Shown: positions 1 to 64,000 of the stretch, piece by piece
Layout of the letters: each line of letters starts with the position of its first letter
How positions within the stretch are numbered: the first letter of the stretch is position 1
Origin: a virus
Reading direction: 5' to 3' (one strand)
DNA: 64,000 nt
Virus record (IMG/VR): IMGVR_UViG_3300015262_000004
Span: 1-64,000 of that record
Made by a program: the position numbers and the translations under genes
Notes under the pieces: model-generated
Databases searched by the model: none
What the model saw: only the letters and a program-made list of their open reading frames with translations
What the model was told of the DNA's origin: nothing

Positions 1-104
1 TTCTTGGTTTCGACCAGGTTCAAGTTGAGGAGGATCGTTGCGAAAAACGGTTCCTCCAAAACCAGCTTGACCTTAGCGCGGTCATATATTGTTGGGGTTG
101 CCAT
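1..104 (-). CDS. N-terminus of metallopeptidase-like/VWA protein (partial, runs off window)
   Basis: The open frame starts at an ATG at 104 and runs off the left edge. It begins MATPTIYDRAKVKLVLEEPF and continues FFATILLNLNLVETK, which resembles the start of DUF2201-type putative metallopeptidases that carry a C-terminal VWA-like domain. The C-terminal VWA part of such a protein lies at the other end of the window (63365-64000) on the same strand, so the two pieces are probably one gene interrupted by where the sequence was cut. It overlaps the end of the upstream gene by 23 bp. The family name rests on sequence resemblance and on the MoxR/DUF3150 context. Confidence 0.7.
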   Translation of the reverse strand, partial: MATPTIYDRAKVKLVLEEPFFATILLNLNLVETK

Positions 105-390
105 TGGCTTTCTCCAGGATCAACCACAAGGCAGCAGCCTCGGGTGACTCGAACGGTTCGATGGTAGTTACGCGGGTAAAACTCAGGTACTTGTTCGCCG
201 CCAGCCTGGTGCATACCCCAACCCACCAACGTCTTTGCGGGTTACGGTAGATCGCATAAGCCGGCAGCACATCCCCGCTGCGGAGGATGTACCCGGTAAC
301 TAGCTTGTCCTTCGTCCGCCGGAACGGCTTGTATTCCAGCGCTTTCATGCGCTGGACCGTCTCGGCGGACGTGTTCGGATCGGGTGTCAT
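82..390 (-). CDS. Small hypothetical protein, possible distant member of the phage's small-paralogue family
   Basis: Encodes 102 aa and lies between the MoxR-type ATPase gene (11 bp upstream) and the metallopeptidase/VWA gene, which it overlaps. The centre contains RRWWVGV and the C-terminus reads PFESPEAAALWLILEKA. This shape, an aromatic segment followed by F-x-x-P-x-x-A and a short hydrophobic helix, is like that of the small proteins at 3429-4535 and 53197-54340, but the W-G-R ending is missing, so membership is uncertain. No known domain was recognised. Confidence 0.75.
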   Translation of the reverse strand: MTPDPNTSAETVQRMKALEYKPFRRTKDKLVTGYILRSGDVLPAYAIYRNPQRRWWVGVCTRLAANKYLSFTRVTTIEPFESPEAAALWLILEKANGNPNNI

Positions 391-401
391 ACCCCACCCC
401 G

Positions 402-1559
402 TTAGAACAGTTGAGCGTTCGCGGATGACCAGACGCTATAGGCCGGCGACTGCACTGCACTCTGGAACGGTTGGTCTGCTGCCTTGGCCTTGGCCGCTGC
501 CAAACCTTGCCGGCGCTGCATGTCCTTCATGAACATAACGGCCATCTCAGGGCGGCCCCCGTTGATGAACCGGTCTGCGTACACCAGGCAGTTCTTCAAG
601 TTGTTGTAGTCAGCGCGCACGGCCAGCATGGTCATCACAGCGTACTGACTGGCCGCGTCCTCCGGCATACGTGCCGACTGCGGATCAATCAGGATCTCGT
701 TGACGTCAGGTATCGACGTCCAGACCTTGCGGAACCCCATGAAGCCAGCCGCCGGGCCTTTGCCCAGGAAGCCACCCAGCAGAGCCAGGAACGTGACGTC
801 GTCCATCGCCGGGTTGTTGACCATGAGGTCATGCACCGCTTCCCAGGAACGCTCGGTAGTGAACGCGAATTCCTTGGACTTCGAGGCCACTTTCTCGGCG
901 TGGTTGTTCAACTGGTCAGGGGCGAACCGAACATAGGCGACAATGCTGTGGTCGATGCCGTGAGCAATCGCCCATTCCACAAAGCTGTCGAGGTTAGATT
1001 CCACGTCGATGTGACACATCCGGTCGGCCAACGCGTCAGGCATCTTGAAGTATTGCCCGCCGTCAGTGACGCGGTTACCCGCTGCGAAGGTGCCCCACCC
1101 GGACTTGAGTTTGAAGTCTTCGATGATCCCGTCCAGGGTGATCTGGTACGCCGTGGTCTGCACAGACAGCGGCGCTGACGGGAGTTCTTCCAGCAACAGG
1201 ATGCCGTGATCGGGCAGATCGGGGCGGCCTTCGTGGGCAAACCAGCTGGGTGGCAGCTTGTCCATCGAGTTGGTTTCTTTGTTCTCCCGGGGCAGACCAC
1301 CCACCTCTACCGGATCCATCTGCGACAGACGCAGGTCGAACAAACCGAAAGCCTGTCTCATGTTGCCGCCGGCTTTACGAAACGCCGCGATCTCATGCCG
1401 CATCAGTACGGGGCCAGTCAAGCCGAGCGCTGCCTTAATAACTTCGGCGGCCAGGTGGAATGCTGAGGATTTACCGATACCGGGTGCACCCCAGAACATG
1501 CCAGTTCTATTGGCGTTGTACAGGGCGACAATGATCGGGGTTAAGTCATTAACTTTCAT
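402..1559 (-). CDS. MoxR-type AAA+ ATPase
   Basis: Encodes 385 aa. The start is the ATG at 1559, giving MKVNDLTPI, because GGAGAG lies about 8 nt upstream; an in-frame ATG 15 nt further up has no such site. Walker A is WGAPGIGKSS near residue 28, Walker B is GILLLEELPSAP, and a sensor-like AAGNRVTDGG follows. These are features of MoxR-like ATPases, which work with VWA-domain proteins as chaperones or metal-insertion/remodelling machines. The partners appear to be the VWA protein at the window ends and the DUF3150-like protein at 61586-62473. Transcription probably starts from the TTGACA/TATAGT promoter at 1670-1699, and the leader contains a TCCCTACTGTAGGGA hairpin. The actual substrate in phage biology is unknown. 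Confidence 0.9.
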   Translation of the reverse strand: MKVNDLTPIIVALYNANRTGMFWGAPGIGKSSAFHLAAEVIKAALGLTGPVLMRHEIAAFRKAGGNMRQAFGLFDLRLSQMDPVEVGGLPRENKETNSMDKLPPSWFAHEGRPDLPDHGILLLEELPSAPLSVQTTAYQITLDGIIEDFKLKSGWGTFAAGNRVTDGGQYFKMPDALADRMCHIDVESNLDSFVEWAIAHGIDHSIVAYVRFAPDQLNNHAEKVASKSKEFAFTTERSWEAVHDLMVNNPAMDDVTFLALLGGFLGKGPAAGFMGFRKVWTSIPDVNEILIDPQSARMPEDAASQYAVMTMLAVRADYNNLKNCLVYADRFINGGRPEMAVMFMKDMQRRQGLAAAKAKAADQPFQSAVQSPAYSVWSSANAQLF

Positions 1560-1581
1560 GGTGGTTCTCTCCAAACAGTGG

Positions 1582-1604
1582 TCAGTCCCTACTGTAGGGA
1601 CTGA
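1582..1604. repeat. Dispersed hairpin palindrome, copy 1
   Basis: Perfect 23-bp palindrome with core TCCCTACTGTAGGGA and extra pairs TCA/TGA. It lies in the leader of the MoxR ATPase gene, 9 nt before the GGAGAG ribosome-binding site. Confidence 0.9.
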
Positions 1605-1669
1605 GGGTAGTTGCAGCGGGCGTTGCGGTGAAGCGTTTTGTTTCGGTGGGGATTTGCTTATGTATAGTA

Positions 1670-1699
1670 ACTATACACTACTCCACAACAAGTTGTCAA
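1670..1699 (-). promoter_or_regulatory. Sigma70-like promoter with overlapping palindrome
   Basis: On the minus strand TTGACA (1694-1699) and TATAGT (1670-1675) are separated by 18 bp, close to the sigma70 consensus, and face the MoxR ATPase gene. The -10 box is covered by a perfect palindrome, GTATAGTAACTATAC at 1662-1676, which could be an operator. Similar palindromes occur at 10488-10502 and 51144-51158. Confidence 0.75.
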
Positions 1700-1704
1700 G
1701 TAAC

Positions 1705-1956
1705 TCAAGGGTTTAGGTGCAGCCAAACATGGGCGGTAAAGGGATCGGGGAATCTCAGTGGCTCTTGCAGCTGGGTGCCTCGGACCATGGTGAATCTCCA
1801 GTCATCTGAGAAGTCATCCGGGGGGAACATCACCGTCTCGATGAACGTATCTCCCACGCCTGGGTGCTGCATCCAGTAATAACCCAGCGTCTCGAACTGC
1901 CAACCCAGAGCGAGGATGTCGGCCCGTGGGTGACCCCTCTCTTTGGGTGTGCTCAT
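1705..1956 (-). CDS. Small hypothetical protein (83 aa)
   Basis: ATG at 1956 with GGAGGA about 8 nt upstream. The stop of the upstream gene (1953-2225) overlaps this start as ATGA, so the two are probably translationally coupled. The C-terminus LRFPDPFTAHVWLHL resembles the ending of the 90-aa product encoded upstream (AFDDALGAMVWFALE) and, more distantly, the small W-G-R-ending family. No domain recognised. Likely an accessory early protein. Confidence 0.75.
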   Translation of the reverse strand: MSTPKERGHPRADILALGWQFETLGYYWMQHPGVGDTFIETVMFPPDDFSDDWRFTMVRGTQLQEPLRFPDPFTAHVWLHLNP

Positions 1957-2225
1957 GTCTTGTCCTCCAGTGCAAACCAGACCATCGCCCCCAACGCGTC
2001 GTCGAAGGCCATCGGGCTATACAACGTCCAGACGCTGCGACCAGATTCCAGTTGGCTGGCTGCCTTCTGCACTACCTCTACGTTGATCACGAACCCGCGA
2101 AGCTGGAAGTCGTAGCGCACCTCATAAACGGCGCGCTTGGTCTGCCGATACCACGTCTCGTTGACCTGCGCCCGTTGGTTGCCGAACGGGTTGGGGCCTG
2201 GCTTCCAGCCGTCAAGTGGCGTCAC
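1953..2225 (-). CDS. Small hypothetical protein (90 aa), GTG start
   Basis: The frame opens with GTG at 2225 (MTPLDGWKPGPN). No ATG is available near the 5' end and the ribosome-binding site is weak, so the start is tentative. The 5' end abuts the 9-bp repeat array at 2226-2306. The C-terminal AFDDALGAMVWFALE has the same pattern as the product of the downstream gene. Function unknown. Confidence 0.65.
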   Translation of the reverse strand: MTPLDGWKPGPNPFGNQRAQVNETWYRQTKRAVYEVRYDFQLRGFVINVEVVQKAASQLESGRSVWTLYSPMAFDDALGAMVWFALEDKT

Positions 2226-2306
2226 TGATGCAACTTACGCAAGTTACATACGTTGCGTAACTGACTTAACTTACACAACTTACTTACCTTCCTTAACTTG
2301 CGTAAC
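2226..2306. repeat. 9-bp tandem repeat array A (downstream of the partition operon)
   Basis: Nine consecutive 9-mers in strict register: TGATGCAAC, TTACGCAAG, TTACATACG, TTGCGTAAC, TGACTTAAC, TTACACAAC, TTACTTACC, TTCCTTAAC, TTGCGTAAC. The array begins inside the 3' end of the ribbon-helix-helix gene, where it encodes V-T-Q-V, and ends at the start of the next gene. It is a candidate centromere-like site for the adjacent ParA/RHH pair (inference). Confidence 0.85.
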
Positions 2307-2621
2307 CTCATTGCCGCTGACCTCAGCCAGCAGCGCGATCACCTGGTCTGCGTCCATGCGTTGCAAGGCTCTGACACCGGCGCGCACCACGTCGCTACGG
2401 CATACCTTGAAGGTGCGCGGAGCCAGTACGAGCTGGTCGATCTCGGCGTTCATCTCATCAGTCAGAGAGAAGGTGGTGCGCTTGAACACCGCAACCGACG
2501 GCTTTGCACCGACCGCGTAGTTCGTCGCGGCACCGGACGCGAAGGCCTTTATTTGATCCTCGGTCGCGTGCTGCTGTACCGACTTACCACCGGGCGCCAA
2601 GCCCCCTAATGATGCTTTCAT
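2280..2621 (-). CDS. Ribbon-helix-helix DNA-binding protein, putative partition adaptor
   Basis: Encodes 113 aa from the ATG at 2621, which overlaps the parA stop codon (ATGA). After a flexible N-terminal 45 residues, KRTTFSLTDEMNAEIDQLV looks like the beta-strand and first helix of an RHH fold, and CRSDVVRAGVRALQRM like the second helix. RHH proteins encoded just downstream of small ParA ATPases act as centromere-binding adaptors in type Ib plasmid partition. The last codons are part of the 9-bp repeat array A, so this protein may bind DNA that includes the end of its own gene. Binding to the 9-bp units is inference. A purely transcriptional repressor role is also possible. Confidence 0.8.
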   Translation of the reverse strand: MKASLGGLAPGGKSVQQHATEDQIKAFASGAATNYAVGAKPSVAVFKRTTFSLTDEMNAEIDQLVLAPRTFKVCRSDVVRAGVRALQRMDADQVIALLAEVSGNEVTQVKEGK

Positions 2622-3310
2622 GCTTGTGCTCCAACGCGTTGTAGTGCTGCGTGTATCGATGGTTCATTTGCCCACAGCTCATGCACCATGGCCGTGGCAT
2701 CCTCGATCGCCTTCGGGTCGGTGAATTCCCACACGCTCGAACCGTCTTCGTCCGCATCGTCGTATGCCTGGCGGTCGAACAACACGTTGTCGAGCGTGGG
2801 TATGCCCCAGGCCCTGATGGTGTCCTTCGCCGTGAGGATCCGCGATACACGGTTCGGCAGACTCGGGCACTGGTTCACCAGCGCGCGGACTTTCAGCCCC
2901 GGGTTGAGTGCCTGAGCCAGGTTCACCACCTCGACCACCTTCGGCAACGTCTTGAGGTCGCGGCGCTTCGGACGGAACGGCAATACCATGTAGTCCGCCA
3001 CGGCCATGGAATGGCGCAGGGCAACCGAGTCGGATGCACCGACGTCGATAATGATGTGGTCATAGCGCTTCTTGAAATCGTTGAGCGGAGTGCTGATCTC
3101 ACCACGCAAGATGGCGCACGGTACCGACACGCCTTTGCCGCCGGCTTCGATGAACGACACCCGCTCGGCTGCCCAGTCGCTGCTGGTCAGCTGTGGATCC
3201 GCGTCGATTAACAGGACGTCGAAGCCCAGCATTCTCAGTATGACGGCCAGCGTCTGGGCTACGGTGCTCTTGCCCGTGCCTCCCTTGATGTTCCCGACTA
3301 AGAGGATCAT
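2618..3310 (-). CDS. parA: ParA-family partition ATPase (type Ib-like)
   Basis: Encodes 230 aa from the ATG at 3310. The deviant Walker A motif KGGTGKST (residues 9-16, signature Lys9) and Walker A' YDHIIIDVGASDS near residue 85 identify the ParA/MinD superfamily. There is no N-terminal DNA-binding extension, so it matches the short plasmid type Ib ParA rather than the P1 type. Members pattern over the nucleoid and move DNA bound by a partner protein, here probably the RHH protein encoded next. The operon lies between 9-bp repeat arrays A and B, and B occupies its promoter region, so B may serve as both operator and centromere. In a phage this suggests plasmid-like maintenance. A role in positioning DNA during lytic growth cannot be excluded. 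Confidence 0.92.
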   Translation of the reverse strand: MILLVGNIKGGTGKSTVAQTLAVILRMLGFDVLLIDADPQLTSSDWAAERVSFIEAGGKGVSVPCAILRGEISTPLNDFKKRYDHIIIDVGASDSVALRHSMAVADYMVLPFRPKRRDLKTLPKVVEVVNLAQALNPGLKVRALVNQCPSLPNRVSRILTAKDTIRAWGIPTLDNVLFDRQAYDDADEDGSSVWEFTDPKAIEDATAMVHELWANEPSIHAALQRVGAQA

Positions 3311-3435
3311 GTGCGTACCTTGTGTAAGTTGCGTCAGTTGTGTCAGTTACATAAGTTACGCACGTTATGTAACTTATGGCTGTGCTGTAGCTATACAAGT
3401 TACCTCACTTACATAAGCTGTGCAATTACTATACA
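3311..3435. repeat. 9-bp tandem repeat array B (upstream of parA)
   Basis: Successive 9-mers start directly at the parA start codon: GTGCGTACC, TTGTGTAAG, TTGCGTCAG, TTGTGTCAG, TTACATAAG, TTACGCACG, TTATGTAAC, TTATGGCTG. After a degenerate stretch and a 1-nt phase slip come TTACCTCAC and TTACATAAG (3400-3417). The units match arrays A, C and D. The region must also contain the parA promoter, which fits an autoregulated centromere (inference). Confidence 0.85.
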
Positions 3436-3686
3436 CGACCCCAACTGTGCAACTCGGCGTACACGTAGGCCTCGACCGGTGTCGCGAACCCGACCGGCGA
3501 TCGCCAGGCGTAGTCGTTCGGAAACAGAGTGCGGAACGGCCGCCAGTCTCCAGCCAGGTGCATTGCCTCACTACCTTCCTCAGTGATCCGCGTGGCGCAG
3601 ACGTCCAGGATGTGAAAGCCCCTCGACACCAGGTATTCCCGGTGCTCGGCCAACTGCTCTTTCGCGCGCTTCATTTCATTGGTCAT
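3429..3686 (-). CDS. Small paralogue ending AELHSWGRV
   Basis: Encodes 85 aa. The start is the ATG at 3686, which overlaps the stop of the upstream gene (ATGA). First of four tandem related genes (3429-4535). Shared features are an N-terminal YLxxRGF segment (here REYLVSRGFH), a central aromatic stretch and the C-terminal signature A-E-L-x-x-W-G-R. No known domain recognised. The tandem, coupled arrangement points to expansion by duplication. Confidence 0.85.
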   Translation of the reverse strand: MTNEMKRAKEQLAEHREYLVSRGFHILDVCATRITEEGSEAMHLAGDWRPFRTLFPNDYAWRSPVGFATPVEAYVYAELHSWGRV

Positions 3687-3970
3687 GATCGCCCCCAATT
3701 CTCCAACTCTGCGCACAGGTAGGCTCCAACAGGATCGTCGAACTGATCTGTCGATTGCCAGGCGCGAACAGAGGTGTCGATGCCGTTATAGGTGAAGGCG
3801 ACCCAGCGCCCGGTATCCATCTCGAAGCCGACCACGTCCCAGCGCATGTCGGTGGGATGTCCAGAGGAGGCCATCCGCATCACCGTCCAGCCTAGGGGTG
3901 TTTGGAACCCGCGTTCTTTGAAGTAATCCCGGGTCAGCTCTAGTTGTGCAGTAGGGCGGTCGTCGTTCAT
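3683..3970 (-). CDS. Small paralogue ending AELENWGRS
   Basis: Encodes 95 aa, with ATGA overlaps to neighbours on both sides. It has TRDYFKERGF near residue 13, the central EMDTGRWVAFTYNG and the C-terminal VGAYLCAELENWGRS. The central EMDTGRW is shared with the product of 3967-4242, which is its closest relative in the window. Function unknown. Confidence 0.87.
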   Translation of the reverse strand: MNDDRPTAQLELTRDYFKERGFQTPLGWTVMRMASSGHPTDMRWDVVGFEMDTGRWVAFTYNGIDTSVRAWQSTDQFDDPVGAYLCAELENWGRS

Positions 3971-4242
3971 GACCGACCCCAGTTCGATAGCTCTGCATGC
4001 AGGTAGGCCTCAATAGGATCGTCGAATGGCTCCGTCGATTCCCAAGGCCGCGTGTTGCCAACGATGGTGTAGGCAGTCCAGCGCCCGGTGTCCATCTCGA
4101 CCCCGATCCCGTCCCAGTGGCTACCGTTGGGTATGTCCGTCCGCATCCGCAGTGTGGTAAGTCCCACCGGCACCATGAACCCGCGTTCTTCCAAGTATTC
4201 TCGCGCCTGTTCCAGCTGATCGACGGGGTGGATAGTGTTCAT
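3967..4242 (-). CDS. Small paralogue ending AELSNWGRS
   Basis: Encodes 91 aa. The ATG at 4242 (MNTIHPVDQLEQ) overlaps the upstream stop. It contains AREYLEERGFMVP, EMDTGRWTAYTI and IEAYLHAELSNWGRS, and is clearly homologous to the product of 3683-3970. The opening MNLIHPVD of the otherwise unrelated gene at 9181-9471 is similar. Function unknown. Confidence 0.87.
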   Translation of the reverse strand: MNTIHPVDQLEQAREYLEERGFMVPVGLTTLRMRTDIPNGSHWDGIGVEMDTGRWTAYTIVGNTRPWESTEPFDDPIEAYLHAELSNWGRS

Positions 4243-4535
4243 CGCCGCCCCCAGTTCGACAGCTCGGCCTGTACATAGCAAAGCGTGGGTGTATCTCGGG
4301 GAGGCCCCACAATGACCGTGGCGACCTCATCATGCACGACGCTGTGGACTCGGGCTGCGTGCCACATGATCACAGCCCCTGGTGCGCCGTCGATGACCGC
4401 AGCGCCCATGTCATAGGGGTTAACGTAAACGGGGGTGATGTGCAGCCCAAGGGAAGTGTTGGCAAACGTGTTGCCAATCACAGCGAACCCTCGCGCCGTC
4501 AAGAACTCCCGGTCTTGAACAGAGGCGATTGCCAT
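4239..4535 (-). CDS. Small paralogue ending AELSNWGRR; first gene of the paralogue operon
   Basis: Encodes 98 aa from the ATG at 4535, with GGAGAG 7 nt upstream and a palindrome hairpin before that. It has DREFLTARGFAVI and the C-terminal LCYVQAELSNWGRR; the middle has diverged from the other members. As the first gene after the leader hairpin it probably heads the four-gene paralogue operon that leads into parA/RHH. Function unknown. Confidence 0.85.
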   Translation of the reverse strand: MAIASVQDREFLTARGFAVIGNTFANTSLGLHITPVYVNPYDMGAAVIDGAPGAVIMWHAARVHSVVHDEVATVIVGPPRDTPTLCYVQAELSNWGRR

Positions 4536-4551
4536 AGGTGTCTCTCCAAGT

Positions 4552-4578
4552 GCGCCGTCCCTACTGTAGGGACGGCGC
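4552..4578. repeat. Dispersed hairpin palindrome, copy 2
   Basis: Perfect 27-bp palindrome: core TCCCTACTGTAGGGA extended by GCGCCG/CGGCGC arms. In the transcript it ends 4 nt before the GGAGAG site of the gene at 4239-4535. Confidence 0.9.
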
Positions 4579-4582
4579 TTGG

Positions 4583-4816
4583 CTACATGGTATGACTGAC
4601 CTGGCTACTTCGCACGAACCCGGTGCTGCACACCAGGTGCACCACACGTTGCTGCGGGGTCAGATATTGGGCGATCCGGTCGACCTCATCCGAACACGTC
4701 CGATCGACCGCTTGCTCTCCTCCCCAGGTGCGCACGATGCGCGCCGGACAGTCGGAGTAGGGCGGTTGATGGTTCTCGTGGAGGCACACATACATCGTCA
4801 GTGTTGTCAGGATCAT
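4583..4816 (-). CDS. Small hypothetical protein (77 aa)
   Basis: The ATG at 4816 is preceded by a strong GGAGGA site. It encodes MILTTLTMYVCLHENHQPPY and then C-P and C-S pairs, i.e. three or four Cys and several His that could bind metal, but no known finger pattern is evident. The 3' end reaches the leader palindrome of the next operon. Function unknown. Confidence 0.55.
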   Translation of the reverse strand: MILTTLTMYVCLHENHQPPYSDCPARIVRTWGGEQAVDRTCSDEVDRIAQYLTPQQRVVHLVCSTGFVRSSQVSHTM

Positions 4817-4842
4817 CCGTCTTCCTCCTCCCAACCCATTGC

Positions 4843-5268
4843 TTACTCGGCGGGCGCGGGCGTTCTCCACGATATAACGGTGTCTTTACCGTACTGGCCG
4901 ATCCACTCCTTTACTTCTTTTTTCAGGATGTTCGCAGCGCGAACCACCTCACCCGTGTGCGGGTTCTTGAAGGCGTACCAGACAGTGTTCGGGCCAGCCT
5001 TCTTTGACTTGCCGGGGATCAGGTTGCCGTGTTCGTCTCTCGGCCGGGTGACAGCCTTCTTACCCCGCACGACGATCTGAAAGCTCGGGTCGACAGTCTG
5101 CACGGCTTCGTGAATGGTCTTGCCGTGGGTCTTCAACAGCTCACGCAACTCGGACTCAAAGGCCAGCTCAGCCTTGAGTTGTGGGTTGGCTTGCAGCTCT
5201 TGAATCTCTTGTTCGAAAGCCTTCATCTGCGCTTGCAGCTCGCGCATTTTTACTAGGGGGTTCGTCAT
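4843..5268 (-). CDS. MvaT/H-NS-like xenogeneic silencer homologue
   Basis: Encodes 141 aa. Residues 1-60 form a charged coiled-coil oligomerisation segment (MTNPLVKMRELQAQMKAFEQ and onward). Residues 97-134 read WYAFKNPHTGEVVRAANILK followed by KEVKEWIGQYGKDTVISW, which matches the MvaT/MvaU DNA-binding domain (typical pattern: K-N-P-H-T-G-E, then K-x-L-K-x-W-x-x-x-Y-G, then V-x-S-W). These proteins coat AT-rich foreign DNA in Pseudomonas and repress it. A phage copy could silence its own or competing elements, mix with host MvaT filaments, or counter host silencing. The loop differs from the host consensus (AANILKK in place of a Gly-Gly-Asn type), so binding preference may differ. Confidence 0.85.
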   Translation of the reverse strand: MTNPLVKMRELQAQMKAFEQEIQELQANPQLKAELAFESELRELLKTHGKTIHEAVQTVDPSFQIVVRGKKAVTRPRDEHGNLIPGKSKKAGPNTVWYAFKNPHTGEVVRAANILKKEVKEWIGQYGKDTVISWRTPAPAE

Positions 5269-5292
5269 GTCTGTCCTTAATCCAAGGTCTAG

Positions 5293-5739
5293 TTAAGCGG
5301 TGCGATGCGCGCGTGCCCTTGCCAAAGCTTTCTCGGCGATAGAGAGGTGATAGGGGCGGGTCGCATCGGTTGAGTCGTTCTCGGCGCTGATCAGAAACAT
5401 GACCTCTAGGCCATCCTCCCGCGCACGCTTTTCCGCCTCCATAACGGCGGTGAAGCGCATGATTGATTCGGTCTTATAAGACTGGTGAAACGGAGTGTCG
5501 TAGAGGGATCGTCGAACTGAGAACGTGACTGTTAAGCCGGGCGTTATCTCTATTCGAGTGTTGATATGTTTATCCAACGGGTTGTTGACGATCGGTTTAG
5601 GAACTTCCAGCCCTAACGCTCTACCCATCTCTTGCATCATGTGCCATTCAGCTAACTTTTCGGTTTGAGCTTTGGTTAATCGTGCCGACTTTAGTGCGGT
5701 GCTTTTCTTGTACGCATCTGACTTCGCAGTATTAGCCAT
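5293..5739 (-). CDS. Hypothetical protein (148 aa), basic N-terminus
   Basis: ATG at 5739. The N-terminus is rich in Lys and Ala (SDAYKKSTALKSARLTKAQT); the middle is predicted beta-rich and the end helical. The gene appears less GC-rich than its neighbours. It shares an upstream position with the MvaT homologue (25 bp gap), so they may be co-transcribed. No domain recognised. Confidence 0.75.
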   Translation of the reverse strand: MANTAKSDAYKKSTALKSARLTKAQTEKLAEWHMMQEMGRALGLEVPKPIVNNPLDKHINTRIEITPGLTVTFSVRRSLYDTPFHQSYKTESIMRFTAVMEAEKRAREDGLEVMFLISAENDSTDATRPYHLSIAEKALARARAHRTA

Positions 5740-5791
5740 TTAGGTTCGTCCCAAAATTCCATGTCGTTACGCGCCGTAGCACTATATAACA

Positions 5792-5812
5792 GATGCCCGG
5801 GGTGCGGGCATC
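5792..5812. terminator. Hairpin (possible terminator or leader structure)
   Basis: GATGCCCG/CGGGCATC, an 8-bp perfect stem with a 5-nt loop, between the genes at 5293-5739 and 5824-5982. No clear T tract follows on either strand, so a terminator role is uncertain. Confidence 0.4.
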
Positions 5813-5823
5813 CACGGTACTTG

Positions 5824-5982
5824 TTAGCGACGGGCGAGTGACCCGCGCAACATGCGATCAATAGCTTTGGTGGTGAGGTACGCAGCAGAACGCTTGTACT
5901 CAGGGTGATGAGGCGTCATCTGTTGAACAGATCCTGTCTCATCGACCCAACAAAGAGGTGCCCAAGGCTTTAGCGCATTCAT
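5824..5982 (-). CDS. Small hypothetical protein (52 aa)
   Basis: The ATG at 5982 has GGGAGGG 7-13 nt upstream and overlaps the stop of the preceding short gene as ATGA. It encodes MNALKPWAPLCWVDETGSVQ, then PHHPEYKRSAAYLTTKAIDR and a short basic end. The good ribosome-binding site and the coupling support a real gene. Function unknown. Confidence 0.6.
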   Translation of the reverse strand: MNALKPWAPLCWVDETGSVQQMTPHHPEYKRSAAYLTTKAIDRMLRGSLARR

Positions 5983-6107
5983 TGGTAAGCCCTCCCACTC
6001 GGAAGCCCACCATGTCCACGCCCCTCCACCGTCACTGTAGACACATTAGCATTTAAGCACACAGAGTTGTCACCCCCTAGTGCACAGGGAATACAAAAAT
6101 TACCCAT
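5979..6107 (-). CDS. Very small Cys-containing protein (42 aa)
   Basis: The ATG at 6107 is directly preceded by the standard leader TTTGGAGAGAAAACCG shared with other operon-first genes. It encodes MGNFCIPCALGGDNSVCLNA and ends with an ATGA coupling to the next gene. The C-x-x-C plus a third Cys suggests metal binding, but nothing is recognised. It could also be a leader peptide. Confidence 0.5.
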   Translation of the reverse strand: MGNFCIPCALGGDNSVCLNANVSTVTVEGRGHGGLPSGRAYQ

Positions 6108-6168
6108 CGGTTTTCTCTCCAAACAGTGTTGGCCTGACTCATCAGCGCAGGTAGGCCATTGCCTGCGG

Positions 6169-6195
6169 ACTCGGTCCCTACAGTAGGGACGGAGT
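6169..6195. repeat. Dispersed hairpin palindrome, copy 3
   Basis: Core GTCCCTACAGTAGGGAC with outer arms ACTC/GAGT and one G-G mismatch. It lies about 60 nt upstream of the short gene at 5979-6107. The intervening leader resembles the one at 9079-9137. Confidence 0.85.
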
Positions 6196-6199
6196 TTCG

Positions 6200-6412
6200 T
6201 CAGTAGGGTGTAACACCCCGGTACAACGCCCGGTGGATATGGCTCAAGCACACTTCACAGGCAACCAACTGGTCGCCGTGCCTCCCGTTCAAGGCAGCGT
6301 GGTCAATGCTCGTAAACGCGAACTCAGGCCGTTCAACCCGGCGATCGCACCAGGTCAACACGCTGTCCTCCGGCTGCAGCACGCACTTAACCCACTCGGG
6401 GCGATCCATCAT
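6200..6412 (-). CDS. Small protein (70 aa) with possible zinc-binding cysteines
   Basis: The ATG at 6412 overlaps the upstream stop (ATGATG) and has TTGGAGAAG upstream. It encodes MMDRPEWVKCVLQPEDSVLT, then W-C-D, and near the C-terminus ACEVCLSHIHRALY. The Cys spacing (C, C, C-x-x-C, plus H) suggests a small zinc-binding fold. No family assigned. Confidence 0.65.
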   Translation of the reverse strand: MMDRPEWVKCVLQPEDSVLTWCDRRVERPEFAFTSIDHAALNGRHGDQLVACEVCLSHIHRALYRGVTPY

Positions 6413-6693
6413 GTCCGCTTCTCCAATAGTTGCACCAACGCGTTGCAGACGGCCTGCATTTTCCTGTGGTATGTCCTGGTCGCGGGCACTGCGCTGTGAT
6501 CCACGAACCGGGGTATCAGACCGCGCTTCGTCAGTGCGGTGATCGCATCGGTCCGCGTCCAGCCCAGGTACTCCTTTAAACCCGGCGTGGTGTGTACAAC
6601 CCAGTCGCCCAGCGTCCACAGATCGGACTCCCTCGGCCCAAACTCAAAGGTCACCGCACGGTTGCCCTTGTTCCAGTCGATTCGCCACCTCAT
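6409..6693 (-). CDS. Hypothetical protein (94 aa)
   Basis: The ATG at 6693 overlaps the preceding stop (ATGA), which favours it over a GTG 6 nt upstream. It contains FEFGPRESDLWTLGDWVVHT and a helical C-terminus RKMQAVCNALVQLLEKRT. It sits in a coupled run with 6200-6412 and 6690-6908. Function unknown. Confidence 0.75.
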   Translation of the reverse strand: MRWRIDWNKGNRAVTFEFGPRESDLWTLGDWVVHTTPGLKEYLGWTRTDAITALTKRGLIPRFVDHSAVPATRTYHRKMQAVCNALVQLLEKRT

Positions 6694-6908
6694 CTGCACG
6701 CTCTCTTGGTCATACGTTCGACCAGTAGGTTTAGTAGGCTGCGCCGGCTTTCGTCGACACTCAAAGCGATCACGTTGTTGTTTCGAGGGCCACAGCTGAA
6801 TGGCAATCCCAGCTTGACCAGCTCCGTAGCCACCAGCTCGGCAACGCGGGGCGGCAACAGCGCCATCGCGGGGCGGGGTGTGGCTTCCTTGCGTACGACC
6901 GTATCCAT
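6690..6908 (-). CDS. Hypothetical protein (72 aa)
   Basis: The ATG at 6908 is preceded by GAGGGA. It begins MDTVVRKEATPRPAMALLPP and continues as a helical protein with a single Cys. It overlaps the start of the downstream gene as ATGA. No domain recognised. Confidence 0.7.
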   Translation of the reverse strand: MDTVVRKEATPRPAMALLPPRVAELVATELVKLGLPFSCGPRNNNVIALSVDESRRSLLNLLVERMTKRACR

Positions 6909-6922
6909 ACTGCGTCCCTCAG

Positions 6923-7315
6923 TTAGATGGGCTCTCCGTTGACGATGTCCACGGTTCCCCGCCACTCGTACCCTTGGCGCCCAGCCCAAGCACGGGCCAG
7001 CGTCTCGGCGACGTCGTCGCGAAAGGTGCCAACTGTGTACCGGACCTCAAACAGCTCGCCCGTGCTGCCGTCGACCTTACGGCGCACGTTCATGATCACC
7101 ACCCGGTCGTAACTGGGTGGCGGGTCCGGTTTGTACATCGGCCCACGGCGGGCCTTGTCCCGATTGAACTGCGTGCGCTGCTGCTTGCGGCGCTTCTTGT
7201 CGGCGAGCTTCTGCTGCGCCTCGAACAGCGCCTGCGCCCGTTGTTTTATCGACCGCTCCAAGTCCTTAAAGCTCACTATCCCACTCCCGTTGGGCACAAC
7301 GCGTTGTCGTGTCAT
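6923..7315 (-). CDS. Hypothetical basic protein (130 aa)
   Basis: ATG at 7315. Residues 15-60 form a Lys/Arg/Gln-rich predicted helix (RKQQRTQFNRDKARRGP), and the rest is beta-rich with VVIMNVRRKVDGSTGELFEV. Its composition is consistent with nucleic-acid binding, but no domain is recognised. The ribosome-binding site is weak (AAAAAG). The start codon follows a CAACGCGTTG palindrome. Confidence 0.7.
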   Translation of the reverse strand: MTRQRVVPNGSGIVSFKDLERSIKQRAQALFEAQQKLADKKRRKQQRTQFNRDKARRGPMYKPDPPPSYDRVVIMNVRRKVDGSTGELFEVRYTVGTFRDDVAETLARAWAGRQGYEWRGTVDIVNGEPI

Positions 7316-7366
7316 CTTTTTAGCGGTAGACGTGCGCTTTGTCCACTATAGCGGTGACCGTGTGTC

Positions 7367-7591
7367 TTAGCCCTCGGCGATCAGTTTGAGTTGCGGCAGG
7401 GTGACGCGCTCCAGCCAGAGCGGCCCGAATTGGTTGCGCAGCTGCTGCAACAGGTGCCCGGTTGTTGGGTCGTCCGGGTAGCTGGCCATCGTCCAGTTCA
7501 TGTGCAGTTTCGTTTTCCACTGCGGGCCTTCACGCTCGGCGAACTTCACCAAGGCGGCGGCCTGCTCGGGGGTTGGGTTGCGATTTGGCAT
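7367..7591 (-). CDS. Hypothetical protein (74 aa)
   Basis: ATG at 7591 with AAGGA 9 nt upstream. It begins MPNRNPTPEQAAALVKFAER and ends PQLKLIAEG; mostly helical. First of five closely packed small genes (7367-8217) with 4-nt overlaps or very short gaps. Function unknown. Confidence 0.7.
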   Translation of the reverse strand: MPNRNPTPEQAAALVKFAEREGPQWKTKLHMNWTMASYPDDPTTGHLLQQLRNQFGPLWLERVTLPQLKLIAEG

Positions 7592-7595
7592 GGTG

Positions 7596-7805
7596 TCAGT
7601 CCTTCTCGCGGGTTTTGAGGAAGGCCAGCAGCAGCGTTTCAGCGTTGGCCATCGCCTCCAGCACGGGATAAAGATCATCCATGTTGTCGTCGCCTTTGAT
7701 CTCCATGGCGCTGTAGATCGCTAGCACTTGCGTACGCACGACGTCCTGAGATTCCGCGATGGCTTCCAGTTGCCTGCGTTGGACTTGCTTCAATGATTTG
7801 CTCAT
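7596..7805 (-). CDS. Hypothetical protein (69 aa), helical
   Basis: The ATG at 7805 overlaps the upstream stop (ATGA). It begins MSKSLKQVQRRQLEAIAESQ and is acidic and helical throughout (MDDLYPVLEAMANAETLLLA). No domain recognised. Confidence 0.7.
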   Translation of the reverse strand: MSKSLKQVQRRQLEAIAESQDVVRTQVLAIYSAMEIKGDDNMDDLYPVLEAMANAETLLLAFLKTREKD

Positions 7806-8029
7806 GGCTTCGCCCCGTTGTTGTAGTTGTCTACCAACACACGCACAGCCTCGGCAAGGTCTATGACCTCATTGAACAGGGCGTTGTAGTCGTTGCCAGT
7901 CGGGCTTACCGCGTTGTCGCCGGCGTGTTTCTTGTCGTTGAGGGTTTCGTCATGGGCCAGTAACCGCGCTTCGAGGCCGGCTACCAGATCGGCCACGGCG
8001 GCCAGAGTCTCGCTTGCTGATTGGGTCAT
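7802..8029 (-). CDS. Hypothetical protein (75 aa), helical
   Basis: The ATG at 8029 overlaps the upstream stop. It encodes MTQSASETLAAVADLVAGLE and later YNALFNEVIDLAEAVRVLVD; likely a helical hairpin. No domain recognised. Confidence 0.7.
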   Translation of the reverse strand: MTQSASETLAAVADLVAGLEARLLAHDETLNDKKHAGDNAVSPTGNDYNALFNEVIDLAEAVRVLVDNYNNGAKP

Positions 8030-8217
8030 GGGTTCGCTCCTACAGGTTGTTTGGCCAGGTGCTTGAGGATGCGTTTCTTGGCAGCGTCATAACGCGCCTG
8101 AATTTCGTCCTGATCTTCCAGCCGCGCCGAACCAATAAAGCCCAGGTCGATCGCGGCCGCCTCGAATTCCTCAAGCGCTTCGAGTGCGTACTTGGATACC
8201 TTTTTGTCTTCGCTCAC
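8026..8217 (-). CDS. Hypothetical protein (63 aa), GTG start
   Basis: The GTG at 8217 is supported by GAGGAG about 6 nt upstream and overlaps the upstream stop (GTGA). It encodes MSEDKKVSKYALEALEEFEA and ends KKRILKHLAKQPVGANP. Helical, function unknown. Confidence 0.7.
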   Translation of the reverse strand: MSEDKKVSKYALEALEEFEAAAIDLGFIGSARLEDQDEIQARYDAAKKRILKHLAKQPVGANP

Positions 8218-8597
8218 AGCTCCTCCTCGAAGGTGGCCAGACCGTCAACCACCGGGCCATCCCGGTCAAAGGCCAGCCAGTCGCAACGGTGCTCCTCGGC
8301 AAACAGCATCAGCGTGGACAGCGGGTCGTCCAGCTCATGGTTGGCCATGAACAGCTTGGTGCTTTCCGGGGCAAGGCAGACCCGGTACCCGTATTCGCTG
8401 ATAGGGTCGACGATCAGGTACGGACCGACTTCGCAGGCCTCGGGGTCGATCTCAGTCGGCAGCGACAGGTCGGGGAACGCCGGGTTACAGCGGTTCTGCG
8501 CTTGCAGCCACTCAAGGTAAAGGGGCGGCAGGTGCGCCGTGCTGAGCATCAGCGTGCGCTGGATTTCCAGCCCCGCGTCGGGGTCGCTAAAGGACAT
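8214..8597 (-). CDS. Hypothetical protein (127 aa)
   Basis: ATG at 8597 with GAGGAG upstream, and it overlaps the end of 8587-9078. It contains LPPLYLEWLQAQNRCNPAFP and GPYLIVDPISEYGYRVCLAP, then an acidic end. Distantly it has the look of a SUKH-like (SMI1/KNR4) protein, with YLEWLQ.. N followed by a G-Y-x-x-V strand, but this is only an impression. Confidence 0.7.
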   Translation of the reverse strand: MSFSDPDAGLEIQRTLMLSTAHLPPLYLEWLQAQNRCNPAFPDLSLPTEIDPEACEVGPYLIVDPISEYGYRVCLAPESTKLFMANHELDDPLSTLMLFAEEHRCDWLAFDRDGPVVDGLATFEEEL

Positions 8598-9078
8598 GTT
8601 TCATCTCCTCATCATTCAAGTCTGTGATGCAAGCAACGCTGAAATCGCCGTAATACTTGCCGCCGTAAAACAGCATGTCCTCGGCGAACGGAACCACTTC
8701 GACAGTGCCGTCAGCTTTGAACAACTGGACGCAGTTGGCCACGGCCAACGTGTTCTCAGGGACGGCCTCTGGCAGCTTGTCGTCGGTGTTGATGACCACC
8801 AACTTGGCGCGGATCTTAGGGCCATCAAAACCCCAGTCCTCCATGTCCTGATCCTTGTTGTCGCGACCGTGGTACAGGTGCAGATAGACGTCGCCACCCA
8901 GCACGCTGCGGGCCAGAGTGGTGCCACTCTGGGTGCCGTCGAACAGGCTGTCATGATCGGTGTGGAACATCCGCAGGTGGGAACCGTAGGTGATCGACAG
9001 GGAACATTCAGGCAGTAAACGCATCTCGGATTTAGTCCCGAGGCGGTTGTAGATGTCGCATTCATCACGAGCGTTCAT
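8587..9078 (-). CDS. Hypothetical protein (163 aa)
   Basis: The ATG at 9078 follows the standard CTGGAGAGAAACC leader, and a 27-bp palindrome lies further up (9138-9164), so this gene heads the run down to 7367. It is rich in Asp and aromatic residues (LGGDVYLHLYHGRDNKDQD) and probably a beta-rich cytoplasmic protein. No domain recognised. Confidence 0.75.
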   Translation of the reverse strand: MNARDECDIYNRLGTKSEMRLLPECSLSITYGSHLRMFHTDHDSLFDGTQSGTTLARSVLGGDVYLHLYHGRDNKDQDMEDWGFDGPKIRAKLVVINTDDKLPEAVPENTLAVANCVQLFKADGTVEVVPFAEDMLFYGGKYYGDFSVACITDLNDEEMKHVL

Positions 9079-9137
9079 GGTTTCTCTCCAGACAGTGTTG
9101 GCCAGTCTCATCAGTATGCTGTGGCCATGCAACATAG

Positions 9138-9164
9138 ACGCCGTCCCTACTGTAGGGACGGCGT
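9138..9164. repeat. Dispersed hairpin palindrome, copy 4
   Basis: Perfect 27-bp palindrome: core TCCCTACTGTAGGGA with ACGCCG/CGGCGT arms. It is upstream of the gene at 8587-9078. The 60-nt spacer up to the start codon resembles the spacer after copy 3. Confidence 0.9.
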
Positions 9165-9180
9165 TTCGACAGTGTGTTCC

Positions 9181-9471
9181 CTACCAGCGTGCCCACTCGG
9201 GCAGCTCGTTGTAGATGGACTGGGCAATGCGCTCGTAATTGAGCGCCGTGTCGATGCCCCCAGCCACTCGGCATGATCTGGCAGTCAAGGCGTTCCACGC
9301 GTAGTGCGCCAGATCCTTGGCCGCTTCCTTGGCTTGCTTGCCGTCCGAGTCGAACAGCTCCGTGGCGTGATTCCCGCCGCTGTGGCGGGTGGCAAAGGCG
9401 CGCAGCTCATCGTCGTTCATGGCGTCCAGATTCGGGATGCCATCGGGGTCAACCGGGTGAATCAGGTTCAT
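9181..9471 (-). CDS. Hypothetical protein (96 aa)
   Basis: The ATG at 9471 is preceded by the GTGGAGAGAAACT leader. Instead of the palindrome hairpin, this leader carries 9-bp repeat array C (9488-9532). It encodes MNLIHPVDPDGIPNLDAMND, a helical middle and EWARW at the C-terminus. No domain recognised. Confidence 0.75.
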   Translation of the reverse strand: MNLIHPVDPDGIPNLDAMNDDELRAFATRHSGGNHATELFDSDGKQAKEAAKDLAHYAWNALTARSCRVAGGIDTALNYERIAQSIYNELPEWARW

Positions 9472-9487
9472 AGTTTCTCTCCACAAG

Positions 9488-9532
9488 GTGTGTAAGTTGC
9501 GTAACGTATGTAAGTTACGCAACGGGTGTATT
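9488..9532. repeat. 9-bp tandem repeat array C
   Basis: In register: GTGTGTAAG, TTGCGTAAC, GTATGTAAG, TTACGCAAC, then the degenerate GGGTGTATT. These are the same units as the arrays beside parA. It occupies the gap between the HicB-like gene (9531-9803) and the gene at 9181-9471. A second binding region for the partition/regulatory protein is inferred. Confidence 0.75.
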
Positions 9533-9803
9533 AAGGACGGCCGACCAACAAATTCCACACCTCGATCTGGGCCAGGGTCGCCGCTGGCAGCTGCACAACG
9601 TGTTCGCCGGCCTGCGGTGGTGTGGCTTGGGGAAAAGCGCGGCGTTGGTCCATGTACAGGGAGAACACCGTTTCGATTGCGTCCACGGCTTCACTGATGG
9701 CGTGCGGCAGGTCATCGCCGTAGCTGTTCAACTCCGGCAGGTCGCGGCACATCACCGCGACACCCACAGCGTCCTGTTCAAAGCGGACCGCAAAGGCGTA
9801 CAT
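9531..9803 (-). CDS. HicB-like (orphan antitoxin-type) protein
   Basis: Encodes 90 aa. MYAFAVRFEQDAVGVAVMCR followed by DLPELNSYGDDLPHAISEAV and DAIETVF matches the HicB N-terminal fold (Y-x-V, D-x-x-G-x-x-V, D-L-P-x, G-x-x-x-x-E-A, A-x-x-A-I/L). HicB proteins neutralise HicA RNases and often repress their own genes. No HicA (a short dsRBD-like protein with a catalytic His) was found adjacent, so this may be an orphan acting as an anti-toxin decoy or regulator. Its start overlaps the upstream stop (TGATG). Confidence 0.75.
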   Translation of the reverse strand: MYAFAVRFEQDAVGVAVMCRDLPELNSYGDDLPHAISEAVDAIETVFSLYMDQRRAFPQATPPQAGEHVVQLPAATLAQIEVWNLLVGRP

Positions 9804-10069
9804 CAGCTGCCCAGCAACTTGATGATCAGGGCCATGATCCCGCCAATGGCAGCGAACATGCCCGCCGCTGCGGCCATCGGGTACCAGAAGGTTTCGCGGG
9901 TAAACTTCCCGGCCTCGGCTATCAGTTTCGCCGCCTCGGAATTCAGCTTGGCCGTTTCCGCTTTAAACTTCCCCGACTCCTCATTGAGCTTCGTGGTTTC
10001 GGCCATCAGTTTGGCGATCTCCGCGTGGATCTTTTCCAGCTCAGTCGTCGACAGTCCCGCACTTTCCAT
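9803..10069 (-). CDS. Coiled-coil protein with C-terminal membrane anchor
   Basis: Encodes 88 aa from the ATG at 10069, with CTGGAGAG about 5 nt upstream. Residues 10-60 are heptad-like repeats of the form A-K-L-x-x-E (KLMAETTKLNEESGKFKAET), and the C-terminal 25 residues are a hydrophobic span (AAAAGMFAAIGGIMALIIKL). The architecture resembles Bdr-type or DUF1640-like coiled-coil membrane proteins. It is unusual in an early accessory operon. It may localise a partner at the membrane (inference). Confidence 0.75.
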   Translation of the reverse strand: MESAGLSTTELEKIHAEIAKLMAETTKLNEESGKFKAETAKLNSEAAKLIAEAGKFTRETFWYPMAAAAGMFAAIGGIMALIIKLLGS

Positions 10070-10089
10070 GGTCACTCTCCAGACGGTGC

Positions 10090-10106
10090 GTCCCTACTGT
10101 AGGGAC
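10090..10106. repeat. Dispersed hairpin palindrome, copy 5
   Basis: 17-bp perfect palindrome GTCCCTACTGTAGGGAC, nine nt before the GGAGAG site of the coiled-coil protein gene. Confidence 0.9.
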
Positions 10107-10130
10107 AGGGTGGTATAGGTACAGCATACC

Positions 10131-10421
10131 TCAGCTGCAAAATTCCGACTCGGCACCCACGGTGCGCTGTATCGCCCCGATCAGCATGCGGGTGCCGTTG
10201 TGGCGCTCCACGATGATCAGGTGTTCCAGCCAGTCGCGGATCCGGGCGTTGACGTGGATGATCACCGCCTTGACGTCTTCACCACTGGCAAAGCGCAGCG
10301 CTCGCTGGTAGGTGGCCACGAAGTGCGCCACGTCGTCGGCTGGACACTCCGACATGTTGTCCACGTAGCGCAACGTGATGTCGCACATATTAGTGGCCCC
10401 GAACGGTTTGTTCTGATGCAT
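10131..10421 (-). CDS. Hypothetical protein (96 aa)
   Basis: The ATG at 10421 follows TTTGGAGAGAAACCC, with palindrome copy 6 just upstream and a sigma70-like promoter at 10496-10524. It encodes MHQNKPFGATNMCDITLRYV, then helices with SGEDVKAVIIHVNARIRDWL. No domain recognised. It is the first gene of the transcript reaching leftward from 10.5 kb. Confidence 0.75.
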   Translation of the reverse strand: MHQNKPFGATNMCDITLRYVDNMSECPADDVAHFVATYQRALRFASGEDVKAVIIHVNARIRDWLEHLIIVERHNGTRMLIGAIQRTVGAESEFCS

Positions 10422-10441
10422 GGGTTTCTCTCCAAAGGGTG

Positions 10442-10458
10442 GTCCCTACTGTAGGGAC
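10442..10458. repeat. Dispersed hairpin palindrome, copy 6
   Basis: 17-bp perfect palindrome GTCCCTACTGTAGGGAC between the promoter at 10496-10524 and the GGAGAG site of the gene at 10131-10421. Confidence 0.9.
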
Positions 10459-10495
10459 GGTGGTTCGCTTCACACATATCTCTATGTGTATAACT

Positions 10496-10524
10496 ACTAT
10501 ACACCTATAGGCGCAAGTGGTCAA
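10496..10524 (-). promoter_or_regulatory. Sigma70-like promoter with overlapping palindrome
   Basis: On the minus strand TTGACC (10519-10524) and TATAGT (10496-10501) are 17 bp apart. The palindrome GTATAACTACTATAC (10488-10502) covers the -10 region, as at 1662-1676 and 51144-51158. It drives the operon from 10421 leftward. Confidence 0.75.
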
Positions 10525-10558
10525 TGCAGGCTATCGCTACAACGCGTTGTGGTAAGGG

Positions 10559-10813
10559 TTATTGCAGGCTGGTGGTCTTGGCGTGCAGGCGCACCATCCA
10601 GCGTTCGCGGTACAGGTCCATGCTCTTGGCCATGCGGCCCAAGGCCCTAGCCACTGCGAGCGGTACGTGCTCGGAATGGTCGCCGGGGATGGCTGCCAGC
10701 AGCACCTCGATGTGGATCGATCTCGGGATACAGACATCCGGCAGCGCGTCGGCTTCCAGCAGTCCGTTCAATTCGTCCAGGGCGTCCAGCAGGGTCTTGA
10801 ATTCTGGGGTCAT
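10559..10813 (-). CDS. Hypothetical protein (84 aa)
   Basis: ATG at 10813 (MTPEFKTLLDALDELNGLLE). No good ribosome-binding site is visible and the upstream 65 bp to the next gene hold no clear signal, so the start is tentative. Mostly helical, ending YRERWMVRLHAKTTSLQ. It lies downstream of the two TrfB-like regulators. Confidence 0.6.
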   Translation of the reverse strand: MTPEFKTLLDALDELNGLLEADALPDVCIPRSIHIEVLLAAIPGDHSEHVPLAVARALGRMAKSMDLYRERWMVRLHAKTTSLQ

Positions 10814-10878
10814 TCGGCAGCGTCCAACACGTTGTGGGAGGGAACGCCGCTGGCCCCGATACTCTGGGGCTTCGCGGC

Positions 10879-11322
10879 TTACACTTTCGACCAGCCTGCG
10901 TCTGGTACAACCTCGGCCGCTGGCCGGGATCGTGGATACCAAGACAGCCTGAGACGCTCTACTGCGTCACGTACCTGGCCGTGGAACTGGGGCGGGATGT
11001 CGCGCAGCACCAACGTATGGTCGGGGTTGTGGAGGTACCACGCCGCGCCCAACATGCCGAACCGCTCCATTACTGCCTGACACGCACCACGCACCATCGC
11101 TTGCGTTTCACCGCAGGCAACAGCGGCCAGTTTGTACGACATCTTATCCACCAGCACCATGCGTGCGGCTCGCTGGGTACGTGGTCGCACCGCAGGCTTG
11201 ATCCCGGACATCAGGTTCACCCATTGCGATTGCGAGAACGTGCGTACTTCGCGACCCGGCACGAACGGCTCAAAGTCGTACGGCAGCGCTGGCGGATTGA
11301 TCGGCGTCGTCTTCTGGCTCAT
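10879..11322 (-). CDS. TrfB/KorA-like transcriptional regulator 1
   Basis: Encodes 147 aa from the ATG at 11322, with AGGAG upstream. Residues 28-85 (TFSQSQWVNLMSGIKPAVRP, then RTQRAARMVLVDKMSYKLAA and VACGETQAMVRGACQAV) match the TrfB/KorA pattern: a short helix, V-L-V-D, then a helix-turn-helix with A-x-x-x-G-x-x-x-x-x-V. KorA proteins of IncP plasmids repress many backbone operons through palindromic operators. It is the second gene of a regulator pair with 11341-11865. The dispersed palindromes of this genome are candidate targets (inference). Confidence 0.65.
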   Translation of the reverse strand: MSQKTTPINPPALPYDFEPFVPGREVRTFSQSQWVNLMSGIKPAVRPRTQRAARMVLVDKMSYKLAAVACGETQAMVRGACQAVMERFGMLGAAWYLHNPDHTLVLRDIPPQFHGQVRDAVERLRLSWYPRSRPAAEVVPDAGWSKV

Positions 11323-11340
11323 GGCAATTAACTCCTATTG

Positions 11341-11865
11341 TTACGGGATCAAAACACGACCTTGTGCGTCGTACATCTCCCCGGTGCCGCTGATATAGAC
11401 CCGGTCCGCTGGTGGCGGTGGCCGGCCTATGTACTCTTGTCCAACCTGCACAGCCTGTGCCGGTTGTTGCTGGTGGTGCTGTGGTTGTAGTGCTGGTTGG
11501 TGGTTCGGCTGGCGTACCGCTGCCAGTGGTTGCTGCGTCCCTACAGTAGGGACACCACGGCGTGCCAGCTCAACGGCGGCCGCGTCCTGCACTTCCCAGA
11601 TTCCCAGCTGGCGAGTGATCAAGCCGTGCAATGTCGCCGAGTGGTGACGTGGACAGGTAACCGTCCAAGTATCCATGAGGGCATCTGTGTCGTGCTTGTG
11701 TGCCTGTGTCTTGAGCGCTTTGTAAACACCGGACCGACTAGCACCCGTCTTGCGCACTGCGTCGGTGATGGTGTAACCCTCTACAAGGTGCAGTTTTAGC
11801 GCCTGATAGATGTCGCTCGACCGCTGGCTATACGCAGCATTGAACTGTTCGAGGGTCAATAGCAT
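11341..11865 (-). CDS. TrfB/KorA-like transcriptional regulator 2
   Basis: Encodes 174 aa. The start is the ATG at 11865 because GGAGG lies 8 nt upstream. Residues 1-55 (MLLTLEQFNAAYSQRSSDIY, then QALKLHLVEGYTITDAVRKT and GASRSGVYKALKT) match the TrfB/KorA helix-turn-helix. Residues 110-140 are a Gln/His/Pro-rich linker (QPQHHQQQPAQAVQ), and the C-terminus is GTGEMYDAQGRVLIP. The coding sequence contains palindrome copy 7 (11537-11553), read as V-P-T-V-G-T, which allows autoregulation from within the gene. It is the first gene after the gene-free, repeat-rich block. Confidence 0.7.
   Translation of the reverse strand: MLLTLEQFNAAYSQRSSDIYQALKLHLVEGYTITDAVRKTGASRSGVYKALKTQAHKHDTDALMDTWTVTCPRHHSATLHGLITRQLGIWEVQDAAAVELARRGVPTVGTQQPLAAVRQPNHQPALQPQHHQQQPAQAVQVGQEYIGRPPPPADRVYISGTGEMYDAQGRVLIP
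11537..11553. repeat. Dispersed hairpin palindrome, copy 7 (inside a gene)
   Basis: GTCCCTACAGTAGGGAC lies inside the coding sequence of TrfB-like regulator 2, where it is translated. The centre base is A here, as at copy 3. Confidence 0.9.
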
Positions 11866-12058
11866 GGGTGAAACCTCCAAGGTTGTCGCGCGGGCATCAT
11901 AAAGCCCGTTGCCAGTATAAGGCCGCTATGGTACGTCGTCCAATAGTGGACACAGTTGGATCCAAGGGAGACATATTGCTTATCTGGCGCCAGTTTCCTA
12001 GCGCTAAACCACCTAGGCGCTAGGTTAGTGGGTGCTAATCGGCAACAGTTCCCGGCGA

Positions 12059-12073
12059 TCCCTACTGTAGGGA
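12059..12073. repeat. Dispersed hairpin palindrome, copy 8
   Basis: Core TCCCTACTGTAGGGA only (15 bp), in the gene-free block. Confidence 0.9.
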
Positions 12074-12324
12074 CGCAGAACGCGCACTAAGATTTAGTGC
12101 GACACGGCGAACGCTAGGTTAGTGGTTAATTGTGACGCTTAACCCACTCGGGGAGACGTAAGCGAGCGCTTAACCGGTAGACATCAGTAGACAGTCTGCG
12201 CCTTACGCGGTGGACGTGTCTACTCCGTGTGTCAAGTGTACGCGTCTACTGTTTAGCGCTCTGGCTAGGCTGCGGGGTAAAGTGGGGTAATTTGTCCACT
12301 GTGCAAGGCCTTAAAGGTGCACAG

Positions 12325-12620
12325 ATGTAAGGTGCTAGGCGGCGATATGTAAAGAGTGCGGCAACCTCTTACATCGGTTCTAGGCAATGAATACAGGGCT
12401 AAATGTAACGATGTAATAAATGTAAGAGTTGCCGAGGGTAGACGTATTAGGGAACGGGTTGGCTAGGGGGACTAAGCAGCTTAGCGGGCGCCGTTGCTTC
12501 GTGGCTGTGCACCGTTAAGCCTTATGTGTCTACTCTTTAAGGTTACATTTATTACATTTTAACATCTGGCCCCGTGTTTGCTGGGTGAAAGTCCATGTAA
12601 AGGCCTAATTGGCTTTACAT
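12325..12620. repeat. Cluster of ATGTAA hexamers (origin-like iterons)
   Basis: ATGTAA at 12325, 12347, 12403, 12411, 12420 and 12595, and TTACAT at 12369, 12543, 12552 and 12615. Three copies at 12403-12425 are spaced 8-9 bp. An imperfect 13-bp inverted repeat (12361-12374 with 12420-12432) encloses them. ATGTAAAG/CTTTACAT forms another inverted repeat at 12595-12620. The segment is AT-richer than the genome. It may bind an initiator or the primase-helicase (inference). Confidence 0.6.
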
Positions 12621-12719
12621 AATAGTGGCTTAACCCCCGGCCACGCTGGGCCAAACGTTACAATGTCCACTTGTCCACCACGTACAGGGCTGCGCCGGGC
12701 CTAGTGGCGACGTTCGGTG

Positions 12720-12734
12720 TCCCTACTGTAGGGA
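12720..12734. repeat. Dispersed hairpin palindrome, copy 9
   Basis: Core TCCCTACTGTAGGGA (15 bp), in the gene-free block between the hexamer cluster and the CAACGCGTTG cluster. Confidence 0.9.
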
Positions 12735-12756
12735 TCTTGGCCACTGGGCAACGCTG

Positions 12757-13085
12757 CAACGCGTTGGGGCGACGTCGCGCCGTAGTGTGTGGGTCCGCAC
12801 TGGGCAACGTGTTGATGTCGTCCCTAGGCCACGCAGAGCCCCGGCAACGCGTCGCTGCTGCGTCACCCTGTGCCGTCGTGGGTTCACCCCTGTGCAACGC
12901 GTTGCCCGCGCCCCAAGCCTGCGCAGCCACTAGGCAACGCGTTGCAGCGCGCTAGGCCCGCAGGAACGAAGAAGCCCGGCACTAGGCCGGGCTTGGTACT
13001 CCGTGCAACGTGTTAGGCAGCGTCGGACTCTGGCACGTCGTCACCCAGCTCGGTTACCTCCTCGACTTCGTCGGCCAACGCGTTG
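12757..13085. repeat. Cluster of CAACGCGTTG-type palindromes
   Basis: Copies or close variants (CAACGTGTTG, CAACGCGTCG, CAACGTGTTA) begin at 12757, 12805, 12845, 12895, 12935, 13006 and 13076, with 40-71 bp spacing. The same 10-mer occurs singly at 2632, 6436, 7297, 10540, 52886 and 61151. The density in non-coding DNA suggests a binding site. The ligand is unknown. Confidence 0.65.
12972..12994 (-). terminator. Rho-independent terminator
   Basis: AAGCCCGGC/GCCGGGCTT, a 9-bp stem with a 5-nt loop. On the minus strand it is followed by the pyrimidine run CTTCTTCGTTCC. It lies just downstream of the gene at 13013-13681. The tail is like that of the terminator at 21423-21452. Confidence 0.8.
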
Positions 13086-13681
13086 GACAGTTCTTCGATC
13101 ATGTCGGCCATGTTCGCGATGATCAGCAACACGTCGTCGGTGTGGTCGCCAGCCCGCAACAGATTGAGGCTGGTTTGCATGGCAGCCAAAGCGCTGGCCA
13201 CCGGGTCCGGTGCTACGTGCTCGCTCTGTGCACCGTCGCCGAGGTCGTCGCCACCTTCGCCACCGTCGTTGGCCGGGGCCACTGGCAACTTAGGCGCTTG
13301 TTCCACGCGGTTGGCTTTGCGGCACTCCGTGGCAGCGTGTTGCAGGTTCTTTGGCAGCGTGGCCGGCAAGGTCACAGCCTTGAAAATGGCCATGGCATCG
13401 GCCACCCGGTTCTTGACGGACTTGGCCGACTTGGCCTCTTCGAACGTGCAACCCTGCAACGTGCTGTACGCAGTAGCAAAGGCATCTTGCACGGCTTCAC
13501 GAGCCGTGTCGGGCTCGACTATGCCGCGTGCTTTCAGCATGAGTTCCAGAACACGTTGGGACGCAGACATCAGGTCACTGGCGGCCTCGGTTACATCGGC
13601 ACGCCATGCCAGCACGGAGAACTGGTTAAGTGCGCGGTCTGCAACACGTTGGGCTTTAGCTGCTTTGTTGGTGGTGGTCAT
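13013..13681 (-). CDS. Hypothetical protein (222 aa), acidic C-terminus
   Basis: ATG at 13681 with GAGAGAAG upstream. The N-terminal two thirds are helical (LNQFSVLAWRADVTEAASDL); residues 140-160 are Gly/Asp-rich; and the end is strongly acidic (LADEVEEVTELGDDVPESDA). It is monocistronic, with its own terminator at 12972-12994, next to the origin-like block and the divergent start of the structural region. No domain recognised. An acidic tail like this is common in DNA-metabolism or DNA-mimic proteins, but there is no direct evidence for either. Confidence 0.75.
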   Translation of the reverse strand: MTTTNKAAKAQRVADRALNQFSVLAWRADVTEAASDLMSASQRVLELMLKARGIVEPDTAREAVQDAFATAYSTLQGCTFEEAKSAKSVKNRVADAMAIFKAVTLPATLPKNLQHAATECRKANRVEQAPKLPVAPANDGGEGGDDLGDGAQSEHVAPDPVASALAAMQTSLNLLRAGDHTDDVLLIIANMADMIEELSNALADEVEEVTELGDDVPESDAA

Positions 13682-13802
13682 GGTCGTCTTCTCTCTACAA
13701 GGGGTTGGGCGAAGGTGCCCGGTTGGCCGTGGTGGCCGTCTGTCTCAATGACAGGACTCCAATGTATACCTTTGTGGTAGACGGTGCAGAGGACGTCCAC
13801 CC

Positions 13803-13825
13803 GTTGTCCCTACCGTAGGGACAAC
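13803..13825. repeat. Dispersed hairpin palindrome, copy 10
   Basis: 23-bp perfect palindrome with the core TCCCTACCGTAGGGA (centre base C) and GTTG/CAAC arms. It is about 120 bp upstream of the gene at 13013-13681. Confidence 0.9.
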
Positions 13826-13986
13826 CAAGCATTCTTTTCCGGTGCACAGAGGGGGCCAGGGGGCTGCGCCGGGCGCGCGCTGTTGCTTACCCCCGCTGCA
13901 CATTTGGCGAAGCCCCGACGTAACTTGACACAAAATCCCCCGGTCGCTCCGTTAACCCCGCTCCCTGGCCTGCCCCGTAACACACT

Positions 13987-14021
13987 GTCTACTTGACACG
14001 GTAGACACAATTGCTTAGCAC
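13987..14021 (+). promoter_or_regulatory. Possible promoter with flanking inverted repeat
   Basis: TTGACA at 13993-13998 is enclosed by GTCTAC and GTAGAC, a perfect 6-bp inverted repeat with an 8-bp spacer. Seventeen bp further is TAGCAC, a poor -10 box. It could be a regulated promoter for the rightward genes, or only a binding site. Confidence 0.35.
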
Positions 14022-14278
14022 TCAAGTACCAGGTAACGCTCCACCAGCGTCCACCCGAAAAACTCCGTCAGAAAATTCCTACAATTTTTAACACCTGCCC
14101 TTGCCAGCCCCCTGGAACCTGCACTAACCTTTGCTCTGCCGCCTTCTCCCAAGATTACGCGAGCCCTCCGACCGTCACGGCTCGATCAGGTCACTCGGGT
14201 AAAACTGGGCGGAAGGTGGCACACAAGCCCACCAGTTTGTGTCGCCTCCAAGGCAAACCGCAGGGAAACAGTGTCGCT

Positions 14279-14312
14279 CCCCCGTCCGCTACTCCCACCC
14301 AGCGGACGGGGG
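14279..14312. other. Strong hairpin in the leader of the rightward operon
   Basis: A 12-bp perfect GC-rich stem (CCCCCGTCCGCT pairing with AGCGGACGGGGG) with a 10-nt loop. No T tract follows, so it is not a typical terminator. A second weaker hairpin follows at 14362-14386 (CCGTCGGCT/AGCCG-ACGG). The pair may be a leader or processing structure. Confidence 0.7.
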
Positions 14313-14459
14313 ATCTACATCAAACGTCCGCTAAATCCTGTCCCCCGCTCCCAAATGTCCGCCGTCGGCTACCATCAGCCGGACGGAACTGGCTACACTG
14401 TGTCCGCGTCATACCTGAATCGGCCTCCACTCGGTGGCCACGAATGGAGTGCGACCACC

Positions 14460-14978
14460 ATGGCTACCAAAAAATCTACCCCCCACGAATCCGCCGCGAC
14501 AACCAGTGAATCCGCCGAAGTGCTGTCAAAGTCCGGTGCCGCACTGGAACAGCAAGCGTCGAGTTATGGTGAAACCCGTCCGACCCATGTCAACGGCAAG
14601 TACGTGGGTGACAAGCGCCTCAACGAGAAAACCGGTGAGTGGGAAGCCGACCCGGATGCTGTCGCAGCTGAGGGGGGTACGCGCCCCGAGGACATCTTTG
14701 ACCGCATCGGCAACGCGTTTCCACATGAGGCTCAGCGCCTGGTGATCGAAGAGATCGCACTGCGTGCCGGCATGACGGCCGAGTCGAGCCAGGATCTGCC
14801 AGACAACTACCCTACCGGCGGCAAGTCGACCGCTTCGTTGCGCTCCGACCTGACCCGCAGCGGCGGCGAAACCAGCGGCCCCGTGCCGGTACCACCGGGA
14901 GAAAACGGTGAGGCAGCGGACACCCCGGCGCCTGCGTCCACCGACGTCAATGGCGCACCGGCCCGCACCGGACTCTGA
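14460..14978 (+). CDS. Hypothetical protein (172 aa), low complexity ends
   Basis: ATG at 14460 with GGAG 10 nt upstream. The N-terminus is Ser/Thr/Glu-rich, the middle contains KYVGDKRLNEKTGEWEADPD, and the end is Pro/Ala/Gly-rich. It is followed by a strong terminator. Its position at the start of the structural region suggests a minor virion or morphogenesis protein. No domain recognised. Confidence 0.75.
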   Translation: MATKKSTPHESAATTSESAEVLSKSGAALEQQASSYGETRPTHVNGKYVGDKRLNEKTGEWEADPDAVAAEGGTRPEDIFDRIGNAFPHEAQRLVIEEIALRAGMTAESSQDLPDNYPTGGKSTASLRSDLTRSGGETSGPVPVPPGENGEAADTPAPASTDVNGAPARTGL

Positions 14979-14992
14979 TCGGTTGACCCTAG

Positions 14993-15020
14993 CCCCGACC
15001 CGCAAGGTCGGGGTTTCGTT
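14993..15020 (+). terminator. Rho-independent terminator
   Basis: CCCCGACC/GGTCGGGG, an 8-bp stem with a 5-nt loop, followed by TTTCGTT, directly after the gene at 14460-14978. Confidence 0.8.
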
Positions 15021-15029
15021 GGAGGTGTT

Positions 15030-15218
15030 ATGGAGCCGCAACCACCAAGAATCGTCCGGTGCAACGGGGTGAACTACCGCGTGCTGGGGACCGCGAACCG
15101 CGCCCGGTCGGGCCGCAAAGCACCCCTGGTTGTGTACCAGGACATGGCCACCGGCTGGCTGTTCTACTGCACCCAGCAGGATTTCGACGAACACATGTTT
15201 CCAACGGGCGAGGTGTGA
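15030..15218 (+). CDS. Small DUF1653-like protein (62 aa)
   Basis: ATG at 15030 after TTGGAGGTGTT. It contains VNYRVLGTANRARSGRKAPL, VVYQDMATGWLFYC and a C-terminal F-x-x-H-M-F, the general pattern of the small DUF1653 fold (x-Y-x-V-L-G-x-A, P-L-V-V-Y). Assignment by pattern only. It is the first of three packed small genes. Confidence 0.65.
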   Translation: MEPQPPRIVRCNGVNYRVLGTANRARSGRKAPLVVYQDMATGWLFYCTQQDFDEHMFPTGEV

Positions 15219-15219
15219 C

Positions 15220-15441
15220 ATGGGCAGGGGCATTGATTTGGCGCGGGAGTTGGGCAACCACGAACATGCCGACGCGATCGACAACATGAAAGACCAGCTG
15301 CTGTTGGTGCTGATCAAGCGCCTGGGCAGCGACATCCGCATCCCCGCTGCTGAGATCGACGCCACCGGCGGGTTGATCCTGGAGATGTCGATGGATCAGC
15401 TCACGCGTGAGTTTCACTTTGTGGTCAGCGGTAAGCACTGA
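15220..15441 (+). CDS. Hypothetical protein (73 aa)
   Basis: The ATG at 15220 immediately follows the previous gene. It begins MGRGIDLARELGNHEHADAI and ends QLTREFHFVVSGKH. The opening LARELGNHEHADAIDNMKDQ resembles small phage proteins of unknown function. The next gene overlaps its stop (TGATG). Confidence 0.7.
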   Translation: MGRGIDLARELGNHEHADAIDNMKDQLLLVLIKRLGSDIRIPAAEIDATGGLILEMSMDQLTREFHFVVSGKH

Positions 15442-15638
15442 TGACCCTGACGCTCGACACGCTGCGGCCGCACCTCAAGAAAATGCTCCCGGTCGAGGCG
15501 CAGCAGCTGTACGTGGACGGGTACAACAAGGCGATCGCGGACGGGTACGAGGATGAGTGGGTCGAGGCGGCGGCGATGCAGGCCGTCATCGATCGGTACG
15601 AGCCCCCGCGCGGACCATGGGTAAAGAGACAAAGGTGA
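15441..15638 (+). CDS. Hypothetical protein (65 aa)
   Basis: The ATG at 15441 overlaps the upstream stop. It encodes MTLTLDTLRPHLKKMLPVEA, then a helix with EDEWVEAAAMQAVIDRYEPP. No domain recognised. Confidence 0.65.
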   Translation: MTLTLDTLRPHLKKMLPVEAQQLYVDGYNKAIADGYEDEWVEAAAMQAVIDRYEPPRGPWVKRQR

Positions 15639-15677
15639 ACAGCGAGTGAACAATGTGTACTTTGTCCGCCACCCGAG

Positions 15678-15706
15678 TTGACGTCCGTCTACTCTGCTGC
15701 GATAGT
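15678..15706 (+). promoter_or_regulatory. Sigma70-like promoter for the fibre genes
   Basis: TTGACG (15678-15683) and GATAGT (15701-15706) with 17 bp spacing, and a GTCTACT box in the spacer. The gene at 15738 starts about 25 nt after the expected transcription start. It probably drives the genes to 20675. Confidence 0.65.
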
Positions 15707-15737
15707 TCGGTGAACACGTCCGTCCCGGAGACGAACC

Positions 15738-16049
15738 ATGGACTTTACCGGACTCACCTACCGCTTCCGCACCCAAGACACCAAAGCCAGCCGCGCTCGC
15801 AAACTGAATAAGTTGCTGGCCACCCCGCTGCCTGCGGCCGATTACTTCCGCGAAGTACCCCAAACCCCGATGCAGTGGCAGCTGATGTTGAACGCCGCCG
15901 TGCGCGACCTGGTGGCTGACGGGTACGCCTTCGATGGGCAACCGCTGCTTGATGGCGGACCGCTGGTGTTCCGCACCCGGGACTCGGGGCCGGCGCGCAC
16001 TCGCAAGCTCAACGTGTTGTCGGCCGTGATTGACGCGGGCAACGCCTAA
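15738..16049 (+). CDS. Hypothetical protein (103 aa) with an internal duplication
   Basis: ATG at 15738 with GGAG upstream. Residues 8-25 (YRFRTQDTKASRARKLNKLL) and residues about 77-97 (LVFRTRDSGPARTRKLNVLS) share the pattern F-R-T-x-D-x-x-x-x-R-x-R-K-L-N-x-L. Two copies of a short basic module therefore flank a helical middle. Function unknown, possibly a virion protein. Confidence 0.7.
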   Translation: MDFTGLTYRFRTQDTKASRARKLNKLLATPLPAADYFREVPQTPMQWQLMLNAAVRDLVADGYAFDGQPLLDGGPLVFRTRDSGPARTRKLNVLSAVIDAGNA

Positions 16050-16063
16050 GTCCGAGGTGCCCT

Positions 16064-16840
16064 ATGCTCGGCGACGTTGATCCGCAACAGCTCAGAATCA
16101 TTGCCTGGCGGCCGGTGGTCTACACCGGTCACGACAACCTCACGGCCGTGAAAATCACCCAGTTTGACGCGGAGCTGCGCCGTGACGTCCCCCTGAATTT
16201 CACCGCCCTGACCCGCCTGGTCCTGACGTTCCCCGAGGTAACCCCGCCGATCAGCTTCGACAGTGCTGTGTTACCTGACAACACGTTGGACTGGCTGCAG
16301 GGCGACGGCGTGCTGGCGTTCAACCTGACGGAATACGACATCCCCGAGGGCACCTACAACGCCGAGCTGGTGGCGTACGACGCCGAGCACGATCGCGGTC
16401 AAGTGATCGCCACGCTGCAGAGTCCGCGCCCCGGGTTGGCCCTCACCTTCGACCAGGTCAGCGGCGACGGCGCCCTGCCGCCTCCCGTCCCGGTCGGGGG
16501 CGGTCAGTCGGTACGGGTTGCCGGCGAAGTTATCTCGGCGCTGCGCGTGGTGTACGAGTCCGGCGATCGGGTGTTCAAGCTCGATCAGACCTCGAACAAC
16601 GTCCAGGGCCTGCTGGGCATCAGTGTGACGGCCGCGCAAGAAGGCGGCTCGATCAAGATCCAGCGGGACGGGACGATTGAAACCCCGGGTTGGACGTGGG
16701 CTGAGGGCCTGGTGTTCCTGGGCATGGACGGCCTGCTGACGCAGGTAGTACCCACAACGGGTTGGGAGGTTGTCGTGGGGTATGCCCCCTCGCCTACGCG
16801 CCTGAACCTGGACTTTGATGAGCCGGTTTTACTGGCGTAG
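16064..16840 (+). CDS. Probable tail/fibre-associated structural protein (258 aa)
   Basis: Beta-rich protein, first of the block ending in the three fibre genes. Residues 1-125 resemble the immunoglobulin-like or baseplate-associated strand patterns of phage tail proteins (FTALTRLVLTFPEVTPPISF); residues 160-258 form a second beta domain. It ends 3 bp before the next gene. Role inferred from position. Confidence 0.65.
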   Translation: MLGDVDPQQLRIIAWRPVVYTGHDNLTAVKITQFDAELRRDVPLNFTALTRLVLTFPEVTPPISFDSAVLPDNTLDWLQGDGVLAFNLTEYDIPEGTYNAELVAYDAEHDRGQVIATLQSPRPGLALTFDQVSGDGALPPPVPVGGGQSVRVAGEVISALRVVYESGDRVFKLDQTSNNVQGLLGISVTAAQEGGSIKIQRDGTIETPGWTWAEGLVFLGMDGLLTQVVPTTGWEVVVGYAPSPTRLNLDFDEPVLLA

Positions 16841-16843
16841 GAG

Positions 16844-17365
16844 ATGGTCATGGTGGACAAAGTTTTACAACGGGTGGCCGGGAAATTACAACAGTACACT
16901 CCCGTGACAACTTCGGCCGGCGCCGCTGATTCGGGAAAGATCCCAGCACTTGGCCCTGACGGCAAGTTCGATAGTTCGATGTATAACGCCGGTTCGGGGG
17001 TGCAAACGCAACCCGTTCTCGCTTCGGAGGCGATCGGCGCCGGGAAATTCGTCAACCTGTACGCGAACGCCGGGGTAATCAACTGCCGCCTGGCCGACAA
17101 CTCGAACAGCCGGCCGGCCCACGGGTTCGTTTTAGCCGCGGTGGCCAGCGCTGCGGTCGCGGCCGTTCACGACCTGGACGCCATGAACACCGGGATGACG
17201 GGGCTGACGGTGGGTGCTGATTACTACCTGGGCACTGCAGGCGGTGTGATCACCCCTGCGCTGGATGCGACCACGGCTACCGCTGGGACGATCGATCAGA
17301 AGCTGGGGTACGCCAAGAGCGCGACCGAACTCGACACCGACGACTACGACTACGTGGTGCTGTAA
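16844..17365 (+). CDS. Probable virion surface protein (173 aa)
   Basis: Frame from 16844 (MVMVDKVLQRVAGKLQQYTP); the second ATG at 16850 is an alternative start. It contains the sequence SGKIPALGPDGKFDSSMY, common in phage fibre or head-fibre N-termini, followed by beta-rich sequence with GFVLAAVASAAVAAVHD and YYLGTAGGVITPAL. This resembles head-fibre/tail-fibre attachment proteins. Its stop overlaps the next start (TAATG). Confidence 0.65.
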   Translation: MVMVDKVLQRVAGKLQQYTPVTTSAGAADSGKIPALGPDGKFDSSMYNAGSGVQTQPVLASEAIGAGKFVNLYANAGVINCRLADNSNSRPAHGFVLAAVASAAVAAVHDLDAMNTGMTGLTVGADYYLGTAGGVITPALDATTATAGTIDQKLGYAKSATELDTDDYDYVVL

Positions 17366-18237
17366 TGGCAAACCGACTGCCGCTGATTCGCACCGGGGGC
17401 AAGACCCGGCAGCTGCAGGTGGGCGACAACCTGCAGCTGCCAGGGGCGCTGAACGACCCGACCATGGTCGTGGTAACGGCGAGCAACGGCATGGACCTGA
17501 TGAACCGGGGGTCGACAACCCTGCGGCTCGACAGGACGTCGTTTACGCAGATCGACAACTTTGGCACGGGCACCGCCGGCACCCGCCGGACGCTGTTCTT
17601 CAACACCGGGTTGATCGCGCTGATGTCGAACGCGAACACGAAACTGCCGGGGAACGTGCAGATCAGCCCGGAAGTCGGCGACGTCGGAGAGTTCCTGTGC
17701 GAGGGCGGCATTGTGTGGCGCTGCCTGTGGTACCACCGCGCCGGGTACCTGACCACCGAGAAACTGCCCTTGGCCGGCGGCCGGATGACCGGCGCGATCG
17801 AGTACGCCGGGTACCTGTCGATCACTGCGGCTACCGGAATGAACATCGGCGCGGTCAACTCCAACACCGTGCGGGTCGACAGCGCCGGTGCGGTCACGGT
17901 CAACAGCTTCGGTAGCGGTACCAACGGCACCCGGCGGATTCTGTTCTTCAACACCGCGTTGGTCACCCTGGTCCATAACAGTTCGTTAACGATCCTGCCT
18001 GGTAACGCGAACATCGTTGCGGGTCTGGGTGACCATGCGGAATTTGCGTGTGAAGGCGGCAGCACTTGGCGGTGCATGTGGTACCAGCGCCGTAACGGCA
18101 GAGCCTTGGTCGAATCGGCGGCTGCGATCAGCACTGACGCAGACAACCGATTGATCGCCGGTACCGACGGAAAACTGTTCGTGTCCGACACGTTGAACCC
18201 CGACCCCCTCATGTACTACATCCTTGCTCGGAGCTGA
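17365..18237 (+). CDS. Modular fibre protein 1 (290 aa)
   Basis: Beta-rich protein with two copies of a repeated module; the second reads LPLAGGRMTGAIEYAGYLSI, then NTVRVDSAGAVTVNSFGSGT, VTLVHNSSLTILPGNANIV and HAEFACEGGSTWRCMWYQR. The same module recurs in the proteins encoded at 18240-19526 and, more diverged, at 19530-20675. At the DNA level the stretch around 18030-18060 is almost identical to 19060-19090. Such modules are typical of fibre shafts or adhesins. Host-receptor binding is inferred. Confidence 0.8.
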   Translation: MANRLPLIRTGGKTRQLQVGDNLQLPGALNDPTMVVVTASNGMDLMNRGSTTLRLDRTSFTQIDNFGTGTAGTRRTLFFNTGLIALMSNANTKLPGNVQISPEVGDVGEFLCEGGIVWRCLWYHRAGYLTTEKLPLAGGRMTGAIEYAGYLSITAATGMNIGAVNSNTVRVDSAGAVTVNSFGSGTNGTRRILFFNTALVTLVHNSSLTILPGNANIVAGLGDHAEFACEGGSTWRCMWYQRRNGRALVESAAAISTDADNRLIAGTDGKLFVSDTLNPDPLMYYILARS

Positions 18238-18239
18238 AA

Positions 18240-19526
18240 ATGACTATCGAAGCCAAACTGATTTCACTCGCACAAGCAGTCGGCGCCGATGTCAAAGCGC
18301 TGAAATTGGCCGACGGTGACCTCACGTCCCTGTCGACCACCGCCAAGGACAACCTGGTCGCGGCCCTCAACGAGGTGTTCGACCTGGTCGCAGCCGGTGG
18401 CGAAGACCCGACCAAACTCCCGCTGGAAGGCGGCAACATGACGGGGCCGATCAACGATGCCCCGGCGGTTGATTTGAACTTCACATCGAACAAGGATATT
18501 GGGGCGGCGGATTCCAATTACGTCACCGCCACTACGTCCACAACGACCACGATCGCGACGTTCCCGGCGAGCGTGACCGGCGCGGTGCGCTACGTTGATT
18601 TCCAGACCCCCGAGCTGACGCTGCAGCACAACTCACGGCTCCTCCTGCCAGGCTCGGCGAACATCCTCACGACCGTTGGTGATAAAGCGAAGTTCCGGTG
18701 CGCAGGTGGGGACTTCTGGGTGTGCGATTGGTACCGCCGCGCGAACGGCCAGGCCGTGGTCGCTTCACCGGACGCGACGAAACTGCCGCTGGCCGGCGGG
18801 CGAATGACCGGTCCGATTGAGTACGTCGGGTACGGTGCGATCAACGCAGCCGACAACCTGAATCTCGCATCGGTCAACGCCAATACCGTGCGGATCGACA
18901 ACCCTGGCAACGGCGCGATCACGATCAACAACATTGCCTCGGGCACCAGTGGCACCCGCCGGATTGTGTTCTTCAACGGTGCGGGCGTCACCCTGGTCCA
19001 TAACAGTGGGCTCACGATCCTACCCGGGAACGCGAACATCGTGGCGGCCCCCGGCGACCATGCGGAATTTGCGTGTGAAGGCGGCGCGACCTGGCGCTGC
19101 ATGTGGTACATGCGCCGAGATGGTACGGCCTTGGTTTCCAGTGGCGGCGGCGCGGCGATCGATGACACCGCCGGCACCGGCGACACCGATGTCACCTGGT
19201 CAGCCGACAAGAGCGTGACGTTTATCACCGACGCGGTGGCCACGCTCGAAGCCAGTTTGATGGGCGGCGCGGGTTCGGCTTACGACACGTTCAAAGAGCT
19301 GCAGGATTTGATCATCGCCGATCAGTCCGGCCTGGCAGCGCTCGCTGCAGACATTGCCAACCGCGTGCGTTTTGACGCGGCGCAAACCCTCGACACCACG
19401 CAGAAAACTCAAGCCCGTACGAATATCGGCGCGGTGTCTCAGGCCGATGTTGACGCAACGATTGTCGCCACCGTCGGCGACGTAGCCCACGATTTTGTTG
19501 CCGACTATGTCGCGGCCAAGGCGTAA
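18240..19526 (+). CDS. Modular fibre protein 2 (428 aa)
   Basis: The N-terminus MTIEAKLISLAQAVGADVKA is a short helical segment also seen in the third fibre protein, likely a docking or trimerisation helix. Two beta modules follow (GGNMTGPINDAPAVDLNFTS and GGRMTGPIEYVGYGAINAAD), each ending C-E/A-G-G-x-x-W-x-C-x-W-Y. A C-terminal segment has YDTFKELQDLIIADQSGLAA, which is typical of phage tail fibres. It starts 3 bp after fibre gene 1. Confidence 0.82.
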   Translation: MTIEAKLISLAQAVGADVKALKLADGDLTSLSTTAKDNLVAALNEVFDLVAAGGEDPTKLPLEGGNMTGPINDAPAVDLNFTSNKDIGAADSNYVTATTSTTTTIATFPASVTGAVRYVDFQTPELTLQHNSRLLLPGSANILTTVGDKAKFRCAGGDFWVCDWYRRANGQAVVASPDATKLPLAGGRMTGPIEYVGYGAINAADNLNLASVNANTVRIDNPGNGAITINNIASGTSGTRRIVFFNGAGVTLVHNSGLTILPGNANIVAAPGDHAEFACEGGATWRCMWYMRRDGTALVSSGGGAAIDDTAGTGDTDVTWSADKSVTFITDAVATLEASLMGGAGSAYDTFKELQDLIIADQSGLAALAADIANRVRFDAAQTLDTTQKTQARTNIGAVSQADVDATIVATVGDVAHDFVADYVAAKA

Positions 19527-19529
19527 ATC

Positions 19530-20675
19530 ATGCCCACTCAAACGGAAGAAATCATTGCGTTAGCCCAGAGCATTGCGGCCGACATCAAGCTGTTGGCGAA
19601 CAGCAAAGTCGACCAGGTCGAGGGCAAAGAGTTGTCGACCGAGGACTACACCACCGCCGAGAAAACCAAACTCGGCGGCCTGGCCAACTTCGACCCGGCA
19701 ACGCTGGATAGCCAGTTCGCCGCCAAGCAAGACAAGGTGACGGGCAAAGGGCTGTCGACCGAGGACTACACGACGCCCGAGAAAACGAAGTTGGCAGGGC
19801 TGGTCCCGTCGGATTTCCCCACCTTGGCAATCGCCGCGACGATGGATATCGGCGCGATCAACTCGCGGACAATCAGCGTTACTGCCTTTGGCGGCGGCGT
19901 GGCCATCACGTCGTTGGGCACCGCCCCGGCGGGGGTTACCAGAACCCTGGTGTTCACTGCCCTCGGCGCCGGCGCAAAATCGATGACACACAACGCCACG
20001 TCGCTGATTTTGCCGGGCGCGATAAACCTGACTTTGACGGTGGGCACCGTGGTCGAAGTGGTGTCGCTCGGCGGTGGTAACTGGCGCGCAACGAGCGTCA
20101 CCAAGTCCAACGGTCAAGCCGTGGCCGCTACCCCCTTCGCAGGGGGCACGCTGACGGCGGCATTGAACGAAGCGCCGATGCAGAACATCACGGCCGCCGA
20201 AACCATGAATATTGCCGCGACCACTGCGAACACCTGGATTATCAACGCCGGCACCGAAGGCACAGAGATCGTCAACCTCGGGACCATAGCGGCGGGCGCT
20301 AGACGAACCGTAGTCAACCTAGCCAGCCAGATGGTGTTTAAAAACACGAACCTGGCGCTACCGAACGGCTTAGACCTGGTTTTCCCTTATGGCGACGTTG
20401 TCGAGTTTTTGAGCCAGGGCAACGGCGCTTGGATGTGCGTGGGGTATCTGGCCGCCAGTGGAATGCTACGGGCCGGGGCGATTCAGGTCAGTCAGTCCGG
20501 CGTGCTTGGCGGCCTGGTGGATATTGGCCCCGGGTCCAGCGGGTCCGGCTCGGCGCCGATAAAACTACATGCCGGGACTGTCATGGCGACCCCGGAAACC
20601 GGCGCCTTTGAGTTCGACGGGAGCGACCTGTTTTTCACCATAGCCGGCCAACGCAAGAAATTCACCCTCACGTAA
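19530..20675 (+). CDS. Modular fibre protein 3 (381 aa)
   Basis: The N-terminus MPTQTEEIIALAQSIAADIK parallels fibre protein 2. Two short repeats, KGLSTEDYTTPEKTKLAGL and KELSTEDYTTAEKTKLGGL, are the common phage tail-fibre collagen-like linker. Beta modules follow and the C-terminus is FDGSDLFFTIAGQRKKFTLT. The DNA of the STEDYTT repeat is tandemly duplicated. Last gene before the gene-free region at 20.7-21.7 kb. Confidence 0.82.
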   Translation: MPTQTEEIIALAQSIAADIKLLANSKVDQVEGKELSTEDYTTAEKTKLGGLANFDPATLDSQFAAKQDKVTGKGLSTEDYTTPEKTKLAGLVPSDFPTLAIAATMDIGAINSRTISVTAFGGGVAITSLGTAPAGVTRTLVFTALGAGAKSMTHNATSLILPGAINLTLTVGTVVEVVSLGGGNWRATSVTKSNGQAVAATPFAGGTLTAALNEAPMQNITAAETMNIAATTANTWIINAGTEGTEIVNLGTIAAGARRTVVNLASQMVFKNTNLALPNGLDLVFPYGDVVEFLSQGNGAWMCVGYLAASGMLRAGAIQVSQSGVLGGLVDIGPGSSGSGSAPIKLHAGTVMATPETGAFEFDGSDLFFTIAGQRKKFTLT

Positions 20676-20692
20676 CAAGGGCAAAGCCTGGG

Positions 20693-20709
20693 ATCCCTAC
20701 TGTAGGGAT
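20693..20709. repeat. Dispersed hairpin palindrome, copy 11
   Basis: ATCCCTACTGTAGGGAT, with further pairing GGG/TCC outside if G-U is allowed. It lies 18 bp after the third fibre gene. It is the only copy inside the rightward structural block. Confidence 0.9.
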
Positions 20710-20890
20710 TCCGTGGCTTCACCCACTCCCCGGGGTAAGGAGGTATGTGTGCCCGAGGGGCGGGGCTGGAAAAGGAGGAAGCCAAACAACGGCTTCGCTG
20801 AATGGCCTTGTCCTACGCTACGCTACGGAACGGCCGGGATAATGTTTTCGCCTAACGGCTCAGCCCTTTAGGCAGTCCCTACGGGCCTGC

Positions 20891-20927
20891 AAAACAATAA
20901 GGTTGCGCTTGACAGCGCGCTTGTTTT
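20891..20927 (+). terminator. Hairpin with T run, possible terminator of the fibre operon
   Basis: Outer stem AAAACAA/TTGTTTT and inner stem GCGCT/AGCGC (loop TGAC), ending in TTGTTTT. It is bulged, so only a candidate. Confidence 0.45.
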
Positions 20928-21422
20928 AGAGCCTTTCCGGCATAGCCGGCCCCGGTAAATCGGCCTAAAAAAATAGGCAAATTCACCCGACATTTCCTGC
21001 AGCGAGAAAGCACCTGTCTCAGCCTTTCCGCCCAACGCCATTCAACACTTTGCGGGGTTGGTTACATCGGCGCCCCGGCCCTCCTGGTGTGTTGCGATGG
21101 TGGGTTTTGAGACAGTTGCGGTGCCCGTGGTTGGGTTTTAGCTCCGCCCTGCCATTGCCTTCTCGACCCTCATAGAGGGTTCGCACCTATCGGCCTTGCC
21201 AGTCGCCCTGGGAGACCCCCTTGATGGACGACTAATACGTTCCCGCGCCCAAAGCATCTTGATTCCAAGCGTCGGAAAGAGGTATCGGGAGAGAGAAGGA
21301 AGCTAGACAAACGACACGAATGCCGCCAGAATTGGCTTACCTGGTCTCGATCCCTGCCCGCTAAAGCTGAGATTTCCCGAGACCTAGGCTAGAGCGCTTG
21401 CCGGCGCCGCTAGCCCGAATGG

Positions 21423-21452
21423 AACCCCGCCAAGTGCGGGGTTTCTTCGTTC
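21423..21452 (+). terminator. Rho-independent terminator
   Basis: AACCCCGC/GCGGGGTT, an 8-bp stem with the loop CAAGT, followed by TCTTCGTTCT. It ends any transcript crossing the gene-free region. Confidence 0.85.
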
Positions 21453-21587
21453 TGGGGCATCCAAAATGCCACCAGCACGATTTGCAAAAACTTGAATAAA
21501 ATCTAGCACCTACATCGCATTGGTGCCCCGACAAGATAAGCCGTTTGTCCGACGATCGCAAATGGATTTTGTGCGGTGGTCAACAAG

Positions 21588-21616
21588 TTGACGGCAAGTT
21601 GTTGGCTTAGTTATTG
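21588..21616 (+). promoter_or_regulatory. Candidate promoter for terminase and portal genes
   Basis: TTGACG (21588-21593), 17 bp, then TTATTG. The -35 box is good and the -10 box poor. Two GTCCACT-like boxes follow. It is placed about 75 bp before the small terminase gene and after the terminator at 21423-21452. Confidence 0.4.
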
Positions 21617-21689
21617 TCCACTCCGTACACCCATGTGCACTTGCTGTCCACTTGCACACAAGCTACCCTCTGCCCAAAGCGAGGTAGCT

Positions 21690-22142
21690 ATGGGCACAGA
21701 CCTGAATCTTCTATCCCCGGCAGGGCCAGAGCTGCGTCCCGAGTGGTCGATGCGGCTGGTGATCGACGTTGTGTTGGGTGCCAGTAACGAATCGATCCTG
21801 CAATGCCACGACCTGCAGCACCACCAATTCGACCAGATTTGCAAGAATCCGGTGTTCATGTCCGCTTGCGACAACATGCGCAAAAGCCTGGACAAGGAAG
21901 GCGCGACCTTCCGCCTCAAAGCCCAGCTGCAGGCTGACCATTACCTAACCCGCGTGCATGAGATGATCATGGATCCCGAGATGGATCCGCGTGTTACGGC
22001 CAAGTTGATCGGCGACGTGGTGCGTTGGGGCGGGCTGGACACGCCACCCCCAGTGGCCGGCGGCGGGATGGGTTCGTTCTCTATCTCGATCAACTTCCCC
22101 GAGAAGGTCCGCCACGGCGTGACCATCGAGGGCGGCCAATGA
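21690..22142 (+). CDS. Small terminase subunit (probable)
   Basis: Encodes 150 aa from the ATG at 21690 with GAGGTAG upstream. Residues 30-60 look like a DNA-binding helical region; FRLKAQLQADHYLTRVHEMI and VTAKLIGDVVRWGGLDTPPP are patterns seen in small terminases or DNA-binding phage proteins of podoviruses. Its stop overlaps the start of the large terminase gene. It would recognise the packaging site, which may lie in the gene-free region just upstream. Confidence 0.7.
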   Translation: MGTDLNLLSPAGPELRPEWSMRLVIDVVLGASNESILQCHDLQHHQFDQICKNPVFMSACDNMRKSLDKEGATFRLKAQLQADHYLTRVHEMIMDPEMDPRVTAKLIGDVVRWGGLDTPPPVAGGGMGSFSISINFPEKVRHGVTIEGGQ

Positions 22143-23551
22143 CCGCCTACAACCCGAGCGTCACGGTGGCGGACTTTATCCTGGACGATCGGGAGTGGAC
22201 GTACATCGTCGGCCCCGTGGGTTCGGGTAAGTCGGTCGGCATCCTGATGAAAATCCTGCACCGCGCCAAGCTGCAGGCGCCGTCGCCGATCGATGGGATC
22301 CGGCACACCCGGTGGGTGATCGTGCGGAACACCATGGTGCAGCTCAAAGACACTACCCTCAAGTCCTGGTTTAGCTGGTTTCCCGACGGCGTTGCCGGCA
22401 AGTGGGTGTCCGGTACCAGCACGTTCTGGATGCGCTTCGATGACATTGAGGTCGAGGTGATGTTTCGTCCCCTCGATACCCCGGACGACGTGCGCCGAGT
22501 GCTGTCCCTGGAAGTGACCGGGGCGATCGTTGACGAATTTGTCGAGATCCCCAAAGAGATCGTCGAAGCCCTGTCCGGCCGGTGCGGCCGCTACCCGTCG
22601 AAGAAAGACGGCGGCGCCACCTGGTGGGGAATGTGGGGTGCGACCAACCCGGGCAACGAGGACAACTGGTGGTACGACTGGCTATACAGCGACTGGGAGG
22701 ATGACCCGGACGGCGCGTTGAAGCGGATGAAACTGGGGTACTACGAACAGCCCAGCGGTTTCAGTCAGCACGCGGACAACCTGGAGAACCTGCCAGGCGG
22801 GAGCAACTACTACCACAACTTGGCCATCGGCCGATCGGACGCCTGGTGCAAACAGTTCATCGAAGTGCGCTGGGGTTACAGCCTCAAAGGCAAGCCGGTG
22901 TATCGCGCGTTCGTCCCGGATCTGCACGTTGCCAAGCGCCCTATTCCGTACAACCCACACCTGCCGTTGTTGGTCGGCTTCGACGCCGGCCTCACCCCGT
23001 CCGCGATCTTTGGCCAGCTCTGGCCCGATGGCCGCTTGTGCATCCTGGCCGAACTGACCACGGAGAACATGGGCGCGGTGCGGTTTTGTCGTGAAAAATT
23101 CAAGCCCCTGGTGGCGATGAGATTTCCCAAACCGCTGCTGCAGTTCGCCGGTGACCCGGCGATCGTCCAGCGTGCCCAGACCGATGAACGATCGGTGAAA
23201 GAGGCCCTGGAAAAAGAGCTGGGCATTCGGGTCTATCCGGCTTCCAGCAACACGTTGTCCGATCGCCTCGGCGCGGTCGAGCACTTCATGTGCATGTTGA
23301 CCGAGCACGGGCCGGCACTGCTGATCGACCCGTCGTGCGTCCAGCTCATCCGTGGGTTCAAGTCGGGTTACCGCTATGCGGTGAGCAACAAGGGCCTGGC
23401 CGCCGAGTCGCCAGAAAAGAACGCATTCAGTCACCCGCACGACGCCATGCAGTACCTGGCCATGGAAGCAAAGGGTGGGCAGATCCGTGACGCCCGACGC
23501 AGGACCAGTGCATCTGTCCGGTTCGGCCCTTCCACTAACGCATATTCCTAG
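22139..23551 (+). CDS. terL: Large terminase subunit
   Basis: Encodes 470 aa, starting at the ATG at 22139 that overlaps the small subunit stop (ATGA). ATPase: Walker A GPVGSGKS (residues 25-32), Walker B AIVDEF (D132, E133) and the coupling segment WGATNPGNEDNWWY. Nuclease domain: LVGFDAGLTPSAIFGQLWPD with the first acidic residue, FAGDPA, and the C-terminal HDAMQYLAM. It packages DNA through the portal at the procapsid vertex. Confidence 0.93.
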   Translation: MTAYNPSVTVADFILDDREWTYIVGPVGSGKSVGILMKILHRAKLQAPSPIDGIRHTRWVIVRNTMVQLKDTTLKSWFSWFPDGVAGKWVSGTSTFWMRFDDIEVEVMFRPLDTPDDVRRVLSLEVTGAIVDEFVEIPKEIVEALSGRCGRYPSKKDGGATWWGMWGATNPGNEDNWWYDWLYSDWEDDPDGALKRMKLGYYEQPSGFSQHADNLENLPGGSNYYHNLAIGRSDAWCKQFIEVRWGYSLKGKPVYRAFVPDLHVAKRPIPYNPHLPLLVGFDAGLTPSAIFGQLWPDGRLCILAELTTENMGAVRFCREKFKPLVAMRFPKPLLQFAGDPAIVQRAQTDERSVKEALEKELGIRVYPASSNTLSDRLGAVEHFMCMLTEHGPALLIDPSCVQLIRGFKSGYRYAVSNKGLAAESPEKNAFSHPHDAMQYLAMEAKGGQIRDARRRTSASVRFGPSTNAYS

Positions 23552-23558
23552 GTGACCC

Positions 23559-25691
23559 ATGGTTGACGAATTTGACACGCCGGTCGAAGAGGCCCGCGAC
23601 ATCAACACCACCGAGGGCAAGCGCAAGCTCGGCCGCCACCTGCAGAACAAATTCACCCAGTACAAGACAGATCGCCAGTCGATCGAGCAGCAGTGGCTGA
23701 CCAACCTGATGCAGTACCTGGGCAAATACGACGCTGAGTTTGAACAACGCATGGTGGCGAACACCAGCCGCGCGTATCCGAAGCTGACCCGCGTCAAGTG
23801 CGTCAGCGTGGAAGCGCGGCTGATGTCCCTGACGTTCCCGGCCAGCGAAAAGAACTGGTCGATCGAGGCGTCACCGGTGCCGAGCCTTAGCGCGGACACC
23901 CTGACCAGGGCGCTGCAGAACTGGTACGAAGCCAACCAGGGGCAGCAACCGACACAGGTACAGCTCGATGGGATGGTGCAGGACGTTGCCACCGGCGTGG
24001 CTGACCTGCTGGCGGTCACGATCGATGACCAGCTCAAAGACGTCGACCCGTACGCCAGCCGCGACTATGAGGCGTTGGTGAAAAAGGTGGTCGGCTCGGC
24101 CGTGAAGTACGGCCCCGGGGTGGTTAAGGGTCCAATGGCGGTACAGCAGGACGTGGCCAGCTTCGAGCTGGACGCCAACGGCGTGCCCACCGTGGTGGAA
24201 ACCGAGGCGTTCCGCCCGTACCTGGAGTTCGTTCCGTGTTGGCAGTACTACCCCGACCTCAGCGCGTCGTCGTTCGCGCAGATGGAAGGCGAGTTTCAGC
24301 GTCATGTGTTCTCGAAGCACCAATTCAGCCTGATGGCTGAACGGCCAGACTTCGACGGTGACGCGATCCGCTCATTCATGGCGGGCAACCGCGACGGCAA
24401 TTACACCGAGCTGGGTTATGAGGGCACGTTGCGCAACCTGGGCACCAACGGGGCCAGCGCCGTACCGAAGGGCAGCAAGTTCGAGGTGTTGGAGTACTGG
24501 GGTTCCGGTTCGGCCAAGCACCTACGCGAGGCCGGGGCAGACATCCCCGCTGACGCCAAAGACAACAGGCAGTTCCGGTACAACGCGTGGGTGGTGGGTG
24601 AGTTCGTTATCAAGATAGCCCTCAATCCGTTGCCAGAAGGCACCAACATTTTCCACAAGTTCGTGTTCGAGGAAGACGAGATCAGCCTGGTGGGCTCGGG
24701 CTTGCCGCCGATCATGCGCGACAGCCAGCTGGGGGTGTCGAACTTCACCCGGATGCTGGTCGACAACGCGGCCACGGTCTGCGGTCCGAGCGTCGAGGTG
24801 GATACCTCGATCATCGACCCGAACCAGACCGACCTGGGTATCAAGGCGTTCCAGGTGTGGCGCCGCGACGGTGGTACTGCTGGCCAGCGTGCGGTGATGC
24901 CGATCACCTTCGACTCCCACATTAGCGAGCTGCTGCAGGGCATCAACACGTTCATGGGCTTTGCGGACAAAGAGACGTTCGTGAGCCCGGCCGCCGGTGG
25001 TGACGTCGAGGGTGTATCGGGTGAGGCCCTGCGTACCAGCAGTGGCGCCTCGATGATCTACGGCAACGCCGCCCTGCCCTTCAAAGACATTGTGCGCAAC
25101 TTCGACCAGTTCACCGTGAGCGTGATCCACGCCCTGGTGGAGTGGAACCGCATTTTCAGCCCCGACCGCGACCGCCTGATGGGTGACGTGCGCCCGATCG
25201 CGCGTGGGGCGACCAGCCTCATGGCTAAAGAAATGCGCTCCTATGCCCTGGACAACCTGGCGCAGACCCTCACCGAGGAGGAACGCCAGTGGATCAAACC
25301 GAAAGCGCTGCTGGTCGAGCGGTTGAAGGTCCGCGACCTCCCGGTCAAAGAGCTGCTGGAAGACGACGCAGTGGTGGAGCAACGCCAGGCGCAGCAGTCG
25401 CAGCAGATGCAGGACCAGATGCGTCAGCAGATGCAGATGTTCATGGCACAGCTGGAGAACCTGCAGGCCGACACCATGAAAGCCCTGACCCAAGGGCAGA
25501 AGAACTTGGACAACGCGGATGTCGTTGTTTTCAAAGCACTTTTGGAGGCGCTAAAGAATGGATCAAGCCCCGAGCAAATCGCAGCAATTGCAGGCCGACT
25601 TACAGCGGGCCGCCAAAGCGGCCAACGACAGCCCGCTGGCCAAGACCCTGCAGCGGTACCTGGAGGAAACACGCCAATCAGTATTCAGTGA
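23559..25691 (+). CDS. Portal protein
   Basis: Encodes 710 aa, a usual size for podovirus portals. It follows terminase with a 7-bp gap. It has a helical N-terminus (KFTQYKTDRQSIEQQWLTNL), a central domain, and a Gln/Met-rich C-terminal helix (QQMQDQMRQQMQMFMAQLEN), as expected for the crown/barrel of a dodecameric portal. The 3' end overlaps another gene (25558-25779) by 134 bp. Confidence 0.88.
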   Translation: MVDEFDTPVEEARDINTTEGKRKLGRHLQNKFTQYKTDRQSIEQQWLTNLMQYLGKYDAEFEQRMVANTSRAYPKLTRVKCVSVEARLMSLTFPASEKNWSIEASPVPSLSADTLTRALQNWYEANQGQQPTQVQLDGMVQDVATGVADLLAVTIDDQLKDVDPYASRDYEALVKKVVGSAVKYGPGVVKGPMAVQQDVASFELDANGVPTVVETEAFRPYLEFVPCWQYYPDLSASSFAQMEGEFQRHVFSKHQFSLMAERPDFDGDAIRSFMAGNRDGNYTELGYEGTLRNLGTNGASAVPKGSKFEVLEYWGSGSAKHLREAGADIPADAKDNRQFRYNAWVVGEFVIKIALNPLPEGTNIFHKFVFEEDEISLVGSGLPPIMRDSQLGVSNFTRMLVDNAATVCGPSVEVDTSIIDPNQTDLGIKAFQVWRRDGGTAGQRAVMPITFDSHISELLQGINTFMGFADKETFVSPAAGGDVEGVSGEALRTSSGASMIYGNAALPFKDIVRNFDQFTVSVIHALVEWNRIFSPDRDRLMGDVRPIARGATSLMAKEMRSYALDNLAQTLTEEERQWIKPKALLVERLKVRDLPVKELLEDDAVVEQRQAQQSQQMQDQMRQQMQMFMAQLENLQADTMKALTQGQKNLDNADVVVFKALLEALKNGSSPEQIAAIAGRLTAGRQSGQRQPAGQDPAAVPGGNTPISIQ

Positions 25692-25779
25692 CCTGGCCAA
25701 GGTAGCGGACATGAGGGAAATCTACATGCTCCAAGGCCGGCTTGAACAAATTCGTCTACTTGAGCGTCTACTTTGCTGA
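25558..25779 (+). CDS. Small helical protein overlapping the portal gene (73 aa)
   Basis: ATG at 25558 with a strong GGAGG 9 nt upstream, inside the portal gene in another frame. It encodes MDQAPSKSQQLQADLQRAAK, then LQRYLEETRQSVFSDLAKVA and REIYMLQGRLEQIRLLERLL. The clear ribosome-binding site, the extension beyond the portal stop and the regular helices support a real gene. Function unknown, perhaps a head-assembly factor. Confidence 0.7.
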   Translation: MDQAPSKSQQLQADLQRAAKAANDSPLAKTLQRYLEETRQSVFSDLAKVADMREIYMLQGRLEQIRLLERLLC

Positions 25780-25791
25780 CAGTAGTCTACC

Positions 25792-25820
25792 TTGACAACT
25801 AGGGTACACCGGAGTACATA
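25792..25820 (+). promoter_or_regulatory. Sigma70-like promoter for capsid genes
   Basis: TTGACA (25792-25797), 17 bp, TACATA (25815-25820). Upstream are two CGTCTACTT boxes (25753-25775). The predicted start would fall at the ATG at 25827 itself, so if active this promoter may give a leaderless scaffold mRNA or serve only the later genes. GGAG at 25811 could serve transcripts from further upstream. Confidence 0.55.
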
Positions 25821-25826
25821 CCGACC

Positions 25827-26867
25827 ATGGACAATACTGACGATTTCGACAGCGCATTCGACGAGGCTGCGGCCGATTCAGCACCTGCCGCTGCACCTGC
25901 AGCCGTGGCCGAGGTGGATTCCGGCACGCCCGAAGGTGCACAAAAACCTGCGGAAAGTGTACAGAAAGATACCGCCGAGCCGTCTACTGACGTGTCCACT
26001 ACGGCAGCCGATCCTGCACCTGCAGCTGACCCGGCGAAACCTGCGGTCGACCCGGCGAAACCAGCAGCGGCTGCCAAGCCTGCAGCTGACCCGGCGAAAC
26101 CAGCGGCTGACCCCGTGGTCGACCCTGTCGACACACCGGCTAAGCCGCTGCCAAAGCCTGTGGAGCACCCGCAACACCAGCCGCTTGATCCGAAGTACCT
26201 GGCTCAGGCCATTGCTGAGGCGCAGCGGTTGAACACCGAGGCGCAGCAGCCGCAGAAGCCTGCCGCGCCGGTGAAGAAAACACAGGCCGACTACCTGACT
26301 GCCGAGCAAAACGCGGCAATCGATCGGTTCAAGCAAGACTGGCCAGATGAGTACAGCGCGCTGATGCCGCTGTTCAATGCCCAGGTGCAATCGGAGTTGA
26401 GCAACTACCGCACTGACCTTACTGCGGAACTGAATCAGATTCTGGCGCCGTTGTTCCGAACCGTTGGAACAGTGGAGGTGAACAGCCACCGCAACACGTT
26501 GCTGGCAGCCCACCCAGACATCGACAGCCTGGACACGGAGAAGGTGCGCGAGTGGATTGACACTCAACCATCCATGTTCCGTCCCACCATGCTGGCGGCG
26601 TTTGAGAAGGGTACGACCAAAGACGTGGTTGAGTTGCTGAACATGTACAAACAGTCAACCGGTGTAACGAGTGCAGCGCCAGCCACACCAGCCTCGTTGG
26701 CCCAGACAAAACCCACTGCTGTCCCCGCCGCGCCTAAGCAACCAGTTGATCCTGCCGCGAAAGCAGCACTGGCCGCCGTACCCGCAGCGCAAAGACAGCA
26801 ACCCTCGGCACGACCTGGCGATGACGACTTTGATGCCGCCTTCGCCGAAGCCGTGGGGCAGGGATAA
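25827..26867 (+). CDS. Probable scaffolding protein
   Basis: Encodes 346 aa directly before the capsid gene. The N-terminal third is Ala/Pro/Asp-rich with several near-repeats of D-P-A-K-P-A. The middle is helical (YLTAEQNAAIDRFKQDWPDE) and the end again Pro/Ala-rich. The motif D-D-F-D-x-A-F-x-E-A occurs at both ends (DDFDSAFDEA and DDFDAAFAEA). Low complexity, acidity and position are typical of scaffolds. Confidence 0.75.
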   Translation: MDNTDDFDSAFDEAAADSAPAAAPAAVAEVDSGTPEGAQKPAESVQKDTAEPSTDVSTTAADPAPAADPAKPAVDPAKPAAAAKPAADPAKPAADPVVDPVDTPAKPLPKPVEHPQHQPLDPKYLAQAIAEAQRLNTEAQQPQKPAAPVKKTQADYLTAEQNAAIDRFKQDWPDEYSALMPLFNAQVQSELSNYRTDLTAELNQILAPLFRTVGTVEVNSHRNTLLAAHPDIDSLDTEKVREWIDTQPSMFRPTMLAAFEKGTTKDVVELLNMYKQSTGVTSAAPATPASLAQTKPTAVPAAPKQPVDPAAKAALAAVPAAQRQQPSARPGDDDFDAAFAEAVGQG

Positions 26868-26897
26868 ATCTCGACCAACTGATCAAGGAGCAGGACC

Positions 26898-27944
26898 ATG
26901 GCTTATACCGGCACCGCCTACGGCGACATCACTCCACGCCAAGCTGCGTACTCGATGGCTGGCTTTCTGAAACGTGCTATCGCGCTGATGACTATCGAGC
27001 GCTTTGGGCAAACCTACCAAGTCCCGGCGAACAACACCGCGACTGCCAAGTTCCGTCGGTACTTCCTGGCTGGGGCCGGTGGTTCCGCTGGCCCGGGTAC
27101 CGGCGATTTCAACGTGCCGGTGGCTACCACTGCGCTGACCGAGGGTGTAACCCCGGCCGGTCGTAAGCTGTCCAGCAAAGACTACACCGTCACCCTGCAG
27201 CAGTATGGCGATTACGTCGAGTTCTCGGACGTGATCCAGGACATCCACGAAGACTACCCGGGCTTGCTCAAGGAGATGATGGATCTGCTGGGTGAATCGG
27301 CGGCCATGACCGTGGAAACGCTGCGCTTCAACATCCTGAAAGCAGGCACCAACGTGTTCTACGCCAACGGCGCAAGCCGCGCGGCCGTGAACAGCACCCT
27401 GACCCTGGCCTTGCAGCGCAGCATCACCAAGTCGATGAAACGCCAGAACGCCAACACCATCAGCTCGGTGCTGAGTTCGTCCGCGAACTACAACACCCAG
27501 CCGATCGAGGCGGCGTTTATCTGCCTGATTCACACCGACCTGGAAAACGACGTCCGCGACATGGACGGTTTCATCGGTACCAAACACTACGCGAGCACCC
27601 AGCCCTTCCCGGGTGAAGTGGGTTCGGTTGAGGACGTGCGTTACATCCGTTCGACCGTGTTCGTACCGTGGGAGGACGCCGGTGGTCTTGCGGCTACCAA
27701 CGACGTGATGTCGACCACTGGCGTCAACGCCGATGTGTACCCGGCGATTTACCTGGCCAAGGATGCTTTCGGCACCGTGGCGCTGCGCGGTAAGTCGGTG
27801 GCCAACATCATGGTGGTAATGCCAAAGGCTTCCTCGGGTGACCCGCTGGGTCAACGTGGTACCGCAGGCTGGAAGCTCTGGAACGGCACTGTGATTCTGC
27901 AGGATGCGTTCCTGGTTCGTGCGGAAGTGGCTGCCTCGGCGTAA
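26898..27944 (+). CDS. Major capsid protein (N4 gp56 family)
   Basis: Encodes 348 aa. It begins MAYTGTAYGDITPRQAAYSM. The segment FGQTYQVPANNTATAKFRRY, then TEGVTPAGRKLSSKDYTVTL and QQYGDYVEFSDVIQDIHED, matches the N4-gp56 family of HK97-fold capsid proteins. It is followed by a strong terminator. Confidence 0.88.
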   Translation: MAYTGTAYGDITPRQAAYSMAGFLKRAIALMTIERFGQTYQVPANNTATAKFRRYFLAGAGGSAGPGTGDFNVPVATTALTEGVTPAGRKLSSKDYTVTLQQYGDYVEFSDVIQDIHEDYPGLLKEMMDLLGESAAMTVETLRFNILKAGTNVFYANGASRAAVNSTLTLALQRSITKSMKRQNANTISSVLSSSANYNTQPIEAAFICLIHTDLENDVRDMDGFIGTKHYASTQPFPGEVGSVEDVRYIRSTVFVPWEDAGGLAATNDVMSTTGVNADVYPAIYLAKDAFGTVALRGKSVANIMVVMPKASSGDPLGQRGTAGWKLWNGTVILQDAFLVRAEVAASA

Positions 27945-27964
27945 GCCGGGCCGGCTGATTGGAG

Positions 27965-27995
27965 ACAAACCCCGTCCAGTACGGGGTTTGTTTTA
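27965..27995 (+). terminator. Rho-independent terminator after the capsid gene
   Basis: An 11-bp perfect stem (arms ACAAACCCCGT and ACGGGGTTTGT) with a 5-nt loop, followed by TTTTA. It would cap the high capsid transcription. Confidence 0.9.
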
Positions 27996-28018
27996 TGAAC
28001 GAACCGATCGGAGTCGCC

Positions 28019-28282
28019 ATGACCACATGTGTGCGCATCGAAATCCTGGACAACGGGTACACGCTGAGTTTCGACGACCCAGAGATCCGGGCACAAAACC
28101 GCAAATCCACCAGTAATGGCTGGACGGACCCATCACGCACGCGGGTGTATTCCACCATCGAGGCGATGAAGACCGAACTCGACACCCTACTGCCCCTCCT
28201 ACAACCCGAGCCGATGACTCAGGTCGCTGAGTACGAGACGGCAATTCAAGAAGCGTTCGCAAAGGATGACACCCATGAGTGA
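28019..28282 (+). CDS. Hypothetical protein (87 aa)
   Basis: ATG at 28019 with CGGAG 7 nt upstream. It encodes MTTCVRIEILDNGYTLSFDD, then SRTRVYSTIEAMKTELDTLL. Small beta-helical protein. It overlaps the next gene by 8 bp. Its location among head genes suggests a minor head role. Confidence 0.7.
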   Translation: MTTCVRIEILDNGYTLSFDDPEIRAQNRKSTSNGWTDPSRTRVYSTIEAMKTELDTLLPLLQPEPMTQVAEYETAIQEAFAKDDTHE

Positions 28283-28673
28283 AGAAACCAAACCGGGCGG
28301 ACACCCAATGAGTGCCGAACAGGCGATCAGCATGCCAACCCCTGAGCAGGCTGGGAAGCGTTCGCGCCCGAGCCGTGCCAAGGCCAAGGCAGCGCCGCCG
28401 GCCGATGGTAAGCCACGTCTGCGCAATGGCTTGAGTGGTGACCGCGTCGACATCACCCTGCACGACTCCGACCGCATCCCACCAGGTGGTCAGTTCATCG
28501 CCATCAACGGTGTGCAGTTCATGCTCAAACCGAGCATGCGCGCCTCGGTACCGGTGGAGCTGTTGGAGATCCTGGACAACTGCATTCAGACCGAACCGGT
28601 TCTGGACGACAAGCTGCGCGTGCAGGGCTATCGCAACGTGCCGCGACTGACCTACCACCTGCACAGGGACTAA
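28275..28673 (+). CDS. Hypothetical head-region protein (132 aa)
   Basis: ATG at 28275 with AAGGA upstream. The N-terminal 50 residues are disordered and basic (KRSRPSRAKAKAAPPADGKP). The C-terminal domain contains RIPPGGQFIAINGVQFMLKP and a helix with VELLEILDNCIQ. A similar arrangement is seen in podoviral proteins between capsid and adaptor. Function unknown. Confidence 0.7.
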   Translation: MSEETKPGGHPMSAEQAISMPTPEQAGKRSRPSRAKAKAAPPADGKPRLRNGLSGDRVDITLHDSDRIPPGGQFIAINGVQFMLKPSMRASVPVELLEILDNCIQTEPVLDDKLRVQGYRNVPRLTYHLHRD

Positions 28674-28676
28674 GTC

Positions 28677-29390
28677 ATGAAACTGCAAGAGCTGGTCGAT
28701 GAGCTTCGCGAGAACGTGCTGCGTGATATTTCCGACGCCGTGAACACGGATGCCGACAGCTACTTGCTCAGTGACAAGTCGTTGGTGCGGTACCTCAATG
28801 AGGCGCAGGAACGATTCGCCGACAAGACCCAGTGTCTTCGCGACGAATCGACGCCAGCGGTAACCCGGATCACATTGGTCCACGGAGTCGACAGTTACGC
28901 CTTAGATCCGCGTGTGGTGGCTGTGCTCGGGGCTCGCACCCGGCAGCGGCACCTGCGGCTGCGGCCGTACGGGTCGATCGTTACAACCCGGGGCAACTTC
29001 AACACGGGTTACCCGCTCGATACGTCCGTGTCTGACGGCTCCCCGACCTATTACTACACCGACCGGGAGACGGGAAAGATCGGCTTATGGCCCGCGCCAA
29101 ACCCCGACTTTGCCCTCAACGAGTTGGTGTTACGCGTAGCCAGGCTACCGATCAAGTCGCTGGTGGTTGAGGACTTGAGCGCCGTGCCGGAAATCCCCTC
29201 GCAGTACCACATGTCCCTTGTGGATTGGGCGGCCTACCGCTGCCTGACCAACAGCGACATCGAGCTGCAAGATCAGATCAAGGCGAACAGTCGCAAGAAC
29301 CGTTTCAACGAAACCGTCGAGGAGCTGAAAAAAGACGCCAAGCGTCTGATGCTCAACGAGATTGCGTTTGACGTCACCAGCTGGAGATAA
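28677..29390 (+). CDS. Head-to-tail adaptor
   Basis: Encodes 237 aa. Helical N-terminus MKLQELVDELRENVLRDISD with SLVRYLNEAQERFADKTQCL, a beta insertion, then PEIPSQYHMSLVDWAAYRCL and a C-terminal helix. This pattern (helical bundle, P-x-x-Y-H-x-x-L-V-x-W-A-A-Y) is characteristic of podovirus adaptor proteins that sit under the portal. Confidence 0.78.
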   Translation: MKLQELVDELRENVLRDISDAVNTDADSYLLSDKSLVRYLNEAQERFADKTQCLRDESTPAVTRITLVHGVDSYALDPRVVAVLGARTRQRHLRLRPYGSIVTTRGNFNTGYPLDTSVSDGSPTYYYTDRETGKIGLWPAPNPDFALNELVLRVARLPIKSLVVEDLSAVPEIPSQYHMSLVDWAAYRCLTNSDIELQDQIKANSRKNRFNETVEELKKDAKRLMLNEIAFDVTSWR

Positions 29391-29394
29391 CCCC

Positions 29395-30648
29395 ATGGCA
29401 ATGGTCTACAACCCGGCTACCGGCAAATACGAAGACAACGGCTTAGGCATCGGTGCCGCCCTCAAGCAGTCAGCCAATGACCTGGGCACGATCGTGCGCG
29501 GTGGTCTGCAGGGCGTAGGCAACGCTGTGGGTGGGGCCGTGGTAGCGCCGTTAGACCTGGCCCGCTCCTTCGCTGCGGAAAGCCTCGGCGGCGACCCAAA
29601 CAACCTGTCCGGCGGCCCCCTCACTGACCAGGCCTTTGGTCTGATGGATCAAGGGTTCGCCGATGCCGGCGCAGCGGCGAACCGTTTCGGTACCGGCTTG
29701 CGCAATACCGCCATGGGCCTTGTGGGAGCGGTGAACGCCCCGCCGGTGGTTGCCCCGCCGCCTGCCCCTGCCCTGGTGAAGCCGCCCGCTCCCGCAGTAG
29801 CGCCGGCAAATCCGCAAACACCAGTGGGTGTACCAGACCCCGCGACCGGTGTTGCACCGCTTACCGCCCGGGATCTGGCCCCTGCCAACGTGGCGATCGC
29901 AAACGGCCTGGCTCAAATGCAGGCCCCAGCGCGTGACGGTGTAGCGGGTGCGCCAGGCACCGATGGGGTCAACTTCGGCTTTGGGGTCAACGGTCAACCG
30001 AGCGCCCGCGAAGTGCTGGCCCACTACGCACAACAGGACGCGCAGGCCAGGCTGAACCAGAACACCCAGATGGATCGAGCACAGATTGGTTCACTGATGT
30101 CCGCGTTCAATGACCCATTCGCTAAGACCCAGGACAAGAAATTCATCATGCAGCAGCTGGGCTTGGCCACGGGCATGGCTCAGAGGTCGGCCGCGCTGTC
30201 GCAGGGCAACAACTTGGGCACGATGGATCTGACAGGCCGACAAGTGACGGCCCAAGCGGCGCTGGCTAACCAGCGTGCGATCGCGACCGAGCGCACACAG
30301 GCCGCGCTGCAGGCGGCCAACCTCACCGGAAACTACGGATTGGCGGCCGCGCAGATAAAAGCGGACGCGACGAAGGCCACCGCTAAATCGACGGAGGGCA
30401 CGCAGCGCCTGGCGAACCAGAAGGCGGACGCGCAGCAGTCGATCAACACCATCGTCGCCGACAAGGTTGCACGGGGCGAGATCACCGCACTGGAAGGTGC
30501 GCGGATTCTGGCCAACAGCTACGACCACCCGGCGGTAGACCTGATGACTGGGGCGTACATCCCGCAGGAGAACCAGGCGCTGCTGCAGGAAAAAGCGAGG
30601 CTGGCGGCCGAGGAAGACCTGGCAAGACAACGGGCCAAAAACAAATAA
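29395..30648 (+). CDS. Internal virion (ejection) protein candidate (417 aa)
   Basis: ATG at 29395. It begins MAMVYNPATGKYEDNGLGIG, then Gly/Ala-rich sequence, a Pro-rich hinge (VVAPPPAPALVKPPAPAVAP), and a long Ala/Gln-rich helical C-terminus (AAQIKADATKATAKSTEGTQ). It resembles the small internal core or ejection proteins encoded next to larger internal proteins in T7/P22-type phages. Confidence 0.65.
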   Translation: MAMVYNPATGKYEDNGLGIGAALKQSANDLGTIVRGGLQGVGNAVGGAVVAPLDLARSFAAESLGGDPNNLSGGPLTDQAFGLMDQGFADAGAAANRFGTGLRNTAMGLVGAVNAPPVVAPPPAPALVKPPAPAVAPANPQTPVGVPDPATGVAPLTARDLAPANVAIANGLAQMQAPARDGVAGAPGTDGVNFGFGVNGQPSAREVLAHYAQQDAQARLNQNTQMDRAQIGSLMSAFNDPFAKTQDKKFIMQQLGLATGMAQRSAALSQGNNLGTMDLTGRQVTAQAALANQRAIATERTQAALQAANLTGNYGLAAAQIKADATKATAKSTEGTQRLANQKADAQQSINTIVADKVARGEITALEGARILANSYDHPAVDLMTGAYIPQENQALLQEKARLAAEEDLARQRAKNK

Positions 30649-30663
30649 AATGGCGGGTCTTGT

Positions 30664-32916
30664 ATGCCGGTAATTACGAAAGAACTACTCGATCGTGCCA
30701 ACGAGCTGCAGTTGGCAGCGCAGCAAAAGATCGCCGGCGAACGTGAGGCGGCTGCAGCTGAGGCTGAGGCCAGCCGGTCGAACACCTGGGGGGAAGCCCT
30801 TGGCAACCTTGGCCCGCAGGCACTGTCGGGGGCGGTGAGCGTGGCGCAGGCAGGCTACGGCCTCGCTAACCTGGCCTCGCTTGGGTTGCTCGATCGCGCC
30901 ACGGGGTTCTCTCAGAACTTCGACGAAACGCAACAGATCCTGGGGGGCATGCAGTCGGCCCCGACCCAGCGTGCAGCGCAGAACGTTAGCAAGTCGTTCA
31001 AGGATGACGGCATCCTGGCAGGCTTGGGAACCGCGATCACCAGCCCGGCGTTCCTGCAGCAGCAGGTCGTTCAAACGATCCCGTCGATGATCCCTGTGGG
31101 AGCGGCCGCACGCTTTGCCGGCGGTATCGCTGCTGAGGCGGGCGTTGCGCGCGGGCTCGGTCTGGCGGCTGCGCGACAGGAAGCGGCACACGCCGCAGAA
31201 AAGGCGGTGCTGTTGACCACCGGTGGCCAGATCGGTGGCCAGACCAACGTCGACGCGATCAACGCCATTCGCCAGGCCGGCGGCAGTGAGAACCAGCAGC
31301 AGCTGGGTGGTCTGGGTGCGGGCGTGGCTTCGGGCTTAGCCGGTGCGGTGCTTGGCAAGTTGACCGGCGCAGCGCGGTTAGAAAGCGCCGCTGCCAACGC
31401 GTTGCCAGGTGGTGTGCCGGCGGCCGCAGTGAACTACGGCCTGGTACCAACCATAGTGGGCGGTGCCGCACGGGAACTGACTGAGGAATCGGCGCAGTCC
31501 GCGACCCAGCAGCTGGCTACGAACGCCGTCACCCCGGGCAAGGATCTGTTTGACGGTGTTGGGCAACAGGCTGCGGTGGGTGGTTTGCTCGGTGGCCTCA
31601 TGGGCGGCGCGATGGGCGGCGTCATCTCGGCCAGTACCCCACGTTCGAGCGATGCCACCCCTCTGGGGCAACGGCTGCGCGCCATGATGGGCAAGAAGAA
31701 CAGCGAGTTGGACGAACCGCTGCAGCCGAATGCGATCGGGCCGGCCCCTACAGCCGACGTCGAGGAGATGGCCCCCGAGGAAATCAACCTGGCAGACACG
31801 CCGTTGCCTGGTGGTTTGCCCGCAGACGCCCCGCTGCCCCGCCGTACGCTCTACGACATCACCGGTCGATCGCCGACGCAGGGCCTACGGCCGCCTGTTG
31901 GTGGCTACGACGTCGAGGAAGTGCCACCCGCCACGCGTACTGGTTTGCTCGGCGTGCTCGATCTGCAGCGCAACAAGGGCGTTCTGGGTGGTGGTGACCT
32001 GGCTGGTGGCGAGCTGGATTGGCAGGGTGCTTTCCCTGCCCCGCTCCCACAGGTGCCCCGGGCTGCAGACGCCCCGTCTGAGGTGGACCAGCAGCAAGGT
32101 GCGCTCGACTTCAACGCGCCGATCCCGACGTGGAAACAGTTTCTGGCAAAAGACCTGGATGTTAAGCCGGGCGCCCTCACCCGCAACAACAAGGTGTGGG
32201 GACAGTTCCTGGACGCCGCTGAGAAGGCCGGGGTCACGCCTGGCAGTACCGACGGTGAGGCGTTCATGCGCCAGATCGCGCCGTCGTTGGTTACCAACCC
32301 GGCCACCGCGCCGCTGTTCGCTGCGCGCATGGCCGAAAAGTACGGTCCACAAGTTACGCCAGTTACGCCAGTTGCATCAGTTACGCCAGTTACGCCAGTT
32401 GCATCAGTTACGCCAGTTGCGCCAGTTGCGCCAGTTGCACCAGTTACACCAGTTACACCAGTTACGCCAGTTACACCAGTTACGCCAGTTACACCAGTTA
32501 CGCCAGTTACGCCAGAGGCCCAACGCACTCCGCAGCAAAAGGCTGCGTATGTGACTGCGCTGCGTGAACAGTTGACCGAGGCGCAGGGGCAGGTACAGGC
32601 CACCCGCCAGGCCCGCGACCTGGATTCGTCCAGGGAGTGGCGCCTGCAGGAACTGATGACCCAGCGTGAACTGCGGGCGGCCACAGGGCGGCCAACGGCG
32701 GGGATGGATAAGCTCATCGCCAAGCAGCGCATCTACATAGATGACATCGCGGCCGGCCGTGCGGCGATCGCGCAGGCGCAAGCCACGCCGGCACCGGTGC
32801 AACCGGCTACACCAGGTTCGCCGGCCGTTGGCCAAGTGACACCCGCGACTTTGGCGGGCGTGGATAAACAGATCGCCAGCAACATGCGGTTCGACCCAAG
32901 CATCAGCCGTGCGTAA
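30664..32916 (+). CDS. Internal virion/polyvalent protein, N-terminal part (750 aa), contains translated 9-bp repeats
   Basis: It begins with a coiled coil ([20 protein letters not shown]), then Gly/Ala-rich membrane-active-looking segments ([18 protein letters not shown]). A Val-Thr-Pro repeat occupies residues 563-617, followed by a charged coiled coil. The repeat is the translation of eighteen 9-bp units related to the partition arrays. The frame ends in TAA at 32914-32916, but the same frame stays open beyond it into the next gene, so the two may once have been, or may still be expressed as, one protein of about 2,000 aa. Probably ejected with the DNA (inference). Confidence 0.75.
32354..32515. 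repeat. 9-bp tandem repeat array D, inside a coding sequence
   Basis: Eighteen perfect-register units of TTACGCCAG or variants (TTGCATCAG, TTGCGCCAG, TTGCACCAG, TTACACCAG), 162 bp in total. It reads in frame as (V-T/A-P/S)18. The units match arrays A-C beside and near parA. Confidence 0.95.
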
Positions 32917-32943
32917 GCGGCGGCTGATGCGTACACCGAGACA

Positions 32944-35900
32944 ATGATGGATGCGCTGGATTCCGATGCGCTTGATCAGACCTTTATCGACATCAAGTCG
33001 CACCCGGACTGGGCAAAGCTGAGCAAGCCGCAGCAGGACCAGGTGGTTCAAGACTTCGAAGCCCGCTACGACGCCCTGGAATCGCCGGGCAAATTCGACC
33101 GGGCTACCGAGGAGGTGGCCAAGCCGATCCACATCACCGACTTCCACCAGGGTATCGCGGCGGCAAACCGCAACCGTGGGGCCGGTGACGCGCAGGTGAT
33201 CGGCCTTGAAGACGTGGCGGAATTTGAGAACTTGACCCAACAGGCGGCACCGCCCGATGCCCGGGGCGTGTTCACCGACGGCAAAATCTACTTGATCCGC
33301 GAAAACCTCAGCAGCCCTGAGCAGATGGCAATCACCCTGGCGCACGAACGTGGTCACCATGGGTTGGCCGCGCTGCTGGGTGATCGTATGCCGGCCGTGC
33401 TCAACAGGTTGTGGACCAACCCGGCGACCCGTACCCGGATCAAGGCCAAGATGGTTGCCTTGCAGGCGGGTGAGGTCGACGTGGAGAACGGCAGCCTGCG
33501 TAAGTTGGCCGCTGAGGAAGTGTTGGCCGACATGTTCGCCGCTGGTGAGAAGGTCAACGGCGATATTCTCACCAAGGCCCGCAACGCTATCGAGCAGACG
33601 TTTGCCACGCTGCTGGGGGTGGGCAAACTGCGCATGAACAACAATGACGTGGATTCGATCCTGCGTGACGTCTCGGCGGTGCTCAAGGGCACCAGTGCTG
33701 GGGTGCTGCGCCAGGGCGAACCAATCGCGCGTGATCTGCCTGGCATGATGGCCGACCCGACGCCCTGGACAACGGGCGATGCTCGATTCAGCAGGGCGAT
33801 CGCGGACACCGACGAAATCATTCGGGCGGCCACGGCCGAGCAAGACGGTACCCGCCGTAACCTGGCTGACGTCATGGTCGATGTGGGTAAAGCCAGCATG
33901 GCCAAGGTGCGGGGGCTGGGCACGGCCACCGTTCGGGACAAGGTCGCCTCGGGACTGCTTAACGCGGTGCCGTTGAACCAGCTGGCCAGCTTGTACGACA
34001 AGCTGATGGAAGGCCGGTTGGGGAACTTTGCCCGTCTGAAACGTGCGCAAGAGTCGATGCACAACAAGTTGCTGACGCAGGAAAAGGATCTGCAGCTGGG
34101 TGACAAAACCTACAAGGTGTCGCCGCAGTCACTGTCAAAACAATGGGTGAGTTTTGCCCACCGCAACGAGGCCAAGGCCGCCGCGCTGAGTCAGCTGCAG
34201 CAGGAAGCGACCATGTACCGCCTCTGGCCGGGCCGTAAGTTCGAGGCGCAGAGCAAGGTCGGGTACGAGGCGGCCAGCTTTACCGAGGATGAACGCCGCG
34301 CGGCATCAGAGCGTGTCAACAAGTTGTGGGATGCCATGGGTACCGAAGCCCAGGAGATTTTCAACAAGTCCCAGGCCCTGTACGACCGCGCCTGGAACAC
34401 CCGGTTCGAGACGCTGCGCAAGGTGCTGGCTGAGAAAAGCAAGCCGGGCGACATGACCATGGATGAGTACGCCAAAACGCCCGCCTTCAAGCAGGCCTTT
34501 GGCAACATGATCGACACCGCGCTTGCCAAAATGCGCCAAGGCCCGTACTCGCCACTACAACGGTACGGCGACTACATGCTGACGGTGCGGGATAAGGCGG
34601 GTCAAGTCGCGTACTTCCATGGTTTCGACACCATCGAGGAACGGAACCTGGCCGAGCGGGATCTGCGCCAGGGCGAGTTCGCCGGCACGGATTATGTGAT
34701 CGCTCCCACTAAGCGCATGGAAACCACCTGGAGCCAGATGGGGCTCAACCAGCAGGCGATCGATCAGCTTGAGAACGTCGCGACCACCCTGTTTCCGTCT
34801 ACTAACTCCGAGTCAGGGGAGACGAAGACGGCGCGGGATCTGCGCCAGGCCCTGGTCGAGGCTTACCTGCAGTCGCTCCCGCAGCATTCATTCATGCAGC
34901 ACGCGAACCAGCGCAAGAACATCAAGGGTGGTTCGATCGATGCGATGCGCGGGTTCAACGACTACATGGGCAAGTCGAGCCGCAACATCGCCGGCCTGGA
35001 ATACAACCACCAGATCAGCGAGGCGTTGACCGGCCTCAGCACGTTCGTGACAGAGAAGGCCCAAGGCAAACTCGGCGAAGTGGACGGCGACACGTTGACC
35101 AAGATGAACCGGGTGGTCAACGCCGTCAGGGCGCAGCACGAAGCGTCGATCAAGTATGAGCGCTCGCCCGTGGCTGACATGATCAGTAGCGCAGGCTTTC
35201 TGATGTTCATGTCCTCACCCAGCCAGCTGTTCGTCAACGCCATGCAGGTACCGATGGTGACCCTGCCGCGCTTGGCCGGTGCCTACGGCAACACGTCGTC
35301 GATTCAGGCGCTCAGGGGCGCGTTGGGTGCCTTCGCGAAATCCCGGGGCGACCTGCGTGGCGACAAGTCGGTACTGGCACCAGGCAGCTGGGAACGCCGC
35401 GTGCTCGATACGCTGTACGAGCGGGGCATCCTGGACTTTACCCTGGCGCACGACATGAACGGGCTGGCCAATGGCGAGGGGTCGGCCATGTCCGGCCACT
35501 GGCGCAAGGTCATGGAAGCGGCCGGGTTCTTTATGCACCGCTCCGAAGTGTTCAACCGTCAGGTCACAGCCTTGGCAGCGGCCCGCCTGGAAGCGCAAAA
35601 GAGCGGTGTCAACACCGGGGCAATGACACAGGAGCAGGTCGACAGGCTGGCCGATTCCGTCGAAGACTCGGTGATCAGCACCCAGTTCGACTACAGCCAA
35701 TCGAACAAGGCCAAGCTGATGCAAGGCCCGTGGCGCAAGGTGATTTTCCAGTTCCAACAGTACCGCGTAAACATGTTGGCCATGATGGCCAAGGACGTCC
35801 GCGACAGCTTCACCGGTACCAAGGAGGAGAAGCAGACCGCCCGCCGTGCGTTGTCCTGGATGTTGGGGATGCAGCTGGCCCTCACCGGCGCGGCCGGCAC

Positions 35901-36669
35901 CGTGTTAGCTCCGATCGCCTTCGGCATCGCGGATCTGTTCCGTGACGATGATGACCTGTTGGATAGCCGCAGTGAATTCGTCCGGTCGGTACCGCAGTGG
36001 CTGGCCCACGGTGTGTTGTCCGGGGTACTGGATACGACCCGGATTGGCGCCGATGGACTGTTGTCAGCCGGCGGTGCTTATGCGCCCAAGGACGCGACGG
36101 CCAAGGAGAAGTTCCAGTATTACCTGCTGGCCAACATCGGCCCGTGGGCCGGCCTGGGTGCCAACGCTGCCACCGGCCTGGAGAAAGCCATGCAGGGCGA
36201 CCACGTTGGGGCGGTCAAGAACCTGGCCCCGGCCGGCGTACGCGACGTTTACCGCGCTTTGTTCGAGAGCCAGCAGGGGGCGAAGGACACTAGACAGGTT
36301 GTCTACTTCGAGCCTAACCTTTGGGACACAATGTCCACCGCGATGGGCCTAAAAAGTGGACGCCGTCGCGATGCCGAGGAGCTGCGTGGGGCTGCGTTCG
36401 AAGCGAACTTGCATACCCAGACACTCAAAGGCCGCAAGGTCGGTCGCCTGGCCCTTGGCTTCGCGACCGGTGATCCTGAAATGATCGCCACCGCACAGGA
36501 TGAGATACGCGAATGGAACAGCCGATACCCAGATATGGCTATTTCCGGCACCGCCGTACGACAAGCCACCTTGAACCGCGTGCGATCGCAGATGAACGCC
36601 GACCAGACCGGCGTGGCGTCTTCGCGGCCGCTCGGCCCATCCACTCGGGATGCCATAGGTCTGGATTGA
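32944..36669 (+). CDS. Large ejected polyvalent protein with zinc-metallopeptidase domain (1241 aa)
   Basis: ATG at 32944 without a convincing ribosome-binding site, in the same frame as the previous gene and 27 nt after its stop. Residues 130-196 have a zincin motif: TLAHERGHHG (HEXXH at 134-138) and, downstream, LAAEEVLADM supplying the likely third ligand. The centre is helical (KEDLQLGDKTYKVSPQSLSK), and near residue 950-1000 hydrophobic segments occur (RALSWMLGMQLALTGAAGTV). This matches large polyvalent or internal proteins that are injected into the host. The protease could act on virion or host proteins. Catalytic activity is inferred. Confidence 0.8.
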   Translation: MMDALDSDALDQTFIDIKSHPDWAKLSKPQQDQVVQDFEARYDALESPGKFDRATEEVAKPIHITDFHQGIAAANRNRGAGDAQVIGLEDVAEFENLTQQAAPPDARGVFTDGKIYLIRENLSSPEQMAITLAHERGHHGLAALLGDRMPAVLNRLWTNPATRTRIKAKMVALQAGEVDVENGSLRKLAAEEVLADMFAAGEKVNGDILTKARNAIEQTFATLLGVGKLRMNNNDVDSILRDVSAVLKGTSAGVLRQGEPIARDLPGMMADPTPWTTGDARFSRAIADTDEIIRAATAEQDGTRRNLADVMVDVGKASMAKVRGLGTATVRDKVASGLLNAVPLNQLASLYDKLMEGRLGNFARLKRAQESMHNKLLTQEKDLQLGDKTYKVSPQSLSKQWVSFAHRNEAKAAALSQLQQEATMYRLWPGRKFEAQSKVGYEAASFTEDERRAASERVNKLWDAMGTEAQEIFNKSQALYDRAWNTRFETLRKVLAEKSKPGDMTMDEYAKTPAFKQAFGNMIDTALAKMRQGPYSPLQRYGDYMLTVRDKAGQVAYFHGFDTIEERNLAERDLRQGEFAGTDYVIAPTKRMETTWSQMGLNQQAIDQLENVATTLFPSTNSESGETKTARDLRQALVEAYLQSLPQHSFMQHANQRKNIKGGSIDAMRGFNDYMGKSSRNIAGLEYNHQISEALTGLSTFVTEKAQGKLGEVDGDTLTKMNRVVNAVRAQHEASIKYERSPVADMISSAGFLMFMSSPSQLFVNAMQVPMVTLPRLAGAYGNTSSIQALRGALGAFAKSRGDLRGDKSVLAPGSWERRVLDTLYERGILDFTLAHDMNGLANGEGSAMSGHWRKVMEAAGFFMHRSEVFNRQVTALAAARLEAQKSGVNTGAMTQEQVDRLADSVEDSVISTQFDYSQSNKAKLMQGPWRKVIFQFQQYRVNMLAMMAKDVRDSFTGTKEEKQTARRALSWMLGMQLALTGAAGTVLAPIAFGIADLFRDDDDLLDSRSEFVRSVPQWLAHGVLSGVLDTTRIGADGLLSAGGAYAPKDATAKEKFQYYLLANIGPWAGLGANAATGLEKAMQGDHVGAVKNLAPAGVRDVYRALFESQQGAKDTRQVVYFEPNLWDTMSTAMGLKSGRRRDAEELRGAAFEANLHTQTLKGRKVGRLALGFATGDPEMIATAQDEIREWNSRYPDMAISGTAVRQATLNRVRSQMNADQTGVASSRPLGPSTRDAIGLD

Positions 36670-36699
36670 TACGGGCCTGCGGGCCGCTGGAGGACTGCG

Positions 36700-37017
36700 A
36701 TGGAGGCGTTTGTGGCTGAGTTAACTGCGTGGCTTCGCCTAGGTGTCCTCGCTGCGTTCGGCGGGGCGGCCAGTTACATCTATCTGATGATTACCAAGAA
36801 CCGCCCGTTTCGGTGGATCACCTTCTTGGCCAACCTGTTCATCGCCTTCTTTGTGGGCAAGGCCATGGGCGGATTCGTACCCGAGGACACCAAGAACTTT
36901 TCCGGCGTGGTGATGCTTATGGGGTTCTGCGCGTACCCGGTACTAGGGATAGTCGAGGAGAAAATTGTCTCCTATATCAACAAGCGGATCGCTGCCGCTG
37001 GGGAGAACGCACCATGA
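36700..37017 (+). CDS. Holin-like membrane protein 1 (105 aa)
   Basis: Three predicted membrane spans (VLAAFGGAASYIYLMITKN, ITFLANLFIAFFVGKAMGGF, GVVMLMGFCAYPVLGIVEEK) and a charged C-terminus, directly upstream of the spanins and endolysin. This is the topology of class I or P2-type holins, which set lysis timing. It overlaps the second membrane protein as ATGA. Confidence 0.78.
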   Translation: MEAFVAELTAWLRLGVLAAFGGAASYIYLMITKNRPFRWITFLANLFIAFFVGKAMGGFVPEDTKNFSGVVMLMGFCAYPVLGIVEEKIVSYINKRIAAAGENAP

Positions 37018-37346
37018 TTTTTGTCGCTGCAGCAACGGTGCTTTGCCACCTGTGGGTGATCATCAAAGGGATCCTATTCTTTCGGCATCGAGGTCGCGGA
37101 CGTGAACGGGACAAGTCCATCGTGGCCACCCTGTCGTTCCTGAGTTTCATGTACATCGTGATGCTGGTTATGGGCTGGTTCGAGGTGCCGTGGCGCACGG
37201 TGTCGCAGACCATAGGCCTGACCATGATGATTGGTTTCACCTTCGCTAACTCGTTCTTTTACCTGGGGTTAATCACCACCCTGACGGAGAACAAAGAATG
37301 GGACTACTTGAGAAAGCAGCAATCGCGGCCATCGTCGCCGCTCTGA
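37014..37346 (+). CDS. Membrane protein 2, holin/antiholin candidate (110 aa)
   Basis: ATG at 37014, coupled to the previous stop, with GGAG upstream. Three hydrophobic spans (MIFVAAATVLCHLWVIIKGI, FLSFMYIVMLVMGW, IGLTMMIGFTFANSFFYLGL). With 36700-37017 it may form a holin/antiholin or two-holin pair. The C-terminus overlaps the i-spanin start by 49 bp. Confidence 0.7.
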   Translation: MIFVAAATVLCHLWVIIKGILFFRHRGRGRERDKSIVATLSFLSFMYIVMLVMGWFEVPWRTVSQTIGLTMMIGFTFANSFFYLGLITTLTENKEWDYLRKQQSRPSSPL

Positions 37347-37675
37347 TATTCGGCGCCGGCTGGAAGTCCCGGGGCGTCCTGGCTGACAACGAGATGTACG
37401 CCTACAAAGAGGCGCAGCAGCAGGGCAACGATAAGCAGCAGGATCAAGTGGACGCCGTGGTAAAGGCCGACACCAAGAACACCGAGGCGTCCACCGATCG
37501 GGTAGACACGCAGGAGCAGACCCGCCAGGTCGAGGTGAAATATGTTGACCGGGAAGTTATTAAATATCGCGATCGTCCTGTTGCTGGTAAGTGTGTTCTG
37601 CCTGCTGAATGGCTGCAGCTCTACAACCGCGCCGGCCGCACGCCCTCGAAGCTGCCCACCCCCGGCCCAACCTGA
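37298..37675 (+). CDS. Inner-membrane spanin (Rz-like)
   Basis: Encodes 125 aa from the ATG at 37298 with GGAG upstream. One N-terminal membrane span (AAIAAIVAALIFGAGWKSRG) followed by a coiled-coil periplasmic part (YKEAQQQGNDKQQDQVDAVV) and R-P-V-A-G-K-C. This is classical i-spanin architecture, and the o-spanin gene is nested in it, as in lambda Rz/Rz1. It fuses inner and outer membranes after the endolysin acts. Confidence 0.85.
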   Translation: MGLLEKAAIAAIVAALIFGAGWKSRGVLADNEMYAYKEAQQQGNDKQQDQVDAVVKADTKNTEASTDRVDTQEQTRQVEVKYVDREVIKYRDRPVAGKCVLPAEWLQLYNRAGRTPSKLPTPGPT

Positions 37676-37838
37676 CCCCCGCCTGATGGAAGCCCCCATA
37701 CCTTTCGAGGAAGCGCCGGAAACGGCTACCTCTGATTCCGACATCCTCCCCATCGTGGTTGGTAACAACCAGGCCTGCCTGCAGAACTTCGAACGGTACG
37801 GGGAGCTTCAACAGTGGATCAGGGGGCGGCAACCATGA
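37542..37838 (+). CDS. Outer-membrane spanin lipoprotein (Rz1-like)
   Basis: Encodes 98 aa, overlapping the i-spanin gene by 134 bp in another frame. The signal peptide ends in the lipobox L-L-N-G-C (AIVLLLVSVFCLLNGCSSTT), followed by a Pro-rich segment (APAARPRSCPPPAQPDPRL). Together these are the hallmarks of an o-spanin. It is longer than lambda Rz1. Confidence 0.85.
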   Translation: MLTGKLLNIAIVLLLVSVFCLLNGCSSTTAPAARPRSCPPPAQPDPRLMEAPIPFEEAPETATSDSDILPIVVGNNQACLQNFERYGELQQWIRGRQP

Positions 37839-38380
37839 ACAAAATCGAACAGATCATCGACACCACCATTGGCAAAGAAGGGGGGTATGCAAACCACCCG
37901 GATGACAAGGGTGGCGAGACGATGTGGGGGATCACCAAGGTCGTAGCCAGGCGCAACGGTTACTACGGTGAGATGCGCAGCATGCCCCGGCCGACGGCCG
38001 TCGACATCTACACGCGTGAGTTTTTCACCGGTCCTCAGTTCGACAAGGTGCTGCAGCGCTCTATCCCGCTTGCGGAGGAGCTGTTTGATACCGGCGTGCT
38101 CTCAGGGCCAGGCACAGCCAGCCGCTTCCTACAGGTGGCACTCAACGGGTTCAACAACCAGGGCAAGTTGTACGGCGATATCGCCACAGACGGTGCAATC
38201 GGCAAGGGCACACTGGCAGCCCTGGACGCGTATCTGGACAAGCGTGGTGCCTCGGCCGTGGTGGTCATGATGCGTGCACTCAACTCCCAACAGGGGGCCT
38301 ATTTCCTGGACATCAGCCAGACGCGTGAGGCCAACGAGTCGTTCACCTTTGGCTGGTTCCTCAATCGAGTGGTGATTTAG
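37835..38380 (+). CDS. Endolysin, GH108 family muramidase
   Basis: Encodes 181 aa; ATG at 37835 overlapping the o-spanin end. The N-terminus IDTTIGKEGGYANHPDDKGG followed by ETMWGIT contains the GH108 catalytic Glu in K-E-G-G-Y. The C-terminal half carries the usual peptidoglycan-binding segment with LQVALNGFNNQG and DGAIGKGT. It cleaves the glycan backbone. No signal peptide is visible, so it needs a holin. Confidence 0.9.
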   Translation: MNKIEQIIDTTIGKEGGYANHPDDKGGETMWGITKVVARRNGYYGEMRSMPRPTAVDIYTREFFTGPQFDKVLQRSIPLAEELFDTGVLSGPGTASRFLQVALNGFNNQGKLYGDIATDGAIGKGTLAALDAYLDKRGASAVVVMMRALNSQQGAYFLDISQTREANESFTFGWFLNRVVI

Positions 38381-39595
38381 ATGGTCGACTCCGTACACCG
38401 CGCCGGTTGGTTGAATGGCATTAACAACCGGACGAATGCCAAGGGCCTGGCGCAGGGCGAAGTCCGCGACTCGGTCAACCTGGACGCGCTACCCGGGGGT
38501 CAGTTCGGCCTTCGATCGGGGTTTGTCCAGGTGGCCGGCGGTGCGGATGTACGGGGCGCGCTGGCCGTGGGTACCACGGTGCTACTCGCTGACGGTACCA
38601 ACCTGCGGGCGTACGACGCGCTAACGAACAGTGAGTACACACTGTCTACCAACATTGCGCCGGCCGGCCGCTTCGCCGGTGCGGTGTGGAACGAGGAGCT
38701 GTTTTTCTGCACCGAAAATGCCAGCTTCCGTTACAAGGAGGGGGTTCTGCGTGACTGGGGAGTAACCACTGTCTCCAGTCAACCGGTGCCCTCGGTGGTG
38801 GGTGGTGGGTTGTCACTCGGGGACTACCAGGCGGCGGTTACCTTCGTCGACGCGTACGGCGATGAGGGGGGCACCGTCAACCCGATCGTGGTCACCGTAC
38901 CGGATGGCTCGGGGCTGGTGTTCCACATGCCAACCCCGCCGGCTGGGGGTTCGGTCCGTCTTTACGTGGGTTCGGTACAAGGAGGCACGTTGTACCGCCA
39001 GTACCAGGGGGCCGGCGGCGGTGACGTCTATGTCAGTGCGATCGCGGATCAGTCGGCCCGTTTGACGACCCTCAATCGGCGCGCGCCGGCACCGGGTGAT
39101 TTCATCTGTGAACACAACGGTGTCCTCGCCACGGCAGACGACAAGGTGTTGTGGCTCAGCGACCCGTTCCGTCCTCACCTGCGCAGCATGGGCAAGCGCT
39201 TTTTCAGCTTCGCGGCCCCCATCGGCGGGGTAGTTTCGGCCCATGGCGGCCTGTTCATCCTGGCGGACAAGACCTACTATCTCAGCAAGGTGGAGACACA
39301 GGAGCCAGATTTGTCCACCGTGCTCCCTTATTCTGGTGTACACGGAACAATGATGGTGACACCGGATAACAAAGCGGTGTGGATGACCAAGTACGGCCTC
39401 GCCAGAAGCACTGGCCCTGGCCAGGCTGAGCTACTGAGTGCTCTGCGGTTTCTCCCGCAGCAGGCAACCCGGGGTCAGTCAGGCCTGATCGAGCACAACG
39501 GCAACCAGCTGCTGGTAACCACCATGCACCGGGCCGAGGACAACAACCCCCTGCGGGCCAGTGACTACTACGAAGCGGAGATAGTGACCCCATGA
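38381..39595 (+). CDS. Virion structural protein, beta-propeller-like (404 aa)
   Basis: Starts 1 bp after the endolysin gene. It is rich in short beta strands with repeated G/V/D turns (LAVGTTVLLADGTNLRAYDA; GRFAGAVWNEELFFCTENAS; HNGVLATADDKVLWLSDPFR). This is typical of tail-nozzle or hub proteins of podoviruses (for example P22 gp10 or T7 gp12 type). Function inferred from fold-like pattern and location. Confidence 0.7.
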   Translation: MVDSVHRAGWLNGINNRTNAKGLAQGEVRDSVNLDALPGGQFGLRSGFVQVAGGADVRGALAVGTTVLLADGTNLRAYDALTNSEYTLSTNIAPAGRFAGAVWNEELFFCTENASFRYKEGVLRDWGVTTVSSQPVPSVVGGGLSLGDYQAAVTFVDAYGDEGGTVNPIVVTVPDGSGLVFHMPTPPAGGSVRLYVGSVQGGTLYRQYQGAGGGDVYVSAIADQSARLTTLNRRAPAPGDFICEHNGVLATADDKVLWLSDPFRPHLRSMGKRFFSFAAPIGGVVSAHGGLFILADKTYYLSKVETQEPDLSTVLPYSGVHGTMMVTPDNKAVWMTKYGLARSTGPGQAELLSALRFLPQQATRGQSGLIEHNGNQLLVTTMHRAEDNNPLRASDYYEAEIVTP

Positions 39596-40107
39596 ATACC
39601 AGAGTGATGCAAGAAAACCTCGCCAAGCTGGGGTTTATCTATACCGGTGAGGTCGTCGACCGTTTCGGCAACGTGTTGCAGCGTGGTGAAGACCACAACC
39701 TGCTGCCGGTGGAATCCCTCAGTTACCTGGCCAACTTGATTCTGGGGGTCGGCAACGTCCAGGCGCCCTGGTACGTCGGCGTGTTCGCCGGCAACTACAC
39801 ACCGACCTCAGCCACCAAGGCCACGGACCTACCCGGGTCGGTCGTTGAGTCGGTGTTGTACAGCCAGGTATCCCGGCCGCAGTGGGCCGGCGTGCACAAC
39901 GGCACCGGCCTGATCACCAACGCGGCCGATCGCGCCGAGTTCACCTTTACCGCAGACGCCACCTTGTACGGCGGCTTCCTGGTGTCGGACAACAACAAGG
40001 GCAGTGGTAGCGGGATCCTGTTGTCGATCGCGCGCTTCGCCACACCGTACGCCGTACCAAGCGGTTCTACTTTCAAGCTGGGCGTGGCGATCTCGCTGGT
40101 GTCCTAA
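39592..40107 (+). CDS. Probable tail structural protein (171 aa)
   Basis: Overlaps the previous stop (ATGA). It contains DRFGNVLQRGEDHNLLPVES and AGNYTPTSATKATDLPGSVV, then a beta-rich C-terminus LLSIARFATPYAVPSGSTFK. This sequence type is seen in phage tail proteins of unknown position. Predicted virion component. Confidence 0.65.
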   Translation: MNTRVMQENLAKLGFIYTGEVVDRFGNVLQRGEDHNLLPVESLSYLANLILGVGNVQAPWYVGVFAGNYTPTSATKATDLPGSVVESVLYSQVSRPQWAGVHNGTGLITNAADRAEFTFTADATLYGGFLVSDNNKGSGSGILLSIARFATPYAVPSGSTFKLGVAISLVS

Positions 40108-40131
40108 ACCCACTGCCACAGGGGCGCCGGT

Positions 40132-41265
40132 ATGACGAACAAGCTGGTAAAGCAGGCTACCGGTACCCCGGCGTGGGATGCCGGCGCTGTCAGCGTGGCC
40201 GCGCTCGGCGGTGACGTGCAGGCGTCTTTCATCCTGGTGGGTGGGAGCAGCGGGGTCGCCGTGGGCCTGGCTTCGGTTGGCGCGGCCCTATCCCTAGGTG
40301 GTATCAGCCATGGGGTAAGGGCGCTCGCTGGCCAGCCCATCGAGGTCATCGAGGACGGAGCAGTAGTTGCGACCTCCACCGTTTCGTTCACGCCAGACGT
40401 CACTGTCCAGCTACGTCGCGTGGGGGCCATGGTCACTTACACCATCGGCAGTTGGACCTATACCAGCCTGGCGCCGTCGGTGGGCATCGTCGAGCTGATG
40501 GCCGTCCTGTTCGCTGCGGGTGACGCGGTCGACACGCCGGTGCTGGTCCTCTATGAGGAAGTGGTAGATGGCGGCAAGCAGATCAACGAGGTGATGGTTT
40601 TCTCGGACAGCCTGTTGTACGACGCGTTCGTGTACGGCTGGCTCTCGGACGGGGTACAGCTCACCACTACCATGGCCGGCGACATCGAGCTGATCGGCAC
40701 GCTCGCTGACTGGCTGGTGTTCGTAAACGAATACGCCCCGCAGGCCACCTACGAGGCGATGTTGGCCAACCTGCTACGCATCCGCGACAGCGCGTCGGTA
40801 ACGAATCAGGAGCTGCTGCAGTACGCCACGAACCTGATCACCGGTGCCGTCGGCCGATACGCCGGCTTCGACTTCGAGGGGTTCACCCGCGTGGGTATGA
40901 GCACCTACGGCTGGAAGCGCGACGGCCTGTATCGGATTGAGGACGGCGACGACAACGGCGACCCTATCAGTGCGATCGTTGAGTTCGCATCGGAGGCCTT
41001 CGCCAATCAGATGAAAACCCGCATCGTTGCCTTGTTCTTCGGCCTCTCCACCGATGGCCAGGTGTTCGTGCGCCTGATTGACGACAACGCTCGGGAGGTG
41101 CTGTACCGCGCCAAGCGACAACAGGCCGAGTACCGCAGCAACCCGTATCAGGGCAACCAGGCCAAGCGCTGGGGGCTGCGCCTGGAAATCGTCGACGCGA
41201 CCTCGGTCGTGCTCGATTCCGTCGAGTGGGTCGTGGGTTCGACCAACCGCCGCACAACAACTTGA
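40132..41265 (+). CDS. Probable virion structural protein (377 aa)
   Basis: Beta-rich N-terminal half (VGVAVGLASVGAALSLGG-like hydrophobic strands), then acidic segments with EEVVDGGKQINEVMVFSDSL and a C-terminal domain. No domain recognised. Assigned to the virion by its place in the tail cluster between 38.4 and 45.4 kb. Confidence 0.62.
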   Translation: MTNKLVKQATGTPAWDAGAVSVAALGGDVQASFILVGGSSGVAVGLASVGAALSLGGISHGVRALAGQPIEVIEDGAVVATSTVSFTPDVTVQLRRVGAMVTYTIGSWTYTSLAPSVGIVELMAVLFAAGDAVDTPVLVLYEEVVDGGKQINEVMVFSDSLLYDAFVYGWLSDGVQLTTTMAGDIELIGTLADWLVFVNEYAPQATYEAMLANLLRIRDSASVTNQELLQYATNLITGAVGRYAGFDFEGFTRVGMSTYGWKRDGLYRIEDGDDNGDPISAIVEFASEAFANQMKTRIVALFFGLSTDGQVFVRLIDDNAREVLYRAKRQQAEYRSNPYQGNQAKRWGLRLEIVDATSVVLDSVEWVVGSTNRRTTT

Positions 41266-41277
41266 GGAGGCGCACCC

Positions 41278-42228
41278 ATGGCCACGTCTGAATATTCCGC
41301 CACGACCAGTCAGCTGTTCTCGAACGCGAGCACGGCCATAAGCTATGCCTCGGGTTCGGCCGGCCGGATCGGAGCGAACAACAAACCGACCTTGCTTAAC
41401 CCGTCCCTGGATTACAGCGTCGGCGCCAAAAACTTCGGCCAGGCCCCGAAGTTCAGCGACATTTTCGACGGTGCCGATAACACTGACGCGCACGTCGCGG
41501 GGTTGAACGACAAGGTGGATGCGTGGCTGGCCAAGTATTTCCCATCGATCAACGCCGGGTTCAAGAACGTGCCCGACGATTACCTGGTGGGTGTGATCAG
41601 CGGGGTCAAACCGTTCGGCATCTATGAGAGCGTATTCGACCTGGTCTGGCAACAAGCCCGCGATCGGGTCTATCGCACCGTCAACTCAGAACAGCGCACC
41701 CTTGAGGATTCGTTCTCAGCCCGGGGGTTTACCCTGCCGCCAGGTGCGCTGGTCGACTTGCTCGCTGAGGCGGAACGCAAGGGCACTGGCGACATCCTCA
41801 ACGTGGTGCGGGAACAGGCCATCAAGAACGCGGACATCAAGGCCGACATCCTCAAACACGCCGTGGGTATCGCGGCGCAGCTCAAGATGGGGATCCTCAA
41901 CACCAGCGCCGAGTTCTTCAAGGCCTATTACAACGTGTACAACCTGGGCAACGAGACGGCGCGGATCCGCGCGCAGGCGTATCAGTCCTACTACAACGCG
42001 TTGGGTGATTACTACAACGTCGAGGTCAACTGGGAAAGCCTGCGCCTGCGGGCCGCAACAGAGAAGGCGAACGTGGGGCTGGGCACCGACCGGAACAAGG
42101 TCGGTCTGTATGGCGGCGGTGACGGCGTGGCCCAAGCGCATGCCCAGGCAGCCCGTGGTTTCGCTGACGTGGCTGCGATGGCCAACAACGCCGCCGGCTC
42201 GTTGACTGCGCAGATCGAGACGATCTGA
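41278..42228 (+). CDS. Probable virion structural protein (316 aa), helical C-terminus
   Basis: ATG at 41278 preceded by GAGGAGG. The N-terminus is Ser/Ala-rich; the second half is a long helix (EFFKAYYNVYNLGNETARIR; YYNALGDYYNVEVNWESLRL) ending Ala/Asn-rich. It may form a rod or ejected coiled coil. Its last base is shared with the ATG of the next gene. Confidence 0.62.
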   Translation: MATSEYSATTSQLFSNASTAISYASGSAGRIGANNKPTLLNPSLDYSVGAKNFGQAPKFSDIFDGADNTDAHVAGLNDKVDAWLAKYFPSINAGFKNVPDDYLVGVISGVKPFGIYESVFDLVWQQARDRVYRTVNSEQRTLEDSFSARGFTLPPGALVDLLAEAERKGTGDILNVVREQAIKNADIKADILKHAVGIAAQLKMGILNTSAEFFKAYYNVYNLGNETARIRAQAYQSYYNALGDYYNVEVNWESLRLRAATEKANVGLGTDRNKVGLYGGGDGVAQAHAQAARGFADVAAMANNAAGSLTAQIETI

Positions 42229-44345
42229 TGAAAAAACCGGTCACCGTCAAGTTGCTGGCCAAGTCCGGTATGGGGGTGACCGGCTTCGCCAAGCGCTTGG
42301 GCAATCGCTGCAGCACGTCGGAGGCCCCGTCCGGGTACCAGATACACGACGGCTACATCCTCAAGGCACAGCGCAACATCAAGGGATACACCGTCCTGGT
42401 GATGGATACCCCGCTGTTCCTGATGCTCAGTGGGGACACCCGAACCAACACCGTTACGCCCAACCCCTCGGTCGCCGTCGGTGCCCGGGACGCCTTCTTG
42501 CCCTCGACCGAGCCTGCGGTTGTGCCTCCGACCACAACCTATACGGGGGTGGGTAAGGAGAGCAATTTCTACGTGCCGCCGGCACAGCCCAAGGATCCGG
42601 TGTCTGGTGTTTCTGACCTGCGGCTATGGGCGCCGGTGCAGTGGCGTGGCCCGGTGTTCTGCCTCGGTACCAAGCGACTGCCGTTCTTGGCTACCTCGGG
42701 TTTCAACGCGAAGTATGACAACCCGGACGCCTTCCCTTTCAGTCAGACCGTCACCCTCACTGGCAAGATGGCCAGCTTCATGGCTTGCGCCCTACCGACG
42801 GGTACCGTCAACCAGTTGCGGAACACCTACCTGGGGCTGGCTCACTTCAATGTCAGCGAGGACGATCTGCCAGGCGACTGGACGCATCACCCGCGCCGTA
42901 TGGTGGCCGGCCCCATTTACACGTCCGTGGCCGATCCGTGGCGTCTCACTCGGGATGCTGCAGCGATGTGGCAGTTCGGCGTGGCCTGGTCACCTGCAGG
43001 CGAGATGGAACCGGGGGCTGACCACTTCTGCCTGGTCAGTGAAATCTACAACCAGGTGCGCACGACGTGGACGCGGCACGACGGCGAAAGCTACAACCCG
43101 CCGTACTATGACCGTGAAGGGATGCACGCACTGGGTGTGTTCTTCGGTCGCCTGGCCCGCGACCAGTACAACCCCGACGACGCCCAGCCGATCTATGCCG
43201 AGCTGGTCGACCAGTTCATGGTCACCGCGCAGGATCTGCCGGTACCGGATCTGCGACCTTACCCACCCATGTTGGGCGGGGACTGGGATGGCGGCCCGCT
43301 GCGGCCGAACTTCGGCTACTTCGTAGACCCGTTGGTACTGCGCACGACCGAGGGGTTCACCGCGTTCTGCAAGTACGAGCAGCAGCGCACGAACCAACCC
43401 GGGTTCAAAGTCCGCGCCATGCTGGTGGTCACACCCGATCGGACAACGCACACACTCAAGGCGGACGCCACGGGGATGGCTGCGGACTGGCCCAGCGGCG
43501 ATGCCCATTACCTGACCTTGCCCGACTACGACCCGATGCAGCCCGTACGCTGCAACCCGTGGTTGGTGGGTGGGTTCACCGTCGACGGCGTCAACCCAGA
43601 CGGCGACATCACGCACACCGCCTTCGCCCTGGTGTATGAGCATGACGACAGCGTGGCTGCAGAACAGCTGACGGAGTTCCCGTTGCCGTGGGTCAACATC
43701 GGGCAAAGCAAATGGGCACTCTACACCGTGGAGTCTGGGGCACCGACGCGCACCGTCCTCACCGAGGCCACGCCCAGCGCTTCCCCGGTGGCCACACTAC
43801 TGACCAAGAACCTCGGTTACCCCATGATCCAGGTTAACGGCAGCATCTCGTTCTGGGGAGCCATGGGGTTCGACCTGGCCAAGCAGCAGCGACTGTGCAA
43901 CTTCGCCAATGCCGGCAACGGGTTGGCCGTGACGGCCTCGATCGACAAGCCGTTTCCCATGACCCTCACCGGTGGTACCACCGAGGATGGATCGGCGTTG
44001 CCGGCGCACGATGTCAAATGTGCGGTGGTCAACCTGTTGGACGGAACGATCGAGCAACGCGGGACGATCTTTGTCCGCGACCGGATCTACACATGGTGCT
44101 TCATTACCGTGGCGCAGCCCTACGACCCGGGCGACCCGGACCAGGGCATCCCTGAGACACCCCCGACGTTGGTCGCTAGCACCCATGAGACGACGAACAT
44201 CCCCGGCCCATCGGGGAAGACCTGGCTGTCTCGGGACGGTGGATGGACCTGGTCGGAATACGTCACCGACGTGGGGGCTCAAATGGGGGCACACCTGGTC
44301 GGCAACAGGCTATTCGAGTACGACCCCCTGAAACCATTCCTTTGA
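42228..44345 (+). CDS. Large structural protein, tail region (705 aa)
   Basis: Starts at the last base of the previous gene (TGATG overlap). Beta-rich throughout, with many aromatic and Pro/Thr turns (YLTLPDYDPMQPVRCNPWLV) and a C-terminal WLSRDGGWTWSEYVTDVGAQ that resembles a BNR/sialidase-type S-x-D-x-G-x-T-W repeat. Likely a tail or receptor-contacting protein. No enzymatic site recognised. Confidence 0.62.
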   Translation: MKKPVTVKLLAKSGMGVTGFAKRLGNRCSTSEAPSGYQIHDGYILKAQRNIKGYTVLVMDTPLFLMLSGDTRTNTVTPNPSVAVGARDAFLPSTEPAVVPPTTTYTGVGKESNFYVPPAQPKDPVSGVSDLRLWAPVQWRGPVFCLGTKRLPFLATSGFNAKYDNPDAFPFSQTVTLTGKMASFMACALPTGTVNQLRNTYLGLAHFNVSEDDLPGDWTHHPRRMVAGPIYTSVADPWRLTRDAAAMWQFGVAWSPAGEMEPGADHFCLVSEIYNQVRTTWTRHDGESYNPPYYDREGMHALGVFFGRLARDQYNPDDAQPIYAELVDQFMVTAQDLPVPDLRPYPPMLGGDWDGGPLRPNFGYFVDPLVLRTTEGFTAFCKYEQQRTNQPGFKVRAMLVVTPDRTTHTLKADATGMAADWPSGDAHYLTLPDYDPMQPVRCNPWLVGGFTVDGVNPDGDITHTAFALVYEHDDSVAAEQLTEFPLPWVNIGQSKWALYTVESGAPTRTVLTEATPSASPVATLLTKNLGYPMIQVNGSISFWGAMGFDLAKQQRLCNFANAGNGLAVTASIDKPFPMTLTGGTTEDGSALPAHDVKCAVVNLLDGTIEQRGTIFVRDRIYTWCFITVAQPYDPGDPDQGIPETPPTLVASTHETTNIPGPSGKTWLSRDGGWTWSEYVTDVGAQMGAHLVGNRLFEYDPLKPFL

Positions 44346-44354
44346 GGTGATTTG

Positions 44355-44999
44355 ATGAGCAGCCATTTAGTCATGATTGCCCGGACGGGCGGCGGATTGC
44401 AGAGCTACGGGCTGATCGCCATGGAACCGACGACGCAGGCAGTCTTGTGGGCTGAGCCCTGGAACCGGAACTTGCGCTATGACGTCAACGAAGCGATTGA
44501 GGACGCCATGGCCGCCCGCTACGGTACGGACAACACCCGGCTGTACAGTATCAACCAGTTGCTGGGGGCTACCCCGGACCATAAGGCGGTGCTCCTCATC
44601 GGCGCCATGGGGACGGTGTGGACAGGCACCCCAACCACCGTGTCCTTGACGCTCAAGCTGGTGACGATCGACCCGCCAGTGGGCGAAGTGTGGGGCGCGG
44701 TCACTGAAATATCCACGCTGACCCGCATCGAAGACCCGATCAACACAACCACCGGCGCGTTCATAGCCTTGCTCGGCACGGAAGGTACCACGGCCTACGT
44801 CTTGGCCCCGGACCCGGACCCAACGAAAGGTAGCGTGGTCTACAAGTTCAGCCTCGACGGCACCATAGAAATGGCGGTGTGCCCCACCACCGTGGTGAAC
44901 CCGTCGGGTACTCAAGGCGAGGGGGAAATTGCGGGCATGTTGGTTAGTGTCGGCGGTGTCCACGGCCTCGCGTTCGGCAGGTTCTTGGCGACTGGTTAA
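44355..44999 (+). CDS. Hypothetical protein (214 aa), tail region
   Basis: ATG at 44355 with GAGGTG upstream; a TTG one codon earlier is less likely. It begins MSSHLVMIARTGGGLQSYGL and shows beta-rich sequence with DPINTTTGAFIALLGTEGTT. Likely virion associated, by position. Confidence 0.6.
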   Translation: MSSHLVMIARTGGGLQSYGLIAMEPTTQAVLWAEPWNRNLRYDVNEAIEDAMAARYGTDNTRLYSINQLLGATPDHKAVLLIGAMGTVWTGTPTTVSLTLKLVTIDPPVGEVWGAVTEISTLTRIEDPINTTTGAFIALLGTEGTTAYVLAPDPDPTKGSVVYKFSLDGTIEMAVCPTTVVNPSGTQGEGEIAGMLVSVGGVHGLAFGRFLATG

Positions 45000-45008
45000 G
45001 GAGGCACT

Positions 45009-45431
45009 ATGCACGGTTTCTACTGGACGAAGGTTGGCGCGGAATGGGTGCAGCTGGCTGCCGATACATCACAACCCTTTAATGGATACGTCTATACGCC
45101 CCCACCAATAAGCGTGGCGGTCAACTTGGCGGCCTTGGCCGGCGTATCGCCGAGTTACTACTACGGCTACACGATCATCTCCAACCTGTTCCCCCAGTAC
45201 AAAGAGGGCTCGGCGGCCTACTGGCTCGATGTGTGGGAGCATGATTTGTACGACACGAACACCGGGGTAGCGGTTAGTCTCACCACGATCCTGACGGATA
45301 CGCTGGCCAGCCTCCCCACCTATACCGGGGGGACCGCCCAGGAAATCACGGACGCGGTGTTCCACCCCCTTGTGGTGGTTCCACCACCGGCGTTCTGGCG
45401 GGATCTGGTCGACTGCACCGAGACGCCATAG
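45009..45431 (+). CDS. Hypothetical protein (140 aa), last gene of the rightward block
   Basis: ATG at 45009 with AGGAGG upstream. It is rich in aromatics (SPSYYYGYTIISNLFPQYKE) and ends in a Pro/Val-rich tail. It is the last gene before the converging transcription unit, followed by a hairpin terminator. Function unknown. Confidence 0.6.
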   Translation: MHGFYWTKVGAEWVQLAADTSQPFNGYVYTPPPISVAVNLAALAGVSPSYYYGYTIISNLFPQYKEGSAAYWLDVWEHDLYDTNTGVAVSLTTILTDTLASLPTYTGGTAQEITDAVFHPLVVVPPPAFWRDLVDCTETP

Positions 45432-45441
45432 TCGGGATTCA

Positions 45442-45469
45442 CCCACGGCCGCGCTAAGGTGGCCGTGGG
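45442..45469. terminator. Hairpin terminator between converging operons
   Basis: CCCACGGCC/GGCCGTGGG, a 9-bp stem with a 10-nt loop, in the 47 bp between the gene ending at 45431 (plus) and the primase-helicase stop (minus). It may act in both directions; no long T run. Confidence 0.6.
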
Positions 45470-45478
45470 GGTGACGAT

Positions 45479-48400
45479 CTAAGGCGTGGGCTGGGCGTTG
45501 GCTACAGCCGCCGTCTGCGTGTCCTCAGCGCTGTACAGTTCGCCGAGGCTGAGCATGTCCGGGTGTCGGTTGTTCAATACCCACACGTACTCTGGCGGCG
45601 TCTTGATGTTGGTCCCCTTGCCCATCGACTCCCGCTTGTTGTGCTGAATCAGAATCCCGCGCCGCTGCAGCTCACGCTGCACAGTGCCGGCGTCGAACTT
45701 CTGCGCACCACAGAACCGGCGGAACTGCACGCGGTGTATCAGCATGCGACCGGTGTGCATCTCGACCCGCGTCAACAGCCTGTCAGATGCCGGCTCACGT
45801 AGCACCTGGCACATCCCGCCCGTGCGCGACTCACCCGAAATGACCAGCAAACTGCGCAGGTTCTGCGACACAAACTGCGCGATCAGATCCACTGGGCCGC
45901 TGGTGTAGTCGGTGATGTTGCTGCGCATGTTGTCCATGCACTGCAGGGCGAAATCCAATTGCCGCTGGATGTTGACGTTGGTCAGCCGGCACTGATTCGA
46001 CAGCTCGAACCCAGTCAGAACGCAGGCCACGGCGGCCGACCAGAACCGGTTTTCCGATTTGAGGTTGGCCATCTTGTCGACCTGGTTAACCCAGAACGCA
46101 ACGCGTTCCTTTGCCCAGTCCAGGTTGTTCATCAGGAACCGAATGTAGATTTCCCCGGCCATGCCGTAGTGATCCAACAGCACGCCGCCGGTACCCCACA
46201 CGCCGTCGGCTTCGGCCTTGGTCAACGTGTATTGCTCCACATGGAATTCGAACACGCGATAGGACTCGGCCGATGCGTCGGCCTTCACCCGTGCCAGGCG
46301 TTCGACCAAGCTGGCGTTACCCGACACCAACAGCATCAGCTGCCAGTTGCCGTGGTTCTCGGCAGCTTCCCCGGTACGCTCCAACCTGTTGCGGCCTTGG
46401 CCCTTGCTGATCCGGTAGGCCAGCTCGGATACCTGGTCGTCTGGCAGGTTGGTGTGTTCGTCGTACGTCGCCGGCAAGTGGTGCAGCACCCCGAGCTTGG
46501 CGATGAACGAGTTCATGGTGTCGTTCTGAGCGTCAGCCCAACCCATCTTAGGGTGGCCGTAAATCGAGTTGGCAGACAGCGCGGCTGAGGACTTACCCCC
46601 GCCGGACTTACCCACCAGTGACACCAACACCCCCTCATAACTCGTTAGGACAAACAGGGGCGAGCCGAACCCGACGCCGAACCCGAACTGCAGACCTTCC
46701 AGCCCGTCGCGTTCGTAGATCGCCATGGCCTGGCACCAGGTGGCCAGGTCGCCCTTGGCTTCCTTGTACTTGAGGTGACGCGTGATGTTGCGGCTCGGGT
46801 TGATCACCTCGACGCCGCCGGCTGTGATGATCCGATCAGGCAGCACGAACTGATCCATCTTGTCGTTCCACCCGAGCTGGGCATATTGACGATGGGCCTT
46901 CACGGCTTTCTGCAGATCCATGAGGTAGCCAAGCATATAGCTCACCATGTAATCGATGTTGTTCATGTCGACGAACACGCCCATGTTCCCCAGCATCGAG
47001 GACCATTTGCGTTTGTCGTACAGGGCGCCGCCGGGGATCTCGAATTCCTGCCAGCCGTCTTGCGGCAGGTAGCTACGGATCACCGCCGAATACGTGCGGG
47101 TGCGTTCATCGAATATCAGCATCGACGGATAGATGTCGTTGCCGTAGATGAGTTCGTCCCACGTCGCGCCGTCCTTGTCGGTCTTGGTTGCGTAGACGCT
47201 GTGGGTTCCCGTCGCGGCGTTGAGCATGCGCTTGAACCCGTTGGGCGGCGGCACAAGCTGTTGGGTTACGACGGCGCCCGTTGGGCTCACCAGCTGCATC
47301 ACCGGCGGCGGCGCGGCTTCGACTTCGCGAACGATCTGCAGCGGGGTTTTGATCTTGCCCTTGTACGGGCAACCGTCACACCCACCAGGGCGTTTGCTCT
47401 CGAAGGTCGTGCACAGAGTCGCGCCGGTGTTGTTGTCTTCGTGCTGTTGGATCTTGCGCAGCATCACCGAGGAGTCGTACTGCGGGTGGCTGCGCGACAT
47501 GAAGTGACAGGCCTTGATTCCGTCCTGTGCGTGGCGCAAGCAGCCCAGCATCGCGTACCAACTATCCTCGGGAACGTAGGCCTGGTTCGCCGCCTGCCAT
47601 GCCAGCTGTTTGCACATCGGGACGATCTTGCGGGCGTCCGCTTTCAGGTAGCTGACGCCATTCAGCGCAGCCTGGTTCAACCCGCTGACGTCGGCTTCGA
47701 CGTTCGGGCGCATGCCTGGCAGCAGCGGGGAATTACCAGTGAGGAGGATTTGCGAATGGTGTTGCTGGATGGGCTGGATGTCCAGCGATTCGGCACGGTG
47801 TGCCAACGCGTTGAGGAACGCGTCTGTGGGGATGACCCCGCCCTGCAGGAGCAAGCTGACTTCACGCTGTACCGTGGGCTTGTAGTTCCAGGTACCGAGG
47901 GGACGCAGCACCGAGGCGCGGTCCGCTGTGCGGGTCGGGTCAGCGCGTAGCCCCCAACTGATCGTCAGCTGCTTGAGGATGTTCGCGTAGTGCTGCCACT
48001 TCTCCGGGTCGATCGCCTCGGTCAGTGGCCAGTAAACGTGTAACCCACCGCCGCTGGAAACGACCGTGGGTTTGGGGAACTGCATCGCCGTGTTGAACCT
48101 GCGCAAGGCTTCGCAGGCTTCGTTGAGCGTGGCGTATGCCTGGGGTGACGGCTTGACATCGATGTCGATCCAAAACGCTTTGATCAGATCGGTGTTGTCG
48201 TAGCCGCGCTTGTGTTTGCCCCGTACTTTGACACCCATTTTCTCCCGCTCGGGGGCCTTGATCTGGGTGTAATCCTGTTTGACGGTAGCCAGGGCGAAAT
48301 AGGTCTGAGCTGGTTCGCGTTGGTCGTAGGCTAATCGCAGGGCGTGTTCGGCCGCTGCCTCAATTGTCGGGTGACAGAAGTGTCTGAAACTGGTCTTAGG

Positions 48401-48496
48401 TACGCCCGATTCTCGATCCACCCAATGCGTTGGTATCAGCACCAGGTACAGCCCACTCGATGGCCAGATCAGTCTGAGAAATTCGACTGTTGTCAC
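45479..48496 (-). CDS. Primase-helicase (AEP-like prim-pol plus P-loop helicase)
   Basis: Encodes 1005 aa with GTG start at 48496, chosen because GGAGG lies 5-6 nt upstream. Residues 100-205 carry the AEP prim-pol signature: FWIDIDVKPS (D111, D113), SSGGGLHVYW, and DPTRTADRASVLRPLGTWN. Residues 285-380 resemble a PriCT-type domain ending in Cys-rich CTTFESKRPGGCDGCPYKGK. Residues 620-800 form a P-loop helicase, Walker A GKSGGGKSS (629-637) and Walker B TYDEH (D679, E680), of DUF927 type. It would unwind and prime the origin. Co-linear with the DNA polymerase operon. Confidence 0.88.
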   Translation of the reverse strand: MTTVEFLRLIWPSSGLYLVLIPTHWVDRESGVPKTSFRHFCHPTIEAAAEHALRLAYDQREPAQTYFALATVKQDYTQIKAPEREKMGVKVRGKHKRGYDNTDLIKAFWIDIDVKPSPQAYATLNEACEALRRFNTAMQFPKPTVVSSGGGLHVYWPLTEAIDPEKWQHYANILKQLTISWGLRADPTRTADRASVLRPLGTWNYKPTVQREVSLLLQGGVIPTDAFLNALAHRAESLDIQPIQQHHSQILLTGNSPLLPGMRPNVEADVSGLNQAALNGVSYLKADARKIVPMCKQLAWQAANQAYVPEDSWYAMLGCLRHAQDGIKACHFMSRSHPQYDSSVMLRKIQQHEDNNTGATLCTTFESKRPGGCDGCPYKGKIKTPLQIVREVEAAPPPVMQLVSPTGAVVTQQLVPPPNGFKRMLNAATGTHSVYATKTDKDGATWDELIYGNDIYPSMLIFDERTRTYSAVIRSYLPQDGWQEFEIPGGALYDKRKWSSMLGNMGVFVDMNNIDYMVSYMLGYLMDLQKAVKAHRQYAQLGWNDKMDQFVLPDRIITAGGVEVINPSRNITRHLKYKEAKGDLATWCQAMAIYERDGLEGLQFGFGVGFGSPLFVLTSYEGVLVSLVGKSGGGKSSAALSANSIYGHPKMGWADAQNDTMNSFIAKLGVLHHLPATYDEHTNLPDDQVSELAYRISKGQGRNRLERTGEAAENHGNWQLMLLVSGNASLVERLARVKADASAESYRVFEFHVEQYTLTKAEADGVWGTGGVLLDHYGMAGEIYIRFLMNNLDWAKERVAFWVNQVDKMANLKSENRFWSAAVACVLTGFELSNQCRLTNVNIQRQLDFALQCMDNMRSNITDYTSGPVDLIAQFVSQNLRSLLVISGESRTGGMCQVLREPASDRLLTRVEMHTGRMLIHRVQFRRFCGAQKFDAGTVQRELQRRGILIQHNKRESMGKGTNIKTPPEYVWVLNNRHPDMLSLGELYSAEDTQTAAVANAQPTP

Positions 48497-48528
48497 GGCG
48501 CCTCCATACTTATTATTCGGCGGGCAGG

Positions 48529-48855
48529 TTAGGCCCGTGGATCCATTGCCGTGTGAAGCGCGCGCAGCTTATCCGAAGGGCTCAGGTTGATGATATTTGC
48601 GTACGTGTCCTGCGTAGCATCGAGGGCATTTAGGCGGTTGATCTTGTTGATCGCTTGGGCAGCCTGGTAGCGGTACACCGAATGTGATGGTGTGTTCCCA
48701 GTGGCCAGCACGTCACGTGCGGCCGCAAGCCAGCGACAAATTGTCTTCTTGGATATACCCAGCAGCACGCCGGTATTCGTGGCCGACAAAGCAACCGCGT
48801 CGTTAAACGCGGCCAGCAGGCGCAGGAATTCCAGCAGTTCTTTTTCGTTAAGCAT
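48529..48855 (-). CDS. Helix-turn-helix DNA-binding protein (108 aa)
   Basis: ATG at 48855 with GGAG upstream; an in-frame GTG at 48864 is too close to that site. It contains SATNTGVLLGISKKTICRWL, a good helix-turn-helix, then SHSVYRYQAAQAINKINRLN. It lies between the primase-helicase and the putative ssDNA-binding protein, so a replication or transcription control role is likely. Family not assigned. Confidence 0.65.
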   Translation of the reverse strand: MLNEKELLEFLRLLAAFNDAVALSATNTGVLLGISKKTICRWLAAARDVLATGNTPSHSVYRYQAAQAINKINRLNALDATQDTYANIINLSPSDKLRALHTAMDPRA

Positions 48856-48908
48856 TTGCCCCACTCCAGTCAGCGCGGGGCCGAAGCCCCGCCAAGTCCC
48901 TTGCTTAC

Positions 48909-50531
48909 TCAGTCATCCCAGCCGGCGAATGCCAGCGCCGGATCGGCCAAGTGAGGTTGGTTCGGTGCGCCAGTGGGTTGTGCGTCTGGCTGTGGGCCAT
49001 TCGTCCAACCATCACCGCCGGCCGGCTGCTGTACAACAGGTTGCTGTTGAGCAACAGGTTGCTGGGTTTGCTGCGGCTGTTGCTGAGGCTGCGGCTGTTG
49101 GCCACCTTGAGCACGCTGCTTGTCAGCTTCGTCCAGGCGTTCGTCCTCCTGGATTTCCTCCTTGGTCCGGCGCTGCTTACCTGCCGAGGGCCGACCACGT
49201 TCGCGGCCACCTTCTGGTGCCAACGGGGCTTGCTGCTGCGGCGGCTGCTGGTTGTGCGCAGTGCCCTCCTCACCTGGCCACCCACCGGCGCCGACGTTGG
49301 CTGCTGGCTGATGGTTCTGCTGCGGCTGGTTGTTCACAACAGGTTGGGCTTGCTCACCCCAGCCCGCATTGGCAACAGGTTGCTGTGGGTCTTCACCCCA
49401 GCCCGCGCCGGCCGCTGGTTGTGGCCGCTGCTGGTTGGCTGGGTTGGTGGTAGCGCCGGCCCCGCTCCAGGTTTCGTGCGAAGCCGATTGCGGCATGCGC
49501 TCAACCGGTTGCGGCTGTTGCTGCGGCTGGTTAACAGGGCGCACTTGCTCACCCCAGCCCGCGTCGGCCGGCAGGTATTCTTGCTGCGGCTGTTGCTGCT
49601 GATGGTTCTGCTGCGGCTGGTTGTTCACAACAGGTTGGGCTTGCTCACCCCACCCAGCGTCGGACGGTGCCGGCCGTTGCTGCGGCTGCTGCTGGTGGGT
49701 CTGCTGCGGCTGCTGGTAGTTCTGCTGGGGCTGTTGCTGATGGTTCTGCGGCTGCTGCGGCTGTTGGTTGTACTGCGACTGCGGCGCTTGCAGCACGCCT
49801 TGAGCTTCGGCCAGGCCACACACGCGCTTGGCTTCTTCGTCATCGTAACGACCGTTCACCGCTTCGTATTCGTCCATGTCCAGCCAGCGTCTGGCTTTAA
49901 ACAACAGCTTGGGGAAACTGACGGTGGTGTCAAACGACAGGGTCGCGACGATCATGTTGTACGCGGCCGGTGGGGTGTTCGCACCCAGCCCGCTGATGAA
50001 CCCACGGAAGTCCTTGAGCGAAGCCGGCGGCACAGCCACCTGGTACAGGTCGCCCTTGTACGCGAAGCTACCACCCTGACCCGGGGCCATGATCGCCATA
50101 CGCTTGGTGTCTTGGCAGGCTTTGCCCTTGGCGCCCGTGGTTGGGTTCACGTAGGAACCCCACTGATTTTTCGGGCACTCGGCGCAGTTGACGTGCTGCT
50201 TGGCTGGTGAGTCAACGCGGGGTGCCACGCCGTCATCGCTTGAGCAATCCGGCTGGGTGGTGTCGTCGTTCGGGTTCCAGTCCTTGAGGTAGAACGTCTT
50301 GTTGATACCGTCGTTGATGCGGACGATGGCAACGTCCAGGTCGAAGGCCTGGATCGGCTGGATACTGCCGCCGATTACGCGGGAAAAGCGGCACTGTTTC
50401 AGGCTGATGCGGTTGACACCACCGACACCAGTGCCGACAACGGCACCGGCGTTCATCAGGCGAGCGCGGTCGGTTTGATTCTGGACATAGGCCGGGGCTT
50501 GACCCTGGCCAAAGGGAATTAGATTGCTCAT
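48909..50531 (-). CDS. Putative ssDNA-binding protein with long Gln/Pro-rich linker (540 aa)
   Basis: ATG at 50531 with AAGGA upstream. Residues 1-230 are an ordered beta-rich domain with a Cys cluster (HVNCAECPKNQWGS plus two further Cys), possibly zinc-binding. Residues 235-510 are Gln/Pro-rich, with repeats of A-G-W-G-E and of Q-P-V-V-N-N-Q-P-Q-Q. The C-terminus ends LAFAGWDD, an acidic aromatic tip as in SSB-type proteins. The replication neighbourhood supports an SSB-like role. No family is recognised, so this stays a hypothesis. Confidence 0.6.
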   Translation of the reverse strand: MSNLIPFGQGQAPAYVQNQTDRARLMNAGAVVGTGVGGVNRISLKQCRFSRVIGGSIQPIQAFDLDVAIVRINDGINKTFYLKDWNPNDDTTQPDCSSDDGVAPRVDSPAKQHVNCAECPKNQWGSYVNPTTGAKGKACQDTKRMAIMAPGQGGSFAYKGDLYQVAVPPASLKDFRGFISGLGANTPPAAYNMIVATLSFDTTVSFPKLLFKARRWLDMDEYEAVNGRYDDEEAKRVCGLAEAQGVLQAPQSQYNQQPQQPQNHQQQPQQNYQQPQQTHQQQPQQRPAPSDAGWGEQAQPVVNNQPQQNHQQQQPQQEYLPADAGWGEQVRPVNQPQQQPQPVERMPQSASHETWSGAGATTNPANQQRPQPAAGAGWGEDPQQPVANAGWGEQAQPVVNNQPQQNHQPAANVGAGGWPGEEGTAHNQQPPQQQAPLAPEGGRERGRPSAGKQRRTKEEIQEDERLDEADKQRAQGGQQPQPQQQPQQTQQPVAQQQPVVQQPAGGDGWTNGPQPDAQPTGAPNQPHLADPALAFAGWDD

Positions 50532-50553
50532 CACGGCTTATCCTTGGATTGGT

Positions 50554-51117
50554 TTATTTGCGACGAATGCGAACTTCGCGAACGTAGTCAATTTTCACGC
50601 CGGGGATGTGTTCCCCGGGGTGGGCCTCCATCCACGCCTTCACGTTGGTAGAACTGATCCGAGTCTGTAACAGGTCCACATCACCGTGTGTACGGATGTG
50701 CTCCGTTAAAGCCCCTTTGTCTCCTATTGCACACCTGAAAGCAGTTTGTGTGTACGCGGTGCCAAGGTTTGTACTCACGGAGTCCATATTGTGTGCATTC
50801 AGGAACCCGAGCAAGCCCCCTTCGCACCGGGCTAACTCCGCTTGTGGCACTTCCAGCTCTTTCGCATGGCGCGCTTTGATCTTCTCGATCTCATCGCGCA
50901 CTGTGATCGTCCGAGCCATGAGTTCATCCACCTGGGCGTTTGCTGCCGGGGCTGCGGGTTGCGGCCCCTGCGAATTCAGGAACTGAATGAATTTGTTCAC
51001 CTTGGTGTACGCCAAGGCCTGGTCAACATAAGGACCGAACCGGGACAGCAGGTCGGGTGTGTAGAAGTACCACTGTCCATCGGAATCCATATGGACGGGG
51101 TCGGCTTTGTAGTACAT
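50554..51117 (-). CDS. Coiled-coil replication-module protein (187 aa)
   Basis: ATG at 51117. The N-terminus MYYKADPVHMDSDGQWYFYT, then a helix with NAQVDELMARTITVRDEIEK, and a C-terminal domain DSVSTNLGTAYTQTAFRCAI with VKAWMEAHPGEHIPGVKIDY. Proteins with a coiled coil and this last domain (x-T-x-x-G-T-A-Y, then V-x-x-x-x-P-G-V) are common in phage replication modules without a known role. The promoter at 51155-51183 drives it and the genes down to 45.5 kb. Confidence 0.65.
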   Translation of the reverse strand: MYYKADPVHMDSDGQWYFYTPDLLSRFGPYVDQALAYTKVNKFIQFLNSQGPQPAAPAANAQVDELMARTITVRDEIEKIKARHAKELEVPQAELARCEGGLLGFLNAHNMDSVSTNLGTAYTQTAFRCAIGDKGALTEHIRTHGDVDLLQTRISSTNVKAWMEAHPGEHIPGVKIDYVREVRIRRK

Positions 51118-51154
51118 GGCGGCGACTCGCTCTGTTGCTGTGTGTATAGTTCCT

Positions 51155-51183
51155 ATACTAGATGACACGATCTACCCCGTCAA
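51155..51183 (-). promoter_or_regulatory. Sigma70-like promoter with overlapping palindrome
   Basis: On the minus strand TTGACG (51178-51183) and TAGTAT (51155-51160) are 17 bp apart. The palindrome GTATAGTTCCTATAC (51144-51158) lies over the -10 box, like those at 1662-1676 and 10488-10502. It would drive the genes at 50554-45479. Confidence 0.7.
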
Positions 51184-52752
51184 CTATTGCAACCCAAGTT
51201 CCCCGAGGAACAGATTTAACACCGACCCTTGCACGTCCTTCTTGCTGCGCAAGGCCCTGTAAATGTTCTCTTCCAGCTTGGTCGCCGCGATCGTAGCCAC
51301 AGTCATATTGCGGGTTTGACCCGGCCGGTTCATGCGGTTGTTCGCTTGCTCGAAAACTTCCAGGCTGCTGATAGGTGCGTACCAAACGGTGGTGTCCGCT
51401 TCGGTCAAGGTCAGGCCGTGGGCTGTGGTGCCTGGGTGCGCGACGATGATCCGAGGTTCGACCTGTTGCTGGAAGTCGGAGAATATCTTTTTGCGCTGCG
51501 TGTCCGATGTCCTCCCGTCCACTTTTGCCACTGTCCACCTTTTTGCCAGATGTGCGGCCACAGCGTCGAGCGCCTGGGTGAAGGGCACGAAAACGATCAC
51601 CTTGTGTGCACTCTGTTCCACAACCTGTTCGCACAACTGCAGTCTCTCCTTGGTGTCGACGCGGTGGCTGGCCCCGAACTCGTCGTACAGGGAACCCACG
51701 CATATCTGTAGCAACTTGGTCATCTTGACCGCCGCGTTCGCGGCTGTGATCGTCACGCCCCGGATCTCGGTGGCCATGGTGGTGATCATTGAGCGGTACG
51801 CGGCCTGTTGTTCCGGTGTCAGACCACAGGTCAGCGAAACGAAACTCACCGGCGGCAGGTCAATGCAGTCCTCTTTCTTGAAGCGGATCCCCGGTTGCAT
51901 GATCGCGTACGCCTGAGTGTACGCGTCCGGTTTGGGTACCCACTTGTACTGGGTCAATTGCAGCATAGTCTGATCACGGAAGGCCGTGAAGTACGCCGGT
52001 CTTACCCGGTTTCCATGCATCAGCTTAGCCAATCCCCACGCATCCGTCGGAGCTTCTGGGCACGGCGTGCCGGTCATCAGCCACATCCAGTCGGTGCCGC
52101 GTACCAGGCTGGCCAGCAGCGCATGCCGCTTGGACGCCGGGTTACGGAACGCGCCGGCTTCGTCGATGATCCACAGGTTGATGTCTGTCCTACCCCGCAA
52201 TTCCTTCTCGACCACCTTGAGCCCGTCGTGATTGATGATGTAGATGTCGGCCGGGTCGTTGAGAATTTTCTGCCTGCGCTTGCGATCGCCGTACACCACG
52301 TTGACCTTGAGCCGCGACAGGAAGTGGTTGCGAATCTCATCCTCCCACACGCTAAACAGCGTGGACTTAGGACACACGACGATCGCGCGCTGGATGATCC
52401 CCAGCGATTTCATGTAGTCGAACGACCACAACGCGCTGAGGGTTTTGCCCGTGCCCATGTCGTTGAGGCAGATGCTGCGGTTGTAGAGGGTGAAGAATTC
52501 GGAGGTGGTGACCTGGTGGTCGAAGGGCTTGAACGGTGGCTTGATGGGGAAGTCGTAGAAATACCTGATGGGTGACGGCGCCGCGATGCCGAGGTTGCGC
52601 AGTACCCTGGCCTCATCGAGGCCGAACCGAACTTGGGTCAGCATTCCCTGCTCGGGGTCGTTAACCAGCCGTGACTTGGGAATGTTGAGCAAGACCCGGT
52701 CGGGCTCGCGCAACTTGAGCACCAGGCTCTGGCTTTCCTTGTGTACTAGCAT
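51184..52752 (-). CDS. SNF2-family DNA helicase/translocase
   Basis: Encodes 522 aa. Motif I NDMGTGKTLSALW (Walker A near 98-104), motif Ia VCPKSTLFSVWEDE, motif II WIIDEAGAFRNP (D197, E198), motif III LMTGTPCPEAPTD, and motifs V and VI HPGTTAHGLTLTEADT and EQANNRMNRPGQTR. Phage SNF2 proteins of this length accompany VRR-NUC nucleases and may process forks or recombination intermediates. It overlaps the VRR-NUC gene end by 92 bp. Confidence 0.9.
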   Translation of the reverse strand: MLVHKESQSLVLKLREPDRVLLNIPKSRLVNDPEQGMLTQVRFGLDEARVLRNLGIAAPSPIRYFYDFPIKPPFKPFDHQVTTSEFFTLYNRSICLNDMGTGKTLSALWSFDYMKSLGIIQRAIVVCPKSTLFSVWEDEIRNHFLSRLKVNVVYGDRKRRQKILNDPADIYIINHDGLKVVEKELRGRTDINLWIIDEAGAFRNPASKRHALLASLVRGTDWMWLMTGTPCPEAPTDAWGLAKLMHGNRVRPAYFTAFRDQTMLQLTQYKWVPKPDAYTQAYAIMQPGIRFKKEDCIDLPPVSFVSLTCGLTPEQQAAYRSMITTMATEIRGVTITAANAAVKMTKLLQICVGSLYDEFGASHRVDTKERLQLCEQVVEQSAHKVIVFVPFTQALDAVAAHLAKRWTVAKVDGRTSDTQRKKIFSDFQQQVEPRIIVAHPGTTAHGLTLTEADTTVWYAPISSLEVFEQANNRMNRPGQTRNMTVATIAATKLEENIYRALRSKKDVQGSVLNLFLGELGLQ

Positions 52753-53197
52753 GGCTCACCGTCGTTTGCTTGGGCCGGCGCGGGGCCGCGCTGCCCTTTT
52801 CAAAAGGTATGAACACCTCGGCATAGCCGTGGCATCGAGCAACGTGCCCAACGCAGGTGTTCTTGGTTCTCTCGGTATCACCGAACAACGCGTTGATGCG
52901 CCATCCCGGTTTCTTCAACCACTTTTCCAGCAAGCCAAGGTTGTCGCGGTTGATCACCAGGCTGCTGCCATTGCAGGCCATGACCCGGTTCAACCACAGC
53001 CGTTGCAGCACGGATACCCGCTTGATGTTGCCGGCCTTGTACTCGACCCCGCCGAAGTGCCCATCACTGCGACACACGACGTCATCGGCACGGCCGTTCT
53101 GGCCCATGCCGTTCATAACGGTACGGTCATACATTGCGCCGTGCAGCTTGATCAGCTGCTTGGCCTTGTCCTTAACCTTGCCCTCGGGTGTGGCCAT
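52661..53197 (-). CDS. VRR-NUC domain nuclease
   Basis: Encodes 178 aa, ATG at 53197, giving MATPEGKVKDKAKQLIKLHG. The VRR-NUC core shows GRADDVVCRSDGHFGGVEYK (the D and E-x-K catalytic residues) and later LQRLWLNRVMACNGSSLVIN. This family cuts flaps or branched DNA. Translation is probably coupled to the upstream stop (TGATG), and the leader hairpin (copy 12) contains the AGGGA ribosome-binding sequence. The 3' end overlaps the SNF2 gene. Confidence 0.85.
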   Translation of the reverse strand: MATPEGKVKDKAKQLIKLHGAMYDRTVMNGMGQNGRADDVVCRSDGHFGGVEYKAGNIKRVSVLQRLWLNRVMACNGSSLVINRDNLGLLEKWLKKPGWRINALFGDTERTKNTCVGHVARCHGYAEVFIPFEKGSAAPRRPKQTTVSHASTQGKPEPGAQVARARPGLAQHSQVTAG

Positions 53198-53514
53198 CAG
53201 GCGATCCCTACTGTAGGGACACTGCTGCGCTTCCACTGCGACAGCTCGGCATGCGCGAACGCTGCCAGCACGCTGTCGAACGGGGGCGACGTATAGAACC
53301 CCCGGTTGGCTTGCCACACAAAACGATCCTGCTCTAAGTCGTACGCGGCGTAAAGGAAGTGCGTCCAGTCCCACACTGCATCCCGTGCCAACGTGACGTG
53401 CTCGCCATAGTCCGGGGTCGGCACAACGCGTGGTGCGAACCCGGCTGCCTTGAGTGTAGCCACGGCCTCACGGCCTGCCTGCTGCAGCGCCAGGCTAAAA
53501 CCTTGTCGGTTCAT
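53197..53514 (-). CDS. Small paralogue ending AELSQWKRS
   Basis: ATG at 53514 (MNRQGFSLALQQAGREAVAT), overlapping the upstream stop (ATGA). It has TLKAAGFAPR, a middle with YDLEQDRFVWQANRGF, and LAAFAHAELSQWKRSSVPTV. The A-E-L-x-x-W signature relates it to the four genes at 3429-4535, 49 kb away. The last codons are the translated palindrome copy 12 (V-P-T-V-G). Confidence 0.8.
   Translation of the reverse strand: MNRQGFSLALQQAGREAVATLKAAGFAPRVVPTPDYGEHVTLARDAVWDWTHFLYAAYDLEQDRFVWQANRGFYTSPPFDSVLAAFAHAELSQWKRSSVPTVGIA
53205..53219. repeat. Dispersed hairpin palindrome, copy 12 (overlaps a ribosome-binding site)
   Basis: TCCCTACTGTAGGGA just upstream of the VRR-NUC start and inside the 3' end of the paralogue gene. 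In the transcript AGGGA, the likely ribosome-binding sequence, is in the stem, so pairing could limit translation of the nuclease. Confidence 0.9.
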
Positions 53515-53990
53515 CGGCCGTCCTCCCAGCAGCTGGGGTCGGACGCCTGTGTTTCTGGGTTGCCTGGGTGGGTGCACCAGGGGCAATCGTTGTTGGCCAG
53601 GCCATAGGCGTCGTCGGCTGGCGACCGGGCGCAGGTGCACCCCTCACGGAGCAACCCCCGGTCGACAAATTCCCGCCGATCGTCCGAGGCCTCCCGCGTC
53701 AACCGCCTGCGGCTGCCGCGTCCCCAGTCATCGAGACTGGCGTACACCACAGCATGTTGCACTTCACCGAAACCAATGTGGTGGTAGGCCGGTTCATGCC
53801 CACCAGGCACGTACACCAACACTGACCAGCTCAGCGGCCGGCCATCCTCACGGACGGCGTCGATCACTTCCATATCGTCGTCATGCCACCGGTACCACCG
53901 GCGACCCGGGTCGTATTCGTAAAACCCTACGTCCCGCAGAAACTCCGCGTCTACCGCGTCTACCGCCGTGGCGGTGTGCTGCTCATCCAT
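53511..53990 (-). CDS. Paralogue-family protein with Cys-rich C-terminal extension (159 aa)
   Basis: ATG at 53990 with GAGGA 9 nt upstream. Residues 1-95 match the small-paralogue shape (AEFLRDVGFYEYDPGRRWYR, then VVYASLDDWGRGSRRRL). An extension follows with CTCARSPADDAYGLANNDCP and WCTHPGN, i.e. C-x-C...C-x-x-C, suggesting zinc binding. This looks like a fusion of the small domain to a metal-binding tail. Confidence 0.78.
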   Translation of the reverse strand: MDEQHTATAVDAVDAEFLRDVGFYEYDPGRRWYRWHDDDMEVIDAVREDGRPLSWSVLVYVPGGHEPAYHHIGFGEVQHAVVYASLDDWGRGSRRRLTREASDDRREFVDRGLLREGCTCARSPADDAYGLANNDCPWCTHPGNPETQASDPSCWEDGR

Positions 53991-54001
53991 GCAAACATTC
54001 C

Positions 54002-54340
54002 TCAGCGATCCCACCCGCCAAGACTCTCAAAAACATACGCGGCCGCAGCCGATTCAAACTCTAACGTGTAATTCTCCAAGGCCCACCACCAACGCTTACC
54101 ATCGTACCTCGCTTGCAATATCGGACGTCGGTTCCACGGGCGCTCTGGTGGCTCCCGGTTTGTAAATGTCAACGTCCCCCATGTCACATAGGTGCACGGG
54201 AAGGCCGCTGTCAGCGTGAACCCCAGCGCGTCGGCCTCATCCACAAACGCCTCGAAACCTGGCATCGATTCCAGCGCCTGATCCATATCAAGCGCCCGAT
54301 CCCGCCGGGTTTCCACTATTACATCGGCGGTAGTGGCCAT
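54002..54340 (-). CDS. Small paralogue ending AAYVFESLGGWDR (112 aa)
   Basis: ATG at 54340. It has ESMPGFEAFVDEADALGFTL, a middle with RYDGKRWWWALENYTLEFES, and AAAAYVFESLGGWDR. The aromatic-strand, A-x-Y-x-x-x-x-L-x-x-W-x-R pattern puts it in the paralogue family, with diverged terminal residues. Function unknown. Confidence 0.78.
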   Translation of the reverse strand: MATTADVIVETRRDRALDMDQALESMPGFEAFVDEADALGFTLTAAFPCTYVTWGTLTFTNREPPERPWNRRPILQARYDGKRWWWALENYTLEFESAAAAYVFESLGGWDR

Positions 54341-54636
54341 CCGATTGACTCCCGATCTGGGTCACCGTTCGGGCGACACCGGTTTGTTTCAACGTGCTTC
54401 TTCCAGCCTTCTGGATCCTTGTCGCGGCCCGGCTCAAAGCTCAGGAACGCGTTGTAGCAAACGTCCATGTGGTCGTAGCAATAGTTGTCGCCGATGCCGC
54501 TGTAGGTCAGGTCGATCGACAGCCGCCAGTTGTAGCCCATCCGGTGCATGCCGATCCAACTGCCGTCCCCGCACCGCCTGACGAACTGGTACTGCGTGGC
54601 CAGGAACTCACCCAGCTCTTTCTCACCTGTGTCCAT
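54319..54636 (-). CDS. Hypothetical protein (105 aa)
   Basis: ATG at 54636 with a GGGCGGGG site. It contains TQYQFVRRCGDGSWIGMHRM and YNWRLSIDLTYSGIGDNYCY with scattered Cys, His and Trp. It overlaps the next gene by 22 bp. No domain recognised. Confidence 0.68.
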   Translation of the reverse strand: MDTGEKELGEFLATQYQFVRRCGDGSWIGMHRMGYNWRLSIDLTYSGIGDNYCYDHMDVCYNAFLSFEPGRDKDPEGWKKHVETNRCRPNGDPDRESIGWPLPPM

Positions 54637-55746
54637 CTACCCCGCCCTTTTACCGTTGTGTTCGCAGCTCATCACGTCACACCAGGCTTTACACAACCCG
54701 TTGGGGCGCTTCGGCCAAGCCTGCCTGGTGTACGCGTCCTGCAGCTGCGCGTATTTGTGGTCGAACTCCGACCACACAGACTGTACGTTGCTGCGTGCAA
54801 TGATAACCGGCGGCGTGATCTGCTTGTGTTCTAACCAGATGTAACCCGAAGCCACCTCATCGATGTCCGGGTAATCCGCCAGGGTGAACCCGTCGTACAG
54901 TTTCAACTGGCCCGCGTCGTTGCGGATCTTGCCGGTCTTCCAGTCGAACACCTCAGCCTTGCGTTCCTGTGGGTACAGGATTGTGATGTCGACCTTGCCC
55001 CGGATCCATGCGTCCTTAGACTTGTAGCCAGTTTGCGTGCGGTCGCGGGTGACTGCCGCTTGCCGCTCGGCCATCACGATCCCGCCGCGTCTTGCGGCCC
55101 GCTCCAACACCCAGTCACCGTAGGGTGCGTAGTGCATCATGTTCCCCGGCATACCGCTACTGCCTTGGGTTATCACGTACTTCTCCAACCCGTTGTGGGC
55201 ATCGTCGCCCCACTTGGCGTCGGCACTTTGAACGTACTTCACTTCCTTGGTGATGTACTTGGCGTGGTACTGGTAGGCACAGGTGTCGAACACACCCAGC
55301 GATGAATACGACTGCGGGAAAATGTAGGGTGTCGGTGGCGCAACGTCCGCTGCCTTCACCGTGGCGTTAGGGTAGACCACCTCAACGCGGAGGCCGTAAG
55401 TTTTGGCCACCTCGATCATCTGCGCGGTGCCCCGGCTCGACCCATCCCACATCGCTACCAACACGCTGTCAGGAACTTCACTGGCGTATACCGCCATATC
55501 ACCGTTGCGAATGAAGCCGGCCCCTTTGTTGGTGCTGCCGTCTGGGTTCTGCCAGGCGGGGATGAACTGGCGCACAGGGATGCCGAACATGCCGGCGATC
55601 TCCTCACCCCACTGGTCCGGCCCCATCGCGTGACCACTGATGATTTCAGTGGGCTTGCTGGTACACACCCGCTTCACCGTCTCAAGCAAGCGCTCGAAGT
55701 TCCCGACGCGGGTGATGTCCCGGGAACCCGCAATGATCAGTCTCAT
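54637..55746 (-). CDS. SLOG domain fused to Fe-S PD-(D/E)XK nuclease (369 aa)
   Basis: Residues 1-125 form a SLOG/DUF2493 nucleotide-binding domain: MRLIIAGSRD, SGHAMGPDQWGEEIA and WDGSSRGTAQMIEVAKTYG. Residues 140-369 are a RecB/Cas4/AddB-type nuclease: SYSSLGVFDTCAYQYHAKYI (Cys156), H184, GKVDI (D253), and EVFDWKTGK (D268-W-K270). C-terminal cysteines in LCKAWCDVMSC (352, 356, 361) with Cys156 form the pattern of a 4Fe-4S cluster as in Cas4 and AddB. The enzyme is probably a 5'-3' exonuclease for recombination. A SLOG domain suggests regulation by a nucleotide or nucleic-acid-derived ligand. The fusion is unusual. Activity is inferred. Confidence 0.83.
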   Translation of the reverse strand: MRLIIAGSRDITRVGNFERLLETVKRVCTSKPTEIISGHAMGPDQWGEEIAGMFGIPVRQFIPAWQNPDGSTNKGAGFIRNGDMAVYASEVPDSVLVAMWDGSSRGTAQMIEVAKTYGLRVEVVYPNATVKAADVAPPTPYIFPQSYSSLGVFDTCAYQYHAKYITKEVKYVQSADAKWGDDAHNGLEKYVITQGSSGMPGNMMHYAPYGDWVLERAARRGGIVMAERQAAVTRDRTQTGYKSKDAWIRGKVDITILYPQERKAEVFDWKTGKIRNDAGQLKLYDGFTLADYPDIDEVASGYIWLEHKQITPPVIIARSNVQSVWSEFDHKYAQLQDAYTRQAWPKRPNGLCKAWCDVMSCEHNGKRAG

Positions 55747-56042
55747 GGTTCAACCTCGCCATTCAGTCCATGTCGACAACCTGTTGTCGCAAGGTCGCCG
55801 CCTTCTGTTCCAGCCGTTCCCGCCTCGCTGGGTCTTTTACCGTGGCAGCCAGCAACGCCGCCGTCTCTGTTGCCTTGATCAGTACCGCCTTCAATCGCTG
55901 CTTGTTCATGCTTACCCACCCTTGGCTTGTTCGTTACCATTCCGAAGTCTTCCCGGAGTTTTTCTATCCGGGTGCAGTCGATGCACTCGCGTGTGCCGAT
56001 GCTGTGGAAATAAACCCAGCAGTGCTTGCGCGGCTTTCTCAT
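55743..56042 (-). CDS. Small Cys-rich protein overlapping a shorter gene (99 aa)
   Basis: ATG at 56042, which overlaps the polymerase stop (TAATG). The N-terminal part HCWVYFHSIGTRECIDCTRI has a C-x-x-C and looks real. The second half is low-complexity Gly-rich sequence and overlaps another plausible gene (55763-55909), so the true end of this protein is uncertain, possibly through a frameshift. Confidence 0.55.
   Translation of the reverse strand: MRKPRKHCWVYFHSIGTRECIDCTRIEKLREDFGMVTNKPRVGKHEQAAIEGGTDQGNRDGGVAGCHGKRPSEAGTAGTEGGDLATTGCRHGLNGEVEP
55763..55909 (-). CDS. Small helical protein (48 aa)
   Basis: ATG at 55909 preceded by a purine-rich AAGGGTGGGTAAG. It encodes MNKQRLKAVLIKATETAALL and PARRERLEQKAATLRQQVVD, regular amphipathic helices. 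It is more protein-like than the frame of 55743-56042 in the same interval. Too short for domain assignment. Confidence 0.5.
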   Translation of the reverse strand: MNKQRLKAVLIKATETAALLAATVKDPARRERLEQKAATLRQQVVDMD

Positions 56043-58162
56043 TACTTACACTCGCTGTACCGGATGCCGTGGCCACCCTCGGCCGCAAGCGGCAGCTGTG
56101 GCCACCAGGTAGGCGACTGACTCATGACGCCGAGCATAAAGGCCAGGCAGTCATCCGCTTTTTCCTCCTTCACCACGGCAACCACTTCGTCGTGCACTGT
56201 CAGGGCCACGCCTTCCAGTGGGTCAGGGCTGCGGTACTTGTGCTGCACTTCCAGCATCTGATCGAACACCGCGTTACGAGCAAGCCACTGGCTGACGTTC
56301 TCCGTCACCGACCCGCCGTAAATCTTTTTCATGTGACGCTTTTCTTTGTCGTCGTAGACCCATTGCATCTCCAGGTCGCCGTCGAAATTCTCCAGCAGTT
56401 CCTGCCGTAGGTTGTGGTACACGATCGGGTTACGGCCTGGCTGGCTGATCTGGCCATCGTCGATCTTGCACAGCCCCCACTGGTCGATGTACCCGCCGCC
56501 ACCCCGGGCCATCCGTGGGATCGCGTTCTGGCAGCTGCGCCACAGCTTCGGTATCTCTGAGAACCTGCTGCGGTACACGGTCACGGTGCCTTGCGATTCA
56601 TCCTCGCTGAGCCGGATGCCGCCCATGGTTCGAGCCGCGTTCCTGAATGACTTCCATCCCGACTGGTACTGCAGCTGCAGCATGCCGACCTTGCCGTGTT
56701 GCCGCTCGGTGTAGTCCGCCTTGGTGATCGTCCTGTTGTACAACGTGCTGGCAAAGGATGAGTACACGTCGACGCCGGCCCGCAGCTCGGCGATCGTGTC
56801 CATCTGACCAGCCAGCAGGTGGCACACCCGCAGCTCGATCTGCGCCGAGTCAGCCACCACGATTCGATACCCCGGCGGCGCCTCGATCGCGTCACGCAAA
56901 CCGACAACGTGGCACGACTGCTGCCGCTCGTTGCTGTACACCGCGCCGTTCGCACACTTCACCTGGCCTGTGACCAGGTGGTAATCCAGCAGCCTGTCAG
57001 GCCCGTGCGGGGTCATGATCAGGGTACCCAGCGGCGTTTTCTTGCTGACCTTTCTGGTACCGGTCAGGTTCTGCATGTTGATCTTCTGCCCACCGGCCAG
57101 GCGGTGGGTGTGAACCTTGCCGTACACCATCGGCACGGGCAGCCGGCCCCGCCCTGCGATGTTGATAAACCGTTCTACCCGTGACTCGTTGATGGTTGAT
57201 TTAACGCTGAGTCGAGCGGCGGCCAGTGCCTGTATATCCTCGGCCCCCTGCGGATCTGATTCGTCTTCGTAGTCCAGCAGCGCAACCATCGGCTCATCGG
57301 TTTTCGCAAACGCGTACACCACCATCGGCGAACCGTCGGGGTTCTTTTTCTTGGGGCTCAACTTGGTCGGTGGGTCGATGTCGTAGTGCTGCTTGAACAC
57401 GTCGGCCAGTACGGCGTCCTTCCTCAACAGCCGCTGGACTTCCAGCGTCCGGGTCAGTGCATCCGTACCCGCCGGCACGCCCATGATGTCGGCCACCCGC
57501 ATCATCAGCTTGCCCTTTCGTATCTCCATATCCTGCGCCATGGTGCACAGAAGTGCACGGTTTAGGACCAGCTTGGGTTCGGCAAACATCGAGGTGGACA
57601 GACTGGCCAACCACAACTCGTTGACGGGCATCTGTGGCACGAACAAGTTGAACAATTCAAAGCAGCGATCGCTGTCGTCGCAGCAATAATCGCCGTAGTC
57701 CTGCAGTTCCCACGGGGTGAAGTCCGCGCGGCGTTTGTTCACGTACGTTTTGACCTGGGTGCCCTTGGCCTTCAACCCGTACAGCTCACACATCGCAGCC
57801 AGGGACTTCGCCTGCTTGCCACCGTGTAGCGACCGTGCCATCTGCAACGTGCAGCCATAGCCGGCCGGTCTGACGCCGATGATCTCGGTCAGGATGAACG
57901 CGTCGAACTCGGAATTGTTGTGCCCTATGCAGAAAATGCGGTGCCACGGCAGGGCTCTCAGGATCCCGCGCAGATACTCCAACGTGCCCGAGTACCAACG
58001 TGCCGGCGCCCGGCCCTTCTTGATGCTGAATCCAATGATCTCGAACCGAGGATCCCTAACGTATTCCTCGGTCGTCATGTAGGTCAGGGAGTACCCGCCC
58101 TGGTCCTTGGTGGTGTAGAACGTTTCGAAGTCGAGGGTCAACTGCAGCAACGGTTCGTTCAT
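56042..58162 (-). CDS. DNA polymerase, family A
   Basis: Encodes 706 aa; ATG at 58162 (MNEPLLQLTLDFETFYTTKD). The 3'-5' exonuclease has ExoI LDFETF (D11, E13), ExoII GHNNSEFDAFI and ExoIII DYGDYCCDDSD. The polymerase has motif A VVADSAQIELRV, a diverged motif B HGKVGMLQLQYQSG and motif C VHDEVVAVV. It is the size of T7-like polymerases and lacks the 5' nuclease domain. It would be the replicase, with the primase-helicase in the same module. Confidence 0.93.
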   Translation of the reverse strand: MNEPLLQLTLDFETFYTTKDQGGYSLTYMTTEEYVRDPRFEIIGFSIKKGRAPARWYSGTLEYLRGILRALPWHRIFCIGHNNSEFDAFILTEIIGVRPAGYGCTLQMARSLHGGKQAKSLAAMCELYGLKAKGTQVKTYVNKRRADFTPWELQDYGDYCCDDSDRCFELFNLFVPQMPVNELWLASLSTSMFAEPKLVLNRALLCTMAQDMEIRKGKLMMRVADIMGVPAGTDALTRTLEVQRLLRKDAVLADVFKQHYDIDPPTKLSPKKKNPDGSPMVVYAFAKTDEPMVALLDYEDESDPQGAEDIQALAAARLSVKSTINESRVERFINIAGRGRLPVPMVYGKVHTHRLAGGQKINMQNLTGTRKVSKKTPLGTLIMTPHGPDRLLDYHLVTGQVKCANGAVYSNERQQSCHVVGLRDAIEAPPGYRIVVADSAQIELRVCHLLAGQMDTIAELRAGVDVYSSFASTLYNRTITKADYTERQHGKVGMLQLQYQSGWKSFRNAARTMGGIRLSEDESQGTVTVYRSRFSEIPKLWRSCQNAIPRMARGGGGYIDQWGLCKIDDGQISQPGRNPIVYHNLRQELLENFDGDLEMQWVYDDKEKRHMKKIYGGSVTENVSQWLARNAVFDQMLEVQHKYRSPDPLEGVALTVHDEVVAVVKEEKADDCLAFMLGVMSQSPTWWPQLPLAAEGGHGIRYSECK

Positions 58163-58194
58163 CCAGCCTCCGAAACCGAGCGCGACCCTCGATC

Positions 58195-58413
58195 TCAATC
58201 CATGGGGTTATCCTTGGGTAGGTCGGCCTCGACTTTGCGCAGTTCCGCTAAGACGACTTCGCCCCCCGCGTGGCCTGGCTCGAACACGAACGGATACGTT
58301 CCGTTGCGCACGTTGCACACCACAGCCCGGGTTTTGTTACACAACTTCCCGATCTGGCTGTCGGTGTATCCAGCGTTGGCCAAGGTCTTAAACACTTTTT
58401 GCCAATCGGTCAT
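58195..58413 (-). CDS. Cro/XRE-like helix-turn-helix protein (72 aa)
   Basis: ATG at 58413 with GAGG about 7 nt upstream. FKTLANAGYTDSQIGKLCNK followed by TRAVVCNVRNGTYPFVFEPG is a good Cro/C1-type helix-turn-helix. It sits directly upstream of the polymerase gene. It might repress the replication operon. A weak TATACT box lies upstream (58443-58450). Confidence 0.7.
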   Translation of the reverse strand: MTDWQKVFKTLANAGYTDSQIGKLCNKTRAVVCNVRNGTYPFVFEPGHAGGEVVLAELRKVEADLPKDNPMD

Positions 58414-58493
58414 GGGTGGCCTCATCTCATAGGGGTGTGCTGTAAGTATACAGCACACCCCCGAACGCGGTCACCCCAACCTACAACCCGTTG

Positions 58494-59399
58494 TCACACG
58501 GACTGATGCTCTACCTCGGGCAATTCCAGCTCCTCTTGGGCGCCGCGTTGGATCGCTTGCCCGGTCATCTCTTCCAGTTCCCAATCGGCCAGGGCCTTGC
58601 GGCTGCGCTCCAGGTGATCAACCACCAACTCACCCGGCATGATGCCGGCGAAGGCCTGGTGCATCTTGGTCAGGTTGGTGTCGATGTCTTCGTAATTGAA
58701 CAGCTGGCTGGCGTGGATCTCCATGTTGTCCATGGCTTCGCCGATCGTTTCCAACCCGCAGAAATAGGCCATGGCCAACGTGTCTTGGCGGGCGTGCTCC
58801 AGATCCCAGGATTCACGGCCTTGCTCGTAGATCGGTGCCAACACCGGCCCGAGGATCGCGAACGCTTGAATCAGGTGGCCAGCCTGGCCCATCGCATCGG
58901 GCAGAGCGCCGTGCGACTGCCAGTTTTTAGCGAAGTACCCGTGCGGGAACAGTTCGCGGATGGTGCGCTGGTCCTTCCACTGCCAATACTTCCACGGATG
59001 AACCAGCCCCGTGCCCTTGTAAGCCGACTCCAACCACACACGGTCGCGGTCGCCGCACTGCCACAATCGAACCTTGGGATACTCACCCTCGGGCAACTCA
59101 TCGGTGAACCCCAACCACTCGCTGAATTCCACCAGCGCCTGCATCAGCGGCACACGGTTGACGTCCAGGCCAAAGATCAGAGCCTGCGTCTCGGGCTTCT
59201 GTCGCATCCACCAGGCCACGGTGCTGGCGTCGATCACGCCGCCGCCTGGCTGCTCGATGTCGACCACCCGGGAAAAGGTATCGCCGAGGGTGCCGTCATG
59301 GATGTCGAACTTGACCGCGCCGATCGACAGGATGCACGCCTCATCCTTTAGGGACAGGGTTTCGCAGTCGACGGAAACATCTTGTACTTTCGTGCTCAT
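58494..59399 (-). CDS. DEDDh 3'-5' exonuclease
   Basis: Encodes 301 aa; ATG at 59399, with TTGGAGAACCACGG upstream. Motif I VSVDCETLSLKDEACILSIG (D11, E13), a D in the second motif and HGALPDAMGQAGHLIQAF (H-x-x-x-x-D) fit the DEDDh family of RNase T/Rv2179c-like exonucleases common in phages. It could trim RNA or DNA ends during replication. It lies between polymerase and ligase genes. Confidence 0.85.
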   Translation of the reverse strand: MSTKVQDVSVDCETLSLKDEACILSIGAVKFDIHDGTLGDTFSRVVDIEQPGGGVIDASTVAWWMRQKPETQALIFGLDVNRVPLMQALVEFSEWLGFTDELPEGEYPKVRLWQCGDRDRVWLESAYKGTGLVHPWKYWQWKDQRTIRELFPHGYFAKNWQSHGALPDAMGQAGHLIQAFAILGPVLAPIYEQGRESWDLEHARQDTLAMAYFCGLETIGEAMDNMEIHASQLFNYEDIDTNLTKMHQAFAGIMPGELVVDHLERSRKALADWELEEMTGQAIQRGAQEELELPEVEHQSV

Positions 59400-59424
59400 C
59401 CGTGGTTCTCCAAGCTGTTGTGGT

Positions 59425-59850
59425 TCATTCGCCCCAGTTGTCCAGGTACGCAGCCGTTAACGCGGCAAGCGGGTCGGCGCATTCAATGCCCCGGTAGAAA
59501 CCGAACGTCTGGGCGGCCGGGTCACGTTCCCATTGCACCGCTGCCCACTGCCCCGGTTCCAACCGGCGGATCTCGCGCTTCCCGCAGGGGCTGACGAAGC
59601 CGTGTGACTTCCACCGCCAGCCCATCTTGCGCATCCGCCTCCAGGTGGACAATCGTACACCCGGACCGACTGTCTGGTACAAGGCATAGACCATGATGAC
59701 CACCGCTGTCCACGTTAGTACACTACCAATCCACCAAATAGTTGCACGCGTCCACTCTGGCAACCATTGCGAAACCACCTGCAGCAAGGCGCCGGCCGTA
59801 GTCATGGCTAAGAACCCGCCACCTCGGGTCATTCGGTCGTGCCAGTTCAT
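59425..59850 (-). CDS. Membrane-anchored paralogue-family protein (141 aa)
   Basis: Two predicted membrane spans at the N-terminus (AMTTAGALLQVVSQWL; IWWIGSVLTWTAVVIMVYAL). A soluble part follows with MGWRWKSHGFVSPCGKREIR, WAAVQWERDPAAQTFGFYRG and LAALTAAYLDNWGE. The ending matches the small-paralogue signature (A-x-L-x-N-W-G), so this is a member fused to a membrane hairpin. It is the only one with predicted membrane segments. Confidence 0.75.
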   Translation of the reverse strand: MNWHDRMTRGGGFLAMTTAGALLQVVSQWLPEWTRATIWWIGSVLTWTAVVIMVYALYQTVGPGVRLSTWRRMRKMGWRWKSHGFVSPCGKREIRRLEPGQWAAVQWERDPAAQTFGFYRGIECADPLAALTAAYLDNWGE

Positions 59851-60797
59851 CCCATATCTCTAAGGTCACGGAACCCTTCCCACACGGGGAACCGGGGCTT
59901 GTCTTTCTCACCGATCGGAAAGCGCTTGAACTTGGCGATGCGGCCCACCAGCTGGTCGCGGATAGCCCACAGTTGCCGGCGCTGGTCGGCAGTAAACCCG
60001 TTGCCAATGTTGAACTCAGCACCGGCCAGGTTCTTGCAGACCAGCGCGCCGAGGGTGCCCTTGCCTACCATCCCACCGGCGTGGCTCGACCGCTTGGTGT
60101 AGCCCAACTCGTTGATGGTGGCTTCGTTGGTGTTGTGCATCTCCTCGATGTAACCAATCACCAGCGCCTCATCGCTCACGAACCGCTTGAACTTGTACAG
60201 CCAGCCCTCTAGAACGGTCGATCGGCCGTGTTTGTACGGGCCTGTCGGGTCGCGGCCCATCAGTCCCTCGAACCCCAGGTTGATCGCGTTCTGCTCGGCC
60301 CGCAGCAGCTGCTCGATGTTGTGCACCATGATGTGCCGCAACACTTTTATCCACGGGGCGTGCCGCTCGATCTCATCGGCGTACTGCGTCAGGCGGTTGT
60401 ACCTGCCCTGGAACACATGACGCTGCACCTCGCTGATCGGCACGTAGTCGAACACGTACCAAGTAAAGGCCGGCGCTTCGTCCCGGGACATCACACCGCT
60501 GGTGGTGCGGTTGAACACACCCTCACCGGTGGCACTACCCACCACCAGCTCACCGTCGAAGGGTGCCGGTAGGTTGGCTGCGTAGGAAAGGGACTGGATG
60601 TGTTTGTTTGGGATCAGCTTGAGTGAACGTGAGTACAGCCGTCCACCCCAACGTGTTGCCCGTATACCGTCCACCTTGGGGCTGACCAGATACGGGAACC
60701 GCAGCTGGTCAGGCGGGGGTGCATCGGCAGCCAGCATCGGACGCTTCGGCGCAACCGTGGGTAAAAAGGGCAGCTCAGCCTCGGGGCTCAGGTCCAT
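59847..60797 (-). CDS. ATP-dependent DNA ligase
   Basis: Encodes 316 aa. Nucleotidyltransferase motif I SPKVDGIR (adenylated Lys41), motif III FDGELV (F80-D-G-E), motif IV GFEGLMGR (E177) and motif V LYKFKRF. It is the size of small T7-type ligases. The start at 60797 has an AGGTG site, and palindrome copy 13 lies further upstream. It overlaps the membrane protein gene (ATGA). It seals nicks during replication. Confidence 0.92.
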   Translation of the reverse strand: MDLSPEAELPFLPTVAPKRPMLAADAPPPDQLRFPYLVSPKVDGIRATRWGGRLYSRSLKLIPNKHIQSLSYAANLPAPFDGELVVGSATGEGVFNRTTSGVMSRDEAPAFTWYVFDYVPISEVQRHVFQGRYNRLTQYADEIERHAPWIKVLRHIMVHNIEQLLRAEQNAINLGFEGLMGRDPTGPYKHGRSTVLEGWLYKFKRFVSDEALVIGYIEEMHNTNEATINELGYTKRSSHAGGMVGKGTLGALVCKNLAGAEFNIGNGFTADQRRQLWAIRDQLVGRIAKFKRFPIGEKDKPRFPVWEGFRDLRDMG

Positions 60798-60818
60798 CTA
60801 TGCACCTATGTTCGGGGT

Positions 60819-60841
60819 GCCGTCCCTACAATAGGGACGGC
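60819..60841. repeat. Dispersed hairpin palindrome, copy 13
   Basis: Divergent copy: GCCGTCCCTA and TAGGGACGGC arms with the centre CAA instead of CTG, so the central pair is lost but the stem is kept. It is 22 nt upstream of the ligase start. Confidence 0.85.
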
Positions 60842-60850
60842 CCGGGTCCA

Positions 60851-61240
60851 TCAGTGTGTGGTGTCGCCCTTGCCGGCGCTGACCTTCTCGGCGTACATGT
60901 TGCGGGTGCTGTCATTGATGTACTTGAGGCCCACCAGCAGGGCCAGCTCAGGTGCGTTCGTCAGCTGCTCCGGTGGTACGCCGGCCTCGCCAGAGCTAAG
61001 CCGTTCGGTACCGATCGCAGTCAACATGCACACCACGAAAGACTCCATCGCGTGGACCGACGCCATGCTGACAATGGATACCTCGCGATCGTCGGTGGTC
61101 TTGAGCAACACGAACTCCGAAGGGTCGTCGAGCAACTTGTGCACGTCCTTCAACGCGTTGTCATAGAACCCCAGGAACTCAGCCCGGGCGGCCGCCTCCT
61201 CGGCGTCCACCACAGGAATCCCGTTGTTGTTATCGCTCAT
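60851..61240 (-). CDS. Hypothetical protein (129 aa)
   Basis: ATG at 61240 with AAGGAAGG upstream. Acidic helical protein (VVDAEEAAARAEFLGFYDNA) followed by SIVSMASVHAMESFVVCMLT. It is co-directional with the DUF3150/VWA module, downstream of it and ahead of the ligase gene. No domain recognised. Confidence 0.7.
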   Translation of the reverse strand: MSDNNNGIPVVDAEEAAARAEFLGFYDNALKDVHKLLDDPSEFVLLKTTDDREVSIVSMASVHAMESFVVCMLTAIGTERLSSGEAGVPPEQLTNAPELALLVGLKYINDSTRNMYAEKVSAGKGDTTH

Positions 61241-61241
61241 G

Positions 61242-61589
61242 TCATCCTTCCTTTTGCATGCCGTGGATGGTGATTTCACCCCACTTGTGGTTGAGCACGA
61301 CGATCTCCACCGTGCCGCCTTTACTGCCCACACCCAGCACTGCCACGCGGCTGATCTCGGCCAGCGTGATGTGCGGGTTGGTCACATAGACCGTGCCCTT
61401 TTCGTACACCGCCACCGGCTCGCCCGCACTGGGTGGCTCGACGATCGGCAGCAACCCGAGGGATCGCATCATGTTGGTGGTGCGGATCTCGACCCGTTTC
61501 ATCCGATCCAGAATCTCCGGCACGGCGGCCAGGTTCTGGATCTCATGGGTCAGCGCGCGCACCAACTTGTTGTGGGTTTCATCGTTCAT
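61242..61589 (-). CDS. Hypothetical protein (115 aa)
   Basis: ATG at 61589, overlapping the upstream stop (ATGA). The N-terminal half is helical (LVRALTHEIQNLAAVPEILD) and the C-terminal half beta-rich with NHKWGEITIHGMQKEG. It follows the DUF3150-like gene in the operon. No domain recognised. Confidence 0.7.
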   Translation of the reverse strand: MNDETHNKLVRALTHEIQNLAAVPEILDRMKRVEIRTTNMMRSLGLLPIVEPPSAGEPVAVYEKGTVYVTNPHITLAEISRVAVLGVGSKGGTVEIVVLNHKWGEITIHGMQKEG

Positions 61590-62473
61590 TGCATCTCCCC
61601 GCTAAAGAAATCCATGATGTCCTTGTGCATTGACTTGGCCGCCATGAACGTCTCTTGCCGCGATAGTGGGTCTTCACGCAACACGCTTGGCTCATGGGCG
61701 CAGAGCTTGTCGCGGAGACTGTCGGCCAGGTCGGCCAACAGTGGGTTGTTGATGATGTTCAACGCCGGCAACAGGTCGGCCAGCTCACGGGCATTATCCA
61801 CCAGGCTGTCACGAAACTTGTTGTCCGGGTTGCCCAGGCGTTCGATGTAGCTGTTGACGACCTTCTCTACCCGCTCGAACGCATCGCGCTGTGCTTGTTG
61901 CAGAGCGAGCGCTGTGCCTTGGCTGATCTCCTCGCGAATGCGGTCGACCTCCTCGACACCCAGGTCACAACGGAAGTCCTCACCCATCGGCAGCGGGGAA
62001 ACGCTCACCTTGAAATTGAACTTGCAGTGGACCGCGCCGACGGTTGGGTAGTCGTTGTCTTCGAACAGCGCCCCCAGCAGGCGCCGTGCTTCCTGGCGCA
62101 TCAGTGGGTATTCCTGCAGAAACACGTTGACCAACGAATCGAACTGATCGGCGTAGCCGTTCATCTTGGTGATGTAATCCATGTACCCGAAGTTAGACAG
62201 GATGCGCGGGCCATTGTCCGACCATGGCAGGGTGCGCTTGTAGTGCTCGGCACGGGCTGTGTTGACCAGCGCCTTGATGTCATCGAGCGCCCCGCCTTCG
62301 ACCAGCGACTTATAGTAGGCACCTTGGGTCGACACCACCTGGTTGCTGGTGTTGACGTCCTTGGTGGCTTTGCGGTCGGTCTTGCGGGCGGTCCACTGGC
62401 TGACGTTGAGGTTCACCAGCATGGCACGGGCATGGATGCGGACAGGTTCGATCTGTTGGGTCATAGCGTTCAT
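61586..62473 (-). CDS. DUF3150-like protein of the MoxR/VWA module (295 aa)
   Basis: ATG at 62473 with GGAG 8 nt upstream; an earlier in-frame GTG at 62482 lies too close to the site. The sequence ARAMLVNLNVSQWTARKTDR, then QGAYYKSLVEGGALDDIKAL and long helices, is the pattern of DUF3150 proteins that accompany MoxR ATPase and VWA/metallopeptidase genes in phages. All three genes are present here if the genome is circular. The module may remodel a complex. Its role in infection is unknown. Confidence 0.75.
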   Translation of the reverse strand: MNAMTQQIEPVRIHARAMLVNLNVSQWTARKTDRKATKDVNTSNQVVSTQGAYYKSLVEGGALDDIKALVNTARAEHYKRTLPWSDNGPRILSNFGYMDYITKMNGYADQFDSLVNVFLQEYPLMRQEARRLLGALFEDNDYPTVGAVHCKFNFKVSVSPLPMGEDFRCDLGVEEVDRIREEISQGTALALQQAQRDAFERVEKVVNSYIERLGNPDNKFRDSLVDNARELADLLPALNIINNPLLADLADSLRDKLCAHEPSVLREDPLSRQETFMAAKSMHKDIMDFFSGEMQ

Positions 62474-62539
62474 CTTCTTCACTCCAAAAAGGTATAGCGT
62501 AGGTTGTTACAACGTGTTGGTGTATCGGTTTGTGTAGTT

Positions 62540-62569
62540 ACTATATAGCCCAGAGTAAACAGTTGTCCA
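62540..62569 (-). promoter_or_regulatory. Sigma70-like promoter for the DUF3150/ligase operon
   Basis: On the minus strand TGGACA (62564-62569) and TATAGT (62540-62545) are 18 bp apart. It lies about 67 bp upstream of the start of the DUF3150-like gene. Unlike three other promoters here, no long palindrome covers the -10 box, only CTATATAG. Confidence 0.6.
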
Positions 62570-62575
62570 CTCGGG

Positions 62576-62875
62576 CTATCGGTTTTCTACCGCGAACAGC
62601 TTCGGATATTCCACTGAAAGGTAGACGGTCATTGCTTGGGGTGCCAGCCAGGGTGTGTCCACCCCGTCCAGCGTGAACTTTAGGTGGTACTCACCCGGCC
62701 CGACAGACGAATGTTGCACGAACAGCCGGGGCTTGCTGCCCAAGGGGTCGCCAAACGTGGGCTTGTTGCGCAGCTCGACGCCGTTGACCATCAGGCGCGG
62801 GATCAACAGACCCAGCAACTGACGGCTGTCCGGGTGAAAGCAGCTCGCAACCGTGACCCACGGACCGGCGGCCAT
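62576..62875 (-). CDS. Hypothetical protein (99 aa)
   Basis: ATG at 62875, overlapping the upstream stop by TGATG. It encodes MAAGPWVTVASCFHPDSRQL, then beta-rich sequence with GEYHLKFTLDGVDTPWLAPQ and LSVEYPKLF. No domain recognised. It belongs to the operon that begins with the VWA protein. Confidence 0.7.
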   Translation of the reverse strand: MAAGPWVTVASCFHPDSRQLLGLLIPRLMVNGVELRNKPTFGDPLGSKPRLFVQHSSVGPGEYHLKFTLDGVDTPWLAPQAMTVYLSVEYPKLFAVENR

Positions 62876-63072
62876 CAGTCTTCGAACTGCAGTTTCATGA
62901 TCAGGTCGTCGACGTCCGCCTCATCCAGCGAGGTCAGGGTGTCGTCATCGGTGGCCACCGCCTGCAGCTCATCGCTGCGGTTGGCCGGCTCGCACATGCC
63001 TTGTTCCTGCCAGTAACGCAGGGCGGCAATGATCGTGGCCAGGTCTTCGTTCGGTCCGTTAAACAGGCTCAT
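62875..63072 (-). CDS. Small acidic protein (65 aa)
   Basis: ATG at 63072 with GTGGAGTAGACAAG upstream. MSLFNGPNEDLATIIAALRY and an acidic end with LDEADVDDLIMKLQFED. Such acidic helical proteins are sometimes DNA mimics or inhibitors, but nothing specific is recognised here. Confidence 0.68.
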   Translation of the reverse strand: MSLFNGPNEDLATIIAALRYWQEQGMCEPANRSDELQAVATDDDTLTSLDEADVDDLIMKLQFED

Positions 63073-63099
63073 CTTGTCTACTCCACAACGGGTTGTCAG

Positions 63100-63372
63100 T
63101 TATAGCAGCCCTTCCAGGCGGCCCCACACCAGCACCTCATCGAGGTCTGGGCTTTGGAATACGTTAGTCGGCCCGACCAATAGTCTCCACCCTGGTGGGG
63201 TCGTGTCCAGATGCGTCCACTCTGACAGCTGGACGCTCACCATTTGATACGGCGTGCCCTGGTACATCACCGGCGCGACCCGAACATAGGTGACCTCACT
63301 GAATACCGACTGAGTCAGGCCGTACGATTCCAGTCGCGCGGCCTGGTCAGCGGTCAGCTGATAGTTACTCAC
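63100..63372 (-). CDS. Hypothetical protein (90 aa), possible distant paralogue
   Basis: GTG start at 63372, overlapping the VWA stop. It contains QAARLESYGLTQSVFSEVTY, GWRLLVGPTNVFQSPDLDEV and a short C-terminal LVWGRLEGLL. The aromatic strand, F-x-x-P and hydrophobic final helix give it the outline of the small-paralogue family, without the exact signature. Confidence 0.65.
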   Translation of the reverse strand: MSNYQLTADQAARLESYGLTQSVFSEVTYVRVAPVMYQGTPYQMVSVQLSEWTHLDTTPPGWRLLVGPTNVFQSPDLDEVLVWGRLEGLL

Positions 63373-64000
63373 CGTCTTTCAGGTCGATGTGAATTGTCGT
63401 TCCCCACGGCGCCGTGATGGTGCGGTTGGTGATAGCCCACAGCACCGGGAATGGGTAGTCCTCCTCGCTACCCCAAGGGGTTTCGCCGTCGGTGTAAACA
63501 ATGACCGCCTTGACGTTCGGCCGGTTGCGGGCGAACCACTTCAAACCGTTGGGCATTGAGGTACCACCCTGCCCGTGGCGCAGGAACGACTCGGCCACCA
63601 CGGCCTCGCTCGGTTCGTCGAACACGTCGTGGTGCTGCACCTTGCTGTCACAGTAGGCCACCACCAGGCGCTTGGGTGACACGGCCGTGACCGCTCCTAC
63701 CACCTCGCTCAACCCCTGCGTCAGTTCGGCCATGGTGATGGAACAGGACGTGTCGAGCATGGTGCCCAGCTCGGCCATCGAGTCATAGCCGTACTGCGTC
63801 GGCAGGAACATCGGGTTGTCGCCCGTCATGAACCGGCGGTTTGGCCGCTTGTAACTGTAGTCACACGGCGACGTCTCCGTCAGCCACTCCCGCAGCTGCG
63901 AACGCCAGTCCACTTGTGGGGCCATCAGCGCATCTACCAGCGACTTGATGTACTCCGGCAGCTTGCCTTGGGCCTTGGCCACGTTCGCCGCCTGGGCAAT
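63365..64000 (-). CDS. C-terminal part of metallopeptidase-like/VWA protein (partial)
   Basis: The frame is open to the right edge and codes for 211 residues. After a helical segment (KLPEYIKSLVDALMAPQVDW) comes a VWA-like fold: SMAELGTMLDTSCSITMAEL holds a MIDAS-like D-T-S-x-S, then LVVAYCDSKVQHHD, GQGGTSMPNGLKWF with the conserved Gly-Gly-T, and VIVYTDGETPWG with the acidic D-G. This matches the C-terminal half of DUF2201/VWA proteins. The N-terminus is at 1-104. It would be the partner of the MoxR ATPase. Confidence 0.8.
   Translation of the reverse strand: MAQAANVAKAQGKLPEYIKSLVDALMAPQVDWRSQLREWLTETSPCDYSYKRPNRRFMTGDNPMFLPTQYGYDSMAELGTMLDTSCSITMAELTQGLSEVVGAVTAVSPKRLVVAYCDSKVQHHDVFDEPSEAVVAESFLRHGQGGTSMPNGLKWFARNRPNVKAVIVYTDGETPWGSEEDYPFPVLWAITNRTITAPWGTTIHIDLKDGE

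What the first reader, a model, noticed from the sequence alone, without database searches (positions are those of the whole stretch)
32354..32515. A partition-type 9-bp repeat is translated inside a virion gene
Eighteen 9-bp units with the same consensus as the arrays around parA sit in frame in the 750-aa virion protein gene, coding for V-T/A-P/S repeats. If the RHH protein binds these units, one DNA element would act as both a binding array (partition, packaging or silencing) and a protein repeat. The shared register, unit length and variant set across four loci argue against chance low complexity.
Basis: partly seen in the sequence, partly recalled or inferred. Interest (0 to 1): 0.9.

Follow-up and report, generated by a model that had tools for sequence, protein, structure and literature searches.

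The report
Coding repeat resembling partition-site DNA
A phage gene for an internal virion protein contains 18 copies of a 9-letter DNA word that closely resembles the phage's own plasmid-style partition sites; comparison with relatives suggests it is mainly a flexible protein linker that grew from one resident copy, but binding by the partition protein is not excluded and is easy to test.

Summary
The array is real: 18 in-frame 9-bp units (GTT-RCR-YCA, Val-Thr/Ala-Pro/Ser) at 32353-32514. The arrays near parA are also real. RHH-ParA relatives on Pseudomonas and Azotobacter plasmids and in three phage contigs are likewise flanked by 9-bp arrays, so A and B are very probably centromere/operator arrays; C, upstream of another gene, shares the motif. 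Array D's resemblance to them is better than chance: a matrix built only from plasmid arrays picks D, A, B and C above everything else in the window. GTTACGCCA is the best scoring of the 64 ways to encode Val-Thr-Pro (p about 0.005, post hoc).

Its origin looks local. Relatives without a detectable ParA carry unrelated tandem repeats (PVPAVE, EPAAV), or unrepeated Pro/Ala/Val-rich sequence, in the same linker. The closest relative has exactly one GTTACGCCA (V-T-P-E) aligned with the last unit of D. Similar repeats occur in many unrelated viral contigs. No other genome scanned with this partition module has an array inside a distant gene.

Best reading: a coding minisatellite in a disordered linker whose similarity to the partition iteron is coincidental or, at most, secondarily exploited. 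Side result: an in-frame TAA at 32914 splits a giant gene that is continuous in relatives.

The parts
32353..32514 (+). Array D: 18 tandem 9-bp units coding (Val-Thr/Ala-Pro/Ser)18, linker repeat
30664..32916 (+). 750-aa ORF, N-terminal part of a giant internal virion protein gene (PHROG 2206, 'virion RNA polymerase', 2.9e-12)
   Evidence: homologues in L010, L011, L013
32914..32916 (+). in-frame TAA that separates the two ORFs; the homologous gene is open across this point in relatives
32944..36669 (+). 1241-aa ORF, C-terminal part of the same gene (DarB-like / LPD39-containing family)
2618..3310 (-). parA-type ATPase gene
   Evidence: PHROG 164, 1.5e-40; about 50% identity to plasmid ParA-type proteins
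2280..2621 (-). RHH (ribbon-helix-helix) centromere-binding protein gene; its last codons lie in array A
   Evidence: plasmid homologues; RHH_1 in 3 of 6 family members, not in the window protein itself; alignment
2226..2306 (-). Array A: 9-bp iterons overlapping the 3' end of the RHH gene
3316..3432 (-). Array B: 9-bp iterons upstream of parA
9487..9530 (-). Array C: about four 9-bp iterons just upstream of the likely start of a small minus-strand gene

Best explanation
Array D is a coding minisatellite. A resident Val-Thr-Pro codon triplet (GTT ACG CCA) in a disordered linker of a giant internal virion protein was amplified in tandem by slippage or unequal recombination. The resulting V-T-P linker joins an N-terminal domain to the rest of the protein, and its length and exact sequence are weakly constrained. 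Arrays A and B are the real partition/operator iterons of the RHH-ParA module, and C is probably a further site of the same protein. The resemblance of D to them is mostly coincidental; any RHH binding at D would be a by-product. Shown here: position, frame, linker variability, single unit in the closest relative, arrays beside par genes in plasmids. Inferred: slippage, disorder of the linker, lack of function in partition.
For: Relatives have different tandem repeats or none at the same linker after the LAEKY motif. The closest relative, L163, has one GTTACGCCAGAA (VTPE), which MAFFT aligned to the last unit of D, 135 codons against 143 before the shared downstream homology. It is the only GTTACGCCA in that 27-kb contig. 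ParA was not found in the related virus records searched or in phage Rollin, and RHH not in eleven of those records; array clusters were absent or at background in the relatives scanned. GTTRCRYCA in three tandem copies hits at least 120 viral contigs; in 71 of 80 examined the longest open frame is on the opposite strand (70 of them in the Gly-Ala/Val-Thr frame), in 9 in the Val-x-Pro frame. In four plasmids or phage-plasmids and three phage contigs with this module, strong array matches occur only near the par genes, apart from one unrelated-looking GTGTGTAATAAACGG repeat in L238.
Against: The unit ranks first of 64 Val-Thr-Pro codings under own, plasmid-only and combined matrices, with a codon-usage probability of 0.0045. 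GTT and CCA are minor codons here (11.5% and 14.4%). D matches A at 17/18 with 0 of 3000 null recodings as good. The changes inside D (at least four) all fall at the three positions where the iteron itself is degenerate: about 0.012 if all nine positions are equally free, about 0.06 if only mild coding changes are allowed (own arithmetic). These tests are post hoc.
Confidence: 0.62

Rival explanations
1. Exaptation: a resident VTP triplet that happened to resemble the iteron was amplified and kept because the RHH protein binds it, so D is an additional centromere-like or late-operon silencing array as well as a linker.
For: D clusters score like A and B with an independent matrix; variation in D falls only at iteron-degenerate positions; the exact D unit GTTGCGCCA occurs in two natural plasmid par arrays.
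Against: No other genome scanned with the module has an array in a distant gene; D lacks the strongest sites (10.4 bits at best against 11-14) and has no near-palindromic 10-mers, whereas A, B and C have 2-3 each; linker repeats arise without any detected par module in relatives.
Confidence: 0.24
2. Seeding: a piece of array A (GTTGCATCAGTGACGCCA) was copied into the linker by ectopic recombination or template switching and then expanded as a protein repeat.
For: 17/18 match to A with 0 of 3000 null recodings as good.
Against: A single GTTACGCCA already lies at the aligned position in L163, whose known 27-kb fragment lacks the module; the commonest D unit GTTACGCCA does not occur in A-C.
Confidence: 0.1
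3. Assembly artefact that changes the copy number in a metagenome-type contig.
For: The array (162 bp) is longer than many short reads, and the record is a virus contig of untold provenance.
Against: Units carry distinct variants in a non-trivial order and the reading frame is kept.
Confidence: 0.04

Closest known systems
Type Ib-like ParA-RHH partition modules (ParF-ParG of TP228, delta-omega of pSM19035; reviewed in PMC5016525)
   Same: Small RHH protein encoded next to a Walker ParA ATPase, with arrays of short repeats as operator/centromere; applies to arrays A and B
   Different: Here the repeat is 9 bp, TTRYGYAA-like, and lies on both sides of the genes; array D lies 29 kb away inside a late gene and has no shown role
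Prophage-plasmid N15 partition sites IR1-4 (PMC7205306; their scattered location away from sop is from own knowledge)
   Same: A phage-plasmid with several separate centromere sites, the model D would follow if functional
   Different: N15 uses single inverted repeats bound by a ParB-type SopB, not tandem translated units
Iterons inside the lambda O gene (own knowledge)
   Same: Tandem protein-binding repeats inside a coding sequence
   Different: Replication origin bound by the protein that the gene itself encodes
Amino-acid tandem repeats in Borg elements (PMC9879509)
   Same: Recently formed in-frame DNA tandem repeats that create intrinsically disordered protein stretches
   Different: Not phages, and no resemblance to partition sites reported in the passages read

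Membership tests
RHH-ParA partition iteron array (for A, B, C) | Short tandem repeats beside parA and the RHH gene | tested here: met
   A and B flank the pair; C is a smaller array 6 kb away with the same motif
RHH-ParA partition iteron array (for A, B, C) | Same arrangement and motif in independent relatives of the module | tested here: met
   9-bp arrays beside parA/RHH in P. mendocina, A. chroococcum (two), P. fluorescens R124, P. atacamensis, and beside RHH in phage contigs L239/L240, more weakly in L238
RHH-ParA partition iteron array (for A, B, C) | Binding by the RHH protein and a role in segregation | not testable with these tools
   needs EMSA and a plasmid stability assay
RHH-ParA partition iteron array (for D) | Unit matches the iteron matrix built without D | tested here: met
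   clusters 82.1 and 70.0 against background at most 33.0
RHH-ParA partition iteron array (for D) | Location beside par genes or in a regulatory region | tested here: not met
   29 kb from parA, inside a late virion gene
RHH-ParA partition iteron array (for D) | Silent-site conservation of the 9-mer in relatives | tested here: inconclusive
   no relative with both the module and the repeat was found; relatives in which the module was not found do not keep the DNA array
Coding tandem repeat in a disordered linker | Unit length divisible by three, frame kept, disorder-promoting residues | tested here: met
   9-bp units, V/T/A/P/S only; disorder itself was not computed
Coding tandem repeat in a disordered linker | Same position variable or independently repeated in homologues | tested here: met
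   about eight PVPAVE-type units in L153/L011, EPAAV units in L013, unrepeated in L010, L161, L163

The most novel reading that the evidence does not exclude
The RHH partition protein of this phage binds the 18 translated units in the virion gene, so that one DNA stretch serves as a distal centromere or late-operon silencing array in a plasmid state and as a structural linker in the virion protein in the lytic state.
Probability: 0.2. Interest if true: 0.78.

Novelty: new member of a known kind. Interest (0 to 1): 0.4.

Why it matters
If D is bound, it would be a clear case of a centromere-like array written in frame into a structural gene, with a switch between plasmid and lytic life built into one sequence. 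Even if not, the case shows how a 9-bp coding minisatellite can match a partition iteron at p below 0.01. It also documents a family of RHH-ParA modules with 9-bp arrays next to the genes, shared by Pseudomonas-group plasmids and phages.

Tried and rejected
Megablast of 22 kb of the late region against phages and plasmids: no match. Direct searches for relatives of the 750-aa protein, ParA and RHH in viral contigs with single queries found nothing; alignments as queries worked better. Two genome-contig scans found no relative. A search of solved structures with the RHH family gave only chance-level matches. I first thought that position 8 (always C in D, usually A in iterons) excluded D as an iteron, but in the register CTGGCGTAA on the other strand D fits the matrix well, so that argument was dropped. 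I considered testing silent-site drift within D, but about four mutational events are too few. The 9-mer pattern scan of viral contigs was used only as a base rate because the pattern preselects the variants.

Full report
Observation. The window lies in a virus record of 64,559 bases. Eighteen 9-bp units lie head to tail at 32353-32514 on the + strand and are read in frame as Val-Thr/Ala-Pro/Ser in ORF 30664-32916. Unit counts are GTTACGCCA 9, GTTACACCA 4, GTTGCATCA 2, GTTGCGCCA 2 and GTTGCACCA 1. Three further stretches with a 9-bp period exist: A at about 2226-2306, overlapping the end of the RHH gene; B at about 3316-3432, upstream of parA; and C at about 9487-9530, just upstream of the likely start of a small minus-strand gene.

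What A-C are. The ParA-type protein (PHROG 164) has relatives on many plasmids, the best listed being about 50% identical. The RHH protein has relatives mainly on Pseudomonas plasmids. Three of six members of the RHH alignment match Pfam RHH_1; the window protein itself does not reach the listing threshold, and the alignment shows the shared core. In P. mendocina, P. fluorescens R124, P. atacamensis and two A. chroococcum plasmids the same pair of genes has arrays with 9-bp spacing upstream and downstream. Phage contigs L239 and L240, which carry RHH relatives, have an array of AGTGCGTAA units beside the RHH gene; L238 has weaker matches. A and B are therefore very probably operator/centromere arrays of a type Ib-like partition module; C has the same motif. 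Binding itself is not shown.

Is the resemblance of D more than chance? A matrix trained only on plasmid arrays gives, for the best 90-bp clusters of the window, A 94.0, D 82.1 and 70.0, B 79.7, C 42.5, and 33.0 for the next best place. About 0.1-0.2% of random 9-mers, taken as tandem arrays in any register and strand, score as high as the D unit. Among the 64 ways to encode Val-Thr-Pro, GTTACGCCA scores first under three matrices, and by phage codon usage a coding at least as good has probability 0.0045. D shares 17 of 18 bases with A, against 15 outside the arrays, and none of 3000 codon-usage recodings reached 17. These are post hoc tests on the most striking repeat of the window, so the real strength is lower, but the match is not trivial. 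Against this, D has no site above 10.4 bits while A-C have sites of 11-14 bits, and D has no 10-mer with four of five dyad pairs while A, B and C have two or three each.

Base rate. In 80 that were read, the longest open frame was on the opposite strand in 71 (70 of them in the frame that reads Gly-Ala/Val-Thr, a collagen-like Gly-X-Y pattern) and in the Val-x-Pro frame in 9. So this DNA repeat arises often as a coding repeat. Whether those contigs carry a partition module was not checked.

Relatives of the virion gene. The 750-aa and 1241-aa ORFs are one gene by homology. Phage Rollin has a single CDS, and the contigs L010, L153, L160-L162 and L163 are open across the place where the window has TAA at 32914. 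After a conserved LAEKY-type motif comes a linker. In L153/L011 it holds about eight 18-bp PVPAVE-type units, in L013 short EPAAV units, in L160 [18 protein letters not shown] in other codons, and in L010, L161, L163 and L164 no comparable repeat. ParA was not detected in the related virus records searched (58.7, 63.9, 60.6 and 60.1 kb among them) or in Rollin, and the RHH profile not in eleven of those records. Most of these records are linear and may be fragments, so absence is not proven for each. No array cluster like A-D was found in the sequences scanned.

The closest relative. L163 (62% identity in the downstream part) has one GTT ACG CCA GAA, read V-T-P-E, and MAFFT aligned it with the last unit of D followed by GAG. 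The distance to the shared downstream homology is 135 codons, against 143 in the window. It is the only GTTACGCCA in that 27-kb contig. Codons at identical residues agree in 44% of cases between the two genes, so three kept codons in a row is unremarkable under descent, whereas an unrelated single 9-mer falling at this place in frame would be unlikely (below 1% by rough count). This favours growth of D from a resident unit over import from A.

Weighing. Under import from A, the single unit in L163 is the coincidence. Independent linker repeats in relatives without a detected module, and the absence of in-gene arrays in the seven other replicons with the module that were scanned (two plasmids only in part), favour the coding reading. 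Exaptation, in which a chance-resembling unit was amplified or kept because RHH binds it, remains open: the variable positions of D are exactly the degenerate positions of the iteron (about 0.01-0.06), but only about four changes are involved.

Verdict. Observation confirmed; dual function not shown. Best explanation: coding minisatellite in a disordered linker, confidence 0.62. The binding test is simple and would settle it.

Noticed in passing
window 32914-32916: In-frame TAA splits a giant internal virion protein gene (30664-36669) that is continuous in Rollin and related contigs; an in-frame ATG follows at 32944. Could be a true split, readthrough, a mutation or a sequence error.
   Followed up: partly
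window 2280-2306: The C-terminal residues of the RHH protein (VTQVKEGK) are encoded by array A in the same reading register as D; most plasmid homologues end before this extension.
   Followed up: partly
window 4843-5268 (-): Small protein with an MvaT-type xenogeneic silencer DNA-binding domain (PF22055, 3.8e-08), a Pseudomonas-type H-NS analogue on the phage.
   Followed up: no
window, whole, clustered at 12757-13078: AACGCGTT (often CAACGCGTTG) palindromes are strongly over-represented, several of them in the stretch near 12.7-13.1 kb; the palindrome-like word GTCCCTAC...GTAGGGAC also recurs.
   Followed up: no
window 11900-12660: Stretch free of ORFs of 60 aa or more, with many TGTAA/TTACA-type short repeats; candidate replication or control region.
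   Followed up: no
L157 (NZ_CP070504.1): A record called a P. atacamensis plasmid carries phage tail and baseplate genes next to the same RHH-ParA module; it looks like a phage-plasmid.
   Followed up: no
L239 10207-10300, L240 7318-7410: Perfect 9-bp direct repeats AGTGCGTAA directly beside an RHH gene in phage contigs, a cleaner version of the same array type.
   Followed up: partly
L238 15859-15950: Array of GTGTGTAATAAACGG-type units 5.7 kb from the RHH gene in a phage contig, with partial likeness to the iteron.
   Followed up: no

Follow-up and report, generated by a model that had tools for sequence, protein, structure and literature searches.

A YAcAr-type SLOG domain joined to a Cas4/AddB-type PD-(D/E)XK nuclease within a phage replication module

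The window analyzed here is a stretch of 64,000 nucleotides (positions 1 to 64,000) of the IMG/VR record IMGVR_UViG_3300015262_000004, which is 64,559 bases long. The source virus is a tailed phage with matches to terminase, portal/adaptor and major head proteins; one structural protein of the window has no match in named phages. On the minus strand, the window encodes a 369-residue protein (54637..55746, ATG start) that is composed of: (i) a YAcAr-like SLOG domain (residues 1-124; 55375..55746), (ii) a linker (residues 125-136; 55339..55374) and (iii) a PD-(D/E)XK nuclease domain of the Cas4/AddB type (residues 137-369; 54640..55338). This N-terminal joining of a SLOG to a nuclease, proposed in an earlier sequence-only reading, is confirmed by domain searches, an AlphaFold2 model and fold matches. 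The nuclease domain is matched by PDDEXK_1 of Pfam (residues 146-360; E 1.5e-9; 38.6 bits against a cut-off of 22) and by the exonuclease family phrog_69 (residues 143-367; E 3.7e-17), and the SLOG domain by phrog_289 (residues 1-125; E 1.1e-19). The YAcAr family (PF10686) matches residues 1-66 of the window protein (E 3.9e-5) at 23.8 bits, below the curated cut-off of 28.2 bits that is passed by the orthologues of records L013 (31.9), L014 (28.9), L094 (34.2) and L097 (30.1); the L098 protein has no YAcAr match. YAcAr and PDDEXK_1 are the only Pfam domains found in the window protein at E values up to 1. NCBIfam yields no match, the single protein has no relative among the sequences of solved structures, and PADLOC returns no match for it and weak, Cas4-like matches for its relatives.

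The AlphaFold2 model of the fusion (86-row alignment) has a mean pLDDT of 94.1 and predicts a complete Rossmannoid in residues 1-124 and a RecB-type nuclease in residues 139-369. Confidence is weakest at the linker and the stretch that adjoins it and, with a pTM of 0.73, the orientation of the two domains in the model is uncertain. Structural comparison by VIA-align was run on the best 1000 Foldseek chains, among which the nuclease part is closest to ACE1 (9iac; Z 15.8, rmsd 3.2, 209 residues aligned), followed by AdnA (Z 14.9), Cas4 (8d3l, Z 12.8) and AddB (4ceh, Z 12.6). The SLOG part matches YpsA (2nx2; Z 11.9, rmsd 3.2, 123 aligned), DprA (3uqz, Z 11.5), ShosA (8zva, Z 11.1) and ThsA (6lhx, Z 10.0). 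Profile searches by sequence agree, as the nuclease alignment finds ACE1 (E 4.8e-6) and Cas4 (E 2.6e-4) and the SLOG alignment finds DprA (best E 0.0079).

The nuclease domain retains the residues typical of its family, as counted on 36 of 70 unfused nucleases and all seven fused ones. H184, E188, E227, D253, D268, K270 and Q280 are invariant (36/36 and 7/7), including His184 of the GxxxH...E motif (55195..55197, minus strand, as for all residues below), Asp253 (54988..54990) and the DxK motif D268-W-K270 (54937..54945). Equally invariant are four cysteines, one preceding the nuclease core and three following it, namely Cys156 (55279..55281) and C352-x3-C356-x4-C361 (54664..54693), which the sequence-only reading had correctly located. 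The C-x3-C-x4-C spacing occurs in 26 of 42 rows, the others having x2-3 and x4-6, and R249, present in 36/36 unfused nucleases, is retained among the fused ones by the window protein alone. Cas4 Sso0001 has the same one-before/three-after arrangement of cysteines, for which a zinc site is described as an alternative to an Fe-S cluster (PMC3466216). By analogy with Sso0001 (PMC3466216), the window nuclease may bind an iron-sulfur cluster and act with 5'-3' polarity.

SLOG clades were reportedly defined by Burroughs et al. in 2015. The SLOG domain of the window has a Rossmannoid fold with the G-S/G-R, SGxAxGxD, RN and WDGxSxGT motifs that characterize 43 unfused relatives (43 of 79 were used for the counts). 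These correspond to pocket motifs G7-S8-R9 (55720..55728), S37-G38-H-A40-M-G42-P-D44 (the GxD signature; 55615..55638), K74-G-A76-G77-F-I-R80-N81 (55504..55527) and W100-D-G-S-S104-R-G106-T-A-Q-M110 (55417..55449). Sixteen columns are invariant in 43/43 unfused SLOGs (G7, R9, G38, A40, G42, D44, W65, A76, G77, R80, N81, M84, W100, S104, G106 and M110), and all sixteen are retained in six of the seven fusions, the exception being L098; position 74 of the unfused SLOGs is Lys in 34/43 and Arg in 4/43. The sequence-only reading had allowed that the N-terminal domain might lack a ligand pocket; in the window, the pocket is intact. A list of 22 pocket residues, drawn up with the alignment in view, is invariant at 22/22 positions versus 33/102 elsewhere in the SLOG. 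The SLOG is also more conserved than the nuclease in several pairs of intact fusions (75% v 55% between the window and L097 proteins), but not in all, as the window-L094 pair has 53% in the SLOG v 56% in the nuclease.

The G42-P-D44 of the window SLOG corresponds to GxD/E, the substrate motif described for the YpsA clade (PMC6459960). By contrast, the phosphoribohydrolase motif of LOG, PGGXGTXXE, which includes the catalytic Glu (PMC4979012), is not matched by the G106-T107-A-Q-M110 of the window. Met110 occupies the position of the catalytic Glu in 43/43 unfused and 6/7 fused SLOGs; thus, the SLOG domain probably binds a ligand rather than hydrolyzes it.

The fusion gene is part of a replication module on the minus strand. 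Upstream are a small 99-residue ORF (55743..56042), whose stop overlaps the fusion start (ATGA) and which has similarity in L093 only, a family A DNA polymerase (PolA; 56042..58198) and an Rv2179c-like 3'-5' exonuclease (58494..59399), the latter two identified by Pfam, PHROG and module BLAST, and an ATP-dependent DNA ligase (59847..60797; Pfam and PHROG). Downstream are a VRR-NUC-like endonuclease ORF (52661..53374; phrog_93), an SNF2/DEAD-type DNA helicase (51184..52752; Pfam, PHROG and module BLAST) and the two module genes of 48909..51168, one encoding a Pam3 gp33/Gam-like protein (50554-51168) and the other a conserved protein whose C-terminal tail is very long and rich in Gln/Pro (48909-50534; phrog_27714, function not assigned). 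In Rhizobium phage RHph_TM3_14A, a gene between the nuclease and the helicase is annotated as VRR-NUC. BLAST of the window against its relatives reveals a common order of 3'-5' exonuclease, PolA, SLOG-nuclease, VRR-NUC-like ORF, SNF2 helicase, gp33-like ORF and Gln/Pro-tailed ORF, with some genes missing at some loci and certain loci cut short or broken. The same order is found in Pseudomonas phage Rollin and in L101, where the nuclease has no SLOG. A CRISPR Cas4 identity is unsupported, as the neighbors examined are replication genes.

The SNF2 helicase of L094 (6706-9225) is 839 residues long, with about 320 extra N-terminal residues compared to the 522-residue helicase of the window. The Rollin nuclease homolog (L001:5986-7713, WNV50632.1) is interrupted directly behind the DxK Lys by an insert that resembles an intein and matches LAGLIDADG_3. 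Elsewhere in the window, a 1241-residue protein with a match to a DarB-like antirestriction PHROG (32944-36669) lies beside a 750-residue ORF that matches the virion RNA polymerase family phrog_2206 (30664-32916), and this region looks like one of injected polyvalent-type proteins.

When viral contigs are scanned with alignments of the SLOG and of the nuclease, together with profiles, the fusion is found in six other IMG/VR records (L013, L014, L094, L095, L097 and L098); L093 and L096 duplicate the L013 and L014 contigs. Since L094/L095 and L014/L097 are close pairs, the fusion represents about five lineages including the window. The fused frame had been flagged as a possible sequencing artifact, and this is ruled out by its recurrence in the six other records. 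The same six account for the fused proteins among the best 80 nuclease relatives. At 80% coverage of the fusion query, none of 239 named phage records matched by tblastn and none of 10 matching plasmid records qualifies; a scan with the single fusion protein finds nothing, and one scan of species genomes yields an unfused SLOG in Dyella and no fusion. In L097, a 350-codon open frame (3561-4610) lies upstream and in frame with the SLOG start; it has no Pfam match, overlaps the PolA end in another frame and is probably a shadow ORF.

The nuclease tree (24 rows: seven fused, 14 of 36 unfused viral-contig rows, Rollin, L005 and L006) places the fused nucleases in one clade of moderate support (83/75); Rollin (100/98) branches off just outside it, followed by L101 (99/99). 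In both Rollin and L101, the module nuclease has no SLOG and a SLOG is absent from the rest of the record. As these SLOG-less relatives share the gene order, the SLOG looks like one later addition, and its single gain onto a standing replication exonuclease is moderately supported. The SLOG and this nuclease were not found as separate genes that travel together: a SLOG occurs in 1/16 records of the unfused nuclease (pv27), and a search of 26 SLOG records with this nuclease gives a single weak partial match (1/26). In Vibrio phage H188, genes for a 'Cas4-domain exonuclease' and a SLOG are adjacent, a single case in a record that has no match to the profile of this nuclease.

L098 is a natural pocket-loss variant in which the predicted Rossmann core and the nuclease are retained. 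Of 23 positions without variation in seven SLOGs that lack this nuclease as a fusion partner, its SLOG retains 4, compared to 20-21 of 23 in the other fusions; in a second alignment D44, G77, N81, M84 and S104 of the sixteen invariant residues line up, such that the retained count depends on the alignment. The L098 nuclease retains 85/93 family-invariant residues and sits inside the fused clade beside L094/L095 (100/97). Differences between L098 and L095 at codon positions 1/2/3 are.51/.50/.51 in the SLOG, a pattern as under little constraint, and.25/.19/.47 in the nuclease; the SLOGs of the intact pair L013 and L095 differ at.30/.25/.50. The model of L098, whose alignment included intact homologs that favor folding, predicts a Rossmann core (E2-7, H14-27, E34-37, H45-54, E58-60, H71-84, E90-95, H100-111 and E116-120) with confidence that falls at the pocket loops (61 for residues 61-70 and 75 for residues 71-80). 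A frameshift is rejected as the cause of the pocket loss, as the other frames are without SLOG motifs. Pocket residues are retained in L098 at 6/22 v 19/33 for the others (Fisher p 0.03), a weak test of loss aimed at the pocket. As the pocket is lost while the nuclease stays constrained, the SLOG looks like an accessory input and not part of the cutting machine.

The reading preferred here, at a probability a little short of even, is that the SLOG is a non-catalytic sensor through which a nucleotide-type ligand alters the attached replication/recombination exonuclease. In the proposed mechanism, the four-Cys exonuclease of the Cas4/AddB type probably works alongside PolA and the helicase of the phage in trimming or resecting DNA ends, and the ancestor of a small clade would have gained the N-terminal YAcAr SLOG once. 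With an intact pocket and the LOG catalytic Glu missing, the domain would most likely sense rather than catalyze, and its binding of a small ligand of nucleotide type (for example, a derivative of ADP-ribose, or a nucleotide that rises or falls in infection) may alter the nuclease. The sensor reading is supported by the fold likeness to YpsA, a predicted ligand binder, and to ThsA, a shown sensor of cADPR, as well as by L098, where loss of the pocket with retention of the nuclease is as expected of a dispensable regulator. In ThsA, isomers of cADPR are bound by the SLOG, which controls the SIR2 enzyme joined to it (PMC10022894, PMC11204291), and SLOGs fused to phage DNA enzymes are proposed by Iyer et al. 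2022 to sense NAD/ADPr derivatives and to control their partners (PMC9503650). The reading is weakened by the absence of Macro, Nudix and NADAR genes from all nine records searched (the seven fused, L101 and Rollin), several of which are fragments. Also against it are the mostly replication-related neighbors of the unfused SLOGs, the likeness of pocket arginines to those of DprA, the YAcAr score of the window protein below the cut-off and the uncertain domain orientation. Of the three interpretations offered by the sequence-only reading, the best fit is a recombination exonuclease that acquired a control domain, in line with the conserved module, the SLOG-less relatives and the conserved pocket; a nuclease gated by a nucleotide ligand is plausible; and an anti-defense enzyme is weakened by the Glu-to-Met replacement and by the lack of ADP-ribose-processing genes in the nine records.

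Neighbors of the unfused SLOGs were surveyed at the 62 of 78 loci left after removal of near-copies. This survey yields 122 neighbors, 103 of them on the same strand, of which 96 were analyzed after manual exclusion of seven short neighbors of 51-104 codons. Most of those to which PHROG assigns a function are DNA replication and nucleotide genes and not ADPr genes, an uncontrolled count over the top 25 of 118 families. A Macro domain exceeds its cut-off in 1/27 SLOG-bearing records. In phage phiEco32 (L011; 2897-4393), a SLOG gene directly follows a gene for an ECF sigma factor, and a Macro-domain gene lies just before the latter.

A DprA-like role, in which the SLOG is a single-stranded DNA module that holds the DNA end or feeds it to the nuclease and no small-molecule control is involved, is somewhat unlikely yet the strongest rival. 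DprA is tied with YpsA as a fold match of the SLOG. In Helicobacter DprA (HpDprA), R52, K137 and R143 are ssDNA-binding residues, of which R52 and R143 contact the ssDNA (PMC4489622). In the profile alignment, R9 of the window aligns with R48 of HpDprA (J99 numbering, = R52) and R80 with R139 (= R143), a weak pairing as this stretch alone scores below 0 bits; K74 precedes R80 by six residues as K137 precedes R143, a likeness of spacing only. Since R9 and R80 line up with the ssDNA-binding arginines of DprA, the pocket may hold DNA. Also in keeping with this role, DNA polymerase A has a fused SLOG as well, on another branch; helicases, polymerases, exonucleases, Gp2.5 and Sak4 are among the neighbors of unfused SLOGs; and DprA is put forward in a survey of jumbo phages as an additional ssDNA-binding protein of phages (PMC7824862). 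The fused SLOGs, however, have a net charge of -2 to 0 compared to a mean of +2.1 for the 43 unfused SLOGs, and K108 (26/43 unfused) and H109 (32/43) are replaced by Ala and Gln/Gly in the six intact fusions. The window SLOG has Met at position 41, where 36/43 unfused SLOGs have Arg or Lys. RecA is, moreover, absent from the record of the window and Sak4 from the nine records. The low net charge and the loss of K108/H109 in the fused clade place the sensor reading somewhat above the DprA-like one, with low certainty.

Two further rivals are improbable, and about equally so. In the first, the SLOG would be an enzyme that degrades an ADP-ribose derivative used by the host as an immune signal, with the nuclease as no more than its carrier. 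Iyer et al. 2022 suggest such an activity, in that cADPr-type signals may be cut by viral SLOGs at the 1'-ribosyl-adenine bond (PMC9503650); against this are the missing LOG motif and catalytic Glu, the lack of Macro, Nudix and NADAR partners in the nine records, the scarcity of Macro among the SLOG records and the location of the gene within a replication module. Alternatively, the SLOG may be a structural or dimerizing adaptor whose pocket residues are kept for folding, such that the fusion is without regulatory meaning; the Rossmann core predicted for L098 despite the loss of most pocket residues, its intact nuclease and its even codon-position differences suit an adaptor, but retention of all sixteen invariant columns in the six other fusions and the concentration of invariance in the pocket list argue against it.

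Within the sensor reading, a more specific proposal, itself unlikely, is that the fusion is a phage counterpart of the Thoeris effector, in which the SLOG reads a cADPR-type alarm of the host and switches the exonuclease of the phage's own replication module. If true, immune signaling would alter phage DNA processing, L098 would represent a line that shed the alarm input, and phages would have wired SLOG inputs into core replication enzymes at least twice (the Cas4-like nuclease and PolA). A known ligand for phage YAcAr SLOGs is not stated in the literature searched. This one locus offers natural comparisons between SLOG-less (Rollin, L101), pocket-intact and pocket-lost (L098) forms and, as DNA degradation is a simple read-out, the fusion is suited to finding the SLOG ligand and to telling sensing from DNA binding.

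The combination of a SLOG with a Cas4-type nuclease is new, while SLOGs joined to phage DNA enzymes are already known. Searches of the literature found no paper on SLOG with Cas4, or on ShosA with DprA, in phage. Phage Cas4-like pfam12705 proteins (PMC5704561) and Cas4 Sso0001 (PMC3466216) share the PD-(D/E)XK motifs and the four conserved cysteines with the window protein, which differs from them in its N-terminal SLOG and its replication-gene neighbors; the main text of PMC5704561 mentions neither SLOG nor DprA. ACE1, an Argonaute-associated member of the Cas4 family (PDB 9iab, 9iac), is the best fold match of the nuclease, but has 15% identity to it and no SLOG. Thoeris ThsA (SIR2-SLOG) likewise joins a SLOG to an effector enzyme; by contrast, the partner in the window is a nuclease and not SIR2, the owner is a phage, and sensing of cADPR is shown for ThsA only. 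DprA/Smf shares the SLOG fold and the aligned pocket arginines, whereas the window SLOG is joined to a nuclease and has a low net charge.

The fusions of Iyer et al. 2022 link a SLOG to HTH, HNH, 3'-5' exonuclease, SF1 helicase or guanylate kinase domains and have in common with the window protein the joining of a SLOG to a phage DNA-processing domain (PMC9503650); 'cas4' and 'recb' have no occurrence in the main text of that paper, and the partner in the window is a nuclease of the Cas4/RecB type. DNA polymerase A likewise has an N-terminal SLOG, of the same family, in Vibrio phage 367.14 (L002:5001-7619), L068 (3989-6733) and L087 (3995-7618), and these proteins may correspond to the fusions that Iyer et al. 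2022 list under '3'-5' exonuclease'. The L087 protein has a long insert inside the polymerase that is without a Pfam match. No further enzyme-sized fusion is found among the 171 SLOG ORFs of the fetched loci (near-copies included). In the SLOG tree, the polymerase fusions (96/85) and the nuclease fusions (100/99) are on different branches, although the deeper branches are weak. Thus, this domain was probably attached to core replication enzymes of phages on two or more occasions.
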